Source: Sulfurovum sp. UBA12169 (GTDB lineage: Bacteria > Campylobacterota > Campylobacteria > Campylobacterales > Sulfurovaceae). Taken from it: a stretch of 64,000 bases of DNA. The stretch is taken from the NCBI GenBank assembly GCA_002742845.1, contig DLUH01000001.1:375291-439290 (forward strand). The letters are read 5' to 3'. The notes beneath the pieces were generated by a model, which was not told where the DNA came from, ran no database searches, and worked only from the letters and a program-made list of their open reading frames with translations. Position numbers and translations under genes: made by a program. This document shows positions 1 to 64,000 of the stretch, one piece after another; position 1 is the stretch's first letter; every line of letters starts with the position of its first letter.

Positions 1-741
1 TGTATGTTCTCTAAATTTGCAAGATGTGACTATGACGATGATAAAAAGTACTATGAAAATGTAGTCGATGTACTAAACAAAAGCGGAGTCAGGGTTGTTT
101 GGAGGGACAATAACTCGGGAGGCTCAAAGGGTGTTGCGGCGAGAATAAAAGATGCAAAATATTTTGGAGGCGATAGTTACGATGAGGTTATGCTTGAAGG
201 TTTGCAGCAAAGCATAGACGCTTCACATGAAGATACTCTTATCGTTTTGCATCAAGAGGGGAGTCACGGACCGACGTACTACAAAAGATATCCCGAGAGT
301 TTTAAAAAATTCAAACCTACCTGCGATACTCAGGATTTAGAGAAGTGCACGCAAGAAGAGATTACCAACACATATAACAACACTATACTCTATACGGATT
401 ATTTTTTAGACAAAAGCATAAAGTTTCTTAAAAATAATGAACAGATGTATGAGACATTTATGATGTATGTCTCCGATCACGGCGAGTCTCTTGGAGAAAA
501 CGGTATATATCTGCATGGATTGCCCTATATGATAGCGCCTACTTGCCAAAAACATGTGCCTGCGGTTTTGTATTTTAGTCAAAAGATGCAAAACAAAAAA
601 GAGATGCTTGAGAGTTTAAAAACACAGGAGTATTCGCATGACAATATTTTTCACACACTTTTGGGACTTTTTGGCGTATCTACAAAAGAGTATGATGAAA
701 ATTTAGATATATTTTATACTAAAAAGATATCACAAGTTTAA
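1..741 (+). CDS. EptA-type phosphoethanolamine transferase, C-terminal part
   Basis: The reading frame is already open at base 1, so the N-terminal membrane domain lies outside the window and only the periplasmic sulfatase-fold part is seen. The block HQEGSHGPTYYKRYP and the later SDHGESLGE and HGLPY motifs match the metal- and substrate-binding region of EptA/MCR-type enzymes. These move phosphoethanolamine from phosphatidylethanolamine onto lipid A phosphate at the outer face of the inner membrane, which lowers surface charge and sensitivity to cationic peptides. The next gene starts 19 bases downstream on the same strand. The ATG at base 4 is internal and not the real start. The family is clear; the exact acceptor (lipid A, or flagellar rod as in some Campylobacter) is inferred. 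Confidence 0.85.
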   Translation, partial: CMFSKFARCDYDDDKKYYENVVDVLNKSGVRVVWRDNNSGGSKGVAARIKDAKYFGGDSYDEVMLEGLQQSIDASHEDTLIVLHQEGSHGPTYYKRYPESFKKFKPTCDTQDLEKCTQEEITNTYNNTILYTDYFLDKSIKFLKNNEQMYETFMMYVSDHGESLGENGIYLHGLPYMIAPTCQKHVPAVLYFSQKMQNKKEMLESLKTQEYSHDNIFHTLLGLFGVSTKEYDENLDIFYTKKISQV

Positions 742-759
742 ATAAATTTGGAGGCATAT

Positions 760-1209
760 ATGAAGTTTTTTATTGTGTTGACCATGTCCATGATCGCTCT
801 TTTTGCTTCGGACAACGGATACTCGACAAAAGCTAACTGGCTTATGGATATCAACTCAACCGATAGCAGGTTCGAGGCAGTGCAAGAACAGTTTAGAGGA
901 TTTGATACGGCGATGATGGAAGTTGAATACAGATACAAAAGCATCAAAAAAGCCCTTGAGGGCAAAAACTATGAATTGGCTCTTTACCATTGGCAAAAGA
1001 TAAAAACGGCAATAGAAAACGGCTACATCAGAAGACCCATCAGAAAAGAGGCTAGTCAAAACTACTTCTTAAATAAAACCTTTAAGGAGTTTCAAGATTC
1101 GCTTGAGTCTAAAAATAGCGCAAAAATAGAGAAAAGATTTAGCTATGTTAAAGATTATTGCAATGCTTGTCACATGGATCAAAAAGTAGGTTTTATTGTT
1201 GTTGAGTAA
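760..1209 (+). CDS. Small periplasmic c-type cytochrome-like protein
   Basis: A protein of about 149 residues with a short hydrophobic signal sequence at residues 1-16 and a single heme-attachment motif CNACH near the C-terminus, so it is probably a monoheme c-type cytochrome exported to the periplasm. The middle is helical and charged. I chose the ATG at 760 because GGAGG lies just upstream; the in-frame ATG at 748 would put extra residues before the signal peptide. It follows the EptA-like gene closely and may be co-transcribed. The redox partner cannot be read from the sequence. Confidence 0.7.
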   Translation: MKFFIVLTMSMIALFASDNGYSTKANWLMDINSTDSRFEAVQEQFRGFDTAMMEVEYRYKSIKKALEGKNYELALYHWQKIKTAIENGYIRRPIRKEASQNYFLNKTFKEFQDSLESKNSAKIEKRFSYVKDYCNACHMDQKVGFIVVE

Positions 1210-1359
1210 TTAGACTTCTTTTCTATTTATTTCATATTGAGATCATAAAAATTTCTTCTTTTTAGCAGGAGAAACAAGATAAAATTATATGAAATATCGG
1301 ATGAGTTTAGCTTGTTCGGACTAAAATGTGACAAATTTATCAAAAAAGGTGGGGATTAA

Positions 1360-2130
1360 ATGGAACTGTTCATCATAGCATTCGCATCGTTTGCAGCCGC
1401 GCTGCTTACCTTTTTTAGCGGTTTTGGCCTAGGTACGCTTCTTATGCCTGTTATTGCTCTTTTTTTCACTCCCGCCGTTGCTATTGCTATAACCGCGGTA
1501 GTACACTTTGCAAACAATATACTGAAGTTCTTTTTGGTGGCAAAAAGTGCGGATCTAAAAACACTCATCTACTTTGGCGTGCCTGCGGTGCTCTTTGCTT
1601 TTTTTGGCGCATATCTGCTCGGACTCTTATCGAGTGTAGAGACGCTTTATGGGTATACACTTTTTGGTAAGAACTTTACCGTAACTCCCATCAAACTGAC
1701 CATCGGGGTGTTGATACTTTTTTTTGTCATGCTTGAGCTTTTGCCCTATTTTTCCAAAATCGCGCTGGATAAAAGGTGGCTTCCTTTAGGCGGAGCTCTA
1801 AGCGGTTTTTTCGGCGGGCTCTCAGGCAATCAAGGCGCTTTTAGAAGCATGTTTTTGCTCAAAGCGGGCTTGGACAAAGAAGCTTTTGTCGCAACGGGGG
1901 TCGTGCTTGCAGTGATGGTCGATAGCGCTAGGATGATTTTATACAAAGAAAGCTTTTTGGGCAGTGCGGATATTGAGTGGGGAATGGTTGCAACAGCGGC
2001 GATAGCGGCATTTATGGGAACGTTTGCAGGAAACAGGCTTCTAAAAAAGGTCTCCATAGATTTTATACGCACGGTTGTATCGGCACTGCTTATCGTTATC
2101 TCATTTGGGCTTATTAGCGGCATAATTTGA
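1360..2130 (+). CDS. Sulfite exporter TauE/SafE (TSUP) family permease
   Basis: A 256-residue integral membrane protein with about eight hydrophobic segments. The N-terminal repeat contains the glycine-rich FFSGFGLGTLLMP motif and the second half contains GALSGFFGGLSGNQGAFRS, the paired signature of the TSUP/TauE-SafE family. Members move sulfite, sulfoacetate or other organosulfur anions across the inner membrane. An SD-like AAGGTGGGG precedes the ATG. It stands alone, with a 150-base leader and a gap after it, so the substrate cannot be set from context; a sulfur anion is the family expectation. Confidence 0.85.
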   Translation: MELFIIAFASFAAALLTFFSGFGLGTLLMPVIALFFTPAVAIAITAVVHFANNILKFFLVAKSADLKTLIYFGVPAVLFAFFGAYLLGLLSSVETLYGYTLFGKNFTVTPIKLTIGVLILFFVMLELLPYFSKIALDKRWLPLGGALSGFFGGLSGNQGAFRSMFLLKAGLDKEAFVATGVVLAVMVDSARMILYKESFLGSADIEWGMVATAAIAAFMGTFAGNRLLKKVSIDFIRTVVSALLIVISFGLISGII

Positions 2131-2547
2131 TATCCTCGTTCCTGCTTTTGCATTCTTCATCTGCGATTTATGCTGTTTTGGCTCTATTTTTTTCAAACTA
2201 AAATAAAAATACCGCATAAATTATGTCAATTCAGATTTGGTTTATATCGATTCGATACCATAAATCGGACAAAAGACAAAAAGACCATCACGATAGTAAA
2301 GCCTTTTATGCTTGAAAGTCGCATAAAACGAAAAAAGCTACGACATTTCTCGCACAGTTTGGCGCTGACGATAATGAGAGCTGCCTGATCGATTGGGCTT
2401 TGTTTGTTTTGCACAATGGCAGACAAAGTAAAAATTGTCGGGAGGGTTTATCTAGAAAGCTTGACAATATGGTAACATCTGTTCGAAGCACTGAAGAGAG
2501 ATGAAATATTTTCTTTGCAGTCACAACAAACAAAAGGAAGCAGACAC
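2131..2547. other. Intergenic stretch, no confident gene
   Basis: About 417 bases between the TSUP permease and the FmdE-domain gene. Short open frames exist on both strands, for example a 66-codon leftward frame at 2226-2426 with a CEKC pair and a hydrophobic tail, but none has a convincing ribosome binding site. A TTGACA-like hexamer near 2460 could belong to the promoter of the downstream gene. I see no RNA gene or repeat here. Confidence 0.4.
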
Positions 2548-3141
2548 ATGAAATACCAGAAATTTTTTGATGAGATCGAGTCCATCGTATTGCAAGATGA
2601 GTTGGCGTGTTTTCTTGGGGTAAACGATGATGGGATATTTGAACTCTCCTACCTGGATATCGTAAAAGTAGCCGGGCACAGTTGCGCAACCGTCGGCGGA
2701 GCCTATCTCATGGCTTTGGAAGGGTTGAAAGCGCTGTACAGGGAAGAGATTCCCAAAAGAGGTGAAATCAAGGTAGAGTTGCAAAAACCGATTAACGAGG
2801 ATCATACCGGCGTGGTTGGCTTTGTGCTATCAAATATTACAGGAGCCACTACAGATTATGGCTTCGGAGGTATCCCGGGCGGCAAGTTTAACCGCCAGGA
2901 TTTGCTTTTCTACGGGGCATCCATCACTACCGATGTTCGGTTTACTCGCCTGGATACGAACATGCAGGTGGGCGTAAACTATCGGCCGGGAAAGGTGGTA
3001 AACCCCATGCAGATTCTGATGAGCGCCATCGGCCCCAACGCTACTCCGGAAGACAAGGAAAGCTTCCCTCACCGGTTTCAACAGATGGTACACACCGTAT
3101 TCCAAAACAAAAACACGGTGATTGAAGTGGTTCAATACTAA
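2548..3141 (+). CDS. FmdE-domain protein
   Basis: A soluble protein of about 197 residues. The segment at roughly residues 30-65 (ELSYLDIVKVAGHSCATVGG and following) matches the FmdE fold, with the His and Cys of GHSC corresponding to the metal-binding pair of the family. FmdE was named from the formylmethanofuran dehydrogenase operon, but bacterial members occur in non-methanogens with no assigned reaction. The start at 2548 follows AGGAAG. The gene stands alone before the efflux operon. The domain is recognisable; the biochemical role is unknown. Confidence 0.7.
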   Translation: MKYQKFFDEIESIVLQDELACFLGVNDDGIFELSYLDIVKVAGHSCATVGGAYLMALEGLKALYREEIPKRGEIKVELQKPINEDHTGVVGFVLSNITGATTDYGFGGIPGGKFNRQDLLFYGASITTDVRFTRLDTNMQVGVNYRPGKVVNPMQILMSAIGPNATPEDKESFPHRFQQMVHTVFQNKNTVIEVVQY

Positions 3142-3243
3142 ATTAACTTTCTCACGGTTTCCGCGGGAATGCATATACCCAAAATTCAAATTTGGTTCAT
3201 ACTAGTGTGATAAAATAGGTTTCATAAACCACAAAAGGCTGAT

Positions 3244-4494
3244 ATGAAAAAATTGTTGCTCTTAGCTTTGCTTACAATTGTTTCGGGAGCGCAAACCCTC
3301 ACAGTACAAGAATGCGTAGAACAAACACTGGCAAACCATCCCGATATCAAAATCTTTATGCTCAAAGTTGCACAAAGCGAAGAAAGCTACAATATTTCAC
3401 GTTCTGAATATCTGCCTCAAGTTTCGCTTTTGGGCGAATACAATCCCCAACGCACCTATGTCTTGCAGCAAGGCGGGCAATTTAGCACTATTGATGATGA
3501 CGGGTGGTCTATTGGCGCGATGCTTAAACAAAAGATCTGGGATTTTTCCAAAACTGCCTCTCAGATAGCAGCCTCCCGCATAGAACAGGAGATCACAGAA
3601 CTTTCTCTAGAGGATGCCAAAGCGGTAATGGCGTATAAAATCAAATCGCTCTATGCGCTTATGGCGCTTCAGCACGAAGCCATCAACGTTCGCCGCCAGG
3701 ACATGGAAGCCAAAAAGGCGCTCTACACACAAGCGTTGGGACTTGAAAAGCAAGGGCTTAAGACAAAGGCTGATGTAGCTCGGTTTAATGCCGCTTTCTA
3801 TCTTGCCAAAGAAAATCTCAAACTAACACAAGCCTCTTTTGACAAATCCCGCAGTACGATGGCGCTCTACACCGATACGCCCATCCAAAGAGATGTCAAA
3901 CTCGATACCCGTGCTTTCAAACACGGCGATATCAATTTAAAAAATAAATATACCCTGAAAAATCAGGCGCTTCAAAACAATTCCCAACTCAAAATGGCAT
4001 CCAAATCTATCGATAAGAGCAAAAAAATTCATGATGCCGCCAAAGCAAGCCATTATGGATCTGTCGACGCGGTTGCATCGCATACGCAAACGGACATGCT
4101 CAACCGATACGATACCAGTGTGATCGGAATAACCCTGAACGTCCCGCTGTATAGCGGCGGACGGCTTAGCGCGGAAGAACAGCGCATGCAAATCGAAACA
4201 TATGTGGCGCAAGAACAGCTTGCATCCAAAGCCATTGCTCTTGAAGAGGAACTTGAAAACCTTTTTCTTGACCTTGAAAGTTACAATGAGAGCACCAAAG
4301 CCAAAAAAGCACAGCTGATTTCTGCTAAAGAAACCCAAAAAGCGGTCAATGCCCGCTACAAAGAGGGATTGTCCACTTATGTAGAAGTGCTTGATGCTGC
4401 GGCTTTTTTACTCGAAGCGGAGCTCGGATTGCTCGAAATCAAATACAAACAATACATTGCGTTTAGTCGTATAGATTATCTTACAGGAAAATAA
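3244..4494 (+). CDS. TolC-family outer membrane efflux protein
   Basis: A 416-residue protein with a cleavable signal sequence (MKKLLLLALLTIVSGAQ) followed by two copies of the outer-membrane-factor repeat, each with long coiled-coil helices and the typical VPLYSGGRLSAEEQ motif in the second copy. It would form the trimeric channel of a tripartite exporter. It is the first gene of a four-gene block: the HlyD-like gene starts two bases after its stop, followed by the permease and the ATPase. The exported substrate is not evident. Confidence 0.9.
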   Translation: MKKLLLLALLTIVSGAQTLTVQECVEQTLANHPDIKIFMLKVAQSEESYNISRSEYLPQVSLLGEYNPQRTYVLQQGGQFSTIDDDGWSIGAMLKQKIWDFSKTASQIAASRIEQEITELSLEDAKAVMAYKIKSLYALMALQHEAINVRRQDMEAKKALYTQALGLEKQGLKTKADVARFNAAFYLAKENLKLTQASFDKSRSTMALYTDTPIQRDVKLDTRAFKHGDINLKNKYTLKNQALQNNSQLKMASKSIDKSKKIHDAAKASHYGSVDAVASHTQTDMLNRYDTSVIGITLNVPLYSGGRLSAEEQRMQIETYVAQEQLASKAIALEEELENLFLDLESYNESTKAKKAQLISAKETQKAVNARYKEGLSTYVEVLDAAAFLLEAELGLLEIKYKQYIAFSRIDYLTGK

Positions 4495-4495
4495 C

Positions 4496-5641
4496 ATGAA
4501 CATATGGATCAAATACGGTATCGCCTTTTTGCTTGTTTTAACAGGCGGAGTACTTTTTTACTTTAAAGTCTATATTCCAAAAACTACGTTCAAGACAATG
4601 TATCCCGAAGAAGGAAAAATAGAAGTGAAGGTATTTGGCATCGGAGAAATGGGAGCAAAAGATATCTATTCGGTAGATTCACAGATGGGCGGAAAGATAA
4701 TGACTCTTCTAAGCGACCAGGGACGATGGGTTAAAAAAGGAGATCTTCTAGCCATCATTGATCCTGTGGATTTGCCTCAACTCCATGAAGAGGCAAAAAT
4801 CGCCCTCAAAAAAACAAGTCAGGAATCCGAGGCGCTGCAAAAAGAATTTGACAACATTCAGGCACAAAAAAAGCTGACACTGCTCACCTATGAGCGCTAC
4901 AAAAAACTTAAAAATCAAGGATACGTCTCGCAGGCCGAGTACGATAAGGCAAAAACGGATCTTGAAAGTATTGAGGCACAAATGGCGGCAACATCAGCGC
5001 GTATCGATTCAAGCAAAAGCGAAACTGGCCGCGTGCAAAAAAATATCGAAGCTTTGAGCGAAAAACTTTCGCGCTACAACGTCTATGCGCCTGTCGATGG
5101 CTACGTCATCTCTAAAGATGCCGAAGCTGCCCAAACCCTCACCCCCTCGCAGACGATCTTTCGCATCGTCGACCCCAAAACGGTCTGGGTAAAAGCCTAT
5201 GTCGACGAACGTATCAGCGGAAAAATAAAAACAGGAAATTCTGCGCAGATTTTTTTGCGATCGCATAACGGCAAAGCACTCCCGGGCCGTGTAGTACGCA
5301 TCTCGGCCATGAGCGATGCCGTAACGCAGGAGCGGGAAATTAACATCGCGTTTGATGCGTTGCCTGTCCCGTTTTATATCAACGAGCAAGCCGAGGTTTC
5401 CATTTTAACAGAAACGATAGACAACATTCTCAAAATTCCCTTGCCTTTGTTACGGCAATACAACGGCCAAACCGGTGCCTGGATAGCCAAAGAAGATAAA
5501 GCACATTTTCAACCGTTAAAGATAGCTGTGAGAGGCGAGCATGAAGCGGGAATTACTGAAGGGCTTGAGAAGAAGAGCCGACTCATCATCCCTGACGCAC
5601 GCAAAAAACCCCTCTCGGAGGGAATGGGGATACGCCATTGA
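4496..5641 (+). CDS. HlyD/MacA-type periplasmic adaptor
   Basis: A 381-residue membrane-fusion protein. One N-terminal transmembrane segment (residues 5-23) anchors it. A split lipoyl domain flanks a long coiled-coil hairpin at roughly residues 95-190, and the second lipoyl half includes VYAPVDGYVISKDA. A beta-barrel domain follows. It would link the inner-membrane ABC permease to the TolC-like channel. Its 3' end overlaps the permease start by four bases, consistent with translational coupling. Confidence 0.88.
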   Translation: MNIWIKYGIAFLLVLTGGVLFYFKVYIPKTTFKTMYPEEGKIEVKVFGIGEMGAKDIYSVDSQMGGKIMTLLSDQGRWVKKGDLLAIIDPVDLPQLHEEAKIALKKTSQESEALQKEFDNIQAQKKLTLLTYERYKKLKNQGYVSQAEYDKAKTDLESIEAQMAATSARIDSSKSETGRVQKNIEALSEKLSRYNVYAPVDGYVISKDAEAAQTLTPSQTIFRIVDPKTVWVKAYVDERISGKIKTGNSAQIFLRSHNGKALPGRVVRISAMSDAVTQEREINIAFDALPVPFYINEQAEVSILTETIDNILKIPLPLLRQYNGQTGAWIAKEDKAHFQPLKIAVRGEHEAGITEGLEKKSRLIIPDARKKPLSEGMGIRH

Positions 5642-6786
5642 TCAACCTTGCCCAAAAAGATATCGCCCATACACTTGGAAAGTTCCTCGTTACAGCGATG
5701 GGGGTGGGTATGCTGCTGGGTATCGTGCTGATCATGATCGGCGTCTATAGAGGGATGATGGTGGATGCCGAGATATTGCTTGATGATATCAATGCCGATC
5801 TTTGGGTCGTACAGGAAGATACGCTTGGCCCCTTTGCTGAGGCATCCCGGGTACACGAAGATCTCAAAGATACGCTGCGCGCTTTTGAAGGCATAGACAA
5901 AAGCGAAGCGTTGACTTTCCAAAACCTCCAATTGCCCGGAGAAACAAAACCCGTACGGGTTACAGCGGTGGGCTTTGATGTTTTCGGAGAGATAAATCCC
6001 ATCAATCCAGAACGTCTCATAGCCGGAGAGCTCCTCACAAAAGAACATTACCAAATCGTCGTATCCGAAAAAACAGGATACAAAGTGGATGACACCTTTA
6101 AGCTCGGGCGAGATATCTATCGCGTCGTGGGGATCACGAGAGATACCGTCTCTTCCGGCGGAGACCTTCTTGTGTATATCAGCCTTAAAGACGCACAAAA
6201 CTTGCAGTTTCTCTACTCCAATGCACGTATCCGCAATGATCGCGCGCGCGGTATTTTGGAAACCAAAGAAGTAAAGATGGCCAATGCCATTGTTGCCACC
6301 GTTCGTCCGGGATACGATATCGATGATGTGGCAAACAAAATCAAACAATGGAAACACGAAAACGTCTATACCGGGAGTGAGCAAAAAGCGATTTTAACCA
6401 AAAACCTTATCGAGCGCTCCTCTAAGCAGATCGGGCTTTTTACGGCGATTTTAGTCGTGGTCTCCACGATTATCATCGCACTGATCATCTATACGATGAC
6501 GCTTGAAAAAATGAAGGAGATCTCTATCATGAAACTCATAGGCATACCCAACAGCATGATCATTAAAATGATCGTGCAGGAAACACTAATACTGGGCATA
6601 CTGGCTTTTATCTTCGGCAACATTTTTTCGCATCTCATTTCTGACAATTTTCCAAAACGAATCGTATTGGAAATCCCTGATGCCTGGACGCTCTTTGGTG
6701 TGGTTATCGTAGCATCTATACTCTCTTCCTTTATTGGGGTAGCCAAAGTCATTCATGCTGATCCTGCCGCAGCAATCGGAGGCTAA
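5638..6786 (+). CDS. FtsX/MacB-type ABC transporter permease
   Basis: A 382-residue permease with one N-terminal transmembrane helix, a large extracytoplasmic MacB-PCD-like domain (about residues 45-230) and three C-terminal transmembrane helices, the usual FtsX/MacB layout. The ATG at 5638 overlaps the end of the adaptor gene. MacB-type proteins act by mechanotransmission: ATP binding drives periplasmic movement that pushes substrate through the adaptor and TolC channel. Here the ATPase is a separate polypeptide encoded immediately downstream, as in DevBCA-like systems. Possible substrates include lipids, peptides or glycolipids. Confidence 0.85.
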   Translation: MINLAQKDIAHTLGKFLVTAMGVGMLLGIVLIMIGVYRGMMVDAEILLDDINADLWVVQEDTLGPFAEASRVHEDLKDTLRAFEGIDKSEALTFQNLQLPGETKPVRVTAVGFDVFGEINPINPERLIAGELLTKEHYQIVVSEKTGYKVDDTFKLGRDIYRVVGITRDTVSSGGDLLVYISLKDAQNLQFLYSNARIRNDRARGILETKEVKMANAIVATVRPGYDIDDVANKIKQWKHENVYTGSEQKAILTKNLIERSSKQIGLFTAILVVVSTIIIALIIYTMTLEKMKEISIMKLIGIPNSMIIKMIVQETLILGILAFIFGNIFSHLISDNFPKRIVLEIPDAWTLFGVVIVASILSSFIGVAKVIHADPAAAIGG

Positions 6787-6787
6787 C

Positions 6788-7501
6788 GTGGGTACGCAAG
6801 GTATTCGTGTTGAAAATTTGGTTAAAAAGTTTGGGCAAGGCGAAAGCCTTATCGATGTAATTGACGGGGCTTCATTTGTCGTCGAAAAAGGCGAACTGGT
6901 TGCGCTCATCGCACCCAGCGGAGCAGGAAAAACCACTCTTTTGATGATGATAGGCTGCGTGCTTGAACCTACTTCGGGCAAAATATGGCTTGGAGAAGAA
7001 GCGGTTTATAATGACCGTTGGCTGGGAAGTGACACCCGCCGCATCCGTCGTGAAAAAATCGGCTTTATCTTCCAGTCGCACTATCTGATCCCTTTTATGA
7101 ATGTGATTGAGAATGTCACGCTTCTGCCGCAAACAAACGGCGTATCCAAAGAAAAATCAGAAGCCAAAGCGATGGAACTGCTGCACTACTTGGAGATTGC
7201 CGAAAAAGCGAAATCCATGCCTTCTCAGCTTTCCGGAGGACAAAATCAGCGGGTTGCGATCGCCAGAGCACTCGCCAATGAACCCCAGATCATCTTGGCC
7301 GACGAGCCTACCGCAGCATTGGATGTGGAGCGTTCGGTCAATGTTGTCAAAATGCTTAAAAAAATAGCGCAGGAGCAAAACGTTGCCATCATCATGGTCA
7401 CGCATGACGAACGGATGCTTGCCTACTGCGATAAGATTTTAAAAATAGAGAAAAAAAAGATCGTTGTCTTGGAAGCACGCAATACTGAACATCTTATTTA
7501 G
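6788..7501 (+). CDS. ABC transporter ATP-binding protein (MacB/LolD type)
   Basis: About 238 residues with Walker A (APSGAGKTT), Q-loop, signature LSGGQNQRVAIARAL, Walker B (IILADEP) and the H-loop (MVTHD), placing it in the LolD/MacB/DevA group. I chose the GTG at 6788 because GGAGG lies seven bases upstream, immediately after the permease stop; the in-frame ATG at 6755 lies inside the permease gene and lacks an SD. It completes the tripartite exporter. Confidence 0.9.
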   Translation: MGTQGIRVENLVKKFGQGESLIDVIDGASFVVEKGELVALIAPSGAGKTTLLMMIGCVLEPTSGKIWLGEEAVYNDRWLGSDTRRIRREKIGFIFQSHYLIPFMNVIENVTLLPQTNGVSKEKSEAKAMELLHYLEIAEKAKSMPSQLSGGQNQRVAIARALANEPQIILADEPTAALDVERSVNVVKMLKKIAQEQNVAIIMVTHDERMLAYCDKILKIEKKKIVVLEARNTEHLI

Positions 7502-7667
7502 GGATATTTTCCAAAACGAGCAAATACGAAAGCTATTGTTGTATTTTAAGCTTGATTCAAAATCCAAAATTCTCATGCCATCTCACCTGAAGCTTTGCAA
7601 GAACCCATACACATTTAAGTACCAAAAAGATACAATAATTCATAATACAAAAAGAGGGGGGGTTGAG

Positions 7668-8165
7668 ATGTCGACAACAAAAGAAAATTTAGAGACCGCA
7701 TTTTGCGGCGAGAGTGAAGCTTATCAAAAATACAGTGCATTTGCCAAAAAAGCAGAAAAAGACGGATTTGCAAATATTGCAAAACTGTTTCGCACCACAG
7801 CAGAAGCTGAACGCATACATGCAGAAGCACACTTCAAAGCGATGGACAAAGTAGGTTCTACTGTAGAAAATCTTGAAGCTGCGATTGGCGGGGAGACTTA
7901 CGAGTTTGAAGATATGTATCCGCCGATGTACGAACAGGCTGTGGCCGAAAACCACAAAGCCAAAAAAATGTTCGGCTATGCACTCGAAGCCGAAAAAGTA
8001 CATGCACAGCTTTACAAAAAAGCACTTCAAGCCGCCAAAGAAGGAAGGGATTTGGACGAAGTAGCTATCTATTTGTGTCCTATATGCGGCTATATAGAGC
8101 TTGGCACTCCTACGCAAAACTGCCCTATTTGCGGCGTAAAACCGGAAGCATTTATCCAACTATAA
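7668..8165 (+). CDS. rbr: Rubrerythrin
   Basis: A 165-residue rubrerythrin. The N-terminal four-helix domain carries the diiron ligands in FCGESEAY, AEAERIHAEAH and ALEAEKVHAQ, and the C-terminal rubredoxin-like domain has two CPICG pairs (about residues 136-141 and 151-155) for one FeS4 centre. Rubrerythrins reduce hydrogen peroxide in microaerophiles and anaerobes and are common in Campylobacterota. The ATG at 7668 follows a strong G-rich SD; the longer upstream reading frame is not coding-like. Confidence 0.92.
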   Translation: MSTTKENLETAFCGESEAYQKYSAFAKKAEKDGFANIAKLFRTTAEAERIHAEAHFKAMDKVGSTVENLEAAIGGETYEFEDMYPPMYEQAVAENHKAKKMFGYALEAEKVHAQLYKKALQAAKEGRDLDEVAIYLCPICGYIELGTPTQNCPICGVKPEAFIQL

Positions 8166-8253
8166 AACTGTTTTACTCCCTATGTCTCCGCCTGTTGCGG
8201 GGCAGAATGGGAAAGAACACAATATCTAAAGAAGTGTTTGGCATAATTGCATT

Positions 8254-8565
8254 ATGCAAACAAAAATAAAACTTAAAACCAGAAAACTTATCCAAAGCCC
8301 TGCAGCTAAAAAGGCATTAACCTCACTAAAACCGGAAAGATCCCTGTGGGGATTTGCAGGAGTGATTCTTTTTTTTATTGTTCCGGAGATTATTGCTTTT
8401 ATCTGGGGGGATGACATTACAAGATTTGCCAAAGAAGAACTGATCGTAGCCACGTCAGGCATAAAACACTATTATTACGAACTGCTGGTAATGCTTTTTG
8501 AAGAGGGAGGAAGCCCGATCAACCTTCTCCTTGGTATTGTTTTGCTTGTATGGTTGTTTTTCTAA
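8254..8565 (+). CDS. Small membrane protein of unknown function
   Basis: A 103-residue protein with a basic N-terminus and two hydrophobic helices (about residues 32-50 and 88-103). It matches no family I recognise. It lies 88 bases downstream of rubrerythrin and converges on the HPP gene. A start with SD-poor context makes expression uncertain, but the charge and hydrophobicity pattern is that of a genuine protein. Confidence 0.5.
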   Translation: MQTKIKLKTRKLIQSPAAKKALTSLKPERSLWGFAGVILFFIVPEIIAFIWGDDITRFAKEELIVATSGIKHYYYELLVMLFEEGGSPINLLLGIVLLVWLFF

Positions 8566-8580
8566 AAAACTGCTTCACGC

Positions 8581-9129
8581 TCAAATCCAGTACTGGGGAT
8601 AGTGTCTTTTTTCATTGGAGGAAAGATTGTTGACCAACAGTGCCACGAGGAGCATCACCAAAGCCCCAATACCTATCGGAGCAAAAGGATAGAACCAGCC
8701 AAACTCTTGGATAAAATCGGTACCCATTACATAAATAAGCGCGGTTGCACCGCCGGGAGGATGTATGGTACGGGTGAGATGCATCGCCAGCACGGCCAGA
8801 GCCACACCAAGCGCACACAACATTTCAAGCGTAAAAATATCCCCGCACCACTTGACCAATGCCACTGCCACAAACGCAGAGATCATATGTCCGCCTATGA
8901 GGTTTCTAGGCTGCGAAAAAGGCGCTTCCGGAGCACCATAGATCAGCACTGCTGAAGCACCAAATGAACCGAGTAAAAAGATACTTTCTTCAAAAGAGAA
9001 TATTTTGCCGAACATAGCCAAAAAATAGATACCCAAAAAAGACCCCAAAGCTGACCACAATATCTTGCTTAATTTTTTTCGGGGCGGATTTTTTGTTTTC
9101 GGCCTCATTTTATTCAAATACGATTTCAT
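8581..9129 (-). CDS. HPP family integral membrane protein
   Basis: A 182-residue protein with four or five transmembrane helices and the family signature TIHPPGGATALI at about residues 121-132. HPP proteins are poorly characterised in bacteria; a plant chloroplast member has been linked to nitrite transport. The gene follows nnrS on the same strand with a 25-base gap, as the last gene of the ABC-NnrS operon. That position fits a role with nitrogen oxides, but this is inference. The start at 9129 gives a basic N-terminus before the first helix; the longer frame overlaps nnrS. Confidence 0.8.
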   Translation of the reverse strand: MKSYLNKMRPKTKNPPRKKLSKILWSALGSFLGIYFLAMFGKIFSFEESIFLLGSFGASAVLIYGAPEAPFSQPRNLIGGHMISAFVAVALVKWCGDIFTLEMLCALGVALAVLAMHLTRTIHPPGGATALIYVMGTDFIQEFGWFYPFAPIGIGALVMLLVALLVNNLSSNEKRHYPQYWI

Positions 9130-9154
9130 TGGTATCCTATAGCACTTTGTGGGA

Positions 9155-10378
9155 TCAGCCTTGTACTCCGTCAGCCCTTGGCAAAAGCAAATAGCGATAG
9201 AATGTCGCATAATAAATCCCAAAAGGGAGTATCCAAATGATTGTAGACAAAATATAAAGCATATTTGCCGCTTGCGGAAAATATGCGATACTAATCCGCG
9301 CAATTGTAGCAACAACTATCAACAGTACGCTTAAAACCATCAATTTATTTGATACCAGATGTCTTCCGGTATGCACATATGAGACGATCACCATCACCAT
9401 GTAAAAGCTTAGTCCGAATGCTCCCGTGCTCAAAAAATGCCTAAAGTGGTTTTGCAGCGTCCCCTGCCCATAAAGAATATCAACCCCCATGAAACCGTAT
9501 CCGCAAGCCATCAGCACAAGAATCAACGACAAATAAATCGTATATGGCTTAAATATAATTTTTTCAAATTCCAGATTGTAGTCATTTAAAATACCTAAAA
9601 TTGCAGCAAATGCAGCCAATCCTATCCATCCCAATGCCGAGTTTGTCCCATAAAAAAATTCCACTGCTGCAAACAAAGCGATACTGAAAATAGCCAGATT
9701 ATACCTAAAAGGTTTGGCGAAAAATTTGTCATCCATTCCCTCATCTTCCATAATCTCATTGATAACTTCCATATTGACTCTTCGCAAAGCCAAAAGCAGA
9801 AGTATCATCATGATGCTCAGTGCCGCTTTTAAAATCTCCAATGCCGATGTTTCAAAGATCCCCATCATCGAACCGTAAAACCAACTCTCTACGATCAGCA
9901 TCGTCGCTAACGCATACCCTAAAGAAGCATGTCTTTGTAACGGATCAAGCACCACAGGTTTAAAAGCCCATCCAATCACGACCACCAACAAAGAGAGATT
10001 GATTAAAGCGATCACAAACAGGGGAAGGATATCGATCATCCAAAAACTTATCCTGCCGGCTACCCAAAGCAGTATCACATACTTCAATTTTTTTCCTATA
10101 AGCGGAACAACTCCGGGGAAAAGTTCAGGAACGCCGGTAAAAACAAACGCCATGATTCCCGCCACACCTACGCCAAAAAGATATTCATAGATGTGCCATT
10201 CCAAAAGATAACTTCCGAAAGGATTGACCACGCCGGCCCATGCCAAAGCCCACATGATCGCAGTGATGATTATGTAAGGTGCCAAAAGTAAAAAAATCGG
10301 CCTAAATCCGTAAGCCAAATAAATAGGTACATTTTTTTCTTCAGGATAATGAAGATAATGTTTCGTTGCATTTGCCAT
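9155..10378 (-). CDS. NnrS family membrane protein
   Basis: A 407-residue polytopic protein with about 12 transmembrane helices. Histidines in the helices (for example WHIYEYLFG and VSYVHTGRHL) and FTGVPELFPG are typical of NnrS. NnrS is a heme- and copper-containing membrane protein linked to tolerance of nitric oxide and to denitrification. Its ATG overlaps the stop of the upstream ABC ATPase gene by one base, so it is translated with the transporter. Pairing with an NMT1-type ABC transporter and an HPP protein suggests one function, possibly nitrogen-oxide or metal related. Confidence 0.85.
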   Translation of the reverse strand: MANATKHYLHYPEEKNVPIYLAYGFRPIFLLLAPYIIITAIMWALAWAGVVNPFGSYLLEWHIYEYLFGVGVAGIMAFVFTGVPELFPGVVPLIGKKLKYVILLWVAGRISFWMIDILPLFVIALINLSLLVVVIGWAFKPVVLDPLQRHASLGYALATMLIVESWFYGSMMGIFETSALEILKAALSIMMILLLLALRRVNMEVINEIMEDEGMDDKFFAKPFRYNLAIFSIALFAAVEFFYGTNSALGWIGLAAFAAILGILNDYNLEFEKIIFKPYTIYLSLILVLMACGYGFMGVDILYGQGTLQNHFRHFLSTGAFGLSFYMVMVIVSYVHTGRHLVSNKLMVLSVLLIVVATIARISIAYFPQAANMLYILSTIIWILPFGIYYATFYRYLLLPRADGVQG

Positions 10379-11115
10379 TATTTGATCTCCAGTTCAAATG
10401 TATTGAGTATATCTTGATCTTTGAGCAGCTCAACCATCCTGTCAAATACCTCTTTATCAGTTCTTTCGATTTGCGGCGTATCAATCGTGATACGTTTGAC
10501 TATCTTTCCAGGATCGCTTTTGAGAAGCAATATTTTATTACTCAAACGAATCGCCTCCATGATATCATGCGTAATAAACAAAATCGTCAAATTGTGGTGT
10601 GCGATATAGTCTATCAGATGATTTTGAAGCTCTTTTTTCAGTCCGATATCCAGTGCCGAAAAAGGTTCATCCAAAAAAAGCAAACTGGGCTCGACGACCA
10701 GTGCTCTGGCAAAACTCACCCTTTGCTTCATGCCCCCGCTTAAATCTTTGGGAAATTTCTCCAGGTCTTTAAGCTCAAGTCCAAATTCAAGCGCGATATC
10801 CGTAGCTCTTATCTCAGCCTCTTTTTTGCAAACCCCTTTGGCGATAAGCCCCAAAGCGATATTGTCCAGTACGCTTTTCCATGGCAGAAGCCTTGGCTCC
10901 TGAAAAGCAAAAGAGCTGCTTTTGAAGGTATTGACAATCTCGCCTTCGGTAAGGTCAAGCAACCCTGCACAAAGATGCAACAGTGTTGTTTTTCCTCCGC
11001 CGCTGGGCCCCACAATGGAGATCACTTTTCCTTTTTCAAGCGTAAAATTGATATCTTCCAAAACTCTGAAAAATCCAAACGAATGGTTTAACCCTCTAAC
11101 TTCTAGTCTCTCCAT
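10378..11115 (-). CDS. ABC transporter ATP-binding protein (SsuB/TauB type)
   Basis: A 245-residue ATPase with Walker A (GPSGGGKTT), signature LSGGMKQRVSFARAL, Walker B (LLFLDEP) and H-loop (FITHD), which group it with nitrate/sulfonate/taurine importers. The ATG overlaps the permease gene end by 13 bases. With the permease and binding protein it forms a complete importer. The substrate is not readable from the ATPase. Confidence 0.9.
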   Translation of the reverse strand: MERLEVRGLNHSFGFFRVLEDINFTLEKGKVISIVGPSGGGKTTLLHLCAGLLDLTEGEIVNTFKSSSFAFQEPRLLPWKSVLDNIALGLIAKGVCKKEAEIRATDIALEFGLELKDLEKFPKDLSGGMKQRVSFARALVVEPSLLFLDEPFSALDIGLKKELQNHLIDYIAHHNLTILFITHDIMEAIRLSNKILLLKSDPGKIVKRITIDTPQIERTDKEVFDRMVELLKDQDILNTFELEIK

Positions 11116-11885
11116 GCTTCTACCTCTTTTTTAATAGGTTCCAATACAATATACTCCAAGAACAAAAGCGATCCTATCATCACCACCACCAACGCAAGCG
11201 CAACGGTTGTATCGAGCTGACTTCTTGCCACGGCCAAAGCTGCCCCTATACCGTCACTGCTGCTTAATAGCTCAGCCATCACCACTATTTTCCAGCTCAT
11301 TCCCAAACCACTTACCCAGGCAGGAAAAATATAGGAGAAAATATGCGGAAAATAGAGATTGGTAAATTTCTGCCACAGTGACAATCCAAAACTGTCCACC
11401 ATCTCTTTAAGTTCCCCTTCTATCGTTCTGGTTCCCTGCATGGCGCCGACAAAAACGATCGGAAAGGAAGCGATAACCACCGTAAAGATCACGCTGGTAT
11501 CCCCCATACCAAACCATATCATCGCAAGCACCACCCAGGCGATCGGAGGCATTCCCACCAAAATAGTAACAACAGGCCTGCTCATAACAGAAGCGGTGGC
11601 AAAAAATCCCGCCATAAGCCCCAAAACAGAACCAAGCACCAAGGCAGCGGCAAATCCTATGATGGCTCTTGTGAGCGTAAGGATCATATCTTTTATAATA
11701 TATTCATCGCTAAAAAACCCGACTACCGTGCTAAAAGTCTCTTTGGGGGAAGGCAGCACCAAATCACCATACAACTGATATCCCACATCCCAAAGAGCGA
11801 TAAACAAAAAGATAGAAGCTACCGCGCCCCACCCGCTCCATAAAAACCACGGAAAATCTTTAAGTATTTTTAAAATAAATTTCAT
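11103..11885 (-). CDS. ABC transporter permease (SsuC/TauC type)
   Basis: A 260-residue inner-membrane permease with six hydrophobic helices and the BPD-transport loop near PAWVSGLGMSWKIVVMAELL, typical of NitT/TauT-type systems. It starts with ATGA overlapping the stop of the binding-protein gene. It forms the membrane channel for the NMT1-family substrate-binding protein encoded just upstream. Confidence 0.9.
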   Translation of the reverse strand: MKFILKILKDFPWFLWSGWGAVASIFLFIALWDVGYQLYGDLVLPSPKETFSTVVGFFSDEYIIKDMILTLTRAIIGFAAALVLGSVLGLMAGFFATASVMSRPVVTILVGMPPIAWVVLAMIWFGMGDTSVIFTVVIASFPIVFVGAMQGTRTIEGELKEMVDSFGLSLWQKFTNLYFPHIFSYIFPAWVSGLGMSWKIVVMAELLSSSDGIGAALAVARSQLDTTVALALVVVMIGSLLFLEYIVLEPIKKEVEAWRD

Positions 11886-12853
11886 TTGCTGTAAAACTCA
11901 CTTTCTGGCAGTTTTTTGCCTATAAGCTTAGGCTCTATCTCCAAAATTTCACTAAAAAAACGTTCACACTCCTCTTTAGAATCCTGCGCATTTTTATATT
12001 CAAGTTTTACAAATCCTATGGAGTCTTCGATCACCTCTTTGTCAAACATCTTCAAATACTTCGCGGTCAATTCGGCCGCCTCTTTCGGATTTTGTTTATA
12101 CCACTCAAGCGCTTTTTTATACTCTTCGTCTACTCTTTTTTTGGTATGTTCATCCATGTCTGCAAATGTTGCGATACCCGCTATGGGCAATTTATTTGTT
12201 GTGCCTGTAACCCTGCCCCATTCATCTTCTATATTGAGCACTCTCTTGATCTCGGGCGCTACAAGTTTCAAAGGAAATGAGCCTGTCTTTCTCATCACCA
12301 TAGATGTAGCAGGCTCAGCCAAAAGCACCGTGTCGCTTTGTCTAAGCATCAGCGATGTAACCGCATCAGGAGGTGTTGGGACAAACTTGAGCGTTACATC
12401 TTTTTTGCTGTTTATTCCTGCTTTTTTTAGCAAGGCTTGAAAGATGATATCGGGCATATCCCCCCTAAACGGTATCACCACCTCTTTGCCTTTCAAATCT
12501 TCTATGCTTTTGATAGTAAAATCCCTGCTTACAATATCCAAAATTCCCCAAACTGAAACATTCATAAGCTCCAACGGGATTTTTTTGTTATATAAGTTTG
12601 CGGCCACATTGGTCGGAATTGCTACAAAATCAACTTGTCTGTTAAGAAGCATCGCTCTAAGCTCATCGGGATTGTTCCATACTTTAAACTCAACATTCGA
12701 TGCGACATCGCTTAAGCTGTTATCTTCAATGATTTTAAAAAATGGGTGAGATGCGGTTGCGATTGGACCGCTTAATACTATATTTTTCTGATCTGCAGAA
12801 ATAATGGTTTGCGCTAAAAAAACCAGCATCACTATTTTGATTATCGATTGCAT
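11882..12853 (-). CDS. NMT1/SsuA-type ABC substrate-binding protein
   Basis: A 323-residue periplasmic protein with a signal peptide (residues 1-19, ending near SADQ) and an NMT1/SsuA-like two-lobed fold: DFVAIPTNVAANLYNKK near residue 75 and PDAVTSLMLRQSDTVLLAEP near residue 160. Family substrates range from sulfonates and nitrate to thiamine precursors and metals. It is the first gene of the five-gene leftward operon, has a good SD (AGGAG), and sits 34 bases downstream of a perfect Fur-box-like palindrome, which hints at iron or another metal as the controlling signal. Confidence 0.85.
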   Translation of the reverse strand: MQSIIKIVMLVFLAQTIISADQKNIVLSGPIATASHPFFKIIEDNSLSDVASNVEFKVWNNPDELRAMLLNRQVDFVAIPTNVAANLYNKKIPLELMNVSVWGILDIVSRDFTIKSIEDLKGKEVVIPFRGDMPDIIFQALLKKAGINSKKDVTLKFVPTPPDAVTSLMLRQSDTVLLAEPATSMVMRKTGSFPLKLVAPEIKRVLNIEDEWGRVTGTTNKLPIAGIATFADMDEHTKKRVDEEYKKALEWYKQNPKEAAELTAKYLKMFDKEVIEDSIGFVKLEYKNAQDSKEECERFFSEILEIEPKLIGKKLPESEFYSK

Positions 12854-12886
12854 ATCTTTTCTCCTGTTTGTTGGGTTAAAAATTTC

Positions 12887-12909
12887 ATTTTAATAATGAT
12901 TATTAAAAT
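12887..12909. promoter_or_regulatory. Fur-box-like palindrome upstream of the ABC-NnrS operon
   Basis: Perfect 11-bp arms ATTTTAATAAT and ATTATTAAAAT flank a single G. The AT-rich layout resembles Fur-family binding sites in Campylobacterota. It lies in the 103-base gap between the AraC-type regulator gene and the NMT1-type binding-protein gene, where a repressor would block transcription of the operon. Binding by Fur, or by a relative such as Zur or PerR, is inferred. Confidence 0.6.
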
Positions 12910-12956
12910 TATACTGCAAAAAACAATGATTAAAACTTGATTTACATCAATATTTT

Positions 12957-13832
12957 TCAAAATTTGATTGAAACATAAAAACTTAAATCAAACGTATTGT
13001 CTTCTGAGAGAAAATTATTTTTAGCGTAAATCACATAAGAAGGCTTGGTCGTTGTTTCGTATTCGCTTGCCGGAAGCCATTCATGATAGACCCAATGTAT
13101 CATTTTCAAAATATCTCCCTGTTTGCCTTGCAAATCAAATTTTGCATAAACCCCATCAGATATTTTGAATTTCGGCAAACGGTCATTGGGAATATTTCTT
13201 TCATTTTCAACGACCACGCAGGCGATGTATTGACATTCTTCAAGAGGGGTAATTGTCGGATTATCATGAAAAAGAGCGATTTGCCTATAGTTGGAGATCT
13301 CATTATTGAGTATCCATGTGTGAAGTTTTTGCCACGCCTGCTTGATGTTAACGTTATACCCCCTGTTGCGTATATAATAACTTTCAAACACAGGCATTTT
13401 AACTATTGACGGCATCAGTGTACTAAAATCAGCATCTGACTCCATAGCCATTTTGGATTGCTGCAGGATTTGATTTGAATACGTTCTATACCCCCCGTTT
13501 CTCCATATTTTCGGGGTCATTTCAAAACGTTCCGCAAATGCTTTTATAAAAGAGGACTGGGAACTGTAGCCGCACATATTTGCTATGGCGGAAATAGTCG
13601 AAAATTTATTGGTCAGCAACAGATTGGAAGCTTTTTGAAGCCGGATTGATTTGATGTTTTCATAGATATTTTTTCCGAAAGCCTCTTTAAATATCCTATG
13701 CATATGGAATTTGCTTATGCAAAGGTCCCTGCTTAGCTCTTCAATGTCTATATGCGTATCTATATGGGTATAAATATAGTACATAATATTGTTTGCGATT
13801 TTTGTTCTTTTTTTCAATGTCTCTTTTTTCAT
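12957..13832 (-). CDS. AraC-family transcriptional regulator with GyrI-like effector domain
   Basis: A 291-residue protein with an N-terminal AraC-type double helix-turn-helix (about residues 15-110, including LCISKFHMHRIFKEAFG and MCGYSSQSSFIKAF) and a C-terminal GyrI-like/SOUL-type small-molecule-binding domain (about residues 135-291), the order of Rob- and SoxS-like multidrug regulators such as BmrR relatives. It lies just upstream of the ABC-NnrS operon on the same strand and may regulate it. The effector is unknown. Confidence 0.85.
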   Translation of the reverse strand: MKKETLKKRTKIANNIMYYIYTHIDTHIDIEELSRDLCISKFHMHRIFKEAFGKNIYENIKSIRLQKASNLLLTNKFSTISAIANMCGYSSQSSFIKAFAERFEMTPKIWRNGGYRTYSNQILQQSKMAMESDADFSTLMPSIVKMPVFESYYIRNRGYNVNIKQAWQKLHTWILNNEISNYRQIALFHDNPTITPLEECQYIACVVVENERNIPNDRLPKFKISDGVYAKFDLQGKQGDILKMIHWVYHEWLPASEYETTTKPSYVIYAKNNFLSEDNTFDLSFYVSIKF

Positions 13833-13982
13833 ACCATATTATAGCTATTTTAGATTATTCTACAAACACAAATAGAGTATAAAATAAGCAATATTGAGCA
13901 ATATATTTAGCAATAAAAAAGAAGAAATATTTCTATAAATATCCTACAATTCGTAAAATATTATACAAAAGGTAATGAAACG

Positions 13983-15431
13983 ATGAAAAAAATTACAAAA
14001 ATCCTGGTAGCCAATCGAGGCGAAATAGCCTTGAGAATCATCAGAGCGTGCAAAGAGCTTGACATAAAAAGTGTGGCCATGTTTTCAGAGGTGGACATAG
14101 AAGGACTGTGGGTAAGAAAGGCTGATGAATGCTATCCTATCTTGGGCAATCCTCTTGATGCCTATCTTAACTACGAAAAAGTCATAACCCTTGCTCTTAA
14201 ATCAGGATGCGACGCGATACATCCCGGATATGGGTTTTTATCGGAAAATGCCGAATTTGCGAAAGCCTGCGAAGAAAACGGACTCATTTTCATCGGTCCA
14301 AAACCGGAACATATTGCACTCTTTGGAGACAAAATGGCATCAAAAGTTGCCATGAAAGAGATCGGCGTGCCTGTTTTGGAGGGAACGGATGAGCCTATTA
14401 TTGATATCAAAGAAGGAATTAAAATCTCCAAAGAGATCGGTTTTCCTGTTATTATCAAAGCAGCGTTTGGCGGCGGCGGAAGAGGAATGCGTATCGTAAG
14501 AAACGAAAAGGATTTTACTGAACTCTTTGAATCCGCTACCTCCGAAGCCAAAAAGTATTTTGGCAAAGGGGATGTATTTATCGAAAAGTATGTTGAGCAT
14601 CCAAGACATATCGAAGTGCAAATTGTTGCAGACAAACACGGCAACGTGGTGCATTTGGGTGAAAGAGACTGCTCCATCCAAAGAAGACACCAAAAGGTCA
14701 TCGAAATCGCTCCTTCTCCCAGACTAAATGAGAATGTCCGAAGAGAACTCTACAGAATATCCACCAAAGCCATGTTTAAACTAGGCTATGAAAGTGTAGG
14801 AACCATCGAATTTTTGGTAGATGCGCAGGATAATATCTATTTTATCGAGATGAATACCAGAGTTCAAGTAGAGCACCCGGTCACCGAGCTTATTTCCGGC
14901 ATTGACATCATACAAAGAATGATAGAGATAGCTGAAGGAGATAAATTAAAATTTTTACAAGAAGAGATCAAATTTAGAGGATATGCCATCGAGTTTCGCA
15001 TCAATGCTGAAGACCCCAAAAAGAACTTCTTTCCGGCCGCAGGCAAAATCACCAACTATATAGCGCCCGGCGGTCCGGGAGTTCGGATGGATAGCGGACT
15101 CTACAGCGGATACACCGTTCCTGCAAACTATGATTCTATGCTTGGAAAATTGATTATTTGGTCTTTGGACTGGCAAGGAGCAGTGAAAAAAGCACGAAGG
15201 GCTTTGGATGAGTTTTTCATTGATGGCCTTCCTACCAATATTCCTCTGCATAGAGAAATCGTCAGGGATCAGGACTTTATCGACGGAAAATTCGATACCG
15301 GTTATCTGGATGAAAAATTGGAGCATTTCAAGCTGGATGCCATCAATCATATCGAAGATGAAGAAAAACGGCTCAAAGAGATTACGCAATTGATTGAAAT
15401 GATTAAAAACAAAAATATCACCGTAAGATAA
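13983..15431 (+). CDS. Biotin carboxylase subunit (pyruvate carboxylase subunit A / AccC-like)
   Basis: A 482-residue ATP-grasp enzyme that carboxylates biotin with bicarbonate and ATP. The N-terminal domain begins ILVANRGEIALRI. The glycine-rich ATP loop is AFGGGGRGMR (about residue 165), and the catalytic region EMNTRVQVEHPVTE lies near residue 290. A length of about 482 with an extended C-terminus fits the stand-alone biotin carboxylase of two-subunit pyruvate or 2-oxoglutarate carboxylase in Campylobacterota better than AccC of about 445 residues. No carboxyltransferase subunit is adjacent, so the partner cannot be confirmed. Confidence 0.85.
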   Translation: MKKITKILVANRGEIALRIIRACKELDIKSVAMFSEVDIEGLWVRKADECYPILGNPLDAYLNYEKVITLALKSGCDAIHPGYGFLSENAEFAKACEENGLIFIGPKPEHIALFGDKMASKVAMKEIGVPVLEGTDEPIIDIKEGIKISKEIGFPVIIKAAFGGGGRGMRIVRNEKDFTELFESATSEAKKYFGKGDVFIEKYVEHPRHIEVQIVADKHGNVVHLGERDCSIQRRHQKVIEIAPSPRLNENVRRELYRISTKAMFKLGYESVGTIEFLVDAQDNIYFIEMNTRVQVEHPVTELISGIDIIQRMIEIAEGDKLKFLQEEIKFRGYAIEFRINAEDPKKNFFPAAGKITNYIAPGGPGVRMDSGLYSGYTVPANYDSMLGKLIIWSLDWQGAVKKARRALDEFFIDGLPTNIPLHREIVRDQDFIDGKFDTGYLDEKLEHFKLDAINHIEDEEKRLKEITQLIEMIKNKNITVR

Positions 15432-15573
15432 CAGACCCCCATATATCAACTCCCGAGTTATCCGTTTTAGGTTAACACTCAGGAGAGATAAATAAAACAT
15501 AAAAAAGATTTTTATTTTCTTTTAATTATAGTTGGGATACGATAAGAATACAAATTACCTCAAGGAGAATAAA

Positions 15574-16170
15574 ATGTATAAACGTATTTTAATCGCAAGC
15601 GCGCTTGCTTCTACGCTGCTCGCAGGCAGTGCAATGGCATCAGGCCATTATGGTATGAAAAATTCCATGTGCAACCAAGGCAGCATGAAAGGTTCTATGT
15701 GCAACCAAAGCGGTATGAAAAACTCTTCCATGTGCAACAAACAACAAAATAAAGGGCAGCACAGCCAGCACAAAAAACAGTTTGTCAAAAAAGTCATTGA
15801 TGCTGTCAGCAAAACAGGCATTGATGCCGAACAAGCACAGAAAGTAACCGATGCGATCAATGCTTACAAACAAGCAAAAATGGCAATGAAACAAGAGGGA
15901 CCGGTCTGCCCGCTTGATGCTTTTAAGGGAAACAGCTTTGACAAAAAAGTATTTAGAGAAACCATGCTCAGCAAACCTGATGCGATGATTAGCGCCAGAG
16001 CCGATATGCTAGAGAGCATTTATGCCATCCTCAATGAAGAGCAGCGCAAACTCTTTACGCGCGAGTTTACTGCCCACATGATCGAAAAAACAATTAAGAA
16101 AAATATGATCAAAGGGTACATGATGCCAAAACGCGGCATGATGATGCAACAGCAACAGCAAAAGCAATAA
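15574..16170 (+). CDS. Met-rich periplasmic Spy/CpxP-like protein
   Basis: About 198 residues with a signal peptide (residues 1-22, ending AMASG), then several MKxSMCNQ-type repeats rich in Met and Cys, a helical Spy/CpxP-like core with LNEEQRKLFTREF, and a Met/Gln-rich tail. The Met-Cys repeats suggest copper or other soft-metal binding. The LTxxQ-like motif suggests envelope-stress chaperone activity. The start at 15574 follows AAGGAG. It stands alone. The family assignment is moderate and metal binding is inferred. Confidence 0.65.
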   Translation: MYKRILIASALASTLLAGSAMASGHYGMKNSMCNQGSMKGSMCNQSGMKNSSMCNKQQNKGQHSQHKKQFVKKVIDAVSKTGIDAEQAQKVTDAINAYKQAKMAMKQEGPVCPLDAFKGNSFDKKVFRETMLSKPDAMISARADMLESIYAILNEEQRKLFTREFTAHMIEKTIKKNMIKGYMMPKRGMMMQQQQQKQ

Positions 16171-16307
16171 ATTATCAATCCAAAGACCTTTCTTGGGTGT
16201 CTTTGGAAATCCAAAAAATTAAAATCTCCTCTCTATTATTTATTTAACAGACGTTCAACACCTACAATTTTGTATAATTTCAGCGATTTATCCAACAAAG
16301 GCAAACA

Positions 16308-17513
16308 TTGAACAAAAAAGTAGTAGTTATCGGTGGCGGATACGGCGGACTTCGCGCTGTAGAATTTTTAGCAAAACACAAAGATATAGATATAACACTC
16401 ATAGATAAACATCCCTATCACTATCTTCAGACAGAAGCATACGGCTATATCGCCGGCAGATTTGATATGCATGATATCGTGATCGATCTGCAAGAATGGT
16501 GTGACGGATTCAGGAAAAAAGTAAACTTTATATGCGAAAAAGCCATGTCGGCTGATTTTGACGCCCAGTGTGTACAGACCTGCAACAGTACCATCCCTTA
16601 TGATTATCTGGTGATTGCCACAGGCGCCAAAACAAACTTTTTTTCATTTATCCAAGGACTGAGAGAACACAGTTACGGCGTTAAAGATTTGCACAGAACA
16701 TACAACTTCAGAGTAGAATTTGAAAATTTGATTTATAAAAAACTGCAAGATAGAAAAAGTCATGAAGAGATCAATTTGGCTATCGGCGGAGCCGGACTTA
16801 GCGGTGTTGAAGTGGCCGCCGAGATGGCAAATACTATCGAAATGTATAAAAAAACGATAGGAAGCAGAGTCAAAACTATCAAAATCTATCTCATCGATGC
16901 AAGCGAAACCATTCTTCCTGGAATGAGCGATTTTTTAATACGCAATACCCAAAAAAGACTGGAATCTTTGGGCGTCAACATTCTTGTGAATACTTTTATT
17001 GAAAGAGTGGATGAAACGCATATCTATTTTAAGAATTCTCAAAAATTAAAATACCATTTCATGATTTTTACAGGCGGGATTAAAGCCTCAAGTCTCAACG
17101 ACTCCATCACGGAGGCTCCAAAAAATAAAATTTCCCAATTCATACCAACCCGGGAACTCACTATAGGCAACACAAAAAATGTTTTTGCTATCGGTGATTG
17201 TGTCGAGATTAAAGACGCAAAAGGCAATATGCTCCCTCCAACTGCCCAAACCGCAGAAAGAAGCGCCGAGTATGTGGCCAATACTATTCGCAAAAAAATA
17301 GATAAAAAGAGTATTCAATCTTTCGATGCAACAGTGCTTGGAATTTTTATTGCTCTTGGCGGAAGATGGGCAGCGGGTGAACTTTTTGGTGTCATAAAAG
17401 TAAAAGGGTATGCGGCTTATCTGCTAAAAAAAGCCATAACACACATCTATTACATCGGTCTTCACCTTCGCATAAATGCGGGTTACAAAAATAGAATAAA
17501 AGATCCAAGATAA
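16308..17513 (+). CDS. ndh: Type II NADH dehydrogenase-like FAD/NAD(P) oxidoreductase
   Basis: A 401-residue flavoprotein. The FAD-binding Rossmann motif GGGYGG lies at residues 9-14, the NAD-binding motif GGAGLSGVEVA near residue 164, and the C-terminal FAD motif NVFAIGDC near residue 290. The C-terminal segment has an amphipathic helix region, as in membrane-associated NDH-2, which passes electrons from NADH to quinone without pumping protons. The start is TTG at 16308, preceded by AAAGG. A sulfide:quinone reductase role is less likely because the paired catalytic cysteines are not evident. Confidence 0.8.
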   Translation: MNKKVVVIGGGYGGLRAVEFLAKHKDIDITLIDKHPYHYLQTEAYGYIAGRFDMHDIVIDLQEWCDGFRKKVNFICEKAMSADFDAQCVQTCNSTIPYDYLVIATGAKTNFFSFIQGLREHSYGVKDLHRTYNFRVEFENLIYKKLQDRKSHEEINLAIGGAGLSGVEVAAEMANTIEMYKKTIGSRVKTIKIYLIDASETILPGMSDFLIRNTQKRLESLGVNILVNTFIERVDETHIYFKNSQKLKYHFMIFTGGIKASSLNDSITEAPKNKISQFIPTRELTIGNTKNVFAIGDCVEIKDAKGNMLPPTAQTAERSAEYVANTIRKKIDKKSIQSFDATVLGIFIALGGRWAAGELFGVIKVKGYAAYLLKKAITHIYYIGLHLRINAGYKNRIKDPR

Positions 17514-17728
17514 ATTATATCTTCGCGTAAAATATAATTTATTTATTTTCGCTGCTTAAATAAGATGCCTAGCAGCAATCTTATAAAGGAGGCGGCCATC
17601 ATCCAAAATACTTTATCATAACCACCAAAGTGTAAAACATTAGATGCGCTTTTTGGACAGCCTTTGAGAAGCTGCTGTCACAGACGACCGCGTTGCTGTA
17701 CATGCAAGAAAATAAGATGCTCTTATTT

Positions 17729-17770
17729 TTGACGTCAAACTCAATCATTTGACGTCAAAAATGTTATAAT
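17729..17770 (+). promoter_or_regulatory. Double TTGACGTCAA operator and -10 box
   Basis: Two copies of the perfect 10-bp palindrome TTGACGTCAA lie at 17729-17738 and 17749-17758, exactly 20 bases apart (two helical turns), with TATAAT at 17765-17770. The layout fits cooperative binding of a dimeric regulator over the promoter of the coiled-coil gene that starts at 17794. The regulator is not identified. Confidence 0.6.
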
Positions 17771-17793
17771 ACAAAATAAAAAAGGTGCGGTCC

Positions 17794-18270
17794 ATGAAAA
17801 AAGAATTGAAAGAGTTAATAGAGCAGTCCATAACATCACTTGAAAAGATGGAAGAAAAAATAGAAGGTGCAAGTAAGGATTTTACAGAAGAGACGGGTGA
17901 ATTTTGGAACGACCTAAAAAGCCGTTTTTTAAAAATAAAAGATAAACTCAAAGATACCGCTGTAGAATTTGAGAACAAATCAGAACTTCAAGCGCATTTA
18001 AGCATGATGGAAGCACGAGATAAAGCCGAGAAAGTTAAGAAAAGCACAGAAGAGTTCGCTCTTAAAATTTCAAAAAAAGCGCAGCACGAACTGGATATTG
18101 CTGCCCTTAGAGCACATCTGGCAAAAATGGAAAGTGAAGACATATGGGAAGAGACACAAAAAAGACTTTCTAGTAAATACCAAGAATCCAAAATAGAAGC
18201 AGATAAATTGACTCAAAAAGCAGTAAAGGAAATTAATGAAATTTTCTTCAAATTAACCTCCATATTTTAA
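17794..18270 (+). CDS. Charged coiled-coil protein of unknown function
   Basis: A 158-residue protein that is almost wholly helical and rich in Lys and Glu, with no signal peptide or membrane segment. Two similar segments (LQAHLSMMEARDKAEK near residue 70 and LRAHLAKMESEDIWEE near residue 108) look like a degenerate internal repeat. It resembles amphipathic or apolipoprotein-like stress proteins in general character, but no family is certain. Its promoter carries the duplicated TTGACGTCAA sites. A short CCGTTAAAACGG palindrome follows the stop. Confidence 0.5.
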   Translation: MKKELKELIEQSITSLEKMEEKIEGASKDFTEETGEFWNDLKSRFLKIKDKLKDTAVEFENKSELQAHLSMMEARDKAEKVKKSTEEFALKISKKAQHELDIAALRAHLAKMESEDIWEETQKRLSSKYQESKIEADKLTQKAVKEINEIFFKLTSIF

Positions 18271-18387
18271 GCCGTTAAAACGGTTTGAGCGTCTGGATAG
18301 ACATCTCTTTAAAGCATCCAAGAGAAAGCAAGAGCGGTGAAGAGTTGTTGCATCGGACGTTTTTTTAAGATGCAATCAACTTTAAAT

Positions 18388-18990
18388 CTACAGCTGTTTA
18401 GATAAAGCATTCATGAGTTCATTTATGCTTTTGGTTTGCAAAAATTCCCTAAATTGGGCTCTATCTGTTTTCAAAATACTTACACCCAAAATTTCTACAT
18501 CATAAATAAGCCATTCTTCTTTATCGGCTATTTTTGTTTTAGGTTTATAGAACTTATAAACAATTTCAAGTCTGTTTTCTTTGCCGGTCAAATCTGTTAC
18601 AAAAGCGATTCTATCAGATTTCGGCTGCTGAATTTTTTTAATCTTTACCTTTTCGCCCTCATAGGCATCGATCTTTGCAGAGTATGAATTTTTCATTCTT
18701 TCTACGTAAAGATCAACAAATTTTTTTGCATCTTTTGCCGAAAGCTCTCTCCATGCATTGCCGAGGCTCAGTTTCGCCATTAGTTCAAAATCAAACATCG
18801 GTGTCAACGCTTTAACGATTTTGCCATTTCTTGCATCCTTGGAAAGTTTTTTATCTTCTACGATCAACACTACTTCATCTATTTTTTTTAAAAAACGGTT
18901 TTGTAGCTGTATCTGCTCATTTGCTGCAGCATTTTGCGCTGACAACAAAAATAAAAACAATAATAAAATTTTTTTATACATATTTCTCAT
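18388..18990 (-). CDS. mlaC: MlaC-like periplasmic phospholipid-binding protein
   Basis: A 200-residue protein with a signal peptide (to about residue 23, AANE) and the MlaC/Ttg2D fold: FDFELMAKLSLGNAWRELSAKDAKKFVDLY near residue 70 is characteristic. MlaC ferries phospholipids through the periplasm between MlaA at the outer membrane and the MlaFEDB importer, keeping the outer leaflet free of phospholipid. It lies three bases after the mlaA stop on the same strand. The rest of the Mla system is outside the window. Confidence 0.85.
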   Translation of the reverse strand: MRNMYKKILLLFLFLLSAQNAAANEQIQLQNRFLKKIDEVVLIVEDKKLSKDARNGKIVKALTPMFDFELMAKLSLGNAWRELSAKDAKKFVDLYVERMKNSYSAKIDAYEGEKVKIKKIQQPKSDRIAFVTDLTGKENRLEIVYKFYKPKTKIADKEEWLIYDVEILGVSILKTDRAQFREFLQTKSINELMNALSKQL

Positions 18991-18993
18991 ACT

Positions 18994-19788
18994 TTATTCC
19001 TCGATCTGTTTTTTTCTATACTGCTCATAGGCATCTCTTAGATAAGGATACAAATCCACTGCATCTTTTTTCATTTTTTCGTAATTTTCCATATCAAGCG
19101 AAACACGATTGACCTCTTCGAGTGATTTTGCAGATACAAATTCAGCCCATGTATCCGTCAGTGTCGGGTAGCTCCGCTCTGTATAATCAAGAGGGCTCAA
19201 AAGTGCGTCGGGATAAAGGCTTATCGTATCTCTGAGATTTGAAGGTCCAAGAAGCGGCAGAACGATATGCGGCCCGCCTTCAACACCGTAATATCCAAGC
19301 GTCTGGCCAAAATCCTCTTCATGCGCGTTAATCTTAAAATAACTCTTTGCAGGATCAAAAAGCCCCAATATACCCATGGTACTATTGATGACAAACCGTT
19401 GCGTCTCTTCGATGGCGCCGGAAAATTTCCCTTGCACTACACTGTTTACAAATCTCACGGGAAAGTAAATGTTATTGAAAAAATTTCTTACACTCTCTTG
19501 TGCCCAAAGAGGCACTGTATGATTGTAGCCGTTTGCAACAGGCTTGAGTGCATGCTCATATACACTGTCATTAAAACGTGTCATGGCTTTATTGTAGCCG
19601 GCAAAAGGATCATTCACCTCTTCTGTTTTAAACTCATCGGCAAAATCTTCCAATTCGCTTTCTGTGCTATCGTTTTCTTTTTGATTAAAAATAAGCCTGT
19701 CCTCACTCTGCTTCTCAAGTGATTTTGCATTACATTCTGTACAACCTGCAGCAAAAATAAAAAGTACAACAAAATAAAAAGACTTCAA
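18994..19788 (-). CDS. mlaA: MlaA/VacJ-family lipoprotein
   Basis: A 264-residue protein with a lipobox FAAGC (Cys about residue 16) and the VacJ/MlaA domain, including DPFAGYNKAMTRFNDSVY near residue 60 and FVINSTMGILGLFDPA near residue 130. MlaA forms a ring in the outer membrane that removes mislocalised phospholipids from the outer leaflet. It is the first gene of the mlaA-mlaC pair. An acidic linker follows the lipidation site. Confidence 0.88.
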   Translation of the reverse strand: MKSFYFVVLFIFAAGCTECNAKSLEKQSEDRLIFNQKENDSTESELEDFADEFKTEEVNDPFAGYNKAMTRFNDSVYEHALKPVANGYNHTVPLWAQESVRNFFNNIYFPVRFVNSVVQGKFSGAIEETQRFVINSTMGILGLFDPAKSYFKINAHEEDFGQTLGYYGVEGGPHIVLPLLGPSNLRDTISLYPDALLSPLDYTERSYPTLTDTWAEFVSAKSLEEVNRVSLDMENYEKMKKDAVDLYPYLRDAYEQYRKKQIEE

Positions 19789-19934
19789 GCCTCTGCCTTT
19801 CTTTTACCCCTAATCATCCCCGCCAAATACAAAAAATTTATGTTCTCTGGCTCATTTGATTAAAATTCTTGAAGAAGTTTATAGTAAAAATACTTAATAA
19901 TACATAACGATATCTTATCGTTTGAAGCAAGAAG

Positions 19935-19962
19935 GAGCGGCCCGATAGGTATCCGGCCGCTC
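19935..19962. terminator. Hairpin below the outer-membrane protein gene
   Basis: GAGCGGCC and GGCCGCTC form an 8-bp GC-rich stem with a 12-base loop, just after the stop of the beta-barrel gene that reads leftward and before a T-rich run on that strand. It is most likely the intrinsic terminator of that gene. Confidence 0.55.
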
Positions 19963-19974
19963 AAAAATCATAAC

Positions 19975-20598
19975 TTAAAAAGTATAAGTCACGCCTAAAT
20001 TGATAGAATCAACCACTACATCTTGACCTTCGAAAGCCCCGTCAAAGCCTGTATCATCATAGAGTCTCGTATAATCTGCAAATACGGCGATAGTTTCAGT
20101 GATAGCGTAGTCTGCACCTAGCCCCCACTGGAATCCTGATTCAGAAAAGTCTCCAAACTCTGTCGTATCAAGTGCTACCTGCCCGTATCCAAGCAATGCA
20201 TACACATTGATATCCTTGAACGGATACATCCCCTTAAGATAGATAGCGGCATTTGTAAAATCGCCGTCCAGATCATCATCTTCCCCATACCCGTCAAACT
20301 CAGGGTCACCGATATTCATTGTATATCTTGCTTCAAGTCCAAGATATTGGTTATATTTGTAGCCCGCCAGCAATAATGCTGAATGCGCAGAAATATCAGC
20401 TTCTTCACGCTGAATTTCATCAATATTCATATTCATGTAGGCATATCCTAAACCTACATAAAACGCACCCGGGAACGGAGCAGGCTCTACTACTTCGGGA
20501 ACTGTTACTTCAGGCTCTACCGGAGCGATATCTCCGCCTGCGAATGCAAAGGCATTCATCGCCACTGCTGCCAGGATTGAAACTGTAATTTTTTTCAT
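19975..20598 (-). CDS. Outer-membrane beta-barrel protein (OprF/Opa-like porin fold)
   Basis: A 207-residue protein with a signal peptide (residues 1-20, ending AFA), a Pro/Glu/Val-rich linker and alternating aromatic beta-strands typical of an eight-stranded outer-membrane barrel (GAFYVGLGYAYMN near the start, ending in LGVTYTF with a C-terminal Phe, the classic BAM signal). It resembles OmpA/OmpW-like small barrel proteins. It has its own leader and a terminator. Function is structural or transport and is not further defined. Confidence 0.75.
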   Translation of the reverse strand: MKKITVSILAAVAMNAFAFAGGDIAPVEPEVTVPEVVEPAPFPGAFYVGLGYAYMNMNIDEIQREEADISAHSALLLAGYKYNQYLGLEARYTMNIGDPEFDGYGEDDDLDGDFTNAAIYLKGMYPFKDINVYALLGYGQVALDTTEFGDFSESGFQWGLGADYAITETIAVFADYTRLYDDTGFDGAFEGQDVVVDSINLGVTYTF

Positions 20599-20685
20599 TG
20601 TTTTTCCTTGTTTTGTTTGAGCGTTATTATATACCTACTCTCTTAAAAGATTACCATTGGTATTTTTAAAAGACAAGAACTTATC

Positions 20686-21120
20686 CTAGTGGCGATCCTT
20701 TCTGTCTCTGTCTCTATAGTCTTTTTTTAAATCCTTTCTGTCTCTGTCTCTATAGTCTTTTTTAAAATCCCTTCTGTCGCGGTCTCTTCTGTAGTCTCTT
20801 TTGTCAAACCGGTGACCGTGATTATAATAGCGTCTGTCTCTATAAAAGCGTCCGTGTCGATAAAAACGTCCGTGTCTTAATTTGCGGCCTTTATAATAAT
20901 AATGTCCGTTACGCCATACTCCGCCATAATAATATCTTCCATTGTAAAAATAATAAGGCTGATCATAATAGGGTCTGTCAAATGCACCGGTAATAATATC
21001 TATCACCACTGCTTCAAGAGGATACGGGGGCGCAGCAAATGTTTTAGTGGTTCCGCCTGTCAACAGCATGCCGCATACAACCCCTGCCATTCCCCACTTT
21101 TTAAAGTTTATTTTTTTCAT
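20686..21120 (-). CDS. Secreted Tyr/Arg-rich repeat protein
   Basis: A 144-residue protein with a signal sequence (to about residue 29, TFAAP), a Tyr/Gly/Arg-rich middle and a C-terminal tail of repeated DYRDRDRKD units. At DNA level the tail contains two near-identical copies of about 38 bases. The low complexity suggests a cell-surface or periplasmic protein binding an acidic polymer, but no function is known. It resembles short YXWXGXH-like or Gly/Tyr-rich envelope proteins found in many proteobacteria. Confidence 0.55.
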   Translation of the reverse strand: MKKINFKKWGMAGVVCGMLLTGGTTKTFAAPPYPLEAVVIDIITGAFDRPYYDQPYYFYNGRYYYGGVWRNGHYYYKGRKLRHGRFYRHGRFYRDRRYYNHGHRFDKRDYRRDRDRRDFKKDYRDRDRKDLKKDYRDRDRKDRH

Positions 21121-21295
21121 ATTAAATCCTTTTTAATAATATACCTTATATTACACCGCAAAAGTGTAGTTTTTGTGAAATGCGTGCAAAAACTGGCAGC
21201 AAATAAAACTTTATTTACTTTAATAGTTGTTTTTAAATCATAACTAACTTCAAACCAACTATAATCATATTTTACATTTGAAGGAGAAAGAATAT

Positions 21296-21673
21296 ATGAA
21301 TTCAGAAAAAGTGATTTCAGGTTTTTTTATCATCTTATCACTTACGCTAAACTTTGGTTTCGTCTATGGAGAGATCGATGTGATCAATCATCACAGCGTA
21401 TATGAGCTTTATGCTGCAATCGCGGTTAATTTTATTGCCACCATTATGAAACTGGGCGACAAAACACAAACAGGATCGGTTCTGCTTGCCACAAGTTTTG
21501 TCGCGGACCTGCAATTGATTGCCGCTGCTGCCGTTTGGGGGATTATCAATATGACGGGCACTATGACTGCGGATCTCTTTTCTATAGTGGTATCTTTGGC
21601 TGCAGGTGCTTTGATAGCTAATGTTATATCTGTGGCATTATTTATCGGCGAAACACTCCTTTTGAAGCGATAA
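21296..21673 (+). CDS. DUF6394-like four-helix membrane protein
   Basis: A 125-residue protein with three or four transmembrane helices and no large loops. It lies ten bases upstream of the TrkA-type channel gene, an arrangement I associate with Campylobacterota DUF6394 proteins, so it may be an accessory subunit of the channel. The start at 21296 follows AAGGAG; the ATG at 21278 would add six unneeded residues. Confidence 0.6.
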   Translation: MNSEKVISGFFIILSLTLNFGFVYGEIDVINHHSVYELYAAIAVNFIATIMKLGDKTQTGSVLLATSFVADLQLIAAAAVWGIINMTGTMTADLFSIVVSLAAGALIANVISVALFIGETLLLKR

Positions 21674-21682
21674 AAGGTTTAC

Positions 21683-23359
21683 ATGCATCACGAATCTTCC
21701 ATTTGGCTCATTCTAAGAAAATTAAGAATACCGCTTATTATTTTGAATCTTGCACATGCTGTTCCTGTGCTTCTTCTGACTCTGATTCCGGGTGCAGATG
21801 GTGATGGCAATCCTTATTACTTTAGTTTTTTTGATGCAATGTATGTGGTGGCCTACACGGCAACCACTATCGGTTTTGGAGAAATTCCCTACGCGTTTAC
21901 CTATCCGCAGCGGCTAGTAATGCTTGTCACAGTTTACGCAACTGTTCCTGCCTGGCTTTATGCGCTTGGATCGATTATCGCTCTTTTCCAAGACAAAGCG
22001 TTTATTTATGCTATCAGAATGAACACTTTTAGACGAAAAGTACGGAATTTAAAACAAGATTTTATCATTATTTGCGGCTATACGGATGCAGGAAAACTTC
22101 TTATCGATAAGCTCAATGAAGACAATCTTTACCGCATCATCGTCATAGACAAAAATGCCGAAAAAATCGAAGCGCTCAAGAGTGAACTTTATATGCCGTC
22201 TATTCCTGCGGTCATTGCAGATGCTTCTTCGACGGATGTATTGAAATCCGCAGGAGTGCTCTCGCCCCACTGCAAATACCTAATTACTCTCTTTGACGAT
22301 GACCAAATTAATCTTAAAATCTCCGTACGTGCGCGCATTTTAAATAAAAATCTCAAAATTATTGCACGCTCGGGATTGAGACAGGGAGGAGAAAACCTTA
22401 CCAATATCGGTGTAAACCATGTGATTGATATCTTTTCTATTATCGCCCGCCGGATTGATTTTGCCCTAAAATCGCCCTATCTTTTTAATCTTTTTAGCTG
22501 GACACAAGGAGGAAATCTTCATGTCAGCAAAACCGATATCCTGCCTACGGGAAAATATATCGTCTGCTCAGGCGGACGCTTTGGAAAGACGCTTAAAAAA
22601 ACCCTAGATAAAAATCACATTGACTATATCTTCTTGGATGTCAATAAAAAAATTCATGAAAAAGTGGTTTCCGACCAAGAATTTTTTCTTGAAGCGGGCA
22701 TCATGAATGCTTCGTGCATTATCGCAGGAACCAATGATGATGCGATCAACCTTTCCATCATCGCAACTGCTCGTGCACTTAAACCTGATATTTTTGTCAT
22801 TGTGAGAGAGAATGAACTTGAAGAAAGAAGCTTATTTTCTCATTTACGTGCCGATAAGATCTTTATGATCGACCAAATTGCTGCCCTGGATGCATACAAC
22901 TACATCGATCGTCCGATGACCTTTGATTTTATCGACACCATCTCTTCGTTTGAAAAAGAAAAACTCATCCATACCCTAGAATATATCACCAATCGTGTCA
23001 ACAAACGCCCTGCTCTGTTGGAGCTTGCAGTAAATCCCAACACCATGTATGCCCTCTCTGCATTTTTAACCCATATGCCCGTTAAGTTAGGTCAACTTAT
23101 AGACAACCCTTACCGTGACGGTATGGATTTGGAATTAGCTGTACTGGGGATCAAACGCGAAAATGGTGAATTTATTTTGCTGCCAGAGAACACAACATTT
23201 TTACAACCCAACGATCATTTGCTGATTGCCACTATTCCGTCCTGTCTAAAACGTTTTATGACCATCGTCAACCATCATCACGAGCTCTACTATGTGCTTC
23301 ACGGCGTTGAAGAAAAGTCGATATATTTTCCTTTTACAAACCGCAAGATAGCACTTTAA
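21683..23359 (+). CDS. Potassium channel with two RCK (TrkA-N) domains
   Basis: A 558-residue protein. Two N-terminal transmembrane helices flank a pore helix with a filter-like TTIGFGE (about residue 73), followed by a first TrkA-N Rossmann domain (IICGYTDAGKLLIDKL near 131), a second one (YIVCSGGRFGKTL near 293) and TrkA-C-type regions. It is therefore a ligand-gated K+ channel like MthK or Kch with cytoplasmic nucleotide-binding gates. The filter departs slightly from TVGYG, so conductance may not be strictly K+. It is paired with the DUF6394-like gene. Confidence 0.85.
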   Translation: MHHESSIWLILRKLRIPLIILNLAHAVPVLLLTLIPGADGDGNPYYFSFFDAMYVVAYTATTIGFGEIPYAFTYPQRLVMLVTVYATVPAWLYALGSIIALFQDKAFIYAIRMNTFRRKVRNLKQDFIIICGYTDAGKLLIDKLNEDNLYRIIVIDKNAEKIEALKSELYMPSIPAVIADASSTDVLKSAGVLSPHCKYLITLFDDDQINLKISVRARILNKNLKIIARSGLRQGGENLTNIGVNHVIDIFSIIARRIDFALKSPYLFNLFSWTQGGNLHVSKTDILPTGKYIVCSGGRFGKTLKKTLDKNHIDYIFLDVNKKIHEKVVSDQEFFLEAGIMNASCIIAGTNDDAINLSIIATARALKPDIFVIVRENELEERSLFSHLRADKIFMIDQIAALDAYNYIDRPMTFDFIDTISSFEKEKLIHTLEYITNRVNKRPALLELAVNPNTMYALSAFLTHMPVKLGQLIDNPYRDGMDLELAVLGIKRENGEFILLPENTTFLQPNDHLLIATIPSCLKRFMTIVNHHHELYYVLHGVEEKSIYFPFTNRKIAL

Positions 23360-23650
23360 TGCCATAGCCATCCCCCATATTATGATGCTCCCTCAAGATG
23401 CGATCAATATTTTTGGGCAAAAAATCAGCTTAAAAACCGTTTGAGAATCAGAAAATTTATAATACCTGTTTGGTTTTGCAAAATCATACTTATGAAATTA
23501 TGTTTATTCATTTTAATCCTTTGATTCTCATATACCAATCAGGCCAACAAACATTGCAGGTCTCTTTGATTTCCAAAAAGTCTATTTTGGGTAAAATAGG
23601 AAAATAAAACTCATTCGCATAAGCAAATCGTTAAAATAAAAAGGAAAAAT
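23360..23650. other. Intergenic region with no recognised feature
   Basis: About 290 AT-rich bases between the channel gene and rlpA. I see no credible open frame or repeat. An AT-rich stretch and an AAAAGG SD immediately precede rlpA, so its promoter probably lies in the last 100 bases. Confidence 0.35.
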
Positions 23651-24109
23651 ATGTATAAACTCATCCATTGGTTTGCCATTTTGTGCTCTGTGTCTCTTTT
23701 TTTTGCAGGCTGCAGTCAGTCACCTAAACCCCATGCAAAACCGGTCATAGCCAAAGATTCTTTGGAGGCAATTGCTTATGACGAAAAGGATTATCGTATT
23801 GACGAAAAAGCAAAAATTGAAATTGGCAATGCTTCTTATTATGCCACGTGCATGAATGGAAGGCGCACGGCAAGCGGTGAAGTATGCAATCTCAGCCTCC
23901 ATACAGCAGCACACCGTACATTGCCTTTTGGAACGATGATACGTGTCACTATGCTTCAAAACGGAAAAAGCGTAATAGCCAAAGTCAACGACAGAGGACC
24001 TCACAGCAAAGGAAGAGTAGTTGATCTCTCACTTGCCGCTGCCCGCAAGATAGGAATGATTCGCGCAGGTATTGCGAAAGTTAAAGTGGAGAAACTCGAA
24101 GAGTTGTAA
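23651..24109 (+). CDS. rlpA: RlpA-like septal-ring lipoprotein (double-psi beta-barrel)
   Basis: A 152-residue lipoprotein: lipobox FAGC (Cys at residue 21), then a short linker and the double-psi beta-barrel domain with GNASYYATCMNGRRTASGE and VNDRGPHSKGRVVDLSLAAA. RlpA cleaves or binds naked glycan strands at the septum. It is short because it lacks a SPOR domain. It is the last chromosomal gene left of the prophage. Confidence 0.85.
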   Translation: MYKLIHWFAILCSVSLFFAGCSQSPKPHAKPVIAKDSLEAIAYDEKDYRIDEKAKIEIGNASYYATCMNGRRTASGEVCNLSLHTAAHRTLPFGTMIRVTMLQNGKSVIAKVNDRGPHSKGRVVDLSLAAARKIGMIRAGIAKVKVEKLEEL

Positions 24110-24206
24110 CAAAACTGCCGCAAATGAACATTTTTGGGCACACTTTGGGCACGGTAGCCATTTTGAACGTAACAAAGTTCGTGTTTTAGGGATTTAAAAT
24201 AGTAGG

Positions 24207-24223
24207 TGGCGGACAGTGAGGGA
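24207..24223. other. Left attachment site (att core)
   Basis: TGGCGGACAGTGAGGGA, identical to the 3' end of tRNA-Ser at 60877-60893; the flanking bases differ on both sides (24206 versus 60876, and 24224 versus 60894). It marks the left prophage end, 98 bases after rlpA. Confidence 0.9.
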
Positions 24224-24280
24224 ATATAACAATCAAAACAATCCCCTGTTTAACTGGATATATTTGAATTTATTTAAATT

Positions 24281-24301
24281 TTTAGCCACTTTTTTAGCCA
24301 C
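24281..24301. repeat. TTTAGCCAC direct repeats near the left end (integrase arm-site candidates)
   Basis: Two copies of TTTAGCCAC (24281-24289 and 24293-24301) in an AT-rich context. The same 9-mer occurs at 60752-60760 upstream of int, at the other end of the prophage. Such repeats in both arms are typical of tyrosine-integrase arm-binding sites. The role is inferred. Confidence 0.5.
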
Positions 24302-24353
24302 AAATTAATATATAAAAAAATTTACATATTTAAAAACAATCACAAAAATATAA

Positions 24354-24370
24354 TTACACACGGTGTGTAA
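24354..24370. promoter_or_regulatory. hicAB operator
   Basis: Perfect palindrome TTACACAC G GTGTGTAA, followed by a GTGTGTA half-site around 24389 and a TATAAT-like -10 just before hicA. HicB proteins with a ribbon-helix-helix tail bind such palindromes and repress their operon, so this is probably the autoregulatory operator. Confidence 0.65.
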
Positions 24371-24424
24371 GTATTTATTAAGTAAATAGTGTGTATAATG
24401 TGTATATATAAGGAGGTACGGCGG

Positions 24425-24610
24425 ATGGACGCAAAAGAAGTCCTAAAGATTCTTTTAAAAGAAGGCTTCAAAGAGGTTTCCCAAAAAGGTTCACACAAAA
24501 AACTCACAAAGGGTGAAAAAACGGTAATAGTTCCGGTGCACGGAACAAAAGATATACCGAAAGGGACCCTGAAGAGTATAGAAAAGCAAAGCGGAGTACC
24601 CCTCCGCTGA
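24425..24610 (+). CDS. hicA: HicA mRNA interferase toxin
   Basis: About 61 residues with the double-stranded-RNA-binding-like HicA fold: KEVLKILLKEGF, the conserved GSHKKL with the catalytic His near residue 23, and a C-terminal VPVHGTKDIPKGTLKSIEKQ. HicA cleaves mRNAs and tmRNA. The ATG at 24425 follows GGAGG with good spacing and gives the usual length. It is the first gene inside the left prophage end and is co-transcribed with hicB. Confidence 0.92.
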   Translation: MDAKEVLKILLKEGFKEVSQKGSHKKLTKGEKTVIVPVHGTKDIPKGTLKSIEKQSGVPLR

Positions 24611-24641
24611 TTGATACATCAAAAAAGTTAAAGGAAAAAAA

Positions 24642-25034
24642 ATGGAATATATTGCATTTATTCACAAAGAAGACGGAAACTATGTTGCAACTATCCCTGA
24701 TCTGAACTATACATCTAGCTTTGGAGAAACATTCAAAGACGTAGTACTGCATATTACCGAGGCTGCAGAACTGTATTGTGAAGATTTGGAAAAACTACCT
24801 GCCTGTCGAACACTTGAAGAGCTTGAAGCAGCTGGAATTAGAGAAGATGGGGCTATTCCTCAAATCATAAACCCAAAAGTAGAAAAGTTGAGACGTATAA
24901 ATATCACTATCTGCTCTTCTGCGCTAGACATAGGAGACCAAAGAGCGAAAGAGCTTTTTGGAGGTAACAGAAGTGCATATATCCAAAAACTTATTTTGAG
25001 AGATGCGGAAGAGTCGGGAGCGCTTCGTCATTAA
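24642..25034 (+). CDS. hicB: HicB antitoxin
   Basis: 130 residues. The N-terminal partial RNase H-like HicB domain (YIAFIHKEDGNYVATIPDL) neutralises HicA, and the C-terminal region near residues 85-125 (RINITICSSALD to SAYIQKLILRD) looks like a ribbon-helix-helix that would bind the upstream palindrome. It starts 31 bases after hicA. The pair probably stabilises the prophage or blocks other phages. Confidence 0.9.
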   Translation: MEYIAFIHKEDGNYVATIPDLNYTSSFGETFKDVVLHITEAAELYCEDLEKLPACRTLEELEAAGIREDGAIPQIINPKVEKLRRINITICSSALDIGDQRAKELFGGNRSAYIQKLILRDAEESGALRH

Positions 25035-25040
25035 AACGCA

Positions 25041-25268
25041 TTATTTGCATACCATATTCGCTGCTTCAAGCTGCATAATGTATGCGTCTTTCTTCGTGCA
25101 ATTTGACAAATGCTGTTTCATCCTTTCAGACCTACTTTGTTTTTCAGAATGATCATATAATGGTCGTGCAACAAAAGGTGTTCGGCAAGAAACAAACACC
25201 TTTTGGCCGCACCCGCTAATCGCCATACTTATCAAGAAAACGGAAAGCAGCATCACACTCTGTTTCAT
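25041..25268 (-). CDS. Rz1-like outer-membrane spanin lipoprotein
   Basis: About 75 residues with a lipobox ISGC (Cys about residue 20 from the start at 25268), so an outer-membrane lipoprotein. It begins inside the 3' end of the preceding membrane gene in another frame, which is the hallmark of overlapping Rz/Rz1 spanin pairs that fuse inner and outer membranes at lysis. The ATG at 25268 follows AAAGGGG. It is Cys-rich at the C-terminus. The call rests on architecture and position rather than on sequence identity. Confidence 0.6.
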   Translation of the reverse strand: MKQSVMLLSVFLISMAISGCGQKVFVSCRTPFVARPLYDHSEKQSRSERMKQHLSNCTKKDAYIMQLEAANMVCK

Positions 25269-25515
25269 TTGCACCCCTTTTAAGTTTTTCAATTTCATCT
25301 AGCTTGTGTACAAGAAATTTCCCTGTATCATCTATAGCGTTCTCGTAAACTTTAATGCTGCTGTCATATGCTCTTTTCTGCGATTCAGACCCAACCTTAA
25401 ATGTTATAATTTCTGCCTCATACTCGCCACATTTAATCCACATAAATATACCCATAGAGACAAGCATAATTGTGAGCGCCGCGATTATATAGTCTTTTAT
25501 GTTCAAGCTTAGCAT
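25216..25515 (-). CDS. Rz-like inner-membrane spanin
   Basis: About 99 residues with one N-terminal transmembrane helix (residues 8-27) and a long charged helical tail, as in i-spanins. The start at ATG 25515 overlaps the transglycosylase stop (TAATG) and follows GGAG; the frame extends upstream only through a GTG. It overlaps the Rz1-like gene by about 53 bases. Confidence 0.6.
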   Translation of the reverse strand: MLSLNIKDYIIAALTIMLVSMGIFMWIKCGEYEAEIITFKVGSESQKRAYDSSIKVYENAIDDTGKFLVHKLDEIEKLKRGANETECDAAFRFLDKYGD

Positions 25516-26123
25516 TACCACATCTCCCACGTTGTCGTTTTTTCTTTCATATCATGATAGATACTTATAGAAAATTTTTCTATCTTAACCGGGTACTCAT
25601 AGTTGATGTCACATGCGCTGCGCGTCTGGCCATTTTTGAATCTGATCGTTTTTCTTCGGCAGTACTTCTTTACGGTTGACTGCTCAAGCGACCCCCCGGA
25701 ACGCTCTATCTCCTTAAGCACAAGCCACCCGCCGTTATAAGCCTGAAACGGTATCCAAAGCTTTTTATTGCCGGCGGCATACGCCTTCTCAATCATCCTC
25801 TTCATAATCAGCACCTGCGCTTTTGTAAAGTTCGGTATCGTCTTGAGGTTGTATACGCCGTATGCTTTTAGATATCCGCTCCACCACTTCCACGTGATTT
25901 GCGCCGGGCTTTCACTCCCCACACCGTCATAAGATATGACAAACCGACAGTTTGACTCCTTGTGGACCTGCGCTACAAGATATACATACGGGAAATCATG
26001 TGCTATTAGCTCTGCACTGTACTTTTTAAGATAAGGAGCGTATGGCCGGCAGCTATCAGCTATAGCTTGTGTATGCAAAAACAAACATAACAAAACTGAC
26101 AAGAGCAAAAATCGTATTCGCAT
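25515..26123 (-). CDS. Phage lytic transglycosylase (SLT-like endolysin)
   Basis: A 202-residue secreted protein with a signal peptide (residues 1-22, ending AIA) and a lysozyme-like SLT domain: AQVHKESNCRF holds the likely catalytic Glu (near residue 55), followed by SPAQITWKWWSGYLKAYG and FQAYNGGW. It would cleave peptidoglycan glycan strands at lysis. Export by a signal peptide suggests a SAR- or Sec-type endolysin. The gene lies between a holin-like protein and the spanins. Confidence 0.8.
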   Translation of the reverse strand: MRIRFLLLSVLLCLFLHTQAIADSCRPYAPYLKKYSAELIAHDFPYVYLVAQVHKESNCRFVISYDGVGSESPAQITWKWWSGYLKAYGVYNLKTIPNFTKAQVLIMKRMIEKAYAAGNKKLWIPFQAYNGGWLVLKEIERSGGSLEQSTVKKYCRRKTIRFKNGQTRSACDINYEYPVKIEKFSISIYHDMKEKTTTWEMW

Positions 26124-26355
26124 TCATATCCTTCACGTTTACTGTCCAATCAACCGGGCCAACCCAGTACTGAATCGCTTTTCTAAATAAAAACCAATGA
26201 ACTATAGCCATACTCATTTTCATCGGTATTAATACCAGAAAGCTTAGAGGGTTGCTGTCTGCCATTGCGTTGCCAGTAAATATAAAATATGCCACTATGC
26301 CAAAAACAAAAACTGAGAAAACATCAACACTCAGCCTTACAATATTATTTTTCAT
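26056..26355 (-). CDS. Candidate holin or lysis membrane protein
   Basis: About 99 residues with three hydrophobic segments (about residues 10-30, 37-55 and 79-97) and little else. The position immediately upstream of the transglycosylase in the lysis cassette, the size and the membrane profile fit a holin. It overlaps the transglycosylase start by 68 bases. The start at 26355 follows GAGGAA. No family is recognised. Confidence 0.5.
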   Translation of the reverse strand: MKNNIVRLSVDVFSVFVFGIVAYFIFTGNAMADSNPLSFLVLIPMKMSMAIVHWFLFRKAIQYWVGPVDWTVNVKDMNANTIFALVSFVMFVFAYTSYS

Positions 26356-26668
26356 TTTTTCCTCTTTCAAAATATAATTTAACAACATGCTCTAAATTAT
26401 TGAACTTTTCAGTAATGAGGTCCCTAAGTCCATCATGCTTTTCGATAGACACGAATGTAACCTTCGCTTCATTCCACGACACTTTCCCTTCAATCATCTC
26501 TTTTATCTTTGTGAGCTCTTGACGGGTTTCATGCACCTCCCTCTTGATGACTTTTATGTCTTCATTCCCAGCGTCGGTACGGAACCGCGTATAAGCAACG
26601 TACATCACAACACCTACAAATACAGTTCCGATAGTTACCGCAAAAGTTATCAACCCCTGCAAGTTCAT
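26345..26668 (-). CDS. Membrane-anchored coiled-coil protein of the lysis region
   Basis: A 107-residue protein with one N-terminal transmembrane helix (residues 6-26) and a long charged coiled coil (about residues 40-100). A G-run just before the ATG at 26668 can act as SD. It resembles small hemolysin XhlA-like or holin-accessory proteins in architecture only. It overlaps the holin candidate by 11 bases, so the two are coupled. Confidence 0.5.
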   Translation of the reverse strand: MNLQGLITFAVTIGTVFVGVVMYVAYTRFRTDAGNEDIKVIKREVHETRQELTKIKEMIEGKVSWNEAKVTFVSIEKHDGLRDLITEKFNNLEHVVKLYFERGKNEK

Positions 26669-26678
26669 TCCCCCCCCC

Positions 26679-26837
26679 TTATTTTTCTTTAAAAAACTGT
26701 CTCTCTTGATGTTCGCCTTTTTTCCCGATGTTGAAACTCTCAACGGGCCTGTGATACCCCATCACTCTGGTGTAAACGATGCACTTTGTTCTTTTTTCCC
26801 TAAGTACGGGCGGCAAAGATTGTAATCCTTCTTTCAT
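26679..26837 (-). CDS. NrdD C-terminus-like small protein
   Basis: A 52-residue protein whose core CIVYTRVMGYHRPVESFN followed by GKKGEHQER matches the C-terminal tail of anaerobic ribonucleotide reductase NrdD (pattern RxxGYxRPVxxxNxGKKxExxxR). It lacks the glycyl-radical and the zinc cysteines of full-length NrdD, retaining one Cys. The ATG at 26837 overlaps the upstream gene stop as ATGA and has a GAGGT SD, so it is a real, separately translated gene. Short NrdD-tail-like proteins are seen in phages; their role is not known. Confidence 0.6.
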   Translation of the reverse strand: MKEGLQSLPPVLREKRTKCIVYTRVMGYHRPVESFNIGKKGEHQERQFFKEK

Positions 26838-27091
26838 CTTACCACCTCTTCTTTCGTAAATCCAAATCGTTCAATGACGGTTAGATCTTCGTAGTCTTCC
26901 AAGATAGGGGCAATATGCCCTTCGTCGCCTTCTTGCAGTTCCCAACTGTATTCATTGGGATATACGGCGATGTCTCGCTGTTTTGCTATTGTGCCGGCAA
27001 GCAGCTCTCTAAAAATTTGTTTGTCCGTGTAAATCAGCGCCTCATAATCCTCTCTCGTTCGTACTTTTTCTACAGAAAATTCACCTCGCAT
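26834..27091 (-). CDS. Hypothetical protein in the DGR-lysis operon
   Basis: An 85-residue acidic soluble protein with no signal or membrane segment. It begins inside the last codons of the reverse transcriptase gene and ends in an ATGA overlap with the NrdD-like peptide. No family is recognised. Its position directly after the DGR reverse transcriptase suggests co-expression, though it is more likely a tail or lysis gene than a DGR component. Confidence 0.5.
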   Translation of the reverse strand: MRGEFSVEKVRTREDYEALIYTDKQIFRELLAGTIAKQRDIAVYPNEYSWELQEGDEGHIAPILEDYEDLTVIERFGFTKEEVVR

Positions 27092-28079
27092 ATAAAACCT
27101 CCTTTTTGATGTAATTTTTTAGGTTAAAACTATCCGCGCTTCTTATGTGTCCGCCCCAAGACGCAAGGAATAGCTTTAGCTTTTTTATGTCATTTTTTCG
27201 CTTGTAAAGCTTTATTTTTCGCTTTGCACGCACCACACTGTCTTTTCTTATTAGCTTGTATCTTGCTGTTATCCGGTAGCCCAAAAAGTTTAATGGCCGT
27301 GATATTGGACTGATATACCACTTGCTAAATTTTAAGCGCATAAAAATACGAGAAAACAGAGACAATGCTCTTTTAAACCTATAAAGCCCTTGTTTATCAT
27401 GTGATAAGATCACCGTATCGTCCATATACCGAAAATAGTACTTTGCCTTAAGTCTTGTTTTTATAAACCTGTCAAATATATGACCATATATGTTTGCAAA
27501 CAATTGACTAAGAAGGTTTCCTATGGGGATACCAACTCCTTTCTCATCACCAAAAAGCTTTAGAAGTTCCAACGCCCTTTTGTCTGTTATCTTCTTTTGT
27601 ATCTCACTAAACAGTATGCCTCTGTCGATAGAGTGAAAATACTTACTGAAGTCCATCTTCAGGTAATACACTGTGCCATTTTGTTCAAGCTTCCTAATTG
27701 TCGATTGTACTGCCCTGACGCCTCTATGGGTTCCACGACCTGGTCTGCACGCATAGCTATGCGGATAAAACATCTTCTCAAAAATAGGCTGAAGAATATT
27801 ATTAACCGCATGCTGCACAATCCTATCCCTAAACGGCAGAGAGCTGATCATTCGCTCTTTTGGTTCATATACTTTGAATGTGTGATATGGTCCGTGCATA
27901 TAGCTACCGCTAATGATTTTCTGTTGAAGCAAGTACAGATTCGCTTCTAGGTTCTCTTTAAAGGCAAGGTGGGATGCCGTATATCTATTTCCGCCCCTCA
28001 CTGCTTTTATGTAAGCATTTCTAAGATTGTCTATATCAACGATCTCGCTGAAAAGGTTTCTATATTTGCGTCCCACCAA
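27081..28079 (-). CDS. DGR reverse transcriptase
   Basis: A 332-residue group II-like reverse transcriptase. Domain A has KMDFSKYFHSID with catalytic Asp near residue 143. The motif IPIGNLLSQ near residue 184 is the DGR-type variant of the QG motif, and YMDD lies near residues 218-221. RTs of this clade copy the template repeat into cDNA with errors at adenines. The frame opens with TTG at 28079 or GTG at 28076, directly after a preceding stop, with AAAGGA as SD. It lies downstream of the variable gene, avd and template repeat on the same strand. Retron or CRISPR-associated RTs are excluded by the TR/VR pair. Confidence 0.93.
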   Translation of the reverse strand: MVGRKYRNLFSEIVDIDNLRNAYIKAVRGGNRYTASHLAFKENLEANLYLLQQKIISGSYMHGPYHTFKVYEPKERMISSLPFRDRIVQHAVNNILQPIFEKMFYPHSYACRPGRGTHRGVRAVQSTIRKLEQNGTVYYLKMDFSKYFHSIDRGILFSEIQKKITDKRALELLKLFGDEKGVGIPIGNLLSQLFANIYGHIFDRFIKTRLKAKYYFRYMDDTVILSHDKQGLYRFKRALSLFSRIFMRLKFSKWYISPISRPLNFLGYRITARYKLIRKDSVVRAKRKIKLYKRKNDIKKLKLFLASWGGHIRSADSFNLKNYIKKEVLYAR

Positions 28080-28240
28080 CTATCCTTTGTATGCTGTATG
28101 TTGTTTTCGCGATCGCGCTACTCCCACAGTGACAGACCTCTTAATGTATTTGCTTACGCTGGACAAACAAGCTGACCATAATTTAATGGCCGCACCACAT
28201 AACCCTTGAGTTACATGAGTGCAAAGTTTGTTTATATGCT

Positions 28241-28357
28241 CACAGGCGAAACGGGAGCCAATGTTCCAATCAGAATTCCAAACATAGTTGTTCCAATTCG
28301 ACGTGCGCGAGCCGGCGTTGACGCCATTGTCGCGGTTGCCCCCAAGTTTCACGGTTT
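28241..28357 (-). repeat. DGR template repeat (TR)
   Basis: 117 bases that align without gaps to the variable repeat at 28738-28854. The first 20 plus-strand bases are identical and hold no coding-strand adenine. On the coding strand the TR is rich in AAC codons at the positions that vary. Of 27 coding-strand adenines, 17 differ in the VR; only one other position differs (28321). The TR lies between avd and the reverse transcriptase gene, as in other DGRs. Confidence 0.92.
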
Positions 28358-28360
28358 GTC

Positions 28361-28696
28361 TCATTTGCCCTTCATCCAACTATGTAAAATTTTTCCAACC
28401 TCGGCAAGTCTTATCGAAGCTACCTGGTGTTGTTTTTGAGTGATCAACTTACGATTTTTGTCTGCCAAAAACCGCAAATAGTATCTCAAGCTTGCCAGAT
28501 TTGCATCTGCTTCATACAGACGGCTTTTCTGGTTTGATTTTAATGCTTTATAAAACATTTCAACCTGCTCAAAAATAAGATTGATCACTCTTTCTTTTAC
28601 TACCCCGTGTTTCCGTTGGATATTTTGAAGCACGGGGTATATATAGTTCACAAACTCATCGTATTTTTCTATTATGATAAGTTGCTCTTCATTCAT
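28361..28696 (-). CDS. avd: Avd-like DGR accessory variability determinant
   Basis: A 111-residue, almost entirely helical basic protein, rich in Tyr, Gln and Lys, matching Avd-type four-helix bundles in size, position and composition (YDEFVNYIYPVLQNIQRKHG, then LASLRYYLRFLADKNRKL). Avd forms a pentamer that binds the RT and template RNA and is needed for retrohoming. The stop lies four bases from the TR boundary. The start has a weak SD and is 22 bases after the VR gene stop, so translation may be coupled to the receptor-binding gene. Confidence 0.82.
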   Translation of the reverse strand: MNEEQLIIIEKYDEFVNYIYPVLQNIQRKHGVVKERVINLIFEQVEMFYKALKSNQKSRLYEADANLASLRYYLRFLADKNRKLITQKQHQVASIRLAEVGKILHSWMKGK

Positions 28697-28717
28697 ATCG
28701 TCGTTCGCTTTCGCTCA

Positions 28718-29782
28718 CTAAGCAAGTTTCACGTGGTCACAGGCGAAACGGGAGCCAACGCTCCAATCAGAATACCAAACATAGCTGTCCCAATCCGACG
28801 CGCGCGAGCCGGCGTGGCCGCCAGCGCCGCGGGCGCCCCCAAGTGACACGGCTGTAATATGATTTGCATGTGTGGCATATATTTGTCCTCTGTTTTCTGC
28901 TACGTTTTGCCAAGCCCAGGTCGTCGATCCTTCGTCTCTGTTTCCAGCAACATCTTTTCCCCATATATATTGTGTGCCGGCTGCTTGTTCGATACCGTAT
29001 TTAGACGTCAAAAATCCGTAATGTTCTACCCTTGCAAGTCCGCCGTCAACTGCACTGGAACTGGCTCCTTCTTGTACGCCATAAGCAATCGCCATAAACT
29101 CTGCATATGAGATAAGCTCTTTTGCGTGTGCTGCGGCGATCTCATTTGCATGAAACCATTTGAACCCAGCATATACCGTATCGCCGTTGCCACCATATTG
29201 AAGCGGCACTTTGGGTATGGCTCTTCCATAGGTAGTAGCCCCGCCTGCAATAGTAGCGCTGGCTTTTGACGTACCATTGACGATGTGGTCGCTATTTAGC
29301 AGATATATGTCGTACCATCTGCCCGCTATATACACCATCCCTTCTGGGTTGGCAGCAGGATGCCATTTTAGGTCCCACAAGCTATATGCGTTTATGCCCC
29401 TTATTTTCACCATATCTGCTTCTGTTTTGTTCCCGGTCGGCGCCTCATCCTCCAAAGTAAGGCCGTAGTGAAAACCTCCAATCTTTCTGCTGTTTTCAGC
29501 GGTATATCCGGAAGGGTAGCTGTTGTTTGCACTTAGCACAAACCCGCCTGTCGTGAGGGCATATATATAGTAGTCCGTACCTGCAGTTTTTGCCCCGGTA
29601 TCAAGATTAACATCAAGGTCGAGTACATAGTCGCTCGCAAGCCTTATTATTTTGCCTCCAACGTTCACAACTGTTCCAGTAGGAACAGATACGCTGTGCG
29701 GCGTAAGCTTCGCTAGGAGTGGTGCGTTTGTGTTTTGTTTGTAGAAGTCTTGTTTTGTATCATTTTTAAAACCAAATTCCAT
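28718..29782 (-). CDS. DGR target: tail-fibre/receptor-binding protein with C-type lectin-like variable tail
   Basis: A 354-residue protein. The N-terminal part (about residues 1-170) is beta-rich like a tail-fibre trunk. The C-terminal part has the formylglycine/C-type-lectin-like fold used by DGR-variable proteins (WGKDVAGNRDEGSTTWAW, then the VR). The final GSRFACDH region matches the conserved end of such domains. The ATG at 29782 follows AGGAGG; the longer frame overlaps the previous gene. Diversification at the C-terminus would alter receptor specificity, as in the mtd protein of phage BPP-1. The target cell surface ligand is unknown. Confidence 0.85.
   Translation of the reverse strand: MEFGFKNDTKQDFYKQNTNAPLLAKLTPHSVSVPTGTVVNVGGKIIRLASDYVLDLDVNLDTGAKTAGTDYYIYALTTGGFVLSANNSYPSGYTAENSRKIGGFHYGLTLEDEAPTGNKTEADMVKIRGINAYSLWDLKWHPAANPEGMVYIAGRWYDIYLLNSDHIVNGTSKASATIAGGATTYGRAIPKVPLQYGGNGDTVYAGFKWFHANEIAAAHAKELISYAEFMAIAYGVQEGASSSAVDGGLARVEHYGFLTSKYGIEQAAGTQYIWGKDVAGNRDEGSTTWAWQNVAENRGQIYATHANHITAVSLGGARGAGGHAGSRASDWDSYVWYSDWSVGSRFACDHVKLA
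28738..28854 (-). repeat. DGR variable repeat (VR) at the 3' end of the receptor-binding gene
   Basis: Aligned to the TR at 28241-28357 with 18 differences in 117 bases, 17 of them at coding-strand adenines of the TR. In the protein, 12 or 13 residues vary, mostly where the TR has Asn: GGNRDNGVNAGSR becomes GGARGAGGHAGSR, and SNWNNYVWNSDWNIGSRFAC becomes SDWDSYVWYSDWSVGSRFAC. The VR ends within the last codons before the stop at 28718. Confidence 0.92.
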
Positions 29783-29783
29783 A

Positions 29784-30017
29784 CTACACCTCCTGGTTGA
29801 CGAATACATCAACTGAAGTAAATCCGACAGATCGAGCCCAAAGTTTCTGCCCTGTTGTCCCATTCATTTGATTCCGAGGTGACAAAACCATCCCCCCTCC
29901 AGTTGGTTGAATATCTGCAAACAGATACTCAACTTCTTGTTCGGCATATGCAAACCCTTCGCCGTCAAGTATTAATGTGTACGTTGTGTCGTGAATTTGT
30001 ATTTTTGATGTTGCCAT
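29784..30017 (-). CDS. Small phage protein next to the DGR target
   Basis: A 77-residue beta-rich protein (MATSKIQIHDTTYTLILDGE near the start), with SD GGAG at the ATG 30017. It ends two bases before the start of the variable receptor-binding gene and may be a fibre-baseplate connector. No family is recognised. Confidence 0.45.
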   Translation of the reverse strand: MATSKIQIHDTTYTLILDGEGFAYAEQEVEYLFADIQPTGGGMVLSPRNQMNGTTGQKLWARSVGFTSVDVFVNQEV

Positions 30018-30037
30018 TTTTTTCTCCTTTTTTAGAT

Positions 30038-30475
30038 TTATAACAATATTGATATATTCGGCATAACCCAATTGACTGTTGCATCTCTTAACGATTGCCT
30101 CAGTTTACGTAATTCTGTTGTATCTTCGCCACGGTCTTCTGCTTTAAAAATAGCAATATCACATTCTTTTAGATGCCCATCCCTTTTAGCCCTGAATGCA
30201 GCTTGCTCAGATGTGATTTTTTCTTCCAAAGTAAAGTCAATTACCTCAAATGTTTTGATTACTGTTTTTGTATCATCGTCAAGAACTGTTTTCGATTCTC
30301 CGAGCCTTTGATATTGAGATAAAGCAGGTACTTCATTTATTTCTCCATACCAACCCATAGCTTGGTATTCTTCATCAGACATTCTCTTTCCATAAGATAC
30401 ATTATTATATGTACCACCTCTTCTAATCGTTGCTACGATTTGTCCATTTTCTACTTTATGAAATTCGTAAAACAT
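30038..30475 (-). CDS. Tail-fibre-assembly-like protein
   Basis: A 145-residue soluble protein, aromatic at the N-terminus (MFYEFHKVENGQIV) and helical and charged at the C-terminus. It resembles phage tail-fibre assembly or DUF4376-type proteins by composition and position between the fibre genes. The ATG at 30475 is chosen; the upstream ATG at 30499 lies within the preceding gene. Confidence 0.45.
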   Translation of the reverse strand: MFYEFHKVENGQIVATIRRGGTYNNVSYGKRMSDEEYQAMGWYGEINEVPALSQYQRLGESKTVLDDDTKTVIKTFEVIDFTLEEKITSEQAAFRAKRDGHLKECDIAIFKAEDRGEDTTELRKLRQSLRDATVNWVMPNISILL

Positions 30476-30483
30476 TATTTTCC

Positions 30484-31143
30484 TTAATTTGATTCCCACG
30501 ATATTGACATTGCTACTGAATATGAGTATTCGTCAACTGTTACTATTATGGTCCTCGGTGTTTCGTCTACCGTGATTAAGCTACTGCCGCAAACAAACAT
30601 CCCACTACCTGTATAATCCGGCGTAAGTCCGCTGATGCTTATTGAGCCTGTGCTGTTATCATAGCCCACCGCAGTTACGAAACCTCCTTTTTTGGCATTT
30701 AAAGAAAGATTCAAATTGGTTGCATATTCTGCCGACTTTGTTGCATACGGGGTAGAGCTTAGATTATCTACCGTCCATACTCCGATTGCACATCTAACCA
30801 TTGTACCAGACCACGCTATTACAATATCCGCTGTCGTACCAGTTGGAACTTCAAACAAATAAAAATACACACCTGAAAGATACCCACCCGTTGTGTTTAA
30901 TTCATACCCGATTAGTGTACCGCTTATGCCGCCAACTGTAACTGACGATATTGTTCTTGACGATGACGACGCTCTAGCCGCTATGCCGACTATTATTTTT
31001 CTTGTACTTCTTGCTTCTCCTATCGAAACAGCACTGAAAGTGTATGTTGTCAATCCCGACCCATTATAATTTCCGGAAAAATTTAAAACTTCAATTTCAG
31101 ATTTTCCAAATTGTACACCTCTTAATCGTTCAGCTAAAATCAT
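30484..31143 (-). CDS. Tail-associated beta-rich protein
   Basis: A 219-residue protein rich in Ser, Thr and Gly with beta-strand character, typical of phage tail-tip or fibre shaft domains. The ATG at 31143 overlaps the stop of the upstream gene (ATGA). No catalytic motif is seen. Its position between two fibre-like genes supports a tail role. Confidence 0.45.
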   Translation of the reverse strand: MILAERLRGVQFGKSEIEVLNFSGNYNGSGLTTYTFSAVSIGEARSTRKIIVGIAARASSSSRTISSVTVGGISGTLIGYELNTTGGYLSGVYFYLFEVPTGTTADIVIAWSGTMVRCAIGVWTVDNLSSTPYATKSAEYATNLNLSLNAKKGGFVTAVGYDNSTGSISISGLTPDYTGSGMFVCGSSLITVDETPRTIIVTVDEYSYSVAMSISWESN

Positions 31144-31796
31144 TCGTAGCTCCCTAAGTACGCGGCAAATAATGATGTACTTACTTTCCACAGCACAATA
31201 GTATCAAGCCCAGTCCAAGTTGGAGCAACATTACCAGATGTTGTACACCATGTTAGAGTTGGTAAGGTTAGCGTATAGAGGTCTGCATCTTTTATCATTA
31301 AGGTAATGCTTTGACCGCTCTCTAAGACTTCAGTTAATGTTGCACTTGCAGTAAGTTCTCTAAATTGTATCGTACCGTTGGCTGGATTTATTTCCGTTCC
31401 AGTCATTGCGTAATACGTTTCTTTTGTTTCTTTAACCGTCAATTGGGCTGTCATGGTTTGAGCTACGTTTGTTTTCATTAAATAACTATTTGCTGGCTCC
31501 TTTCCAGTAAGTGCATCCTCTAGCCCTGCAATGTTTGAAATTCCGAGAGTGTCGAGCGTTGTTTTATTGATTTTAATAAAATTGACGATTTCTTGAAGTT
31601 CATCGAGGCTTGTATCGTTACTTGTTAACAGAATGTTTATCTCATCGATGAATCCTTTTATGACTTGACCTTGTTTTGCAGATAAGAATTTTGTTGCATC
31701 ACTGGTTTCTAGATTGTCTGATATGTCTTCTTTTACAATGTCTTTGATAGTTAACTTATCTTCACCTGTCAATACTTCTGTGAGGTTCCTAGGCAT
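31140..31796 (-). CDS. Tail-fibre-like protein
   Basis: A 218-residue acidic protein with a helical N-terminal third and a beta-rich C-terminus (LTLPTLTWCTTSGNVAPTWT). Composition and neighbours point to a tail fibre or a carbohydrate-binding spike component. It overlaps both neighbours by a few bases. No named family is recognised. Confidence 0.45.
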   Translation of the reverse strand: MPRNLTEVLTGEDKLTIKDIVKEDISDNLETSDATKFLSAKQGQVIKGFIDEINILLTSNDTSLDELQEIVNFIKINKTTLDTLGISNIAGLEDALTGKEPANSYLMKTNVAQTMTAQLTVKETKETYYAMTGTEINPANGTIQFRELTASATLTEVLESGQSITLMIKDADLYTLTLPTLTWCTTSGNVAPTWTGLDTIVLWKVSTSLFAAYLGSYE

Positions 31797-32262
31797 AAAT
31801 TATCTCCTTGTACGATATAAGGTTGCTTGTCGCAACGATCTTGTCATCAACGATGATGAAGTCCCCGCTGTCTGAAGTGATAAAGTCTCCGTTGTCGTCG
31901 ATGATATAGTCCATAGTCCCAAGTATCTTTATATTTATTTTGCACTCCCAGAATCCTTTTTCTTTTTTCGGCGAAAAATCGCCATTAAACTTTACAAGAA
32001 CGTTTGGGTATTCTTCTCCCATATTGTTGTTGTATGTTTCAATATTTATGAGAAATGGATCTAGCCCATACGTGCATAGTGTTTCCCAAAAAAAGTCAAG
32101 TGCTTGGATTTTTGCAAACTCATTCGTTATTACGTTGAAAGATGCAGGTATTTCCCCCTCTGTCAATGCCCTGCCGCCCTGCCCTTTTACGGCAGGGAAT
32201 TTGGTATAATTGAACGGATATATTACACAAGGAAGAGCATCGTTCCATCGTGGTATTGTCAT
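31789..32262 (-). CDS. Hypothetical tail-tip protein
   Basis: A 157-residue protein with hydrophobic and acidic segments and no membrane helix. A short repeated IIDDNGDFI/TSDSGDFIIVDD motif occurs near residue 120. It overlaps the large upstream gene by four bases. It is most likely a tail-tip component of the baseplate-to-fibre region. Confidence 0.4.
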   Translation of the reverse strand: MTIPRWNDALPCVIYPFNYTKFPAVKGQGGRALTEGEIPASFNVITNEFAKIQALDFFWETLCTYGLDPFLINIETYNNNMGEEYPNVLVKFNGDFSPKKEKGFWECKINIKILGTMDYIIDDNGDFITSDSGDFIIVDDKIVATSNLISYKEIIYA

Positions 32263-34193
32263 ACTATCTCCTCAATGCTAAATGAATATTGTGAAATTCT
32301 TTCAATATCATTGTCTTTAACTGTCGTACCTGTTCCTATAGACATAAACCTTCCTATGATCTTTGTTGTATCAAAGATTGATGACCCATTCGCATTTTTA
32401 TTGCTGCTGTCCGAACCATCGATTATCACCGTTTTTTTATTTAAGTACTGCAAAAATCTTACAGTGTCATCATAATTTAAAGTTCTTATATACACAGTTC
32501 CGCTATTTACCAATACAGTCGGCCTTTCTATATATGACGGGTTCCCGAAAATATCCTGCTCGAATGTACTCCAGTCTTTCAGTGAGTGCTTCATCTCAAG
32601 ATGCGTTATCCCTGCATCTACCGCTTTCGCAAGCGCGAGTGTCCCAACCTGCGTATAGCTTCCAAAAAGCTGTATATCAGCACTGTATGCCGTTGCCTCC
32701 GCATAGAAAATTTCTGTCTTTGGTGAGACAATATCGGTGTTAAGAAGCGTACAGTCGATAGATTTTTGTATAGTTTTTATGATATTCCCGAGATTGTCTT
32801 TAAAGTCTATCTGCAATAAGTCGCATACTATTTTCCCAAGGCCTATCGATGTAAACCCTCCTGCAGCATATAAAGAATAAAACATGTTCCCATTTTTGCT
32901 TGCAAAACTATAATTCTTGTTGTCAAACGGCCTATAGATATTTGATTTTTCAATGGGCGTGAAGCCAATCGCTTCAGGCGAGTCAACTTGCACGAATATC
33001 TTTTGTGTTTCTGTAACATATTCTATTCCGGCATCGATATTTGTTCTTGCATAAACACCGTCGTCACGTACTATAATCGTAGAAAAACATTCTGCATACG
33101 TTGGATAATTTTCGTTCCATATAACATTCGCTTTAGTCTCTACTGTGTTAGGCGTAATACGTGTAATTACGTCAACTCCATTGAGTGTCATTATGGTTTC
33201 TTGAGTATTCACCTCTGTGTAATACACAATCACCTGGATAGAATCAACATAGATATTGTCGTCATTAACATCTTTCTTCTGGAATCCTACGCCGAAAGTT
33301 GAGCTCTTTAAAGCAGTCGGTGAAATTTCGTTCCAGCCCCATAAGTCGCTATTGCCACCGTATATCTTTGTCGAAATGGTCATGGCAGTACCTGTTGAAG
33401 ATTTTGCTGTTCCTTTCCCGATGCTGCCTTGATAGAGTTGCACTTTTTTATCGTCTGGCGCACCGCCGCTTGCATACTGTCTTATTTGTACCTCTATTCC
33501 GGTTATGATCGCTGAATCAGGAATCTCGCTAAAATCATACCCAGACGAGATCATTGTATTTGTATACGAGCTGTCGCCGCCAAAGCCGCTATATGATTTC
33601 GTTACATATGCCGTATCAAGTGAAAGTATATTGTTTGGGTTGACCCAAGCGGCGCCGTATCCGTCATTCAGTGTTGTTACGGCAGATGGATTTTTTACGC
33701 TGGTCGCTTGCATATCGCCTCTGCTACGCAGAAGTGTTGTTTTAGATTCCCATACTAACGGATCACCGGTCCTATAGATTGAGTACTTCATCGTATCCTC
33801 ACCAAGGTCGGCCTCAAAATTGTATGATGTGTCAGGGAAGCCTGCCCATACCCCGCCGAGTTTGACATATCTGTTTGACCATGTAGAATTATCGATGGAT
33901 GTATCAAATGCGGCATAAACTTCAGGCTGGGCAGGCACTACAGCACCATCTCCCGACTCAAGAGCAACGATTAAATTATCTTTATAGACAACATCACCTA
34001 CATTGTATGCTTCGTATTCATTATATACAGGGACAGCAATACTCTCACCTGACAGGTTCTGAAATATGTCGCTCCCATACAGCAGTTTCATGTTTTTTTG
34101 ATATGTTGCCCTTATTGTCGGGTCAAATACCTCCGTCTCATCCGTCGCATTTGTGTATGCCAGCTGCTGTGCTACAGGTATGGATATTGTCAT
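32259..34193 (-). CDS. Large tail-tip (host specificity-like) protein
   Basis: A 644-residue protein after the tape measure. The first 150 residues carry a Tyr/Asp/Ser-rich domain and there is a later domain with GVDVITRITPNTVETKAN. In lambda-like phages this position holds tail-tip genes (M, L, K, I, J), so a tip or hub role is likely. The stop overlaps its downstream neighbour. No single family is certain. Confidence 0.5.
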   Translation of the reverse strand: MTISIPVAQQLAYTNATDETEVFDPTIRATYQKNMKLLYGSDIFQNLSGESIAVPVYNEYEAYNVGDVVYKDNLIVALESGDGAVVPAQPEVYAAFDTSIDNSTWSNRYVKLGGVWAGFPDTSYNFEADLGEDTMKYSIYRTGDPLVWESKTTLLRSRGDMQATSVKNPSAVTTLNDGYGAAWVNPNNILSLDTAYVTKSYSGFGGDSSYTNTMISSGYDFSEIPDSAIITGIEVQIRQYASGGAPDDKKVQLYQGSIGKGTAKSSTGTAMTISTKIYGGNSDLWGWNEISPTALKSSTFGVGFQKKDVNDDNIYVDSIQVIVYYTEVNTQETIMTLNGVDVITRITPNTVETKANVIWNENYPTYAECFSTIIVRDDGVYARTNIDAGIEYVTETQKIFVQVDSPEAIGFTPIEKSNIYRPFDNKNYSFASKNGNMFYSLYAAGGFTSIGLGKIVCDLLQIDFKDNLGNIIKTIQKSIDCTLLNTDIVSPKTEIFYAEATAYSADIQLFGSYTQVGTLALAKAVDAGITHLEMKHSLKDWSTFEQDIFGNPSYIERPTVLVNSGTVYIRTLNYDDTVRFLQYLNKKTVIIDGSDSSNKNANGSSIFDTTKIIGRFMSIGTGTTVKDNDIERISQYSFSIEEIV

Positions 34194-37100
34194 ACCGCTT
34201 TCCTTGTTGTTTCTTCAAGCTCCTGAACCCTCAGCGCAACCATGTCAACCGCCTTAACAACGTCGCTCAATGTTGCATCTGCATTTTGTTTTTTTAGCTC
34301 ATTGATATAATTATTGAATGCAGGGATATACTCTTCTTTTGACGTTGCTGTCTTCATGGCTGTTTCTGCCGCCATTCTGGCTGCATCCGCTGCGTTCAAC
34401 GCTCCATTGGACTGTCTTGCTATCTCAAAATAGCCGCTTGCATAATCAGCTTTTTGGGACAACGATAGATAGCTCAAGTCACTTAGCCATGCGTCAGCGA
34501 TCTCTCCCATCATGCCTGACACCGCTTCCTGCAGGCTTTCTGCTGCGTTTGACATTTGTGCAAATCCGTCAGAAAGCAACAGTATCTGCCCGTACAAGTA
34601 TGCGCTCTCTTCCGTTGAAGTGTCCATTGTCTCCAGAAGGCTTCTGAATTCATCCCTTGTTTTCGGCATTGTTATCCCAAGCGTTGCGAACGATGCTTCC
34701 ATAGACTTTGTCATAAAGTTAAGCTGCTCTTCTTCCGTATAGAAGTTCGTCATAAATGACGACATCGCATCCTGGAAAGAAGTAAGCCCACCGGCACTCT
34801 CAACGATATCAAGGATCTGCATTTGCGCAGTGTAGAGTGCGTCATAAGTCTCTGAAAAATAAAGCGTTAGCTCTTCTGTCTTGCCCCAAATCCCTGAGAA
34901 TATATTGGAGAATGAAGACGTATAACCTGCGCTGGTTATCCATGGCAGGTTTGCAAAATCATCGTTCACATGAATCATCGTTTCGGACCATGTTTTAGTA
35001 ACAGACATAACCCCGTCCTGGAATGTTTTTCCTATCAACCCAAACGAAAATGACGCCTGTTCATACTCTGTCGCTATCCTGATCAGCGTTTCCAGAGAAT
35101 ATTCCGCATCTTTTGCATATCTTTCCGTCAGCGATGCAAACTCTTCTATGTCATCTACGACACCGCTTAACGCTGTGCTAAATACCTGGCTCAATCTGTC
35201 GGAAACTTCGCTTGGGCTGAGCCCGGTAAAGTCTACTTTGCCTATATCAACGTTTGAATTAAACAGAAGATTCTCCAGGTTGACCTTGTCCAGTCCAAGA
35301 GAAATGCCGGCGGTCATGATCGCCTCATAGCCGTCCGTAAACGCAGATGCGATGTCGTCAATTACGGATGCCGGTAGGTCTTTGTACGTCTCCCTGATCT
35401 TTGTACTGTTTGACAATCCAAAGAACGATGATTTTTGAACAAGTGTTGTTGTATATGATCTGACGTTCAATGTTGCTTCATCCATAAGCTCACTGAGGGT
35501 TTGAAGCTCAAATTTAAGGCCTGTACCGATAAGAGATACTGATTTTGAACTAAAACCAAGGAATCCGACTTTCTGAGTGCCAACAAAGTTCGCACCTGTT
35601 AGATCGATCCCGCCAGCTGAAGCCTGAAGGCTAAATGCACGAGCGATTGAGTAAAAGTTCGCATCCATGTTCCTGATGTGCTTGAACATTTTGTTCGTCA
35701 CTTCAAGCATCGGATATTGGGCGTTTTCAAATACATCCCCCAAATTTTTGAGCGAATTATCGTCAAACTCTACACGCCCCTTTGATGCATCTATCTCTTC
35801 TTGCGTCACAGTTGACGACAATAGGCCACCGATCACTTGGAGAGTTGCAGATATCCAGTCACCGGTGGAAAGGGAACCGAATGCATCGCCGATTCCTTTG
35901 CCGCTAAAAATGTTTGTTGCCGCTTTTCCGAGTGCATCACTTACATTTCTTGTGCCGGTGTCTATGATCTGATTGAACGCGCCGGCAAAGTCTCCGTGCA
36001 GCATTGATTCAAAGATGCCTGAGAACATCGATGACATCGCTTCTGTCGCACGCTGTGCCTCTTTCTCTATCTCAGATACTGTATCTTTTGTCTTGCTTTC
36101 TATTTTTTTCATTTCGGCAGCATAGATGTCAGCCAACTGTGCCTGTGACAGATATTTGCCAAGCCCCGCAAGCTTGTCCCCCAGCTGTTTGATCTCGTAC
36201 CCTTCGTCACCGAGCACGGCTTTGAGCCATTCATCCTGCGCTTTGGCGGCTTCTTTAGCTGCCTTTGCTGCATCTGACGCGGCTTTTTTCTCTGCGTCGC
36301 CTGCTTTTGTAGCCTGCTGTGTAAGGTCTCCGTACGCTGCCCCGTGGTCTTCTAGGTATTTACGTGCTTTTTCTCTCTCTTTTTTTGCTATTTCTTCATC
36401 ATTTGTTGCCGCCGCTTTTTTATACTCTTTATTTATTTTTTTTACCAACTCGAGTGCTTTTTTATGCCCAGCGCCCTCTTCAAGATCCTTAAAGTTTTTT
36501 TTGTACTCATCACGTGCTTCGCTTGCATATTGCCATGCAGTAGCTACATTTGAGACCGGAACTCCCATAGAGATAATATCTGCCTTTGTTTTCTCAAAAG
36601 ATACATGATCGATTTTGCCGAAAATTTTACCTACTCCTGGGATTTTCGCCGCCGCGGAATTTAATGACGAAGAAAGTGAGTTTATCTTGTCGATTATCCA
36701 GTTGATCATCCCCGCAAACATATCTTTGACGCCGTTTGCCACATCTGCCCACAATTGAGACATCTTGTTGCCAAGCTTGTTCCAAACTTCCTGAATTGTA
36801 TTGATGCCTGTGCCTATTACGCCTACCAATTGCCAAAAAGCGACTTTTAAATAATCCCATACCCCGCCGAACAAAGAAAATGCATCAGATAACACACCGG
36901 CACCCTCGATCATGCTGTTTATGCCGCTTACAACAGAATCTACAAAACCTTTCGCACTCCCTTTGCCGCTATTAAAAGCATCCTTAGTAAAATTTGAAAC
37001 ATTGCTCACGACCGAAGTAAGATATTTGAAAAGCCCTTCATCAGCTATAGCAAGCTCAATATCCGTCCACTTGTTCTTTATGCCTTGAATCGTGCCGGCC

Positions 37101-37777
37101 CATGTGTTCTTGTATTTCTCAGCCTGCCCTGCATATTTTTCGGTAAAGATAGCGGACAGAGTAGAGTCGATGATCTCTTTGTTGTTGTCTATGATTATGT
37201 TGCGCGCCCGACCCATGCTGTCAGTCCATCCGTAGGCCACTTTCTGCCCTTGCACAGAAGCTTTAGTCCCAAACTCTTTGAGTCTCTCGTTTTCGCCTTG
37301 CAGCGCGTCTGCCATCGCTTCTGCAAACTGTTCGATGCTTTTCCCTGATCCAATCGCGGTATTGACATAGGTCTTTAACTGCTCATTGCTGTCCTTTAGT
37401 CCGTAGTTCTTCATCAGAAGAAGTGTCTCTGTAGTCTTTTCTATCGACTGATTGTAGTCCATTGCAAACTTACGCGCCCTTGCCATTTCGCTCTGTTGCT
37501 CTGTGAGCGAAGAAGTAAAAGCGCCCATCCGGTTTCCGTACTGCTCAAACTGTGATGCCGTATCAAAAAAAGATGCAACGGATGATTTTACAATGTCGAT
37601 CGCTTTATCTGCGACATACAGCCCACCGGTGAACTTCATGATGAAGTTTTTGAGATCATTTACACCCGTCTTTGCTTGATTGACAGCCTTATCAAACTTC
37701 AGTACTTCGTCGGATACCTGCGTCACCTTGCCGGTCTGCGCATCTACTTTGAGCGTAAGTTTAAGTTCCTTTCCCAC
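34190..37777 (-). CDS. Tail tape measure protein
   Basis: About 1195 residues, mostly alpha-helical with hydrophobic central helices and Ala/Lys-rich coiled regions. It fits a tape measure, which sets tail length and helps eject DNA. The usual order (tail tube, G/GT chaperones, tape measure) is seen here. I prefer GTG at 37777, since GGAGG lies six bases upstream; TTG at 37783 sits directly on the SD. The 3' end overlaps the tail-tip gene by four bases. Confidence 0.9.
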   Translation of the reverse strand: MGKELKLTLKVDAQTGKVTQVSDEVLKFDKAVNQAKTGVNDLKNFIMKFTGGLYVADKAIDIVKSSVASFFDTASQFEQYGNRMGAFTSSLTEQQSEMARARKFAMDYNQSIEKTTETLLLMKNYGLKDSNEQLKTYVNTAIGSGKSIEQFAEAMADALQGENERLKEFGTKASVQGQKVAYGWTDSMGRARNIIIDNNKEIIDSTLSAIFTEKYAGQAEKYKNTWAGTIQGIKNKWTDIELAIADEGLFKYLTSVVSNVSNFTKDAFNSGKGSAKGFVDSVVSGINSMIEGAGVLSDAFSLFGGVWDYLKVAFWQLVGVIGTGINTIQEVWNKLGNKMSQLWADVANGVKDMFAGMINWIIDKINSLSSSLNSAAAKIPGVGKIFGKIDHVSFEKTKADIISMGVPVSNVATAWQYASEARDEYKKNFKDLEEGAGHKKALELVKKINKEYKKAAATNDEEIAKKEREKARKYLEDHGAAYGDLTQQATKAGDAEKKAASDAAKAAKEAAKAQDEWLKAVLGDEGYEIKQLGDKLAGLGKYLSQAQLADIYAAEMKKIESKTKDTVSEIEKEAQRATEAMSSMFSGIFESMLHGDFAGAFNQIIDTGTRNVSDALGKAATNIFSGKGIGDAFGSLSTGDWISATLQVIGGLLSSTVTQEEIDASKGRVEFDDNSLKNLGDVFENAQYPMLEVTNKMFKHIRNMDANFYSIARAFSLQASAGGIDLTGANFVGTQKVGFLGFSSKSVSLIGTGLKFELQTLSELMDEATLNVRSYTTTLVQKSSFFGLSNSTKIRETYKDLPASVIDDIASAFTDGYEAIMTAGISLGLDKVNLENLLFNSNVDIGKVDFTGLSPSEVSDRLSQVFSTALSGVVDDIEEFASLTERYAKDAEYSLETLIRIATEYEQASFSFGLIGKTFQDGVMSVTKTWSETMIHVNDDFANLPWITSAGYTSSFSNIFSGIWGKTEELTLYFSETYDALYTAQMQILDIVESAGGLTSFQDAMSSFMTNFYTEEEQLNFMTKSMEASFATLGITMPKTRDEFRSLLETMDTSTEESAYLYGQILLLSDGFAQMSNAAESLQEAVSGMMGEIADAWLSDLSYLSLSQKADYASGYFEIARQSNGALNAADAARMAAETAMKTATSKEEYIPAFNNYINELKKQNADATLSDVVKAVDMVALRVQELEETTRKAV

Positions 37778-38344
37778 TGTCAACCTCCATTTGTATATGT
37801 TTTGCCATTTCTAGCGTATCCACCCTGTCAAGGTCATACTTATCGCAGTATGCAAATACAGTATGAGGGTCTATATACACGCTGCTAAAACCTGCGATAC
37901 GCGACATAGACCATATCCTAATCATCATCTTTTCCCAGTCATCTTCAAGAAAGACTGTATCCGGATGGCGCTTTAGGACGAACTCTTTTTCGCTTTCATC
38001 GGGAGCGCCGTATTTTGATGCCTGCTTTGCATAGGCAACGATCCTGTCTATTTTCTCTTTTTTGCGTTTCCCACCGCTTCATCCAGCTGGCCTTTGACAT
38101 CATAGGCATTCCCTGATGTCTCAAGCTCTGACAACATACGCTCGATGCTTGATTCTTCACCGCGGAGGTTCTCTTTTAAAGTCTGTTTACTGAACTTCAC
38201 TGATTCCGAAGCACCTTTTTCCACAGCTGCGATACCCGTATCTATCTGTTCAGTTGTCGGCTCGAGATATGAAAGCTGCGCAGAGCTCCCGTCTGCATAT
38301 TCCCATTCAAACTTAACTTCTGTTCTTTTGGCTTTTAGTTTCAT
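37761..38344 (-). CDS. GT tail-assembly chaperone by predicted -1 frameshift
   Basis: The G frame (38344 to 38048) runs into a second frame of about 98 codons that ends at 37761 with no good start of its own and a coding-like sequence (GKRKKEKIDRIVAYAKQ and following). In the shared region GGGAAAC (38066-38072) and AAAAAAG (38057-38063) lie in frame as X XXY YYZ heptamers. A -1 slip on either gives a fusion of about 192 residues, as for gpGT of lambda. Predicted from sequence; not shown experimentally. Confidence 0.8.
38048..38344 (-). CDS. Tail-assembly chaperone G-like protein
   Basis: A 98-residue acidic protein between the tail tube and tape measure genes, the position of gpG in lambda. 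It likely binds the tape measure protein during tail assembly. It ends with VGNAKKRK, the region carrying both slippery heptamers. Confidence 0.75.
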   Translation of the reverse strand: MKLKAKRTEVKFEWEYADGSSAQLSYLEPTTEQIDTGIAAVEKGASESVKFSKQTLKENLRGEESSIERMLSELETSGNAYDVKGQLDEAVGNAKKRK

Positions 38345-38410
38345 TTTTTGTCCTTTTGATTTTTTGTCCTTTTTGCTCAGAGGCGGGAGAAGGACGAACC
38401 CGCCACATCA

Positions 38411-39352
38411 TCAGTCGAATATGACGATCTGGATGTTGTCATCACCGTTTGTAGGCAAACATGCAAAACTTCTTGTTGCTTTAAACCTGCCTTGATCGCT
38501 GTTTTTGTCGGTATCGTTTGCTACTGCTTTTGGTATACGGATCTCTCCGCGTTTTGTACCGTCTATCTCAAATAACCCAAGAATGATGTTTTTTTCACCC
38601 TGTGTTTGAAGCTCATCCCATGATATCTCATTCTCTTCGGTAAGAGATTGCGTGAGCTTCAGTGTCGGTGCGTATTCCTCGCAGTATGCACCGGATGGGC
38701 AGCTGGTATCTGCATGTACCATAGATGCGCCCCAGTCAATTTCGAAACTTTCGATATGCCCCCCTACGCCGTTTATTGTATACCCGGTACAGTCTTCAAG
38801 CATGTATAGGAATGCAGGGATATCAACCGTAGGTACTGCATTGTCCGGAGCAGTATTGACAAGCAATGTCTCGCCTTGATATTTGAAGCTATATGCAAAT
38901 GTCATCTCTACAGGCTTGTTTATCTCGCATTTGATAGAGAGCCCGCCTTTACCCCCCTTTCCGCTCACAGTAGCACGAGGGTCTATCCAGTCTATTGAGA
39001 GCGTGTCAGTTTTTGCTGTTTTCATCTCATAGCTCACGCCCGCTGGGGACACCAATGCCGTCCCGGCAAAATTACATGTTTCAAGCAATACAGAATATGC
39101 TGCTTTATCTGCCGCCATCTTCTGAGTTATGGTATATGATATCTTGCCGGTTCCTGGAGCTACGATATCACGCTTTGTCCCACTAGTCGAAGACATAGGG
39201 TCTACCGTTATTTTTCCAAACTCCACTTTAGACATGTCTGTGCCTCTTTCAAGGTACAGTGCAGTTGTCGGAAGCACATATGCCCCAGGTGTAACTTCTT
39301 TTGCAACCTTGATCCCCATGAGGGCTTGTGTAAATCTACTTCCTGGCATCAT
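38411..39352 (-). CDS. Major tail tube protein
   Basis: A 313-residue protein, largely beta-structured, similar in order and length to siphovirus tail tube proteins (lambda gpV-like), with a C-terminal region that could be an Ig-like or accessory domain. It lies upstream of the G/GT chaperones and downstream of the head-to-tail genes. Cysteines cluster around YMLEDCTGYTING. It would form the hexamer stack of the tail shaft. Confidence 0.7.
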   Translation of the reverse strand: MMPGSRFTQALMGIKVAKEVTPGAYVLPTTALYLERGTDMSKVEFGKITVDPMSSTSGTKRDIVAPGTGKISYTITQKMAADKAAYSVLLETCNFAGTALVSPAGVSYEMKTAKTDTLSIDWIDPRATVSGKGGKGGLSIKCEINKPVEMTFAYSFKYQGETLLVNTAPDNAVPTVDIPAFLYMLEDCTGYTINGVGGHIESFEIDWGASMVHADTSCPSGAYCEEYAPTLKLTQSLTEENEISWDELQTQGEKNIILGLFEIDGTKRGEIRIPKAVANDTDKNSDQGRFKATRSFACLPTNGDDNIQIVIFD

Positions 39353-39495
39353 TGTTCCTTATCTTCTGTTTTTTTAGGCTTTACATTTGTATAGCCTTTG
39401 CCGATGTAGTTTTTTTCGTGTGACTTAGGCACACTCATCGGTTTACCTGTAGCCTCGTTATACACGACGACTGTATCATTTGCCTTATCCGCCAT
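39349..39495 (-). CDS. Short hypothetical phage protein
   Basis: A 48-residue basic protein (MADKANDTVVVYNEATGKPM start). The stop forms an ATGA overlap with the tail tube gene start, and GAGGT precedes the ATG. The overlap and SD make it likely to be translated. No function is known. Confidence 0.5.
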   Translation of the reverse strand: MADKANDTVVVYNEATGKPMSVPKSHEKNYIGKGYTNVKPKKTEDKEQ

Positions 39496-39496
39496 T

Positions 39497-39817
39497 TTAT
39501 ACCTCACAATTTTTCATCATGTCTACAGTAAAGAGAAGCAAAATAAAATCAAGCTTGTCTCTACCGCCCCAGTCCATTTTCGTGCCGTCAAAAGACACGC
39601 CGTTTGTTGCGTCCATTGTTATTGATTTTAGCCCGACGATAAGATTGTCGCTTATCAGCTCATGGCTATCTTCAACCCTTGCTAAAACCTTCGCATATTC
39701 ATCCAGACCCTCTATCTCATGAGCAATGATTTTGACTTCATAAACAACTATCTTAGGCTCAAGTGTTTTGATCTTGTCCGTGATGAAGTCAAGCACTTTC
39801 TGATGCGTAGTTCTCAT
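39497..39817 (-). CDS. Tail terminator-like protein
   Basis: A 106-residue soluble alpha/beta protein between the head-tail connector genes and the tail tube, the place of gpU/tail terminator. The ATG at 39817 shares a base with the stop of the preceding gene (TGATG). It resembles U-like proteins in size, but no diagnostic motif is seen. Confidence 0.45.
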   Translation of the reverse strand: MRTTHQKVLDFITDKIKTLEPKIVVYEVKIIAHEIEGLDEYAKVLARVEDSHELISDNLIVGLKSITMDATNGVSFDGTKMDWGGRDKLDFILLLFTVDMMKNCEV

Positions 39818-40089
39818 CAAACAACCTTTAGAACAATGATCTGCTCTTCATCCACGCTCCCATAAGGGATAGGTCTTTTTGCAACCTCATAGACTTTTGC
39901 CTCTGTAGTGATTATCTCGCCGTGTCTGAATTCATAGGTTGAAAGCGTACGTGCTGCCATGAACCCAGACTCTTCTATGCCTTCTATGCTTGCATCAAAC
40001 ATAAAAAAGACCGTAGACCCGTCTTCCTTATTGGCCTTGATGCCTACTTCTGCATAAATTGCAGCAAGATCGTCAAGAAGAGGCTTCAT
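39817..40089 (-). CDS. Head-tail connector-like protein
   Basis: A 90-residue protein, beta-rich after a short helical start (MKPLLDDLAAIYAEVG). Size and position fit a small head-completion or FII-like connector. It overlaps the preceding gene by 17 bases. No named motif is present. Confidence 0.4.
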   Translation of the reverse strand: MKPLLDDLAAIYAEVGIKANKEDGSTVFFMFDASIEGIEESGFMAARTLSTYEFRHGEIITTEAKVYEVAKRPIPYGSVDEEQIIVLKVV

Positions 40090-40540
40090 CTGTTATTCCC
40101 CCCAACGCTTCTTCGACGGCTTCCACCATCTCTTCTCGCTCAAGCGCTGTATCTACCTTGCAGTAAGCGGCCACTTTGAGCAACATTGCATCGTCAAGTT
40201 CAGAGATGTCGCTGTCAAGAGCCTCTTCGAATAAATCGATGCGATTCACTTTTTCAGCCTTATTCCCTGTTTTATCCAGCCCGTAGTGCTCCAGAATGGT
40301 ATCGATCTCAGGAACTCTAAGATCATTCTTATCTTCTGTGTCCAGAAGTTCTTCGAGCGTTCTCCATGCATGGTCCGCTTTTGGCGCATCGCCAATAACG
40401 ATAGGCACGATAAGCCCGTCACCGATGAACGATTCCTGCTCTTTCTTGCTGAAATGTTTGTCAAGCTCTTTCTGGTCTACCACAGAACCGCCTTTCAGCG
40501 ATCCTTTTGGGGTAGTGAACTTACATTTTACGCGGAACAT
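40073..40540 (-). CDS. Hypothetical head-completion protein
   Basis: A 155-residue acidic protein with a basic N-terminus (MFRVKCKFTTPKGSLKGG) and a helical acidic C-terminus (EREEMVEAVEEALGG). It sits directly after the capsid gene and before the connectors. The position suggests a head-tail joining or adaptor role. No specific family is recognised. Confidence 0.45.
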   Translation of the reverse strand: MFRVKCKFTTPKGSLKGGSVVDQKELDKHFSKKEQESFIGDGLIVPIVIGDAPKADHAWRTLEELLDTEDKNDLRVPEIDTILEHYGLDKTGNKAEKVNRIDLFEEALDSDISELDDAMLLKVAAYCKVDTALEREEMVEAVEEALGGITDEASS

Positions 40541-40541
40541 G

Positions 40542-41588
40542 TCACACTACCTTGACAGACTTGAACGAATCTATATCAGACGGGATAGGAAGCGGTTTTG
40601 CCTTGCCAAGAAGGTACTCGTCATCCGGGTCATCCTGTGTCCATGACTTGACAAAGATCTCACCGACGAATACCTGGTTGCCAAGCTCTTTTTTGTCCGT
40701 GATACCTGCAAAAGCGAAGTGTCCGCTTCCTGTAGCGTCACCAAGTAGTACGCGGTCTACCGGGAACATTTCCTGTGTAGCGCCATCTTCATCTACATAT
40801 ACATCTTTGTATGCATACATTTCAATATTCTTCTCTTCATATCTACCGATGTATGTTACTCCATGGATAACATTCCCGTTCTCATCAAGCATCGGTGCAG
40901 GTTTTATCTGTCCTACAAATATGTTTTTCTTGTCAAATGCTGCTATCACTTTTGCGTTTAATTTGAATGAGGCATAAGCCGATGTACCCATCACGATAGC
41001 AGTTGGCGCTTTGCCGGTTGCAACGAACACTTCATCACACCATCTATCCATATCGCCAAGAGGATTAGACCCTCCGTCAGACCACAAGTTGGTGCCGGTA
41101 AGAACTTCAATATTGTCCGCATCCATACCGTAATCAAACTCCTCTTCGACACCTTCTCCGTTTGCCGTGAATTTCCCTGTAGTAGCCACGGATACAGCCT
41201 GATGCTCCATACGTCTGTATACATCGTTTTTAAGCTGTTTCTCATCTTCGATAAGCTGCTCTTCTGCCCTGTCCTGTGCTGTCATTCCGTCACCGTAGAA
41301 GATACTCTGGTCTTCAATGATGCTGTCTGCTTCAGTGATATACTTTGGCTTCAACAAAGGCGGCTCGTATACATCTACCGTTTTACCTTCTTTTGTCATC
41401 ACTTTGCCGCCGATCTTCGGAGACACGTACGGAGCGAGTCTTCTCCCCCCTTTTGTCGTAACTACCTTGACGTATTTTTCAGGCGTATATTTTCTTCCTG
41501 CAAAGAAAAGACGCATAATAAGCCCGCCTGGGACGAATACTCTGTTTGTCTGTTGTGTAAGCTCTGCGCTACCTAGTGCTAATGGCAT
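40542..41588 (-). CDS. Major capsid protein (lambda gpE family)
   Basis: A 348-residue protein that follows scaffold, protease and decoration genes. It carries the gpE-type pattern: N-terminal LTQQTNRVFVPGGLI, a central basic patch AGRKYTPEKYVKV and the later domain VGQIKPAPMLDENGNVIHG. It would form the hexamers and pentamers of the icosahedral head. Start and length fit the family. Confidence 0.9.
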   Translation of the reverse strand: MPLALGSAELTQQTNRVFVPGGLIMRLFFAGRKYTPEKYVKVVTTKGGRRLAPYVSPKIGGKVMTKEGKTVDVYEPPLLKPKYITEADSIIEDQSIFYGDGMTAQDRAEEQLIEDEKQLKNDVYRRMEHQAVSVATTGKFTANGEGVEEEFDYGMDADNIEVLTGTNLWSDGGSNPLGDMDRWCDEVFVATGKAPTAIVMGTSAYASFKLNAKVIAAFDKKNIFVGQIKPAPMLDENGNVIHGVTYIGRYEEKNIEMYAYKDVYVDEDGATQEMFPVDRVLLGDATGSGHFAFAGITDKKELGNQVFVGEIFVKSWTQDDPDDEYLLGKAKPLPIPSDIDSFKSVKVV

Positions 41589-41591
41589 GGA

Positions 41592-41933
41592 TTACCCCCT
41601 TTTCTTGATATAGATATTTTTATCTCTTAGAACATCTTTGACGTCATCGATAGTAAGTGTTCCGCCAAGCACGAGCGATTGCTCTGCTACTTCTCCGCCG
41701 ATGTTGATAGGCGCATTTTGTGTCAATCCTTCAGGCACTGTAATATCAATTAGCAATATTGCCTCTGCATTTGCTGCTGTTGCAGTTAGCTCATAATTCC
41801 CGTTAACATCTTTTCCAAGCACTGACCCCTTAAGATATGTACCTGCTGCCATTACACCGTTTCCATCTACTCTCCATTCAGAAATTACGATAGGATTTCG
41901 GTCTTTAGTTACTGATTCGATTGGCTGTGCCAT
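41592..41933 (-). CDS. Head decoration protein (lambda gpD family)
   Basis: A 113-residue beta-rich protein with no long helix, starting MAQPIESVTKDRNP. It lies between the scaffold-type gene and the capsid gene, as gpD does in lambda. Trimers would cap the capsid after expansion. The ATG shares a base with the stop of the upstream gene. Confidence 0.8.
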   Translation of the reverse strand: MAQPIESVTKDRNPIVISEWRVDGNGVMAAGTYLKGSVLGKDVNGNYELTATAANAEAILLIDITVPEGLTQNAPINIGGEVAEQSLVLGGTLTIDDVKDVLRDKNIYIKKRG

Positions 41934-42430
41934 TATTGTTTACCTCCAGTGAGTTTTTTCATGATGCTGCCGTGAGCCGCGTCTTTTTTTTCTTGTGGTT
42001 GACCATCCGCGCCTTCAGGATTGCTAAGCTGCTCGAGTTGCTTGCCTAGCTTTTCCCCATTGTCTTTATGCTGGGAAAGGGCTGTCGATCTTTTATCCTG
42101 GTCTGCGTCAAACAGTTTGATCTTCACATCGTTTGCGCTCATGTTTGCATCTGCAAGAGCCTCTGCGATGATGCTTTCAACGCCGGGTCTTGCCAATGCA
42201 TTGATGGAAGCGATACGTACCCTTTCCTGTTCGATTGCCCCGTTTACGTCAGCCTGTGCTTTGCCCTCTTCCATGATCTGCGCTACAACATCCGGGTGTG
42301 ATGCTTTGAGGCTCTCCGCGGTGACAGCGGGCGAACCCTGTGCAGCAGATGCAACGATGGAAGCATAAACAGCTGGAAAATCTTTTGCAATAAGCTCTGG
42401 TGTAATGTCAGTGTATTTGATCATTGCCAT
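41933..42430 (-). CDS. Capsid scaffold-like protein
   Basis: A 165-residue, mostly helical protein with a charged Gln-rich C-terminal tail (SNPEGADGQPQEKKDAAHG). It lies after the S49 protease as a separate gene, whereas lambda Nu3 overlaps C in frame. It would act as a core for procapsid assembly and then be cleaved. The start at 42430 follows GGAG; the longer frame overlaps the protease gene. Confidence 0.6.
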   Translation of the reverse strand: MAMIKYTDITPELIAKDFPAVYASIVASAAQGSPAVTAESLKASHPDVVAQIMEEGKAQADVNGAIEQERVRIASINALARPGVESIIAEALADANMSANDVKIKLFDADQDKRSTALSQHKDNGEKLGKQLEQLSNPEGADGQPQEKKDAAHGSIMKKLTGGKQ

Positions 42431-42449
42431 ACCTGTTTCTCCTTTTTTT

Positions 42450-43247
42450 CTAAGATTGAATACTTTTGAGAAGAGCCTCAAAAGTCGTTATCTCATCGAT
42501 CATACCCGCGCGAAGCGCATCTTCAGCGATGAGAAGGTCACCCTGCCCGAAATTTGCCAAAACTTCGTCAAAAGTGACACCTCTGTTGTCTGCGACTCCC
42601 TGCACGAAAGTCTCTCCCAGTCGGTCAGCCCACACCTGTATCTGCTCTTTGCCGGCATCAGTACGGATATCTGGCCGCTTCTTCGGACTTACACGAGAGA
42701 CGATCTCGATAGTCTCGACGCCGGAATCTTTCTTGAAGCTAAACCCGTAAACCGCCCCGATACTTCCTACCATAGCCGTTTTTGAAGCAGCGATATGATC
42801 GCTTGAGCTGGAAAGCCAGTATCCTCCGGAGGCTGCCATATCATCCACATAAGCAATGATCGGCTTCACTCTTCTAACATCCTCCATGATCTTTGTGGCC
42901 TCCCAAATGCCTGCCGCCTGCCCGCCGCCCGTATCATAGATCATCACGATCTCTTTGACGCGCGGGTTTTCCCCTGCCTTTACAATGTCCTGTATCAGCA
43001 CTTCCGTGGAAACGTCTCCGCAAATCTCCGTAAAAAGATTAGCGTAGCGGTAAATGGACCCTATGACCGGGATAATGGCAGTCGTTCCGCGTATCTCTAC
43101 CTTTCTTGTATTATCTAGGGGCTGTCCTACTTTTGCAGCAAGCATCTCAACATCATATTCGCGTGAAGCGATCTGATGCATCATCTCCAGCCTTTCCGGC
43201 AGTATCAGCCATGACTCCTGCTGCAACGCTTTAAAAATTCTGCTCAT
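42450..43247 (-). CDS. S49-family head maturation protease
   Basis: A 265-residue protein of the SppA/gpC peptidase family. MIYDTGGGQAAGIWEA (about residue 102) and the DDMAASGGYWLSS segment with the likely nucleophile Ser140 are diagnostic. It would cleave scaffold and portal proteins during capsid maturation. The ATG overlaps the portal gene stop by four bases. Confidence 0.9.
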   Translation of the reverse strand: MSRIFKALQQESWLILPERLEMMHQIASREYDVEMLAAKVGQPLDNTRKVEIRGTTAIIPVIGSIYRYANLFTEICGDVSTEVLIQDIVKAGENPRVKEIVMIYDTGGGQAAGIWEATKIMEDVRRVKPIIAYVDDMAASGGYWLSSSSDHIAASKTAMVGSIGAVYGFSFKKDSGVETIEIVSRVSPKKRPDIRTDAGKEQIQVWADRLGETFVQGVADNRGVTFDEVLANFGQGDLLIAEDALRAGMIDEITTFEALLKSIQS

Positions 43248-44800
43248 TGTTGATTCTCCACTGTAATGTCTGTAACAATTGACGGATCTTTGACTGCCAT
43301 GATTCCTGTATCTTTGTAGATATTCGTCTCCTGCTTGGCCGTTTTTGCGTTGGCATTAAAATCTGTGCCATTCATCTCGGCAGCCTCTTTCGTGCGCGTG
43401 CTGAAGAGTTCTTCCACTTTCATCTTTGCCGCCCTTGTTTCCTGGTACGGGTTAAGCTGTGCCTGCCCTGGGCCGTTCCACGCGGCTCCGCAGTATGCTT
43501 TCATTATCATTGGGTTGTCAATGAACCCAGGAGCGGGGAGATACCCAAGCAGAACTGCCTCCTTGATCACTTCTTCATAGATAGGCTGGCAGAACTTTGC
43601 GGCGAACCACACCCTTCTTGCCCTGAACATCTTCCACGCTTCAAGCAGTGCTCCTCTTGATGCTGAGTATGAAGAGCTGAAATGCTTGACAAGCACCTCA
43701 TAGGGGATGTGCAGCGCGGCTCCTACGTAGCGAAGCACTGCAGAAACAAACGGGTCAAATGAGGTATTTGGCCTGTTAGGGTTTGCAGTTTCTATACTCT
43801 CCCCATGCGCAAGCCCTATAACAGAACCAGCCTCAAGGTTTATCTCAGAGGTATCGTCTGCATCAGTTGTATCTCCGTCATACCCATTCGGAAGTTCGCC
43901 GGACTCTGTTTTGATAAAAACAGTAAACAGCCCGCTCACCACGGCCGCTGTGAGTTCGGCCTGCGTATAGTCTCCTAGCTGCTTGAGCGGTTCTATGACC
44001 GGAGCCAGCATGGTGATGCCGCGTCTTTGGTACGGCCGTACCTTTTCAAATACATGGAGGATATTCCGTCTGCCGTTTTCTGCGAAGACATCCACGCCTA
44101 CCCACTTCACGCCTGCGCGCATGGACGGGTGGCTGGAGGAAAAGTGATAGCGAAGCGGCGCGCCGTTGTCGTCATTCTCAACTCCTCCTGCGATCTTCTT
44201 GCTGTCTTTATCCCCGTTGGGGTTGGAGCACATATCCGCTTCTATGAGGCGCACCGCTAAAGAGAAAGGAGAGTCTTTGCGCGCGATATACGGAAGCGCG
44301 GCGAATACGTCTCCTGAAATAAATGTGCCGGTAAGCGCGATAGCCTGAAGCTCATAGAAGTCGGATGTGTGTTCTGCATCGGCATTCTGGCTTTGCGCCC
44401 AGAAGTTGAAGTAGCGCTCAGCCTTTACTTCCCATGCGCGGGCTTCTTCTTCGCTAAGGCCCAAAAAGTCGTTATCCAACTGCGCCTGAACTGTAAGCCC
44501 TGCTCCGATGATGTTATATTTCATCGTACCCATGGCGCCATGTACGATCGGATGGTTTCTAAAAAGGTCTCTTGACACTCCGTGCATCTTCGTAAGGTCT
44601 TTTAAGTCGTCCGCATCAGAGTCCTGAGCCTTGAAGTTTGCTGAGCGCATTGAACGCTTTCCGGACTTTGTGGCAATGTACCCGCTGTCTGCCAATACCT
44701 GCATATGCATACGTGACCGTACGCGGTCAAGAGCCGCTGCCGGGTTGAACACGTTTACAGCACGGTCTATGAGATTCATGTGCACGAATGGTTTTTTCAT
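43244..44800 (-). CDS. Phage portal protein (lambda gpB type)
   Basis: A 518-residue portal protein, the twelve-subunit ring through which DNA is packaged. The central region (AMGTMKYNIIGAGLTVQAQL near residue 90 and YVGAALHIPYEVLVKHFSSSYSASRGALLEAWK near residue 345) matches the lambda-family portal. It follows gpW and precedes the S49 protease, the usual lambda gene order. Confidence 0.92.
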   Translation of the reverse strand: MKKPFVHMNLIDRAVNVFNPAAALDRVRSRMHMQVLADSGYIATKSGKRSMRSANFKAQDSDADDLKDLTKMHGVSRDLFRNHPIVHGAMGTMKYNIIGAGLTVQAQLDNDFLGLSEEEARAWEVKAERYFNFWAQSQNADAEHTSDFYELQAIALTGTFISGDVFAALPYIARKDSPFSLAVRLIEADMCSNPNGDKDSKKIAGGVENDDNGAPLRYHFSSSHPSMRAGVKWVGVDVFAENGRRNILHVFEKVRPYQRRGITMLAPVIEPLKQLGDYTQAELTAAVVSGLFTVFIKTESGELPNGYDGDTTDADDTSEINLEAGSVIGLAHGESIETANPNRPNTSFDPFVSAVLRYVGAALHIPYEVLVKHFSSSYSASRGALLEAWKMFRARRVWFAAKFCQPIYEEVIKEAVLLGYLPAPGFIDNPMIMKAYCGAAWNGPGQAQLNPYQETRAAKMKVEELFSTRTKEAAEMNGTDFNANAKTAKQETNIYKDTGIMAVKDPSIVTDITVENQQ

Positions 44801-45030
44801 CCTCTAAATACTGCCTTTCTCATGCGCACACTTTTTCGGCCGCCCTCAGTAGTTGGAGTTAAAGACATAACTTGTCTATTCCAGTAGTCTCGTCCATCGC
44901 GAATTTCTTTAATATTTGCTTTGTTGAATGTTTTATCACCAATGGTATACGACTGGTTTTTTAGAACGGTCTTTTCGGCTTCAATATATAGATTTAACAT
45001 GGTTTCTGCTGTGTCAAGATCGATAGCCAT
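44797..45030 (-). CDS. gpW-like head-tail joining protein
   Basis: A 77-residue basic protein with two helices and a conserved start IDLDTAETMLNLY, matching gpW. gpW plugs the portal before tail attachment. It overlaps the portal gene by four bases. Upstream (45031-45167) lies an AT-rich stretch with a CATAATG/CATTATG inverted repeat and promoter-like TATACT. Confidence 0.85.
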   Translation of the reverse strand: MAIDLDTAETMLNLYIEAEKTVLKNQSYTIGDKTFNKANIKEIRDGRDYWNRQVMSLTPTTEGGRKSVRMRKAVFRG

Positions 45031-45167
45031 TTTCGCTCCATAATGTTTATTTTAAAGCATTATGTCGGTTTTGATTTTTTTAAAACAGACATGTTTTTCT
45101 GTCTTGCGAAAAAGTTAAGTTTTATGATATACTAAAGGTTTTTGTAAAAAACTTTACTTCGGTAAAC

Positions 45168-45383
45168 CTATAGACCATCTGCAAAGTCTCTATATACAAG
45201 TGCAAGCTCCTCTTTTGCATCCTCTATGATGCCAGGTTCATCAAACGTCATATTTACCGCATCGCTTATCGAAACATCGTGCTTTTGTGCAATATGTTCA
45301 AGAAGAAGAATGTATCGGTTCTTCAATGTAAGCTGTTTTCTAAACTTTGTCCTAATATTCCAAAAATTCATTCTTCCGCACAT
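45168..45383 (-). CDS. Hypothetical protein between terminase and gpW
   Basis: A 71-residue protein with a basic helical start and an acidic end (DEPGIIEDAKEELALVYRDF). AGGAG precedes the ATG at 45383, and it lies five bases after the terminase stop. No family is recognised. Confidence 0.5.
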   Translation of the reverse strand: MCGRMNFWNIRTKFRKQLTLKNRYILLLEHIAQKHDVSISDAVNMTFDEPGIIEDAKEELALVYRDFADGL

Positions 45384-45387
45384 GTAT

Positions 45388-47238
45388 TTATCTCCTGCTT
45401 AAAATTCTTCTTCGTTTTTTTGGTGACGCATTTTCTATATGGAACATAGGCTTTGGCATCTTCTCAACATCGATGCCTGAAAGCTCTTTTGCGCAGTCTG
45501 CATAGATGCGGCAGTCTGTAGACTCGTTTCGTTTGCCTGGCGGGTTTATCCATCTGCCTGCATCGTCCTGCTTTTCCACAACGATCTGGTCAAAGTATGT
45601 TTTATCATAGGTCACTGGGAAGTGGCAGTAGTTGTCACCCCCGTCTGCCAATATTAAACGGGAAAAGAAGTCGTCTTTTGCTGCATTGACTCCGACCATA
45701 AATAGTTTTGTCTTATATTTTGTCTTGGTCGGTACCTTGTTTACGACAGGAGCGTCTACCTGTTTTGCCCCTTTTATGGCAAATACGCGTCTGTGGTATC
45801 TTTTGGATGTGTAATCGCTGACTGCCTTGCCCCTGTGTCCTCCGTAGTCCACAGTTTTAGTGTGTATCTTCATGATCGATCCGGACTCGTGTTTGTATGT
45901 TTTTTCAAGCAGCACCGCATCAAGGGCGATTTTTGTGTCAGGCAGCGACGGATCGCCTACGATAACACCGCGTTCTATTCCCCACGTTTTTCCGTTTTTT
46001 CCGTATCCTACCACCTCATACTCAAAACGGTCATCCTGCGTATCGACACCTGCATGCAAAATATACACATCCGCAGGCACTTCTGCCTTATACGTCTCTC
46101 TTCTTGCATACAGCGCATCTTCTGTCATCTGTATATCTTTAAGCTCATCTTCCTGCCATGGCCGAGCATCACGGGTATTTACCCATGTTTTCATCTTTCT
46201 TGTATCGCCTCGTTTCATTGCTTTTTTTGCAGTCAATTTCTCTTGAAATATCTCGTTCCAGCCCAAAAACCCTATAGGTGAGTAGTATGATGGTATTCTA
46301 AGGCCTTTATGGGGGTGGCCTGCATTATCCGCGATAGTTCTGGCCCCGTTTCTTTGGTCCATCATCCATGTTTTATGCTTCTCTTCTATTAGTGTTCCGC
46401 AATGGTAGCAGCAGAACTTCACATCGGAAGTGAGTGTGTATTTATATTTATCGTATTCAAAACGGAAGTGTTCATCTTCAAACACTACCATGTTATCTTT
46501 ATTTTGTTTTTCATGGTCTTTTGGCGTGCAATGTGGACATGGCATGTAGTATCGGCGCTGGTCTGAGTCTTCATATTCTATCTCGATGTTTGACCTCCCT
46601 TTTACGGTCGGTGTAGAATTGATATACACTTTCTTGAGCGATCCGAAAGCGTCTGCCCTTTTTTTGCCTAGATCAAGCGGATCACCTTCTCCTTCCACGT
46701 CAAGAGGGAACCCATCCACGTCATCTAGTATTACGATACGCGAAGAATCTGACCTAAAACTGATCGCCGACCCGGCCCACCCTATGTTGAGAGAGCCTCC
46801 GGGATATATCTTCTCGAAAGTGCCTCCGATGTCGTCCTTGGTTTTCCCGCCTGTTATTTTTTTGGCGATGTGCGGCATCACACGAAGCGATGGTGTCAGT
46901 TTTTTGTTTGAGTGTTTTTTTGCCAGTGTTTCTGAGGGAAGTATCATCGTTTGAGGAGCAGGCACGATATCCATGTAGTACAGCGACACGTTATTGCCTA
47001 CCTCTGTAGCACCGATCTGTGTCCCCTTGATGATCTTTACCTGCTGGGTGCTGTCCTGTGGGCTTAGCCACTGCATCACTTCTTTAAGATATGGCATCCT
47101 GTCGCTTCTATATTTGCCAGGCTCTGCACTTGACTCCTTTGGAAGCATGCGGTATTCGTCAGCGTATTTGTCTATTGTGATGTACGGATCAGGAAGAAGC
47201 GCTTCGTAGATGCCGATGAAAACAGGGTTAGAGCTCAC
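45388..47238 (-). CDS. Terminase large subunit (GpA type)
   Basis: About 616 residues with the GpA terminase layout: an N-terminal ATPase with KGTQIGATE (Walker A-like, near residue 80) and the Walker B IVILDDVDG, then a C-terminal nuclease domain with HAGVDTQDDRFEYEV near residue 410. It packages DNA and cuts at cos-type ends. I choose GTG at 47238, with GGAGG six bases upstream; the frame extends to ATG 47259 inside the small-subunit gene. The family is clear; cos sites were not identified. Confidence 0.88.
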   Translation of the reverse strand: MSSNPVFIGIYEALLPDPYITIDKYADEYRMLPKESSAEPGKYRSDRMPYLKEVMQWLSPQDSTQQVKIIKGTQIGATEVGNNVSLYYMDIVPAPQTMILPSETLAKKHSNKKLTPSLRVMPHIAKKITGGKTKDDIGGTFEKIYPGGSLNIGWAGSAISFRSDSSRIVILDDVDGFPLDVEGEGDPLDLGKKRADAFGSLKKVYINSTPTVKGRSNIEIEYEDSDQRRYYMPCPHCTPKDHEKQNKDNMVVFEDEHFRFEYDKYKYTLTSDVKFCCYHCGTLIEEKHKTWMMDQRNGARTIADNAGHPHKGLRIPSYYSPIGFLGWNEIFQEKLTAKKAMKRGDTRKMKTWVNTRDARPWQEDELKDIQMTEDALYARRETYKAEVPADVYILHAGVDTQDDRFEYEVVGYGKNGKTWGIERGVIVGDPSLPDTKIALDAVLLEKTYKHESGSIMKIHTKTVDYGGHRGKAVSDYTSKRYHRRVFAIKGAKQVDAPVVNKVPTKTKYKTKLFMVGVNAAKDDFFSRLILADGGDNYCHFPVTYDKTYFDQIVVEKQDDAGRWINPPGKRNESTDCRIYADCAKELSGIDVEKMPKPMFHIENASPKKRRRILSRR

Positions 47239-47911
47239 GCACGGCCTCCGCAGATTCATTGAGCGCCATAGTGATCTCTTCGTTTAGAAGGTTTCTAAAG
47301 TCATGTTCAGGCAAAGAACCGTAGTAAGGCATCACACGGTTTGTGATGACCATTATCCTGTCCCGCACCACCCTAAAAGCTCTGAAGTGGCTTTGGTACA
47401 CCTTGTCTTTTAGTATGCTATTTGACTCTTTCTCATCTGCCGTGGCGCGCTTGATGCGAAGGTCTTGCCTCATGATGGCCATGTTTAAATCTTTGATGGT
47501 CATGTCTTCGGTCTTCTTTTTTTCATCCCCAGTAAGCTCGTCGATATCTAACAAACCGGCTATCTCTTCCTGCTCTTTGTTCTTATCAAATATCTCCTTC
47601 AGCCTCTTTCGCTCAGCCTCTTCCTGCTCCGGTGTCAGTGGAGGAGCAGACTCTATCATATCGATCAGTCCGTTGTCAGGCTTTCTTTTTAGCGTATTTG
47701 CTTCACGCTGTGCTTCACGCCGCGGATCTATATTGTCAAGGACGGCCTGCTTCACCTCTTCATACTTGAAAAACTTCTTCGGACTGCCTGGCTTATGGTG
47801 TATTGTGAAAATTCCTGCTTTTACTCTCTGTGAGAAATATCCTTCAGACCAATCCACGATACCGTCATCATTCAAACACTTTAGGCACTGTGACGCAGTC
47901 ATAAGTTCCAT
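47228..47911 (-). CDS. Terminase small subunit-like DNA-binding protein (Nu1 type)
   Basis: A 227-residue protein with an N-terminal winged-helix-like segment (TASQCLKCLNDDGIVDWSEGYFSQRVKAG), a charged coiled centre and a helical C-terminal region that would bind the large subunit. Position directly upstream of GpA and overlap by 11 bases with the preferred GpA start support the role. Nu1 homology is by architecture; sequence similarity is not obvious. Confidence 0.65.
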   Translation of the reverse strand: MELMTASQCLKCLNDDGIVDWSEGYFSQRVKAGIFTIHHKPGSPKKFFKYEEVKQAVLDNIDPRREAQREANTLKRKPDNGLIDMIESAPPLTPEQEEAERKRLKEIFDKNKEQEEIAGLLDIDELTGDEKKKTEDMTIKDLNMAIMRQDLRIKRATADEKESNSILKDKVYQSHFRAFRVVRDRIMVITNRVMPYYGSLPEHDFRNLLNEEITMALNESAEAVREL

Positions 47912-48041
47912 TATTACACAACCTTTACTAAAGTTTTATCACTCATAAAAGTTAAGCAAGTTAATTTTCCCAAAACCACGCGATTCTCGGGGTTCACACT
48001 ACCCGTGTGCGTTCTGTCTTGCCGAAAGAACCTATTTATTT

Positions 48042-48788
48042 TCATTTGATCCATCCTTTCAACGTATTGCTATTGAATACTTTTTCGATTGCTTCGCTAA
48101 GATGTATATTTTTTCTTCTGTCGTGTACCTTTTGAGCAGTATCCTCGAAACTTGTAAGGATTTTTTTATAGTTCGGTGTTTTTGATATCCGTAGCATACA
48201 TACCGGGTAATTGCTGTCTGACATCCTTGCATATATCCCTGGATGGAGATGTGATTTTTTATACGAAGGTATAACAAAATACCTCTCTCCTTTTTTACTC
48301 ATATTCCTGAACTTTGACTTCTTTGTCTCGTTTGCTGAGTACCCTGACTTATATACTAATTTGAGTTGAGATATCATCTTTACATATGTTAATGGCTTGA
48401 TCGTCACGCCTGGGGGAGGTGTAAGTATCTCGTTGCGGCTCATGTATCCAAAGTATATCATCGACTTTTCAAGTCCTTTCCTTTCGCGATCTCCGCCGAA
48501 GTAGTGAGGCAAAAGAACTTTGTGGTGCCAAGACCACTCATCTACGAATATCTTTGCATACGGCTTTGATTTTGATGCTTTGTTGATGCGAACAGATGAT
48601 ATGAGTGGCCTTTTCTTTATGTTCAGCTTTGCAGCGATCTCTTTGTCTATCGATTCCTTTGCATCAAACGCAAGATTATTGAGAGACAGTACCGAGACAT
48701 AAGGGATATCTCTATCTCTTATCTTGCCGAGCTCTACAGCTGCTTCGGTTATACTTTTAAAGTCTCCTCCGACACGTATATCTATCAC
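48042..48788 (-). CDS. Minor tail protein Z-like (GPZ) protein
   Basis: A 248-residue basic protein, with ITEAAVELGKIRDRDIPYVSV followed by LNNLAFDAKESID near the start, resembling prophage tail protein Z/gpZ-type proteins in the family pattern. In lambda, Z sits among tail genes; here it lies between the replication block and the terminase, so the call is moderate. It overlaps the preceding gene by four bases. Confidence 0.5.
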   Translation of the reverse strand: MIDIRVGGDFKSITEAAVELGKIRDRDIPYVSVLSLNNLAFDAKESIDKEIAAKLNIKKRPLISSVRINKASKSKPYAKIFVDEWSWHHKVLLPHYFGGDRERKGLEKSMIYFGYMSRNEILTPPPGVTIKPLTYVKMISQLKLVYKSGYSANETKKSKFRNMSKKGERYFVIPSYKKSHLHPGIYARMSDSNYPVCMLRISKTPNYKKILTSFEDTAQKVHDRRKNIHLSEAIEKVFNSNTLKGWIK

Positions 48789-49573
48789 GCAACTTCTCCT
48801 ATCTCAAACGTCAATTCACCCAATGACATCTTCTCGGCAAGACGTTTGACTGTGAGCTCATACTCTACACCGTCAGAGGACCTAAACACTTCACGATCAT
48901 CGTCAAAATTACCGGAAATCCATGATCCATTCACAAGAACACGGATATGTGTGCTGATATATTTTAAGTACTCCTGATTTGTAAGAAAGTTTTTTAAGTT
49001 GTATTTGAAATTGTTTGATCGATCATGCGTATAAAGATAAATAGCTCTGATCATTTCTTTATCAGGTACTTGCATATGATTTATGTATTCTTTTAATGCT
49101 TCATCTTTTTTACCTGTAGATACTCCATTCATCTTGTAGATAAAGAAAATGTTTTCAAATCTAACGCGCGTATTATTATTATCTATATTAAATTCTTCGT
49201 TCGGCTGCTGTCGTTCGTTTCGTTCGGTGCTATCCTCATAAACCCTTGTATTAGGGTGTTTGCTGTCGTTCGTTCCGTTCGGTTGTGAACGTTCGTTCCG
49301 TTCGGTTGAATTTTTGGCATAACTATAGTGAGCGTTGTTCCTGAGTGTCCTTCCGTCGTCAAAAAGATCACACTCATGCTTAAATTCACGTATCCAATCC
49401 CATGCAGTGCTTTTGCTCACACTCCATGCGGAAGCATAGAAACCTACGGAGTGGTGATCTCCCATTTCCATATCGTGCCAGTACGACATAAACGCCATAG
49501 CACGCTTCCTTTTCCCGTCCCTAATAAGCTCGTTAACATAGTCTATAGGGTATATCCTGTAATTAAGTCTCAT
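48785..49573 (-). CDS. Replication initiator-like protein (lambda O-like) with repeats inside
   Basis: A 262-residue protein. The N-terminal segment (residues 1-75: VSKSTAWDWIREFKHEC) is a winged-helix-like DNA-binding domain. The middle (about residues 90-125) has the near-repeat TERNERSQPN / TERNERQQPN, encoded by the iteron repeats, and the C-terminal half is helical and probably binds the helicase. It precedes the DnaB gene, as in lambda O/P pairs. The iterons lie inside its own gene, as in lambda. Function is inferred from this layout. Confidence 0.6.
   Translation of the reverse strand: MRLNYRIYPIDYVNELIRDGKRKRAMAFMSYWHDMEMGDHHSVGFYASAWSVSKSTAWDWIREFKHECDLFDDGRTLRNNAHYSYAKNSTERNERSQPNGTNDSKHPNTRVYEDSTERNERQQPNEEFNIDNNNTRVRFENIFFIYKMNGVSTGKKDEALKEYINHMQVPDKEMIRAIYLYTHDRSNNFKYNLKNFLTNQEYLKYISTHIRVLVNGSWISGNFDDDREVFRSSDGVEYELTVKRLAEKMSLGELTFEIGEVA
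49142..49306. other. Candidate phage replication origin: iterons plus AT-rich stretch
   Basis: Three direct copies of the 17-mer CGTTCGTTCCGTTCGGT (49212-49228 with one mismatch, 49267-49283, 49290-49306), plus a partial copy TTCGTTCGG at 49196-49204, lie within the replication-initiator-like gene. An AT-rich stretch at 49142-49194 lies beside them. The arrangement (iterons inside the initiator gene, next to AT-rich DNA) matches the lambda ori. The role is inferred. Confidence 0.6.
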
Positions 49574-49582
49574 GTTTTACCT

Positions 49583-50944
49583 TTAGATTATCGGCATCGA
49601 ATAGTTATTTGTTCTCATCCCAACGTGCCCCGTGCTGTCGTATGTATACTCAATGCCTCCATAGTTCTCAAAAGAGGCAGTGGACCCCTTAAAGTAGCAC
49701 TTGCATATCCCGGCCTCTCCGTCCCTGTTCTTGCCTACAATCAATTCAGCTTCTGCGACCGCCGGCTCTCTATCATTTACGTTTCTTTGGTAGTAGCTCT
49801 CACGATGCGGGAATATGATGACATCCGCATCCTCTTCTATGGCACCTGATTCTCTAAGATCAGACAGTAGGGGACGCTTGTTTGTACGCTGCTCATTTGC
49901 CCTGTTAAGCTGAGAAAGAAGAACGACGACCAAACCATACTGCTTTGCTGTCCTTTTAAGCTCTTTAGTGATCTCGTTTATTTCATTTGGTATATTGACT
50001 CCTGGCTTTTTGATGTAGCGAATATGGTCTATGAACCAGTATTTCACCTCAGGGTGTTTTCTAAAATGCTGCGCGGCTTTGGCTTTGATCTCGGCTATGC
50101 TAAGGTAGCTTTCGTCAACGATGTGCAGCAGGTTGGTTTTTGTGTAGAATTTCACCGCGCTCTCAAACCGGTCTTTTTCTGTTACGTGCCCTCTTTTGAT
50201 ATCGGACAAAGATATGCCTGATCTGGTTGCAACAAGTCTTGCCATGATCTTTTTACCGCTCATCTCAAGCGAATTCATATAGACACCGTGGCCTTTGCCA
50301 AGCGCGTAGTCCGTTATGGTTGTCATCAGTGAAGTTTTTCCCATCGACGGACGTGCGGCTATGACCACCAGGTCACCCGGCTGGAATGCGCCTACCTTTG
50401 CATCCAGTGAATTGATACCTGTCTTGTAGCCTATGATGTCGCCTGCCTCTGCCGCTGCATTCATATCCGAACGCATTTCTTCTATGAAGTCAGCAGAAGT
50501 TTTAACCGAATGCTTTGATCCTATGTCCATGATCTTGTCGATGCTCTTATCGATCCCGCTTGCTACATCAACGCTGCTTTTATCATCAGACTCTATCATC
50601 TTTTTTATCGAAAGCCCAAGGTTCACAAACCCTCTTTTTCTCGCCATTTCTGCTATCATGTCGATGTACGGATCAAGCACAGATATAGGGTTGGCAGACA
50701 GTATGTCAAGCATTGCCGCTTCATCCCACTCTTTTCTTTTGATCATCTTAGACTTTACAAACTCTTCATCTATAGGCCTCTCTTCGCGTAAAAGCTCAAG
50801 CATGGCAGAAAAAAGGTTTCGGTGAAAGGGAATGTAGAAAGCCTCCGCTCCTATACGCGCAGATACGTCATCAAGTACGAAAGGTTCGAAAAACACAGAA
50901 GACAAGAGCGCTCTCTCCATGTCAATGTTGTAAAGTGTTTCCAT
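49583..50944 (-). CDS. Replicative DNA helicase (DnaB family)
   Basis: A 453-residue DnaB-like helicase. The N-terminal domain (residues 1-145) is followed by the RecA-like domain with Walker A ARPSMGKTS (about residues 197-205), GVYMNSLEMSGKKI, and later a C-terminal motif RESGAIEEDADVIIF. It loads on the phage origin and drives fork movement. The ATG at 50944 overlaps the start of the HTH gene upstream (ATGA). It probably works with the initiator encoded downstream. Confidence 0.92.
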   Translation of the reverse strand: METLYNIDMERALLSSVFFEPFVLDDVSARIGAEAFYIPFHRNLFSAMLELLREERPIDEEFVKSKMIKRKEWDEAAMLDILSANPISVLDPYIDMIAEMARKRGFVNLGLSIKKMIESDDKSSVDVASGIDKSIDKIMDIGSKHSVKTSADFIEEMRSDMNAAAEAGDIIGYKTGINSLDAKVGAFQPGDLVVIAARPSMGKTSLMTTITDYALGKGHGVYMNSLEMSGKKIMARLVATRSGISLSDIKRGHVTEKDRFESAVKFYTKTNLLHIVDESYLSIAEIKAKAAQHFRKHPEVKYWFIDHIRYIKKPGVNIPNEINEITKELKRTAKQYGLVVVLLSQLNRANEQRTNKRPLLSDLRESGAIEEDADVIIFPHRESYYQRNVNDREPAVAEAELIVGKNRDGEAGICKCYFKGSTASFENYGGIEYTYDSTGHVGMRTNNYSMPII

Positions 50945-51204
50945 TATGCTTCCTCTATCGGTGAGAGACTGTACTCTTCCCACTTTACCTTTTTGTTTTC
51001 TTTTTTGTGCACGGTGCGCTGAAATATTTCTACTCCATACTTGTGCCGAAGTTCGCTTATGCGGTTTGGGAGACGTAGTATGCCGAACTCATGAATCGCT
51101 TCCAGGCTTGTAAGCCGGTTTCCTTTTTTCAGATGTTCGTATACTGTCCTTCCCTGCGATCCCATCGGAGGGAGTTCTCTCTTTGCTCTTTCCATCTCAT
51201 TCAC
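50944..51204 (-). CDS. Winged helix-turn-helix protein (HTH_39-like)
   Basis: An 86-residue basic protein with the HTH_39-type pattern SQGRTVYEHLKKGNRLTSLE followed by AIHEFGILRLPNRISEL. Such small HTH proteins are common in prophage replication modules. It overlaps both neighbours. Role: probably DNA binding near the origin or regulatory; not known. Confidence 0.65.
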   Translation of the reverse strand: MNEMERAKRELPPMGSQGRTVYEHLKKGNRLTSLEAIHEFGILRLPNRISELRHKYGVEIFQRTVHKKENKKVKWEEYSLSPIEEA

Positions 51205-51697
51205 TCCTTAGCGTTTTGAGTCTTGCTTTTGCCAGCATGGCCGTTTCATCGTGCTTTCTTGCCGCCTCTTCGCTCTCTTTGATGATCGCTCTCAGTTCTG
51301 CTTCGTCAAGTGTTTTATCTCTTAGCGCAAACTTTCCTGTTTTAAATGCATCGTCACTCTCTATGAGTGCATTGTCAAGTGCGATATGGATATTGATGTC
51401 TTCTATAGATACAGCAGGTACATCGATCATCTCAGGCTTTAGCCCCCACTGCTTCATGTACGCAGTAAAAAACACCATGCGTGCATCCATGTCCATCTCT
51501 TCGATGAGCGCTTCTTTTCGTTCGTCATTTAGTGTTTTATCGTCAGAGTGAGGATTGAGTGCAGCAGATAGCTGCCTTGATGCATTGTCGCCTTTATACC
51601 CCAAAACATCGGCAAAATACCCTCTGTTCAGGTTATGGCGGTTGTTGTAGTCGTCCACGGCTTTGGTCATGGCCGTGTAGAAAGATTTAGATTTCAT
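51197..51697 (-). CDS. Phage regulatory-like helical protein, first gene of the leftward operon
   Basis: A 166-residue helical protein (MKSKSFYTAMTKAVDDYNNRHN start; MDMDARMVFFTAYMKQWG centre). Size, helical content and position as first gene of the replication operon recall CII-like regulators, but no clear motif is visible. GGAGG, five bases before the ATG at 51697, is the SD, and a large hairpin leader lies just upstream. Confidence 0.5.
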   Translation of the reverse strand: MKSKSFYTAMTKAVDDYNNRHNLNRGYFADVLGYKGDNASRQLSAALNPHSDDKTLNDERKEALIEEMDMDARMVFFTAYMKQWGLKPEMIDVPAVSIEDINIHIALDNALIESDDAFKTGKFALRDKTLDEAELRAIIKESEEAARKHDETAMLAKARLKTLRSE

Positions 51698-51698
51698 G

Positions 51699-51786
51699 TG
51701 ATCCTCCCTTCGCGTCCGCTTTGGAAGGAGGTGTACGGTAAAGGAGGATCAAGTCCAAAACCCGTACACCGCCTACCAAAGCGGAC
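51699..51786 (-). promoter_or_regulatory. Leader hairpin with anti-Shine-Dalgarno loop (possible pseudoknot)
   Basis: Two 25-base arms (51714-51738 and 51762-51786) are imperfectly complementary (22 of 25 pairs). In the leftward RNA the loop holds TGATCCTCC (51751-51743), which is complementary to the SD region GGAGGATCA (51707-51699) of the gene starting at 51697. Pairing would form an H-type pseudoknot hiding the ribosome binding site. No regulator is known. Confidence 0.55.
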
Positions 51787-51797
51787 TTAAAGATAAA

Positions 51798-51826
51798 CAT
51801 AAGTATCGTATGGTACGATGCTTATG
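51798..51826. promoter_or_regulatory. 29-bp palindrome between divergent transcription units
   Basis: Arms CATAAGTATCGTA and TACGATGCTTATG (12 of 13 matched) flank TGG. The half-site TATGGTACGATGCTTA also appears at 52161-52176. It is probably an operator for a phage repressor between the leftward operon and the rightward gene at 51913. Confidence 0.5.
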
Positions 51827-51912
51827 CACAGCGTGCGAAAAAGTGCCTTGATCTGTCGTCAAACTTTCTCAAGGCGCCCACTCTAAGAATCCCCCGAAAG
51901 GAACTCTATAAA

Positions 51913-52116
51913 ATGAGTAAAGAGATAACCCATCCAAAGATATTCAATATCAGTGGCATGTTCTTCAAAGTCGTTTCTTATACAAACCTGTCAGATGACC
52001 AGGCTGCGAATGTTGCCATGATGTTCTACAAAAGCCATAAGTTCACCGCAAAAGACAAAAATAAGACTTTTACCATCAAGACATCTTTTGATAAAGGTTC
52101 ATCAAGGTATCTATAA
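51913..52116 (+). CDS. Small hypothetical protein
   Basis: A 67-residue basic protein (MSKEITHPKIFNISGMFFKV start) with AAGGAAC about 10 bases upstream. It reads against the leftward operon and overlaps the end of the converging 51-residue gene by 41 bases. No family is recognised. Confidence 0.5.
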   Translation: MSKEITHPKIFNISGMFFKVVSYTNLSDDQAANVAMMFYKSHKFTAKDKNKTFTIKTSFDKGSSRYL

Positions 52117-52231
52117 ACCTTCCGAGTTTATCTTTGTCCAATACAATGGCATTTTCTTGATATGGTACGATGCTTACTGTTTCCATCTCATCCTCAACAT
52201 ATCCGATAATATATTCAGATGAACCCACCAT
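52076..52231 (-). CDS. Small leftward hypothetical protein with its own operator-promoter
   Basis: A 51-residue protein (MVGSSEYIIGYVEDE start) whose ATG at 52231 follows AGAGGA. A consensus promoter (TTGACA-N18-TATAAT, 52299-52328) lies about 70 bases upstream, and a palindrome in the spacer resembles the operator in front of the early rightward operon. A repressed phage gene such as a Cro or CII analogue is conceivable. Its 3' end contains the repeated TATGGTACGATGCTTA sequence. Confidence 0.45.
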   Translation of the reverse strand: MVGSSEYIIGYVEDEMETVSIVPYQENAIVLDKDKLGRFIDTLMNLYQKMS

Positions 52232-52298
52232 AATCCTCTTTAATTTTAATTCGCTATAATTGTTTTGTAATGTGTTGTTTTTAGCGTGCTTGATTAAT

Positions 52299-52328
52299 AT
52301 TATAGACAATTTGTCTAATCATTGTCAA
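52299..52328 (-). promoter_or_regulatory. Leftward consensus promoter with operator
   Basis: On the minus strand, TTGACA (52328-52323) and TATAAT (52304-52299) are separated by 18 bases. The palindrome GACAATTTGTC (52305-52315) lies in the spacer, adjacent to the -10. It resembles GACATATTGTC at 55896-55906 next to the -10 of the early rightward promoter. Confidence 0.7.
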
Positions 52329-52363
52329 GTATTTATTTTAATTTAATTCTTTGGGGAAGTGTC

Positions 52364-53437
52364 ATGAGTTTTGAAATCACAATAAAAAATTTGGCAAAAA
52401 GAGTTGAAGATCTAAAAGATAAGGTGGTTACGGAAGAAGCCACTAAAACATCTTTTATCCTTCCTATGCTGAGTGCTTGGGGATATGATATATTTGACCC
52501 TACTGTTGTTATCCCGGAGTTCACGGCTGACATTGGTATAAAAAAGGGGGAGAAGGTAGATTACGCCATTATGAGCGGAGAACACCCTATTATACTTATT
52601 GAGGCAAAGCCGCATACAGAAAAACTTGACCGCCATAAAACCCAACTTGAAAGGTATTTTACAGTGACTGACAGCAAGTTTGCCATACTTACGAACGGTA
52701 TAGAGTATAGATTTTACTCTGACATAGAAAAGCCGAATGTTATGGATGCTTCACCATTCCTTGTAATCGATCTACTTAACATAAAAGACAGGGACATAAA
52801 GCAGCTTGAAAAGTTTTCAAATAAAACACTTGATATAGACAACATACTCAGTATGGCCGGTGTGAAAAAATACGTAAACGGGATCAAAGACATATTTAAG
52901 AATGAGGTATATGAGCCAAGTGATGAAATGGCAAGGTTCTTTGCTTCAAAGCTTACCGATAAGGCAATGAGGCAAAACGTTATCGATGAATTTAAAGGTT
53001 ATATAAAACAGGCATTCTCTGAAGTGGTAAGTGATATGGTTAACGACAAGATAAACTCATTCAAATCAAAGATAATGTATGAAAATCAACATATAAATCA
53101 AGAAGAAAGTTCACAGGTAAATACAGAACCATCAATAGAAGACGTTATAACTACAGAACAGGAGCTTGAAGGATTCTTTATAGTAAAGTCCATCCTTGCT
53201 GAAATAATTCCATTGCATAGGGTCGTAGCAAGAGATACAAAAAGTTATTTTGGCGTTTTGCTTGATGACAACAATAGGAAGTGGATATGCAGACTTCGCT
53301 TCAATGCAAAAAGTAACAAATATATAGGTATTCATACCTCAGACAAAGAAGAAGAAAGATTTGACTTAGAAAGTGTTGAGGATATCTATAAATTTAAACA
53401 GCAAATTATATCTACAGTTCAAAGATTGAACTCTTAA
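52364..53437 (+). CDS. Stand-alone type I restriction HsdR N-terminal-like nuclease
   Basis: A 357-residue protein. The N-terminal PD-(D/E)xK nuclease motif of type I R proteins is clear: KVDYAIMSGEHPIILIEAK (about residues 67-85), with D/E-X-K and a following Gln-containing segment. There is no helicase or specificity domain, so it is not a complete restriction enzyme. Stand-alone HsdR-N proteins are common and may act in phage defence or restrict competing DNA. SD GGGGAAG precedes ATG 52364. Likely a lysogenic accessory gene. Confidence 0.7.
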   Translation: MSFEITIKNLAKRVEDLKDKVVTEEATKTSFILPMLSAWGYDIFDPTVVIPEFTADIGIKKGEKVDYAIMSGEHPIILIEAKPHTEKLDRHKTQLERYFTVTDSKFAILTNGIEYRFYSDIEKPNVMDASPFLVIDLLNIKDRDIKQLEKFSNKTLDIDNILSMAGVKKYVNGIKDIFKNEVYEPSDEMARFFASKLTDKAMRQNVIDEFKGYIKQAFSEVVSDMVNDKINSFKSKIMYENQHINQEESSQVNTEPSIEDVITTEQELEGFFIVKSILAEIIPLHRVVARDTKSYFGVLLDDNNRKWICRLRFNAKSNKYIGIHTSDKEEERFDLESVEDIYKFKQQIISTVQRLNS

Positions 53438-53502
53438 TCGCGCTCTATAACCAATCTTTTATATTCCTATCCACCTGCTGTTCATAGGTGGACTGCTCTG
53501 TA

Positions 53503-54546
53503 TTATTCATTGTTTTCTACAATGTAGTGCCGTCTTATATTTACAGCTTCGATAGTTGCCTCTGACTTAGTATATCCTTCAACTTCTACTAACTGCTCTA
53601 CGTTTTCATTAAGTATCCTAATCATATGATCAAAATTCACATTATCAGTCTTAATATGCACAGAGAACTCTTTACCATCAATAATGACCGATGCACTATA
53701 AATGCTCGGATTTCCTATCAAGCTAAATGCAGGTCTATGAACTTTTCCTACTCTTGAAATTTGCCTATTATATAGTCTGCTGTTTGCATCGGATATAAGA
53801 CTAAGATCACTCAGTTTTATGCCGGTATCATCATCCCCAACTATAAGCTCAAACACTTTTATCCCTGGGATAGATTTAACCTTTACTAATTTTTTTATGA
53901 AGTTTTTATAAAGTCCAGAAAGCCTATGATCGCTATTTGAAAAATCCCTATCTACCATACTTAGTTTTATATCGTTCATTGCTTTTTTTAAAATCTCAAT
54001 GGCTTCAGTATCTATGGTCTCACTTATGTATGGTATTACTGTGCTGCCAGCTTGAGCGCTTACTTGGTGAATACCTTGAAAATTAGTGTTATTTACGGCT
54101 ATAGATTTTATAAGTTCGTCTGACGTATGATATATCTTACCAGCAATATTTGGGTCAAGTCCATATCCAATATTAAGCTCAGGCCCATCATATCTAAAGC
54201 GAACCATATTCTTGAGAGTTATTTGTTCAAATGTTGTTCTAAGCCCATAATATTGTGCTATAAAAGAAGATGCCGCATTAAATATACCCTCTATGTTTTC
54301 ATGATGAACTTGAGATCTTTCATGGATATTAACTTGCTCGTTTTCTATTTCAAATTCTTGGATAGATAACTCTCCATTGAGTGCGGAAAGAAATATGTTT
54401 TTATAGCTTTCATGTATCTTAAAATTAGGTACTTCTTGTAAATAATATGTATCTTCATCAACTACCCATGCTCTGAACATTAAAATATCGTTTCCACCTG
54501 CATTTAAAAACATTTTGAAATCATACATAGGTTTTGATGCGTTCAT
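53503..54546 (-). CDS. Protein of unknown function paired with a GNAT gene
   Basis: A 347-residue soluble protein, with helical and beta segments and no membrane helix or named motif seen. It starts in an overlap with the upstream GNAT gene, so the two are co-translated. Codon use and AT-richness are higher than in the phage structural genes. Resemblance to KwaB (DUF4868) was considered but is not convincing. It converges on the nuclease-like gene, with 65 bases between them. Confidence 0.5.
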   Translation of the reverse strand: MNASKPMYDFKMFLNAGGNDILMFRAWVVDEDTYYLQEVPNFKIHESYKNIFLSALNGELSIQEFEIENEQVNIHERSQVHHENIEGIFNAASSFIAQYYGLRTTFEQITLKNMVRFRYDGPELNIGYGLDPNIAGKIYHTSDELIKSIAVNNTNFQGIHQVSAQAGSTVIPYISETIDTEAIEILKKAMNDIKLSMVDRDFSNSDHRLSGLYKNFIKKLVKVKSIPGIKVFELIVGDDDTGIKLSDLSLISDANSRLYNRQISRVGKVHRPAFSLIGNPSIYSASVIIDGKEFSVHIKTDNVNFDHMIRILNENVEQLVEVEGYTKSEATIEAVNIRRHYIVENNE

Positions 54547-55154
54547 TAACCAAGCCTTTTATACATCGGAACTACGAAATTATGATTGTTGTTATGCAAC
54601 CATCTTCCAAAATCATTTGTATATTTTTTTGGAACTGATGACATTGTCATATATTTACTAATTATACTCAATTTATCATTGAAACTTAGACCAGTGTAAT
54701 CATTTAAAAAATAGTTGGTCCATACTGCATAAAGAGCATTTTCATCTTGTTTTTTATAATATTCAAAGCCCAATTTCTTCCATACCAATACACCATCCCA
54801 TGCTGCATCAAGTTGAATTTCTACAAAATCATTATTGGCATATATATGCATTTCATTTCTATGAAGTTTTTTAGCGATCCCATGACCTCTAAAATTATCA
54901 TATAGAACAAAAAGTTTATGTTCGGCAACCTTCCCATCACCAGTAAAACTTCTCAACCCTAAAACTTTATGATATTTTCTTTCTATTGGAGCCAAGTTCA
55001 TTTTGTTTGATGAATTATCATAAATATTTATTGTTGTCTTTTTTATATTATCAGATTCGCATTCTGAAAATAAATCTTTCCTGTTTATCCCATTAATTAT
55101 ATATATTTGCCCTATATCATTATCATTTATTATTGTATTGCAATCCATCTTCAT
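54546..55154 (-). CDS. GNAT acetyltransferase-like protein
   Basis: A 202-residue protein. Residues about 75-140 have the GNAT fold: HKLFVLYDNFRGHGIAKKLH contains the acetyl-CoA pyrophosphate-binding RGHGIA loop, and VLVWKKLGFEYYKK is the typical C-terminal GNAT segment. GNAT proteins can acetylate small molecules, proteins or charged tRNA. With the overlapping 347-residue gene it may form a toxin-antitoxin-like or defence pair. Very AT-rich. Confidence 0.6.
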   Translation of the reverse strand: MKMDCNTIINDNDIGQIYIINGINRKDLFSECESDNIKKTTINIYDNSSNKMNLAPIERKYHKVLGLRSFTGDGKVAEHKLFVLYDNFRGHGIAKKLHRNEMHIYANNDFVEIQLDAAWDGVLVWKKLGFEYYKKQDENALYAVWTNYFLNDYTGLSFNDKLSIISKYMTMSSVPKKYTNDFGRWLHNNNHNFVVPMYKRLG

Positions 55155-55157
55155 ACC

Positions 55158-55856
55158 CTACCTATTGCGTCTCATCTGCCCGACCACTTCCCCGATCACC
55201 ATACATGCAGCCGTCTGCTCTTCTGTGAGCTCTATGTCGCCTACATCTGGGTTGTCGCTGCTCAGGTTGAACCTTTTTGAAAAAGGCACTTTCCTGATTC
55301 TCTTCACATAGATCTCATCTTCATACATGATCACATAGATGTGTCCGTCTATAATGCCGCCTCCGTTGAGCGGAGAGATGAAGATCAGCTCTCCGTCGAT
55401 GATCGTCGGTGCCATGCTGTCCCCTTTGACGTTGATGACATGGATGTGCTTGTTGAACGGAACACACAGGAAGTCCTCCACAAAAGCACGGGAAAGACGC
55501 ATAGGTTCAGTCCCCGTCAGTGAGTCATACACCATCGCACCGCCGCCTGCACTCGCATAAACCTCCGGGTAGTATGGCACACTGATCGTGTCACTCGCCT
55601 GATAGTGTGGGGATGGCTTAGCGACATGGCTTTCCTGGTATTCTTTGGTGGAACCAAACTCAACATATGCGATATCTTCTTCCTGGAACACGCTGCGCAA
55701 ATCAAGTCTAAAGTGCCTTGGCATCTTCTTTGCCCCCGCTCCCCTTTCATACCTGCTTACTTGAGTGATGTCCTTACCTATGGCATCACCTATTTTTTTC
55801 TGTGAATACTCATATTTTTCCCTGATCTCTTTAAGCCTACTTCCCCAATTCTCCAT
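55158..55856 (-). CDS. CI-like repressor with S24 LexA-type peptidase domain
   Basis: A 232-residue protein. An N-terminal helix-turn-helix (residues 5-38: SQKKIGDAIGKDITQVSRYERG) is followed by an S24 peptidase domain with cleavage site near A103-G104, nucleophile S147 in GDSM, and base K185. RecA-stimulated self-cleavage would trigger induction. The start at 55856 gives the usual length; the upstream ATG at 55889 has no better SD. It lies between the accessory gene pair and the rightward early promoter and probably binds the shared operators there. Confidence 0.92.
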   Translation of the reverse strand: MENWGSRLKEIREKYEYSQKKIGDAIGKDITQVSRYERGAGAKKMPRHFRLDLRSVFQEEDIAYVEFGSTKEYQESHVAKPSPHYQASDTISVPYYPEVYASAGGGAMVYDSLTGTEPMRLSRAFVEDFLCVPFNKHIHVINVKGDSMAPTIIDGELIFISPLNGGGIIDGHIYVIMYEDEIYVKRIRKVPFSKRFNLSSDNPDVGDIELTEEQTAACMVIGEVVGQMRRNR

Positions 55857-55882
55857 AAAAATACCTTTTTTCATAAAAAGTC

Positions 55883-55912
55883 TTGACAAAGACTTGACAT
55901 ATTGTCTATAAT
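55883..55912 (+). promoter_or_regulatory. Early rightward promoter and operator
   Basis: TTGACA (55883-55888) and TATAAT (55907-55912) are 18 bases apart, reading away from the repressor gene. The operator-like GACATATTGTC (55896-55906) overlaps the spacer next to the -10. It resembles GACAATTTGTC at 52305-52315, so one repressor may control both. Confidence 0.7.
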
Positions 55913-55928
55913 ACCATTATCCATTTAT

Positions 55929-55996
55929 AGCTAATTATTACTAATTATATCCAATTAGCTTTAAATCGGAAAAGGTTACCTCCATAAACAGGTAAC
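55929..55996. promoter_or_regulatory. Additional inverted repeats in the control region
   Basis: AGCTAATT (55929-55936) and AATTAGCT (55953-55960) form perfect 8-bp arms; GTTACCT (55975-55981) and AGGTAAC (55990-55996) form 7-bp arms. They lie just after the early promoter and may be further operator sites or leader structure. Confidence 0.4.
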
Positions 55997-56106
55997 TTCA
56001 AGCGGGAGATCGCGCGTCGCGTAGACGCAAATGACCCGTACGGAACCAGCCGTGCGAAGGTGCAAAACTAAGGGGTGGCCACCAGATAGCCTGAGAGCTT
56101 TTCACC

Positions 56107-56126
56107 AAGCATACCATGGTATGCTT
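56107..56126. promoter_or_regulatory. Perfect 20-bp palindrome before the first early gene
   Basis: AAGCATACCATGGTATGCTT is fully self-complementary, 23 bases upstream of the start at 56149. It may be an operator or leader hairpin; with no T-run it is not a terminator. The related half GGTA..ATGCTT appears at 51813-51824. Confidence 0.45.
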
Positions 56127-56148
56127 GCAGAAAGTTTTAGAGGTGAAC

Positions 56149-56352
56149 ATGAACTATACATACCCCATCAAAGAGGATGAAGAGGTGCTTCTTACTACGG
56201 ATGATCTTTTATCCAGATACAAGCTGGACAAACAAACACAAAAAATACTTCGCGAGAGAGAATGCGATCCGATGCCATTCAAAAAAATAGGCAAAAGAAT
56301 CTATTACGTAAAAATAGACATCGATGCATGGGTAGGCCACCAAACTATATAA
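56149..56352 (+). CDS. Small helix-turn-helix early regulator
   Basis: A 67-residue protein with an HTH_17/MerR-like DNA-binding pattern: LLTTDDLLSRYKLDKQTQKILRER, then FKKIGKRIYYVKIDID. The ATG at 56149 follows GAGGTG. It is the first gene after the early rightward promoter, so Cro-, excisionase- or activator-like. No other domain is visible. Confidence 0.6.
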   Translation: MNYTYPIKEDEEVLLTTDDLLSRYKLDKQTQKILRERECDPMPFKKIGKRIYYVKIDIDAWVGHQTI

Positions 56353-56410
56353 ATATGCTAAATGATATTAAAAAACTACATATGAAAGTATCTAAAGAAA
56401 AAGGGGAAAC

Positions 56411-56506
56411 ATGAAAGAGATAGTCAAGTATTTAAAGCTTATTCATGAAGAGCTTGTAAAGATAAGAGAGCTTAAAAAATATGAAAGTGACAGAGGGATT
56501 GTTTAA
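56411..56506 (+). CDS. Very small early protein
   Basis: A 31-residue helical peptide (MKEIVKYLKLIHEELVKI start) with AAAAGGGGAAAC as SD. It is in the early operon and convergent with the 75-residue gene at 56503-56730. Real, but of unknown function. Confidence 0.4.
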   Translation: MKEIVKYLKLIHEELVKIRELKKYESDRGIV

Positions 56507-56730
56507 CCCCTCTCAAGAAAAAACATTGCAGTATTGCTAAATGGATAGGTAACCGTTTTTATGGTCCATCCATCTGCATACAGTTCTTTTAGTGTAGCAT
56601 GATTATTTTCATTAAGTATTACCTCATTGTTGCGGTCATTTGGACTTGTTTTATGATATATACTATCTACTTTGCATAGTGCTGTTTCTTCATTTGCAAA
56701 GTTTCTTGCTGCATAAACTGCTATTTCCAT
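56503..56730 (-). CDS. Small hypothetical protein, convergent to the early operon
   Basis: A 75-residue protein (MEIAVYAARNFANEE start) reading against the early genes. It overlaps the small gene 56411-56506 by four bases at the stops. No family is recognised. Confidence 0.4.
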   Translation of the reverse strand: MEIAVYAARNFANEETALCKVDSIYHKTSPNDRNNEVILNENNHATLKELYADGWTIKTVTYPFSNTAMFFLERG

Positions 56731-56803
56731 TTTACTGTGTCCTTTATGTTGGTTTTGTTGACGCTTGATTATACATCAAGGACACTGAGAATGGAAACAC
56801 AAA

Positions 56804-56956
56804 AAGCTCTCAACCGAGCCTGCAGTTTTATCTATGTTGCAACCTGCATGAAGAACGCACACCAACGAATCTCGCTACTCCTCAATCCTTTAAAACATGA
56901 AAAACGACAAAAAGCTGCTTGATGACAGCGAACTCTGCAGGCTCGGTTGAGAGCTT
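56804..56956. repeat. 22-bp perfect inverted repeat flanking about 110 bp
   Basis: Arms at 56804-56825 and 56935-56956 are perfect inverted repeats with core CTCAACCGAGCCTGCAG, and the region between them is 109 bp. It could be a structured RNA, a mobile cassette remnant or a large operator. A GC-rich hairpin follows at about 56960-56981. It holds a low-quality open frame at 56737-56922 that I do not call. Confidence 0.5.
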
Positions 56957-57011
56957 AGCCTCCCCGTTTTTTGGCGGGGGGGGTAACTCCTATAAATAAA
57001 AAGGAATTCCC

Positions 57012-57344
57012 ATGGAAGAAAATATAATTCTCGCTGGCCACGTTGAGGCTATGATAGCCGCGCTCCAAAGCATTGGTAAAGGGTCGCTTGCCGACCAGAT
57101 GGCAACGCATCTCCAAGAAGCTGTAAAAGCCACAATGATAGAAGGCAAAAGTTCGTCTGTCACGCTTAAGCTTACTGTAGCAAAACAATCAGACGAAATG
57201 ATCACGCTTACAGGATACTCAGAAGCAAAGATACCAAAACCAAAACCAAGCGGATCATTCTTTGTTGATCCTATGAAAAACTTCCAGATCGGTCGCAATA
57301 GACCCAACCAGCAAATACTACCGGGAGTACAAAATGATAGATAA
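57012..57344 (+). CDS. Hypothetical early phage protein
   Basis: A 110-residue protein of mixed helix and strand content (MEENIILAGHVEAMIAALQS start). It overlaps the next gene by 11 bases. It lies between the inverted repeat and a DUF2303-like gene; I recognise no family. Confidence 0.5.
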   Translation: MEENIILAGHVEAMIAALQSIGKGSLADQMATHLQEAVKATMIEGKSSSVTLKLTVAKQSDEMITLTGYSEAKIPKPKPSGSFFVDPMKNFQIGRNRPNQQILPGVQNDR

Positions 57345-58110
57345 GATCTTTTCTTTTTTCCAAAAGCCAACAGAGACTGACGCAAACGGGAATATCCTGC
57401 AGCATATAAGCTACAATGTAGAAAAACCGAAAGAGCATCGTCAAAAGTTTTTTGCATACCCTATCGCACGGAACGTCATACAGCAGAACATTGTAGACAA
57501 GCATGATTTTATCAAATTCATCAATGAATATAAGACAAAAGCAACAAAGATATTCTTCGATGAGCAGGTGATCACGGCAGTGTTCAACTACTCAACAGCC
57601 CAAGAAGCAGATCACGGAGACTCGTATTGCAAGATGGCACTTGAACGGACAAAAGATTTCAAAGAGTTTATGCAACATATCAATACTTCCATCACGCAAA
57701 AGCAGTTTATCCATCTTCTGAAACGCATGGAACCGTACATTGTAGAGTTTGACCGCAAGGCAACTGAAGATATGGACATCATCGAAGTAGCAGAGCATCT
57801 GCACGCTACAAAAAATATCAATAGCATACAGCGCAATACACAGCAGGCATTTATCGTCGATGCAGAGATCAGGACTGGCCACTCAAGCTATGTGATACCA
57901 AGATACATCGCCTTTAAGCTGCCGGTATTCAAGAATGATCTAAAACTTGAAGCGAAGTTCGAGACAGAGCTTTTCCTAGATGCGATGGACGGAGGATTTG
58001 AGGTGAAACTTTCATGTTACAGGCTTGAGCAGACCATCGAAGAAACGGTAAAAGAGTTTACTGCTAATGTGAAAAATGGATGCGAAGGCGTCGAAAGCTT
58101 TATGATATAA
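57334..58110 (+). CDS. DUF2303 (YfdQ-like) phage protein
   Basis: A 258-residue protein typical of DUF2303 proteins in prophages: a central helical region (HINTSITQKQFIHLLKRM near residue 112) and a beta-rich C-terminal half with RTGHSSYVIPRYIAFKLPVF. The function is unknown. Early operon position is typical. Confidence 0.7.
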   Translation: MIDKIFSFFQKPTETDANGNILQHISYNVEKPKEHRQKFFAYPIARNVIQQNIVDKHDFIKFINEYKTKATKIFFDEQVITAVFNYSTAQEADHGDSYCKMALERTKDFKEFMQHINTSITQKQFIHLLKRMEPYIVEFDRKATEDMDIIEVAEHLHATKNINSIQRNTQQAFIVDAEIRTGHSSYVIPRYIAFKLPVFKNDLKLEAKFETELFLDAMDGGFEVKLSCYRLEQTIEETVKEFTANVKNGCEGVESFMI

Positions 58111-58111
58111 A

Positions 58112-58483
58112 TCATACCAACAGGATAAACCCAAGGACGGCCATGAGTGATCCGAGGAGGTAAAACACTTTCCCGGCGGTCGTCCATATCCTTACTTCTT
58201 TTTTGCCTTTCAGCCTTCGTTCTATGATCGGAATCCGGCTGATGAATTTTCCAGTGAACTTGTCAAAATTAGCAGTGTATCCGTATTCATAATCGTCTAC
58301 TTTGTGACGGTTTGCGCCCTCGCCTATGCCGACAAGCACCATAGCAAATGAAAAAGCCGCTCCTGCTTGGTGATCGATAACCGTAAACGTTTCGGTTCCA
58401 AAAGCCATAAGAAGAAGAAAACCAAATACCAGCATCACATTGTACCACCTTGTAAAGTCTAAATTTTTAAATGGATTACCCAT
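58112..58483 (-). CDS. Membrane protein, possible superinfection-exclusion
   Basis: A 123-residue protein with three hydrophobic helices (about residues 14-33, 39-54 and 102-122) reading opposite to the early genes, which is common for prophage exclusion genes expressed in the lysogen. No motif proves this. Confidence 0.4.
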   Translation of the reverse strand: MGNPFKNLDFTRWYNVMLVFGFLLLMAFGTETFTVIDHQAGAAFSFAMVLVGIGEGANRHKVDDYEYGYTANFDKFTGKFISRIPIIERRLKGKKEVRIWTTAGKVFYLLGSLMAVLGFILLV

Positions 58484-58578
58484 CTGTGAGCCTTTTGTTA
58501 GATTTGTTTTTGCACCTCAATTATAACACAAAGGCTCGCACATGGGTAATTATGCCTATCACACAAAAGGAAGAGAAA

Positions 58579-58668
58579 ATGAAAAACACTACTTTGATAT
58601 ACAGGGCCATGGCGAACGGCTGCAAAACAGCCGGAGATCTAGCAAGATACTTGAAGGGGGAAAGATGA
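58579..58668 (+). CDS. Very small early protein
   Basis: A 29-residue peptide (MKNTTLIYRAMANGCKTAGD start) with AAGGAAGAG as SD. Its stop overlaps the next start (ATGA), typical of translational coupling. Function unknown. Confidence 0.4.
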   Translation: MKNTTLIYRAMANGCKTAGDLARYLKGER

Positions 58669-58904
58669 AAAAGTTTTTACGAGCTATGGAGTGGGAAAAA
58701 AGAGGCGGCGGCAAGATCGTCATCACTGTGCCGGTGCTTGCAGTTGACTTCGACGAAAAAAGCGGCAAAGTGTGCTTGCTGCATACAGACAGCAGCAAAA
58801 CACACATCGACACCAACAAAGACAAAGTGATCATCAAAAAAGATAAAAAAATCATTCAAATCCTAAAAGGAAGCAGAAATGAAAACATCGAACAACGAAT
58901 TTGA
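58665..58904 (+). CDS. Small basic early protein
   Basis: A 79-residue basic protein starting MKKFLRAMEWEKRGGGKIVI. The ATG at 58665 follows AAGGGGGAA, unlike the longer frame. It is mid-operon; no family is recognised. Confidence 0.45.
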   Translation: MKKFLRAMEWEKRGGGKIVITVPVLAVDFDEKSGKVCLLHTDSSKTHIDTNKDKVIIKKDKKIIQILKGSRNENIEQRI

Positions 58905-58995
58905 AAAATACACGGGCGGGTTTTTGGTCGTGATTTTGTTCTTTGCTTTTTTCTATGTCCTGGCAAATGCTGCCGAATGGTTTTTTGGAGGATAG
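58879..58995 (+). CDS. Small membrane peptide
   Basis: A 38-residue peptide with one hydrophobic helix (FLVVILFFAFFYVLANAA). AAGGAAGC precedes ATG 58879, and it overlaps the previous gene. Too short for family assignment. Confidence 0.4.
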   Translation: MKTSNNEFEKYTGGFLVVILFFAFFYVLANAAEWFFGG

Positions 58996-58997
58996 TT

Positions 58998-59186
58998 TTG
59001 AAAAAGTCAAGATACTACGAAAAATGCATAGACTGCGGATGCGTTATACATTCCAATACGGACAGAAAATGTGCATGGTGCAAAGACAAAAAGAAAAGCA
59101 AAAAGAAAATAGACCCAAAATGGCTGGTGCGCGGGAACATCTCCGCCAATTCAAATGCTTGTGCGATATTAGGGGAAAGTTTATGA
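58998..59186 (+). CDS. Zinc-ribbon-like small protein
   Basis: A 62-residue basic protein with TTG start at 58998 (GGAGG six bases upstream). CIDC and CAWC pairs (about residues 10-13 and 25-28) form a C4 zinc-ribbon-like motif, followed by Lys-rich sequence. Probably nucleic-acid binding; phage role unknown. Confidence 0.5.
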   Translation: MKKSRYYEKCIDCGCVIHSNTDRKCAWCKDKKKSKKKIDPKWLVRGNISANSNACAILGESL

Positions 59187-59359
59187 AGCCATCGATAAAC
59201 GACATGAAGAAGAGTTTTTGGGGTGATCATTCTTTGGCTTATCGTCCTGCAAAAACAACGGTGCGGGTTATGAGTGCAAAAAAATGCTACGGGAGACCCG
59301 AGGGCACAGTGCGCGAGGTGGTGTATCTGGATCGCGTGGAAGTGGTGGTGTGGAGATGA
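59183..59359 (+). CDS. Small hypothetical early protein
   Basis: A 58-residue basic protein (MKPSINDMKKSFWGDHSLAY start). The ATG overlaps the zinc-ribbon stop (ATGA). No family is recognised. Confidence 0.4.
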   Translation: MKPSINDMKKSFWGDHSLAYRPAKTTVRVMSAKKCYGRPEGTVREVVYLDRVEVVVWR

Positions 59360-59382
59360 GAAAATGACAAAAAGGAAAAACT

Positions 59383-59592
59383 ATGGCATCGATAATGATT
59401 AATTTCAAAGAGGCGTGCGAAATCCTAGGGATAGACACATCAAATCCTAAAGCGAACGAGTTTAAAAAGAAGTTGCCTAAATACGAAAACCCGTTCTCTA
59501 AAGTTAAGATCTACAAAAGAAGCGATGTTGTACGAATCATAGATGGGTTTAAGCCCTTAGATTATCTATGTAATCACTCCACCACTGCATAA
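59383..59592 (+). CDS. Excisionase-like small DNA-binding protein
   Basis: A 69-residue protein with a Xis/AlpA-like helix-turn-helix pattern (INFKEACEILGIDTSNPKANE, then VKIYKRSDVVRIIDGFKP). Its 3' end overlaps the 3' end of the convergent integrase gene by 44 bases, a natural antisense. It is the last early gene and most likely directs integrase toward excision. Confidence 0.55.
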   Translation: MASIMINFKEACEILGIDTSNPKANEFKKKLPKYENPFSKVKIYKRSDVVRIIDGFKPLDYLCNHSTTA

Positions 59593-60700
59593 GCCTTTGC
59601 CTCTCAGACATATACAAGGCTTTGTTGTAGACCCCTTTCACGCTATTTTTTTCTACATGCGCAAGCTGCATTTCTATCACATCACTTGATACACCGTGTA
59701 TATGTATATTCTCATGCAGAACTGTACTGGCGGTATGTCTAAACCCATGAGTGGTCATTACGCCGTCGAAGCCTAGGCGTTTGAGCATGATATTTAGCGT
59801 ATTTTCGCTAAGTTTCTTTGACCTATTGTACGGACTTGGAAAGACAAGCCCATCTTTTTTATCCCCTAGTATATCTATCATAGTGTCCGTGAGCGGCACT
59901 ATATGGTCACGGCTCATCTTCATTTTTGCAGCAGGTATCGTCCAAAGTCTATTTTTGTAGTCAAATTCCGACCACTCGGCATCTCTGATATTTGACGGCC
60001 GTAAAAACACATAAGGCATAAGCCGCAAAGCTCTTTTTGTAGAGCCGTCGCATATAGAATTCTCTATCGCTATAAGCAGCTCTCTAAAAAGCGCCTGGTC
60101 TGTGATGTGAGCATAGTTCTTGACCTCTTTTTTTTGTAGCAGGATAGATAGATCTATATCTCTCATAGGATTATATTTGCAGTATTGCAGGGTTACTCCA
60201 TAGCGAAATATCCTATCGATCATCCCGCCGCTTTTTTTGGCATAGACTACTACACCCTTTTTGTTCATGCGCTTAAAATCATCTATAAGCACTGTAGGAG
60301 TGATCTTATCAAGCTCAATAGTAAGCAGATCACTAAAATATTTCTCTATAGACGATCTATTGTTGTTGATGTATTTCTCACTAAGATCGCTTCTATTTTC
60401 AAAGTATTCATTCATTAGCTCTGTAAAAACCATATTTGCTTTTTTTTCTAGCGGCCTTATGCCGTCCAGCACCATGATCTTAAGCTCATCTCTCTTCTGC
60501 CTGGCCGCAGTCAAACTCATAAAAGGATATTTGCCAATAGATTTTGTAGAAGTTTTTCCGTTTATGGTATAGCGATACTTGAACCATTTAGTACCGATAG
60601 GGGTAATGTGCAGATACAGGCCGTCACCATCTGCAAGCTTATACTCTTTTTCTTTTTGTTTGGCGCGTTTGATCGCAGTGTCAGTGAGTTGTTTTTTCAT
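59549..60700 (-). CDS. int: P4-type tyrosine integrase
   Basis: A 383-residue integrase. The N-terminal DUF4102 arm-binding domain (residues 1-80: KLADGDGLYLHI) precedes a core-binding and catalytic domain. Catalytic residues: R234 (FLRPSNIR), H318 and R321 (THGFRHT), H348 (LAHVE), Y358 (GVYNK); the likely Lys is near 259-261. It is next to tRNA-Ser, its target. ATG 60700 gives the usual start; the longer frame extends to 60721. Confidence 0.93.
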   Translation of the reverse strand: MKKQLTDTAIKRAKQKEKEYKLADGDGLYLHITPIGTKWFKYRYTINGKTSTKSIGKYPFMSLTAARQKRDELKIMVLDGIRPLEKKANMVFTELMNEYFENRSDLSEKYINNNRSSIEKYFSDLLTIELDKITPTVLIDDFKRMNKKGVVVYAKKSGGMIDRIFRYGVTLQYCKYNPMRDIDLSILLQKKEVKNYAHITDQALFRELLIAIENSICDGSTKRALRLMPYVFLRPSNIRDAEWSEFDYKNRLWTIPAAKMKMSRDHIVPLTDTMIDILGDKKDGLVFPSPYNRSKKLSENTLNIMLKRLGFDGVMTTHGFRHTASTVLHENIHIHGVSSDVIEMQLAHVEKNSVKGVYNKALYMSERQRLMQWWSDYIDNLRA

Positions 60701-60751
60701 AGTGGCTATCCAAGTGGTCAAATATTCTTTGTAAAAACTGTTAGTTCAAAT

Positions 60752-60760
60752 TTTAGCCAC
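60752..60760. repeat. TTTAGCCAC repeat upstream of int
   Basis: Same 9-mer as at 24281 and 24293 at the other prophage end. Further AT-rich repeats (TTTAAAT-type) continue to about 60870. Possible integrase arm sites near attR and the int promoter. Confidence 0.45.
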
Positions 60761-60876
60761 TTTTATTTTTTAATTTGATTAAATTAGTTTAAATTGGTTT
60801 AAATAGATAGAAGTATATCAAATGCCGTTGTAGTCGTGTGATTTTAGCTTGTTTAAGTTAGTTTAAATTAGATAGC

Positions 60877-60893
60877 TGGCGGACAGTGAGGGA
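60877..60893. other. Right attachment site (att core in tRNA-Ser)
   Basis: The 17-bp TGGCGGACAGTGAGGGA lies at the 3' end of tRNA-Ser (reading leftward, CCA end plus T-arm part). It matches 24207-24223 exactly, defining the prophage borders. Confidence 0.9.
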
Positions 60894-60967
60894 TTCGAAC
60901 CCTCGGTACAGTTACCCGTACGCATCCTTAGCAGGGATGTGGTTTCAGCCAACTCACCCAACTGTCC
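60877..60967 (-). tRNA. tRNA-Ser (GCU)
   Basis: A 91-nt type II tRNA with 7-bp acceptor stem GGACAGT/ACTGTCC, anticodon loop CTGCTAA (anticodon GCU), long variable arm, T-loop TTCGAAT and a genomically encoded CCA. It reads leftward with its 3' end in the phage att site. The tRNA stays intact after integration. Confidence 0.95.
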
Positions 60968-61140
60968 ATGTTTTTGTGGAGAGAATTATAATGCAATACT
61001 CTTAAACAAAAGCTTAAAGAAATAGATTTTTTCTTTTTTTGGTCTATTATTTATAAAAATCATTTTTGATCTGTGACTTTTACTTTGTTTTATGAATTAT
61101 TTTATAGTATGATTTAAAAATCAAAGAAAGAGGATGGATT

Positions 61141-61266
61141 ATGCTTCAAAAATTAACGCCGCTGATCGTATTGGGATTATTTGCCCTTGGGGCTTATTTT
61201 ATGATTCAGGGCATGCAAAATGCAGTAGAGATGACCGATCACAAAAAAGTCGAAAAACAAAAATAA
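61141..61266 (+). CDS. Small single-pass membrane protein
   Basis: A 41-residue peptide (MLQKLTPLIVLGLFALGAYF start) with one transmembrane helix and a Lys-rich C-terminus. AGAGGATGG precedes ATG 61141. It is on the chromosome right of the tRNA, converging on pyrF. Function unknown. Confidence 0.5.
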   Translation: MLQKLTPLIVLGLFALGAYFMIQGMQNAVEMTDHKKVEKQK

Positions 61267-61295
61267 CCCAAAATGCCTGAGCGGATAAGCCTGTC

Positions 61296-61988
61296 TTATA
61301 ACGTCGCGATCACCTTGAGAATTTCACCTACTTTTTGCGAAGGATTTGGGTCTTTATAGATGGGTCTTCCCACCACAGGATAGTCTACATTTTCCTGTTC
61401 GGCCAACTCCAAAGTCGCTACACGCTGTTGATCCCCTGCTTCTTCGCCAAAAGGACGTATGCCCGGGCAAAGTGTCAAAAAATGTTCACTTGTGGCAGTT
61501 TTGACCGCCCTGCTCTCAAAGGTCGAACACACCACGCCATCCAACCCGTTTTCATAACTCATTTTGGCAAACTGCTCTGCCTTGTTTTGAATGCTTTTTT
61601 CATAGATCATTTGAAAGTTTGCTTCATCAAAAGAAGTCAAAGCCGTCACCGCAAGCACCAGCGGACGGTTAGGATATTTTGCGAGTCTCTGCATCACAGC
61701 CTGCATTGCCACAGGCCCCGCGCTCGCATGGATATTGAACATATCTACACCTAGCCGTGCGATCTCTTCTGCGGCGTCTGCCATTGTGTTTGGGATGTCA
61801 TAAAGCTTGAGGTCCAAAAATATCTTAAACTTTGGGTTGATTGCTTTGAGTGCTTCTATAAACGCTTTTCCGTCACGAATATAAGCACGAAATCCCACTT
61901 TCATCCAGATGTTATACTCTCTGAGCGACTCTGCGAGTGCCAAATTTTCTTGAGCTGAAGGCAAATCAAGTGCTACACAAAGTTCCAT
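61296..61988 (-). CDS. pyrF: Orotidine 5'-phosphate decarboxylase
   Basis: A 230-residue enzyme converting OMP to UMP, the last step of pyrimidine synthesis. The catalytic motif DLKLYDIPNT (Asp and Lys of DxKxxD) is near residue 59, and PVVGRPIYKDPNPSQKV near the end matches the phosphate-binding loop. ATG 61988 is the normal start; the longer frame lacks an SD. Confidence 0.95.
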   Translation of the reverse strand: MELCVALDLPSAQENLALAESLREYNIWMKVGFRAYIRDGKAFIEALKAINPKFKIFLDLKLYDIPNTMADAAEEIARLGVDMFNIHASAGPVAMQAVMQRLAKYPNRPLVLAVTALTSFDEANFQMIYEKSIQNKAEQFAKMSYENGLDGVVCSTFESRAVKTATSEHFLTLCPGIRPFGEEAGDQQRVATLELAEQENVDYPVVGRPIYKDPNPSQKVGEILKVIATL

Positions 61989-62052
61989 AGTGTCCCCTAA
62001 ATAAATATTGGTATAATAATAACCTAATTTAACTACAGAAGGACTAAACAAC

Positions 62053-62580
62053 ATGTTTGGAAGAAGACAGTCAAAAAGATACGATATCTCTCAAGAAGTG
62101 ATGGATACATACAACTATGCAAAAATCACTACAAATAAAGGTGTTATCTGGGTAAAACTCTATCATGATGATGCTCCCAATACAGTGGCAAACTTTGCAT
62201 ATTTGGCAAATGAAGGATTTTACAATAACTTGAAATTCCATAGGGTTATTCCGGGGTTTATGGCACAAGGCGGCTGCCCACATTCAGGTCTTTCAGGCAC
62301 AGGAATGCCAGGAACCGGAGGGCCGGATTGGTGCATAGATTGCGAAACGGATACCAGCACGCACCGCCATAGACGCGGCGCACTTTCCATGGCGCATGCA
62401 GGTCCAAATACAGGAGGAAGCCAGTTTTTCATTACCTTTGTGCCGACTCCTCATCTTGACGGTGTTCATACCGTATTTGGCGGGATTGAAGAGGGGGATA
62501 CCGAAAGCTTTATGGTGCTTGACACTATCAAGCAAAATGATGATATCGTGTCTATTGAGATCGTTGCCTCAAAAGCATAA
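62053..62580 (+). CDS. Cyclophilin-type peptidyl-prolyl cis-trans isomerase
   Basis: A 175-residue cytoplasmic cyclophilin with [13 protein letters not shown] (active-site Arg and Phe), GGSQFFIT and LDGVHTVFG. It lacks a signal peptide. It is divergent from pyrF with about 65 bases between them. Confidence 0.95.
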
Positions 62581-62781
62581 TGGTATTTTAAAAATATTTT
62601 TCCTTTATTCCATATCCTCTGACAGGGAATACATACTGCACGTATGCACTTGTATCGGAGTCGGGGGTTTCTTTTTTGCTTTTTGAGAAAAGCAGGCAAA
62701 AGTCGTCGTGGTGAACGCCATTGAAAATGAAGCGATTCGAGAGCCGCGGCACTATTTATTATTAATCAGTGGGAGCATTAG
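62581..62781. other. Intergenic region before nadE
   Basis: About 200 bases. A frame opening after a TGA near 62689 reads VVVVNAIENEAIREPRHY and ends at 62816, overlapping the nadE start; it could be the remnant of a gene or chance. No clear RNA or terminator was identified. Confidence 0.3.
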
Positions 62782-64000
62782 ATGTTTGGATATTACAGAG
62801 TTGGAGCCGGAGTAAACAAAACGGTTGTGGGCAATCCTGCGAAAAATGCCAAAGAAATTTTAACACTTATCCATGAAGCCCATGCCAAAGAGGTCAGTGT
62901 CATTGTATTTCCGGAGCTTACACTTACAGGATACACTGCCGGTGATCTTTTGCTCAATCAAACTCTCATTGCCAAGCAACAAGAGTCACTTGAAAATATC
63001 TTGAAAACTACTGAAAAAATAAATACGATTGCTATTTTCGGGATAGCCCTCATTTATGCCGACAGACTCTACAACTGCGCACTGGTCGTACAGGCGGGCA
63101 GCATACTCGGAATTGTGCCCAAAAGCTATCTGCCCAATAAAAAAGAATTTTATGAAAAACGCCAATTTACAAGCGGCAGGGATATCGTGCAAAGCACAAT
63201 CGGGCTTCTAGGTAAAGAGGTGCCTTTTGGTGTAGACTTGCTCTTTAGCGATAGTAAAGATATGACATTTGGAGTAGAATTGTGCGAAGATCTTTGGGCA
63301 GTAACACCTCCAAGCAACCACATGGCAAGCAACGGCGCAAATCTACTCTTTAATCTCTCAGCAAGCAATGAGCTTGTAGGCAAATCAGAATACCGCGAAG
63401 AGCTGGTGCGCACACAAAGCGCACGCTGTATGGCCGCATATGTGTATAGTTCAGCAGGAGTGGGTGAATCCACCACTGATACTGTTTTTGGAGGGCATAG
63501 CATTATCAGCGAATACGGTACAACTTTAGTTCAAAATGAACGTTTTAGTTTGCAAAATACACTTATCACAGCCGATGTTGATCTTGAGCGATTAAGATGG
63601 CTAAGGCTAAACGAATCAAGCTTTTGTGACGGAAGACACAAAAAAACAAGAATCATCAAAGTGGCGCCAATGCCCAAGATCAGCAAACTTCAACGCGATA
63701 TCAACCCCACCCCTTTCGTTCCTTCGCGCTATGCAGAAAAAAAACGCCGTTGTGAAGAAATTGTTCATATTCAAGCCCATGGACTAATAAAGCGTATGAG
63801 TCATGCGCATATCAAAAAAGCAGTGATTGGGGTATCGGGAGGACTGGATTCTACCCTTGCCCTGCTTTCCACACATAAAGCTTTTGAGATCATGGGATGG
63901 GAACACAAAAATATTATCGCTGTGACCATGCCGGGTTTTGGCACGACCAGCCGCACCAAATCAAATGCCATCAAACTGTGTAAAGCACTGGGGGTTACGC
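62782..64000 (+). CDS. nadE: Glutamine-dependent NAD+ synthetase, N-terminal part (runs off the right edge)
   Basis: At least 406 residues. The N-terminal nitrilase-like glutaminase domain has the catalytic Glu in FPELTLTGY, Lys in KSYLPNKKEFYE and Cys in VELCEDLW. The synthetase domain begins with the ATP pyrophosphatase loop SGGLDSTLALL near residue 353. It makes NAD+ from deamido-NAD+, ATP and glutamine. The C-terminus lies outside the window. Confidence 0.93.
   Translation, partial: MFGYYRVGAGVNKTVVGNPAKNAKEILTLIHEAHAKEVSVIVFPELTLTGYTAGDLLLNQTLIAKQQESLENILKTTEKINTIAIFGIALIYADRLYNCALVVQAGSILGIVPKSYLPNKKEFYEKRQFTSGRDIVQSTIGLLGKEVPFGVDLLFSDSKDMTFGVELCEDLWAVTPPSNHMASNGANLLFNLSASNELVGKSEYREELVRTQSARCMAAYVYSSAGVGESTTDTVFGGHSIISEYGTTLVQNERFSLQNTLITADVDLERLRWLRLNESSFCDGRHKKTRIIKVAPMPKISKLQRDINPTPFVPSRYAEKKRRCEEIVHIQAHGLIKRMSHAHIKKAVIGVSGGLDSTLALLSTHKAFEIMGWEHKNIIAVTMPGFGTTSRTKSNAIKLCKALGVT

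Follow-up and report, generated by a model that had tools for sequence, protein, structure and literature searches.

Genes and features at the locus

The DNA analyzed (the window) is a 64,000-nucleotide stretch of contig DLUH01000001.1 from Sulfurovum sp. UBA12169. The site of interest is almost certainly the variable repeat (VR) of a complete diversity-generating retroelement (DGR) of the BPP-1 type, carried by a siphovirus-like prophage. Its parts are listed below by window position.

24207..60893, no strand: prophage carrying the DGR, 36.7 kb, with a 17-bp att direct repeat (TGGCGGACAGTGAGGGA) at 24207-24223 and 60877-60893, in tRNA-Ser; integrase at 59549-60721
26834..27091, minus strand: 85-aa ORF overlapping the 3' end of the reverse transcriptase gene, in the place of bbp4 of BPP-1 by position alone; without a family match
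27081..28079, minus strand: DGR reverse transcriptase (RT), 332 aa, with GIPIGNLLSQ and YMDD (RVT_1 E 3e-21; PHROG 1423 E 2e-112; 46% identity to BPP-1 Brt)
28093..28221, minus strand: DGR RNA element 3' of the template repeat, Rfam RF03022 Phage_DGR (72.8 bits; gathering score 50)
28237..28354, minus strand: template repeat (TR), forming a repeat pair with the VR
28361..28696, minus strand: avd (accessory variability determinant), 111 aa (Pfam bAvd E 2e-39; 47% identity to BPP-1 Avd over 106 aa)
28703..28718, minus strand: target-site hairpin GTGAGC[GAAA]GCGAAC with tandem G.A mismatches; its first base is the last base of the mtd stop codon
28718..29863, minus strand: Mtd-like, predicted receptor-binding tail protein, 381 aa, the DGR target gene (Pfam mtd_2nd E 8e-36; PDB Mtd E 8.5e-50; PHROG 11262 tail protein E 1e-83)
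28734..28748, minus strand: IMH-like 3' end of the VR, CGCCTGTGACCAC (TR counterpart CGCCTGTGAGCAT), with a CAT-to-CAC change as in BPP-1 (GTCTGTGACCAC / GTCTGTGCCCAT)
28734..28851, minus strand: VR, codons 338-377 of the target gene

The order mtd-avd-TR-RNA-RT on the minus strand is that of Bordetella phage BPP-1 (AY029185), and the RT adjoining the repeats is of the DGR type, with SQ in motif 4. The two systems share the target family, a target length of 381 aa, RT and Avd proteins at 46% and 47% identity, an RNA that matches the Rfam phage DGR family, and the CAT/CAC distinction between IMH* and IMH (GAG CAT in the window TR, GAC CAC in the VR). Unlike that of BPP-1, the window IMH has no 14-bp run of G and C only, and the host and phage are different ones. 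The prophage, whose tail genes end with this cassette, also has genes for integrase, portal, terminase, capsid and tape measure and shows no obvious decay. With the repeat pair, avd, the Phage_DGR RNA and the RT all present, the adenine-templated diversification proposed in the sequence-only reading is supported. Searches for further VRs found none in the whole genome, where the TR sequence is present at the TR and VR only.

An ORF at 28080-28379 (minus strand, 99 aa) is open through the TR and spacer, and an internal ATG overlaps the avd stop (ATGA). It was considered as a protein gene and dropped, since a TR has to remain open in any case and the stretch downstream of it is the RF03022 RNA; the open frame is probably a by-product of this need.

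Adenine-directed differences between TR and VR

The direct repeats at 28237-28354 and 28734-28851 are 118 nt long, 86% identical and spaced 497 bp apart. Read on the minus strand they differ at 17 positions, 15 of which are TR adenines (A>G 9, A>C 4, A>T 2), a bias with p = 1.2e-8 given 26 adenines in 118 TR bases. The two remaining mismatches are a T>G in codon 349 (V349G) and a G>C at the 3' edge (codon 376). The repeat had originally been placed at 28738-28854; it is real, with the VR at 28734-28851, and 28738 is at the IMH boundary, the site of the G>C difference. Two 118-nt repeats this much alike could in principle be an ordinary diverged duplication of the gene end that arose with no directed mutagenesis. 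However, the mismatches are adenine-specific and one-directional, one of the repeats is outside mtd, between avd and the RT gene, and RT, Avd and DGR RNA adjoin them. A plain duplication is therefore refuted by the adenine bias and the adjoining machinery, and we give it practically no chance.

At the protein level, the changes from TR to VR are N344A, D346G, N347A, N350H, T355A, N357D, N359D, N360S, N364Y, N368S and I369V, with T338A and K340S (AAA to TCA) further upstream. All eight TR Asn codons (five AAC, three AAT) are changed. Residues kept in the VR are Gly342/343/348/352/370, Trp358/363/367, Ser353/356/365/371 and Arg345/354/372, so that the unchanged Trp, Ser and Gly scaffold described in the sequence-only reading holds codon by codon. 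Its account of the variable sites needs amendment: Asn does stand at eight of them, but residue 346 derives from GAC (Asp) and V349G from the T>G change, and the codons it called AAC-type are AAT in three of eight cases. By calculation, AAY codons can reach 15 amino acids under adenine mutation with zero stops, in line with the wide choice without stops claimed for them, which is textbook knowledge (PMC6328139, PMC12875486). AAY is the commonest TR codon, yielding 14 other amino acids and no stop (PMC6328139). The AAA at codon 340 can reach 20 amino acids and gives stops in 3 of 64 outcomes, so the template is not wholly stop-proof. A 2026 study reported that AAC has an error profile distinct from that of AAT and that stops from AAA/AAG are under-produced (PMC12875486). 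Unlike the TR of BPP-1, which is nearly all AAC, the window TR combines five AAC and three AAT Asn codons with GAC, GAT, ACG, TAT and AAA.

VR variation among relatives

No second copy of the window mtd gene or prophage was matched in 150 related genomes besides its own. Relatives with identical TRs were found among fetched viral contigs, and their VRs differ nearly only at TR adenines: 15/15 differences for L054/L138, 6/6 for L138/L142, 8/8 for L060/L073, 15/15 for L108/L109 and 19/20 for L050/L056. Since these relatives carry different VRs over the same TR, the finding that would have counted against the sequence-only reading, VRs identical in all related prophages, does not hold.

The window T>G at 28818 (codon 349, Val to Gly) is the sole non-adenine change inside the VR. 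Across 143 TR/VR pairs from fetched loci, the non-A mismatches inside the mutated stretch were T>G 23, T>C 6, C>T 6, G>T 4, G>C 3, C>G 2 and T>A 1, each counted once per unique sequence context, some of which related phages may still share. T>G leads these classes, making up 23 of the 45 unique internal events and 23 of the 30 changes at T (p = 1.5e-6 versus equal thirds, 0.002 versus T>C). Ordinary drift would favor transitions. In direction, T>G corresponds to dC opposite a template U, just as the dominant A>G corresponds to dC opposite A. The excess suggests that the loose fidelity of the RT may extend, weakly, to template U via dC misinsertion. A published survey, in contrast, reported cytosine as the main replacement for thymine (PMC6642488), so the excess needs an independent check.

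Fold of the target protein

An AlphaFold2 model of the target protein, built from 55 sequences (pLDDT 87.9), matched five Mtd crystal structures with Foldseek E values of 3e-33 to 2e-35. Alignment with VIA-align gave Z 41 and, for the best-fitting rows, an rmsd of 1.8-2.2 Å over 314-319 residues. Together with the sequence match to Mtd (E 8.5e-50), this bears out the earlier proposal of a lectin-like scaffold. The domains found are the Mtd second domain and a C-terminal C-type-lectin VR domain. The next structural matches, Treponema TvpA (Z 15.9) and Thermus TaqVP (Z 12.4), share the C-type-lectin/FGE-type fold and the C-terminal VR; unlike the window protein, they are single-domain and lack the Mtd second domain (PMC6328139). 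Separately, LR745707 and LR745708, named Escherichia phage T7, have a gene 17 tail fibre with an Mtd-like stretch (∼38% identical), perhaps engineered.

The TR adenine codons share residue numbers with 11 of the 12 of BPP-1 Mtd (344, 346, 347, 350, 357, 359, 360, 364, 366, 368 and 369). In solved DGR proteins with this type of lectin fold (CLec), the variable residues face the solvent and make up the ligand site (PMC6328139). Because of the residue-for-residue agreement with Mtd, the variable residues of the window protein are likely to be exposed at the surface as well. Receptor binding by these residues, like the identity of the receptor, is a matter on which we infer rather than observe.

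The Asn-rich pattern might alternatively reflect conserved lectin sequence instead of selection for mutability, and the CLec scaffold does constrain the surrounding Trp, Gly, Ser and Arg residues. This explanation is very improbable, however: Asn is present in the TR and absent at the same sites in the VR, the TR lies outside mtd, and the positions match the Mtd ones.

A target hairpin with tandem G.A mismatches

BPP-1 requires a hairpin downstream of its VR whose stem is GC-rich and whose loop is GRNA; phage examples have 7-10-bp stems, and 8-10 bp is optimal in BPP-1 (PMC3240598). The window hairpin is 16 nt long and consists of two pairs, a tandem G.A/A.G mismatch, two more pairs and a GAAA loop. 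It agrees with the published form in the loop, which is GAAA in BPP-1 too, and in its position (∼20 nt past the IMH), but its stem is of a covarying tandem-G.A form, with just four Watson-Crick pairs in place of a continuous Watson-Crick stem. One could take this as a sign of decay, with the VR recording past diversification and homing lost as the hairpin lost its stem. Only 2 + 2 Watson-Crick pairs flank the mismatch, and a nearest-neighbor DNA energy model gives a folding energy of just -0.8 kcal/mol, versus -11.4 for BPP-1.

To select hairpins by their invariant letters only (GA..GNNA..GA), the first 45 nt after each VR were searched. The pattern had 31 distinct matches in 113 post-VR tails, 27 of them with all four flanking pairs (G.T counted). 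Elsewhere in the loci, the four pairs were complete in 23 of 979 matches, and when tails were shuffled, the fully paired form arose at a rate of 3e-5 per tail. Each of the four pairs was changed on both sides in a set of 27 distinct hairpins, with 28 such cells versus 7.1 in shuffles, and sliding the register destroyed the pairing. This covariation set was chosen with pairing in view (at least three of four Watson-Crick pairs), so the count of 31 matches, 27 of them fully paired, is the less biased test. Both arms read Y-GA-R in 28 of the 31 matches, the context in which tandem G.A pairs of DNA are sheared. Placing the two stem forms, tandem-G.A and continuous, on an RT tree of 56 elements takes five changes; the forms therefore appear to interchange. 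The tandem-G.A hairpin with covarying flanks also occurs at L118-L136, L041-L068, L005, L007, L024 and L026.

These observations make decay of the window element unlikely. The NNGANN-GNNA-NNGANN form is found in 27 distinct sequences, always at this place, with every flanking pair kept by compensatory changes. Relatives with the tandem-G.A hairpin (for example L054/L138) have acquired new VR differences while their TR stayed the same, and the RT, Avd and RNA of the window are intact. The window copy may be active. We lean, by a little, towards a second class of DGR target hairpin, NN-GA-NN [GNNA] NN-GA-NN, in which tandem sheared G.A pairs in the Y-GA-R context would replace Watson-Crick pairs, covarying and interchanging with the continuous stem along the RT tree. 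A limited literature search found no description of this form, which is no proof of novelty.

Probable collapsed DGRs in the same genome

The genome has two further DGR-type RTs, at C5:748359 (locus L306, 874-aa ORF) and C1:83698 (locus L307, 795-aa ORF). Each shares a single reading frame with a probable target protein and a single repeat:

L306:3731-6355 (G000 C5:746730-749354): fused target-repeat-RT ORF
L307:4325-6712 (G000 C1:82324-84711): fused target-repeat-RT ORF

A second repeat and Avd were looked for at both loci, and neither was found. The relatives G089 and G122 have VR, avd, TR and RT, with the RT frame open through the TR. Compared with the G089 TR, the L306 repeat differs mostly in its 5' half, the 3' half being TR-like, as expected after a VR x TR recombination that deletes avd. 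L306 and L307 are probably DGRs collapsed by such recombination, or else the fusions are a collapse of the assembly.

Discussion

By the mechanism that we propose, RT and Avd would reverse-transcribe the TR portion of the TR-DGR RNA, making many errors at its adenines. The mutated cDNA would then take the place of the VR at the 3' end of the mtd-like gene, with the IMH and the DNA hairpin just past the stop codon guiding its homing. The TR would put Asn (AAY) at ligand-facing positions of the C-type-lectin fold; because of this coding, each homing event could re-draw those residues without stops, AAA codon 340 excepted, and the phage could therefore try new receptors and track changing hosts. 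Since the Asn-codon logic is already established, the biology of the cassette is known and the window adds one more example. That example is a complete, apparently intact Mtd-type DGR, and its mixed AAC/AAT/GAC/ACG template is useful for comparison with the BPP-1 error map.

How cDNA is integrated in DGRs is not understood (PMC12875486). If the tandem-G.A and continuous-stem hairpins do interchange, the homing machinery would recognize a shape common to both, and the covarying tandem-G.A hairpin may thus offer a testable rule for target recognition by that machinery.
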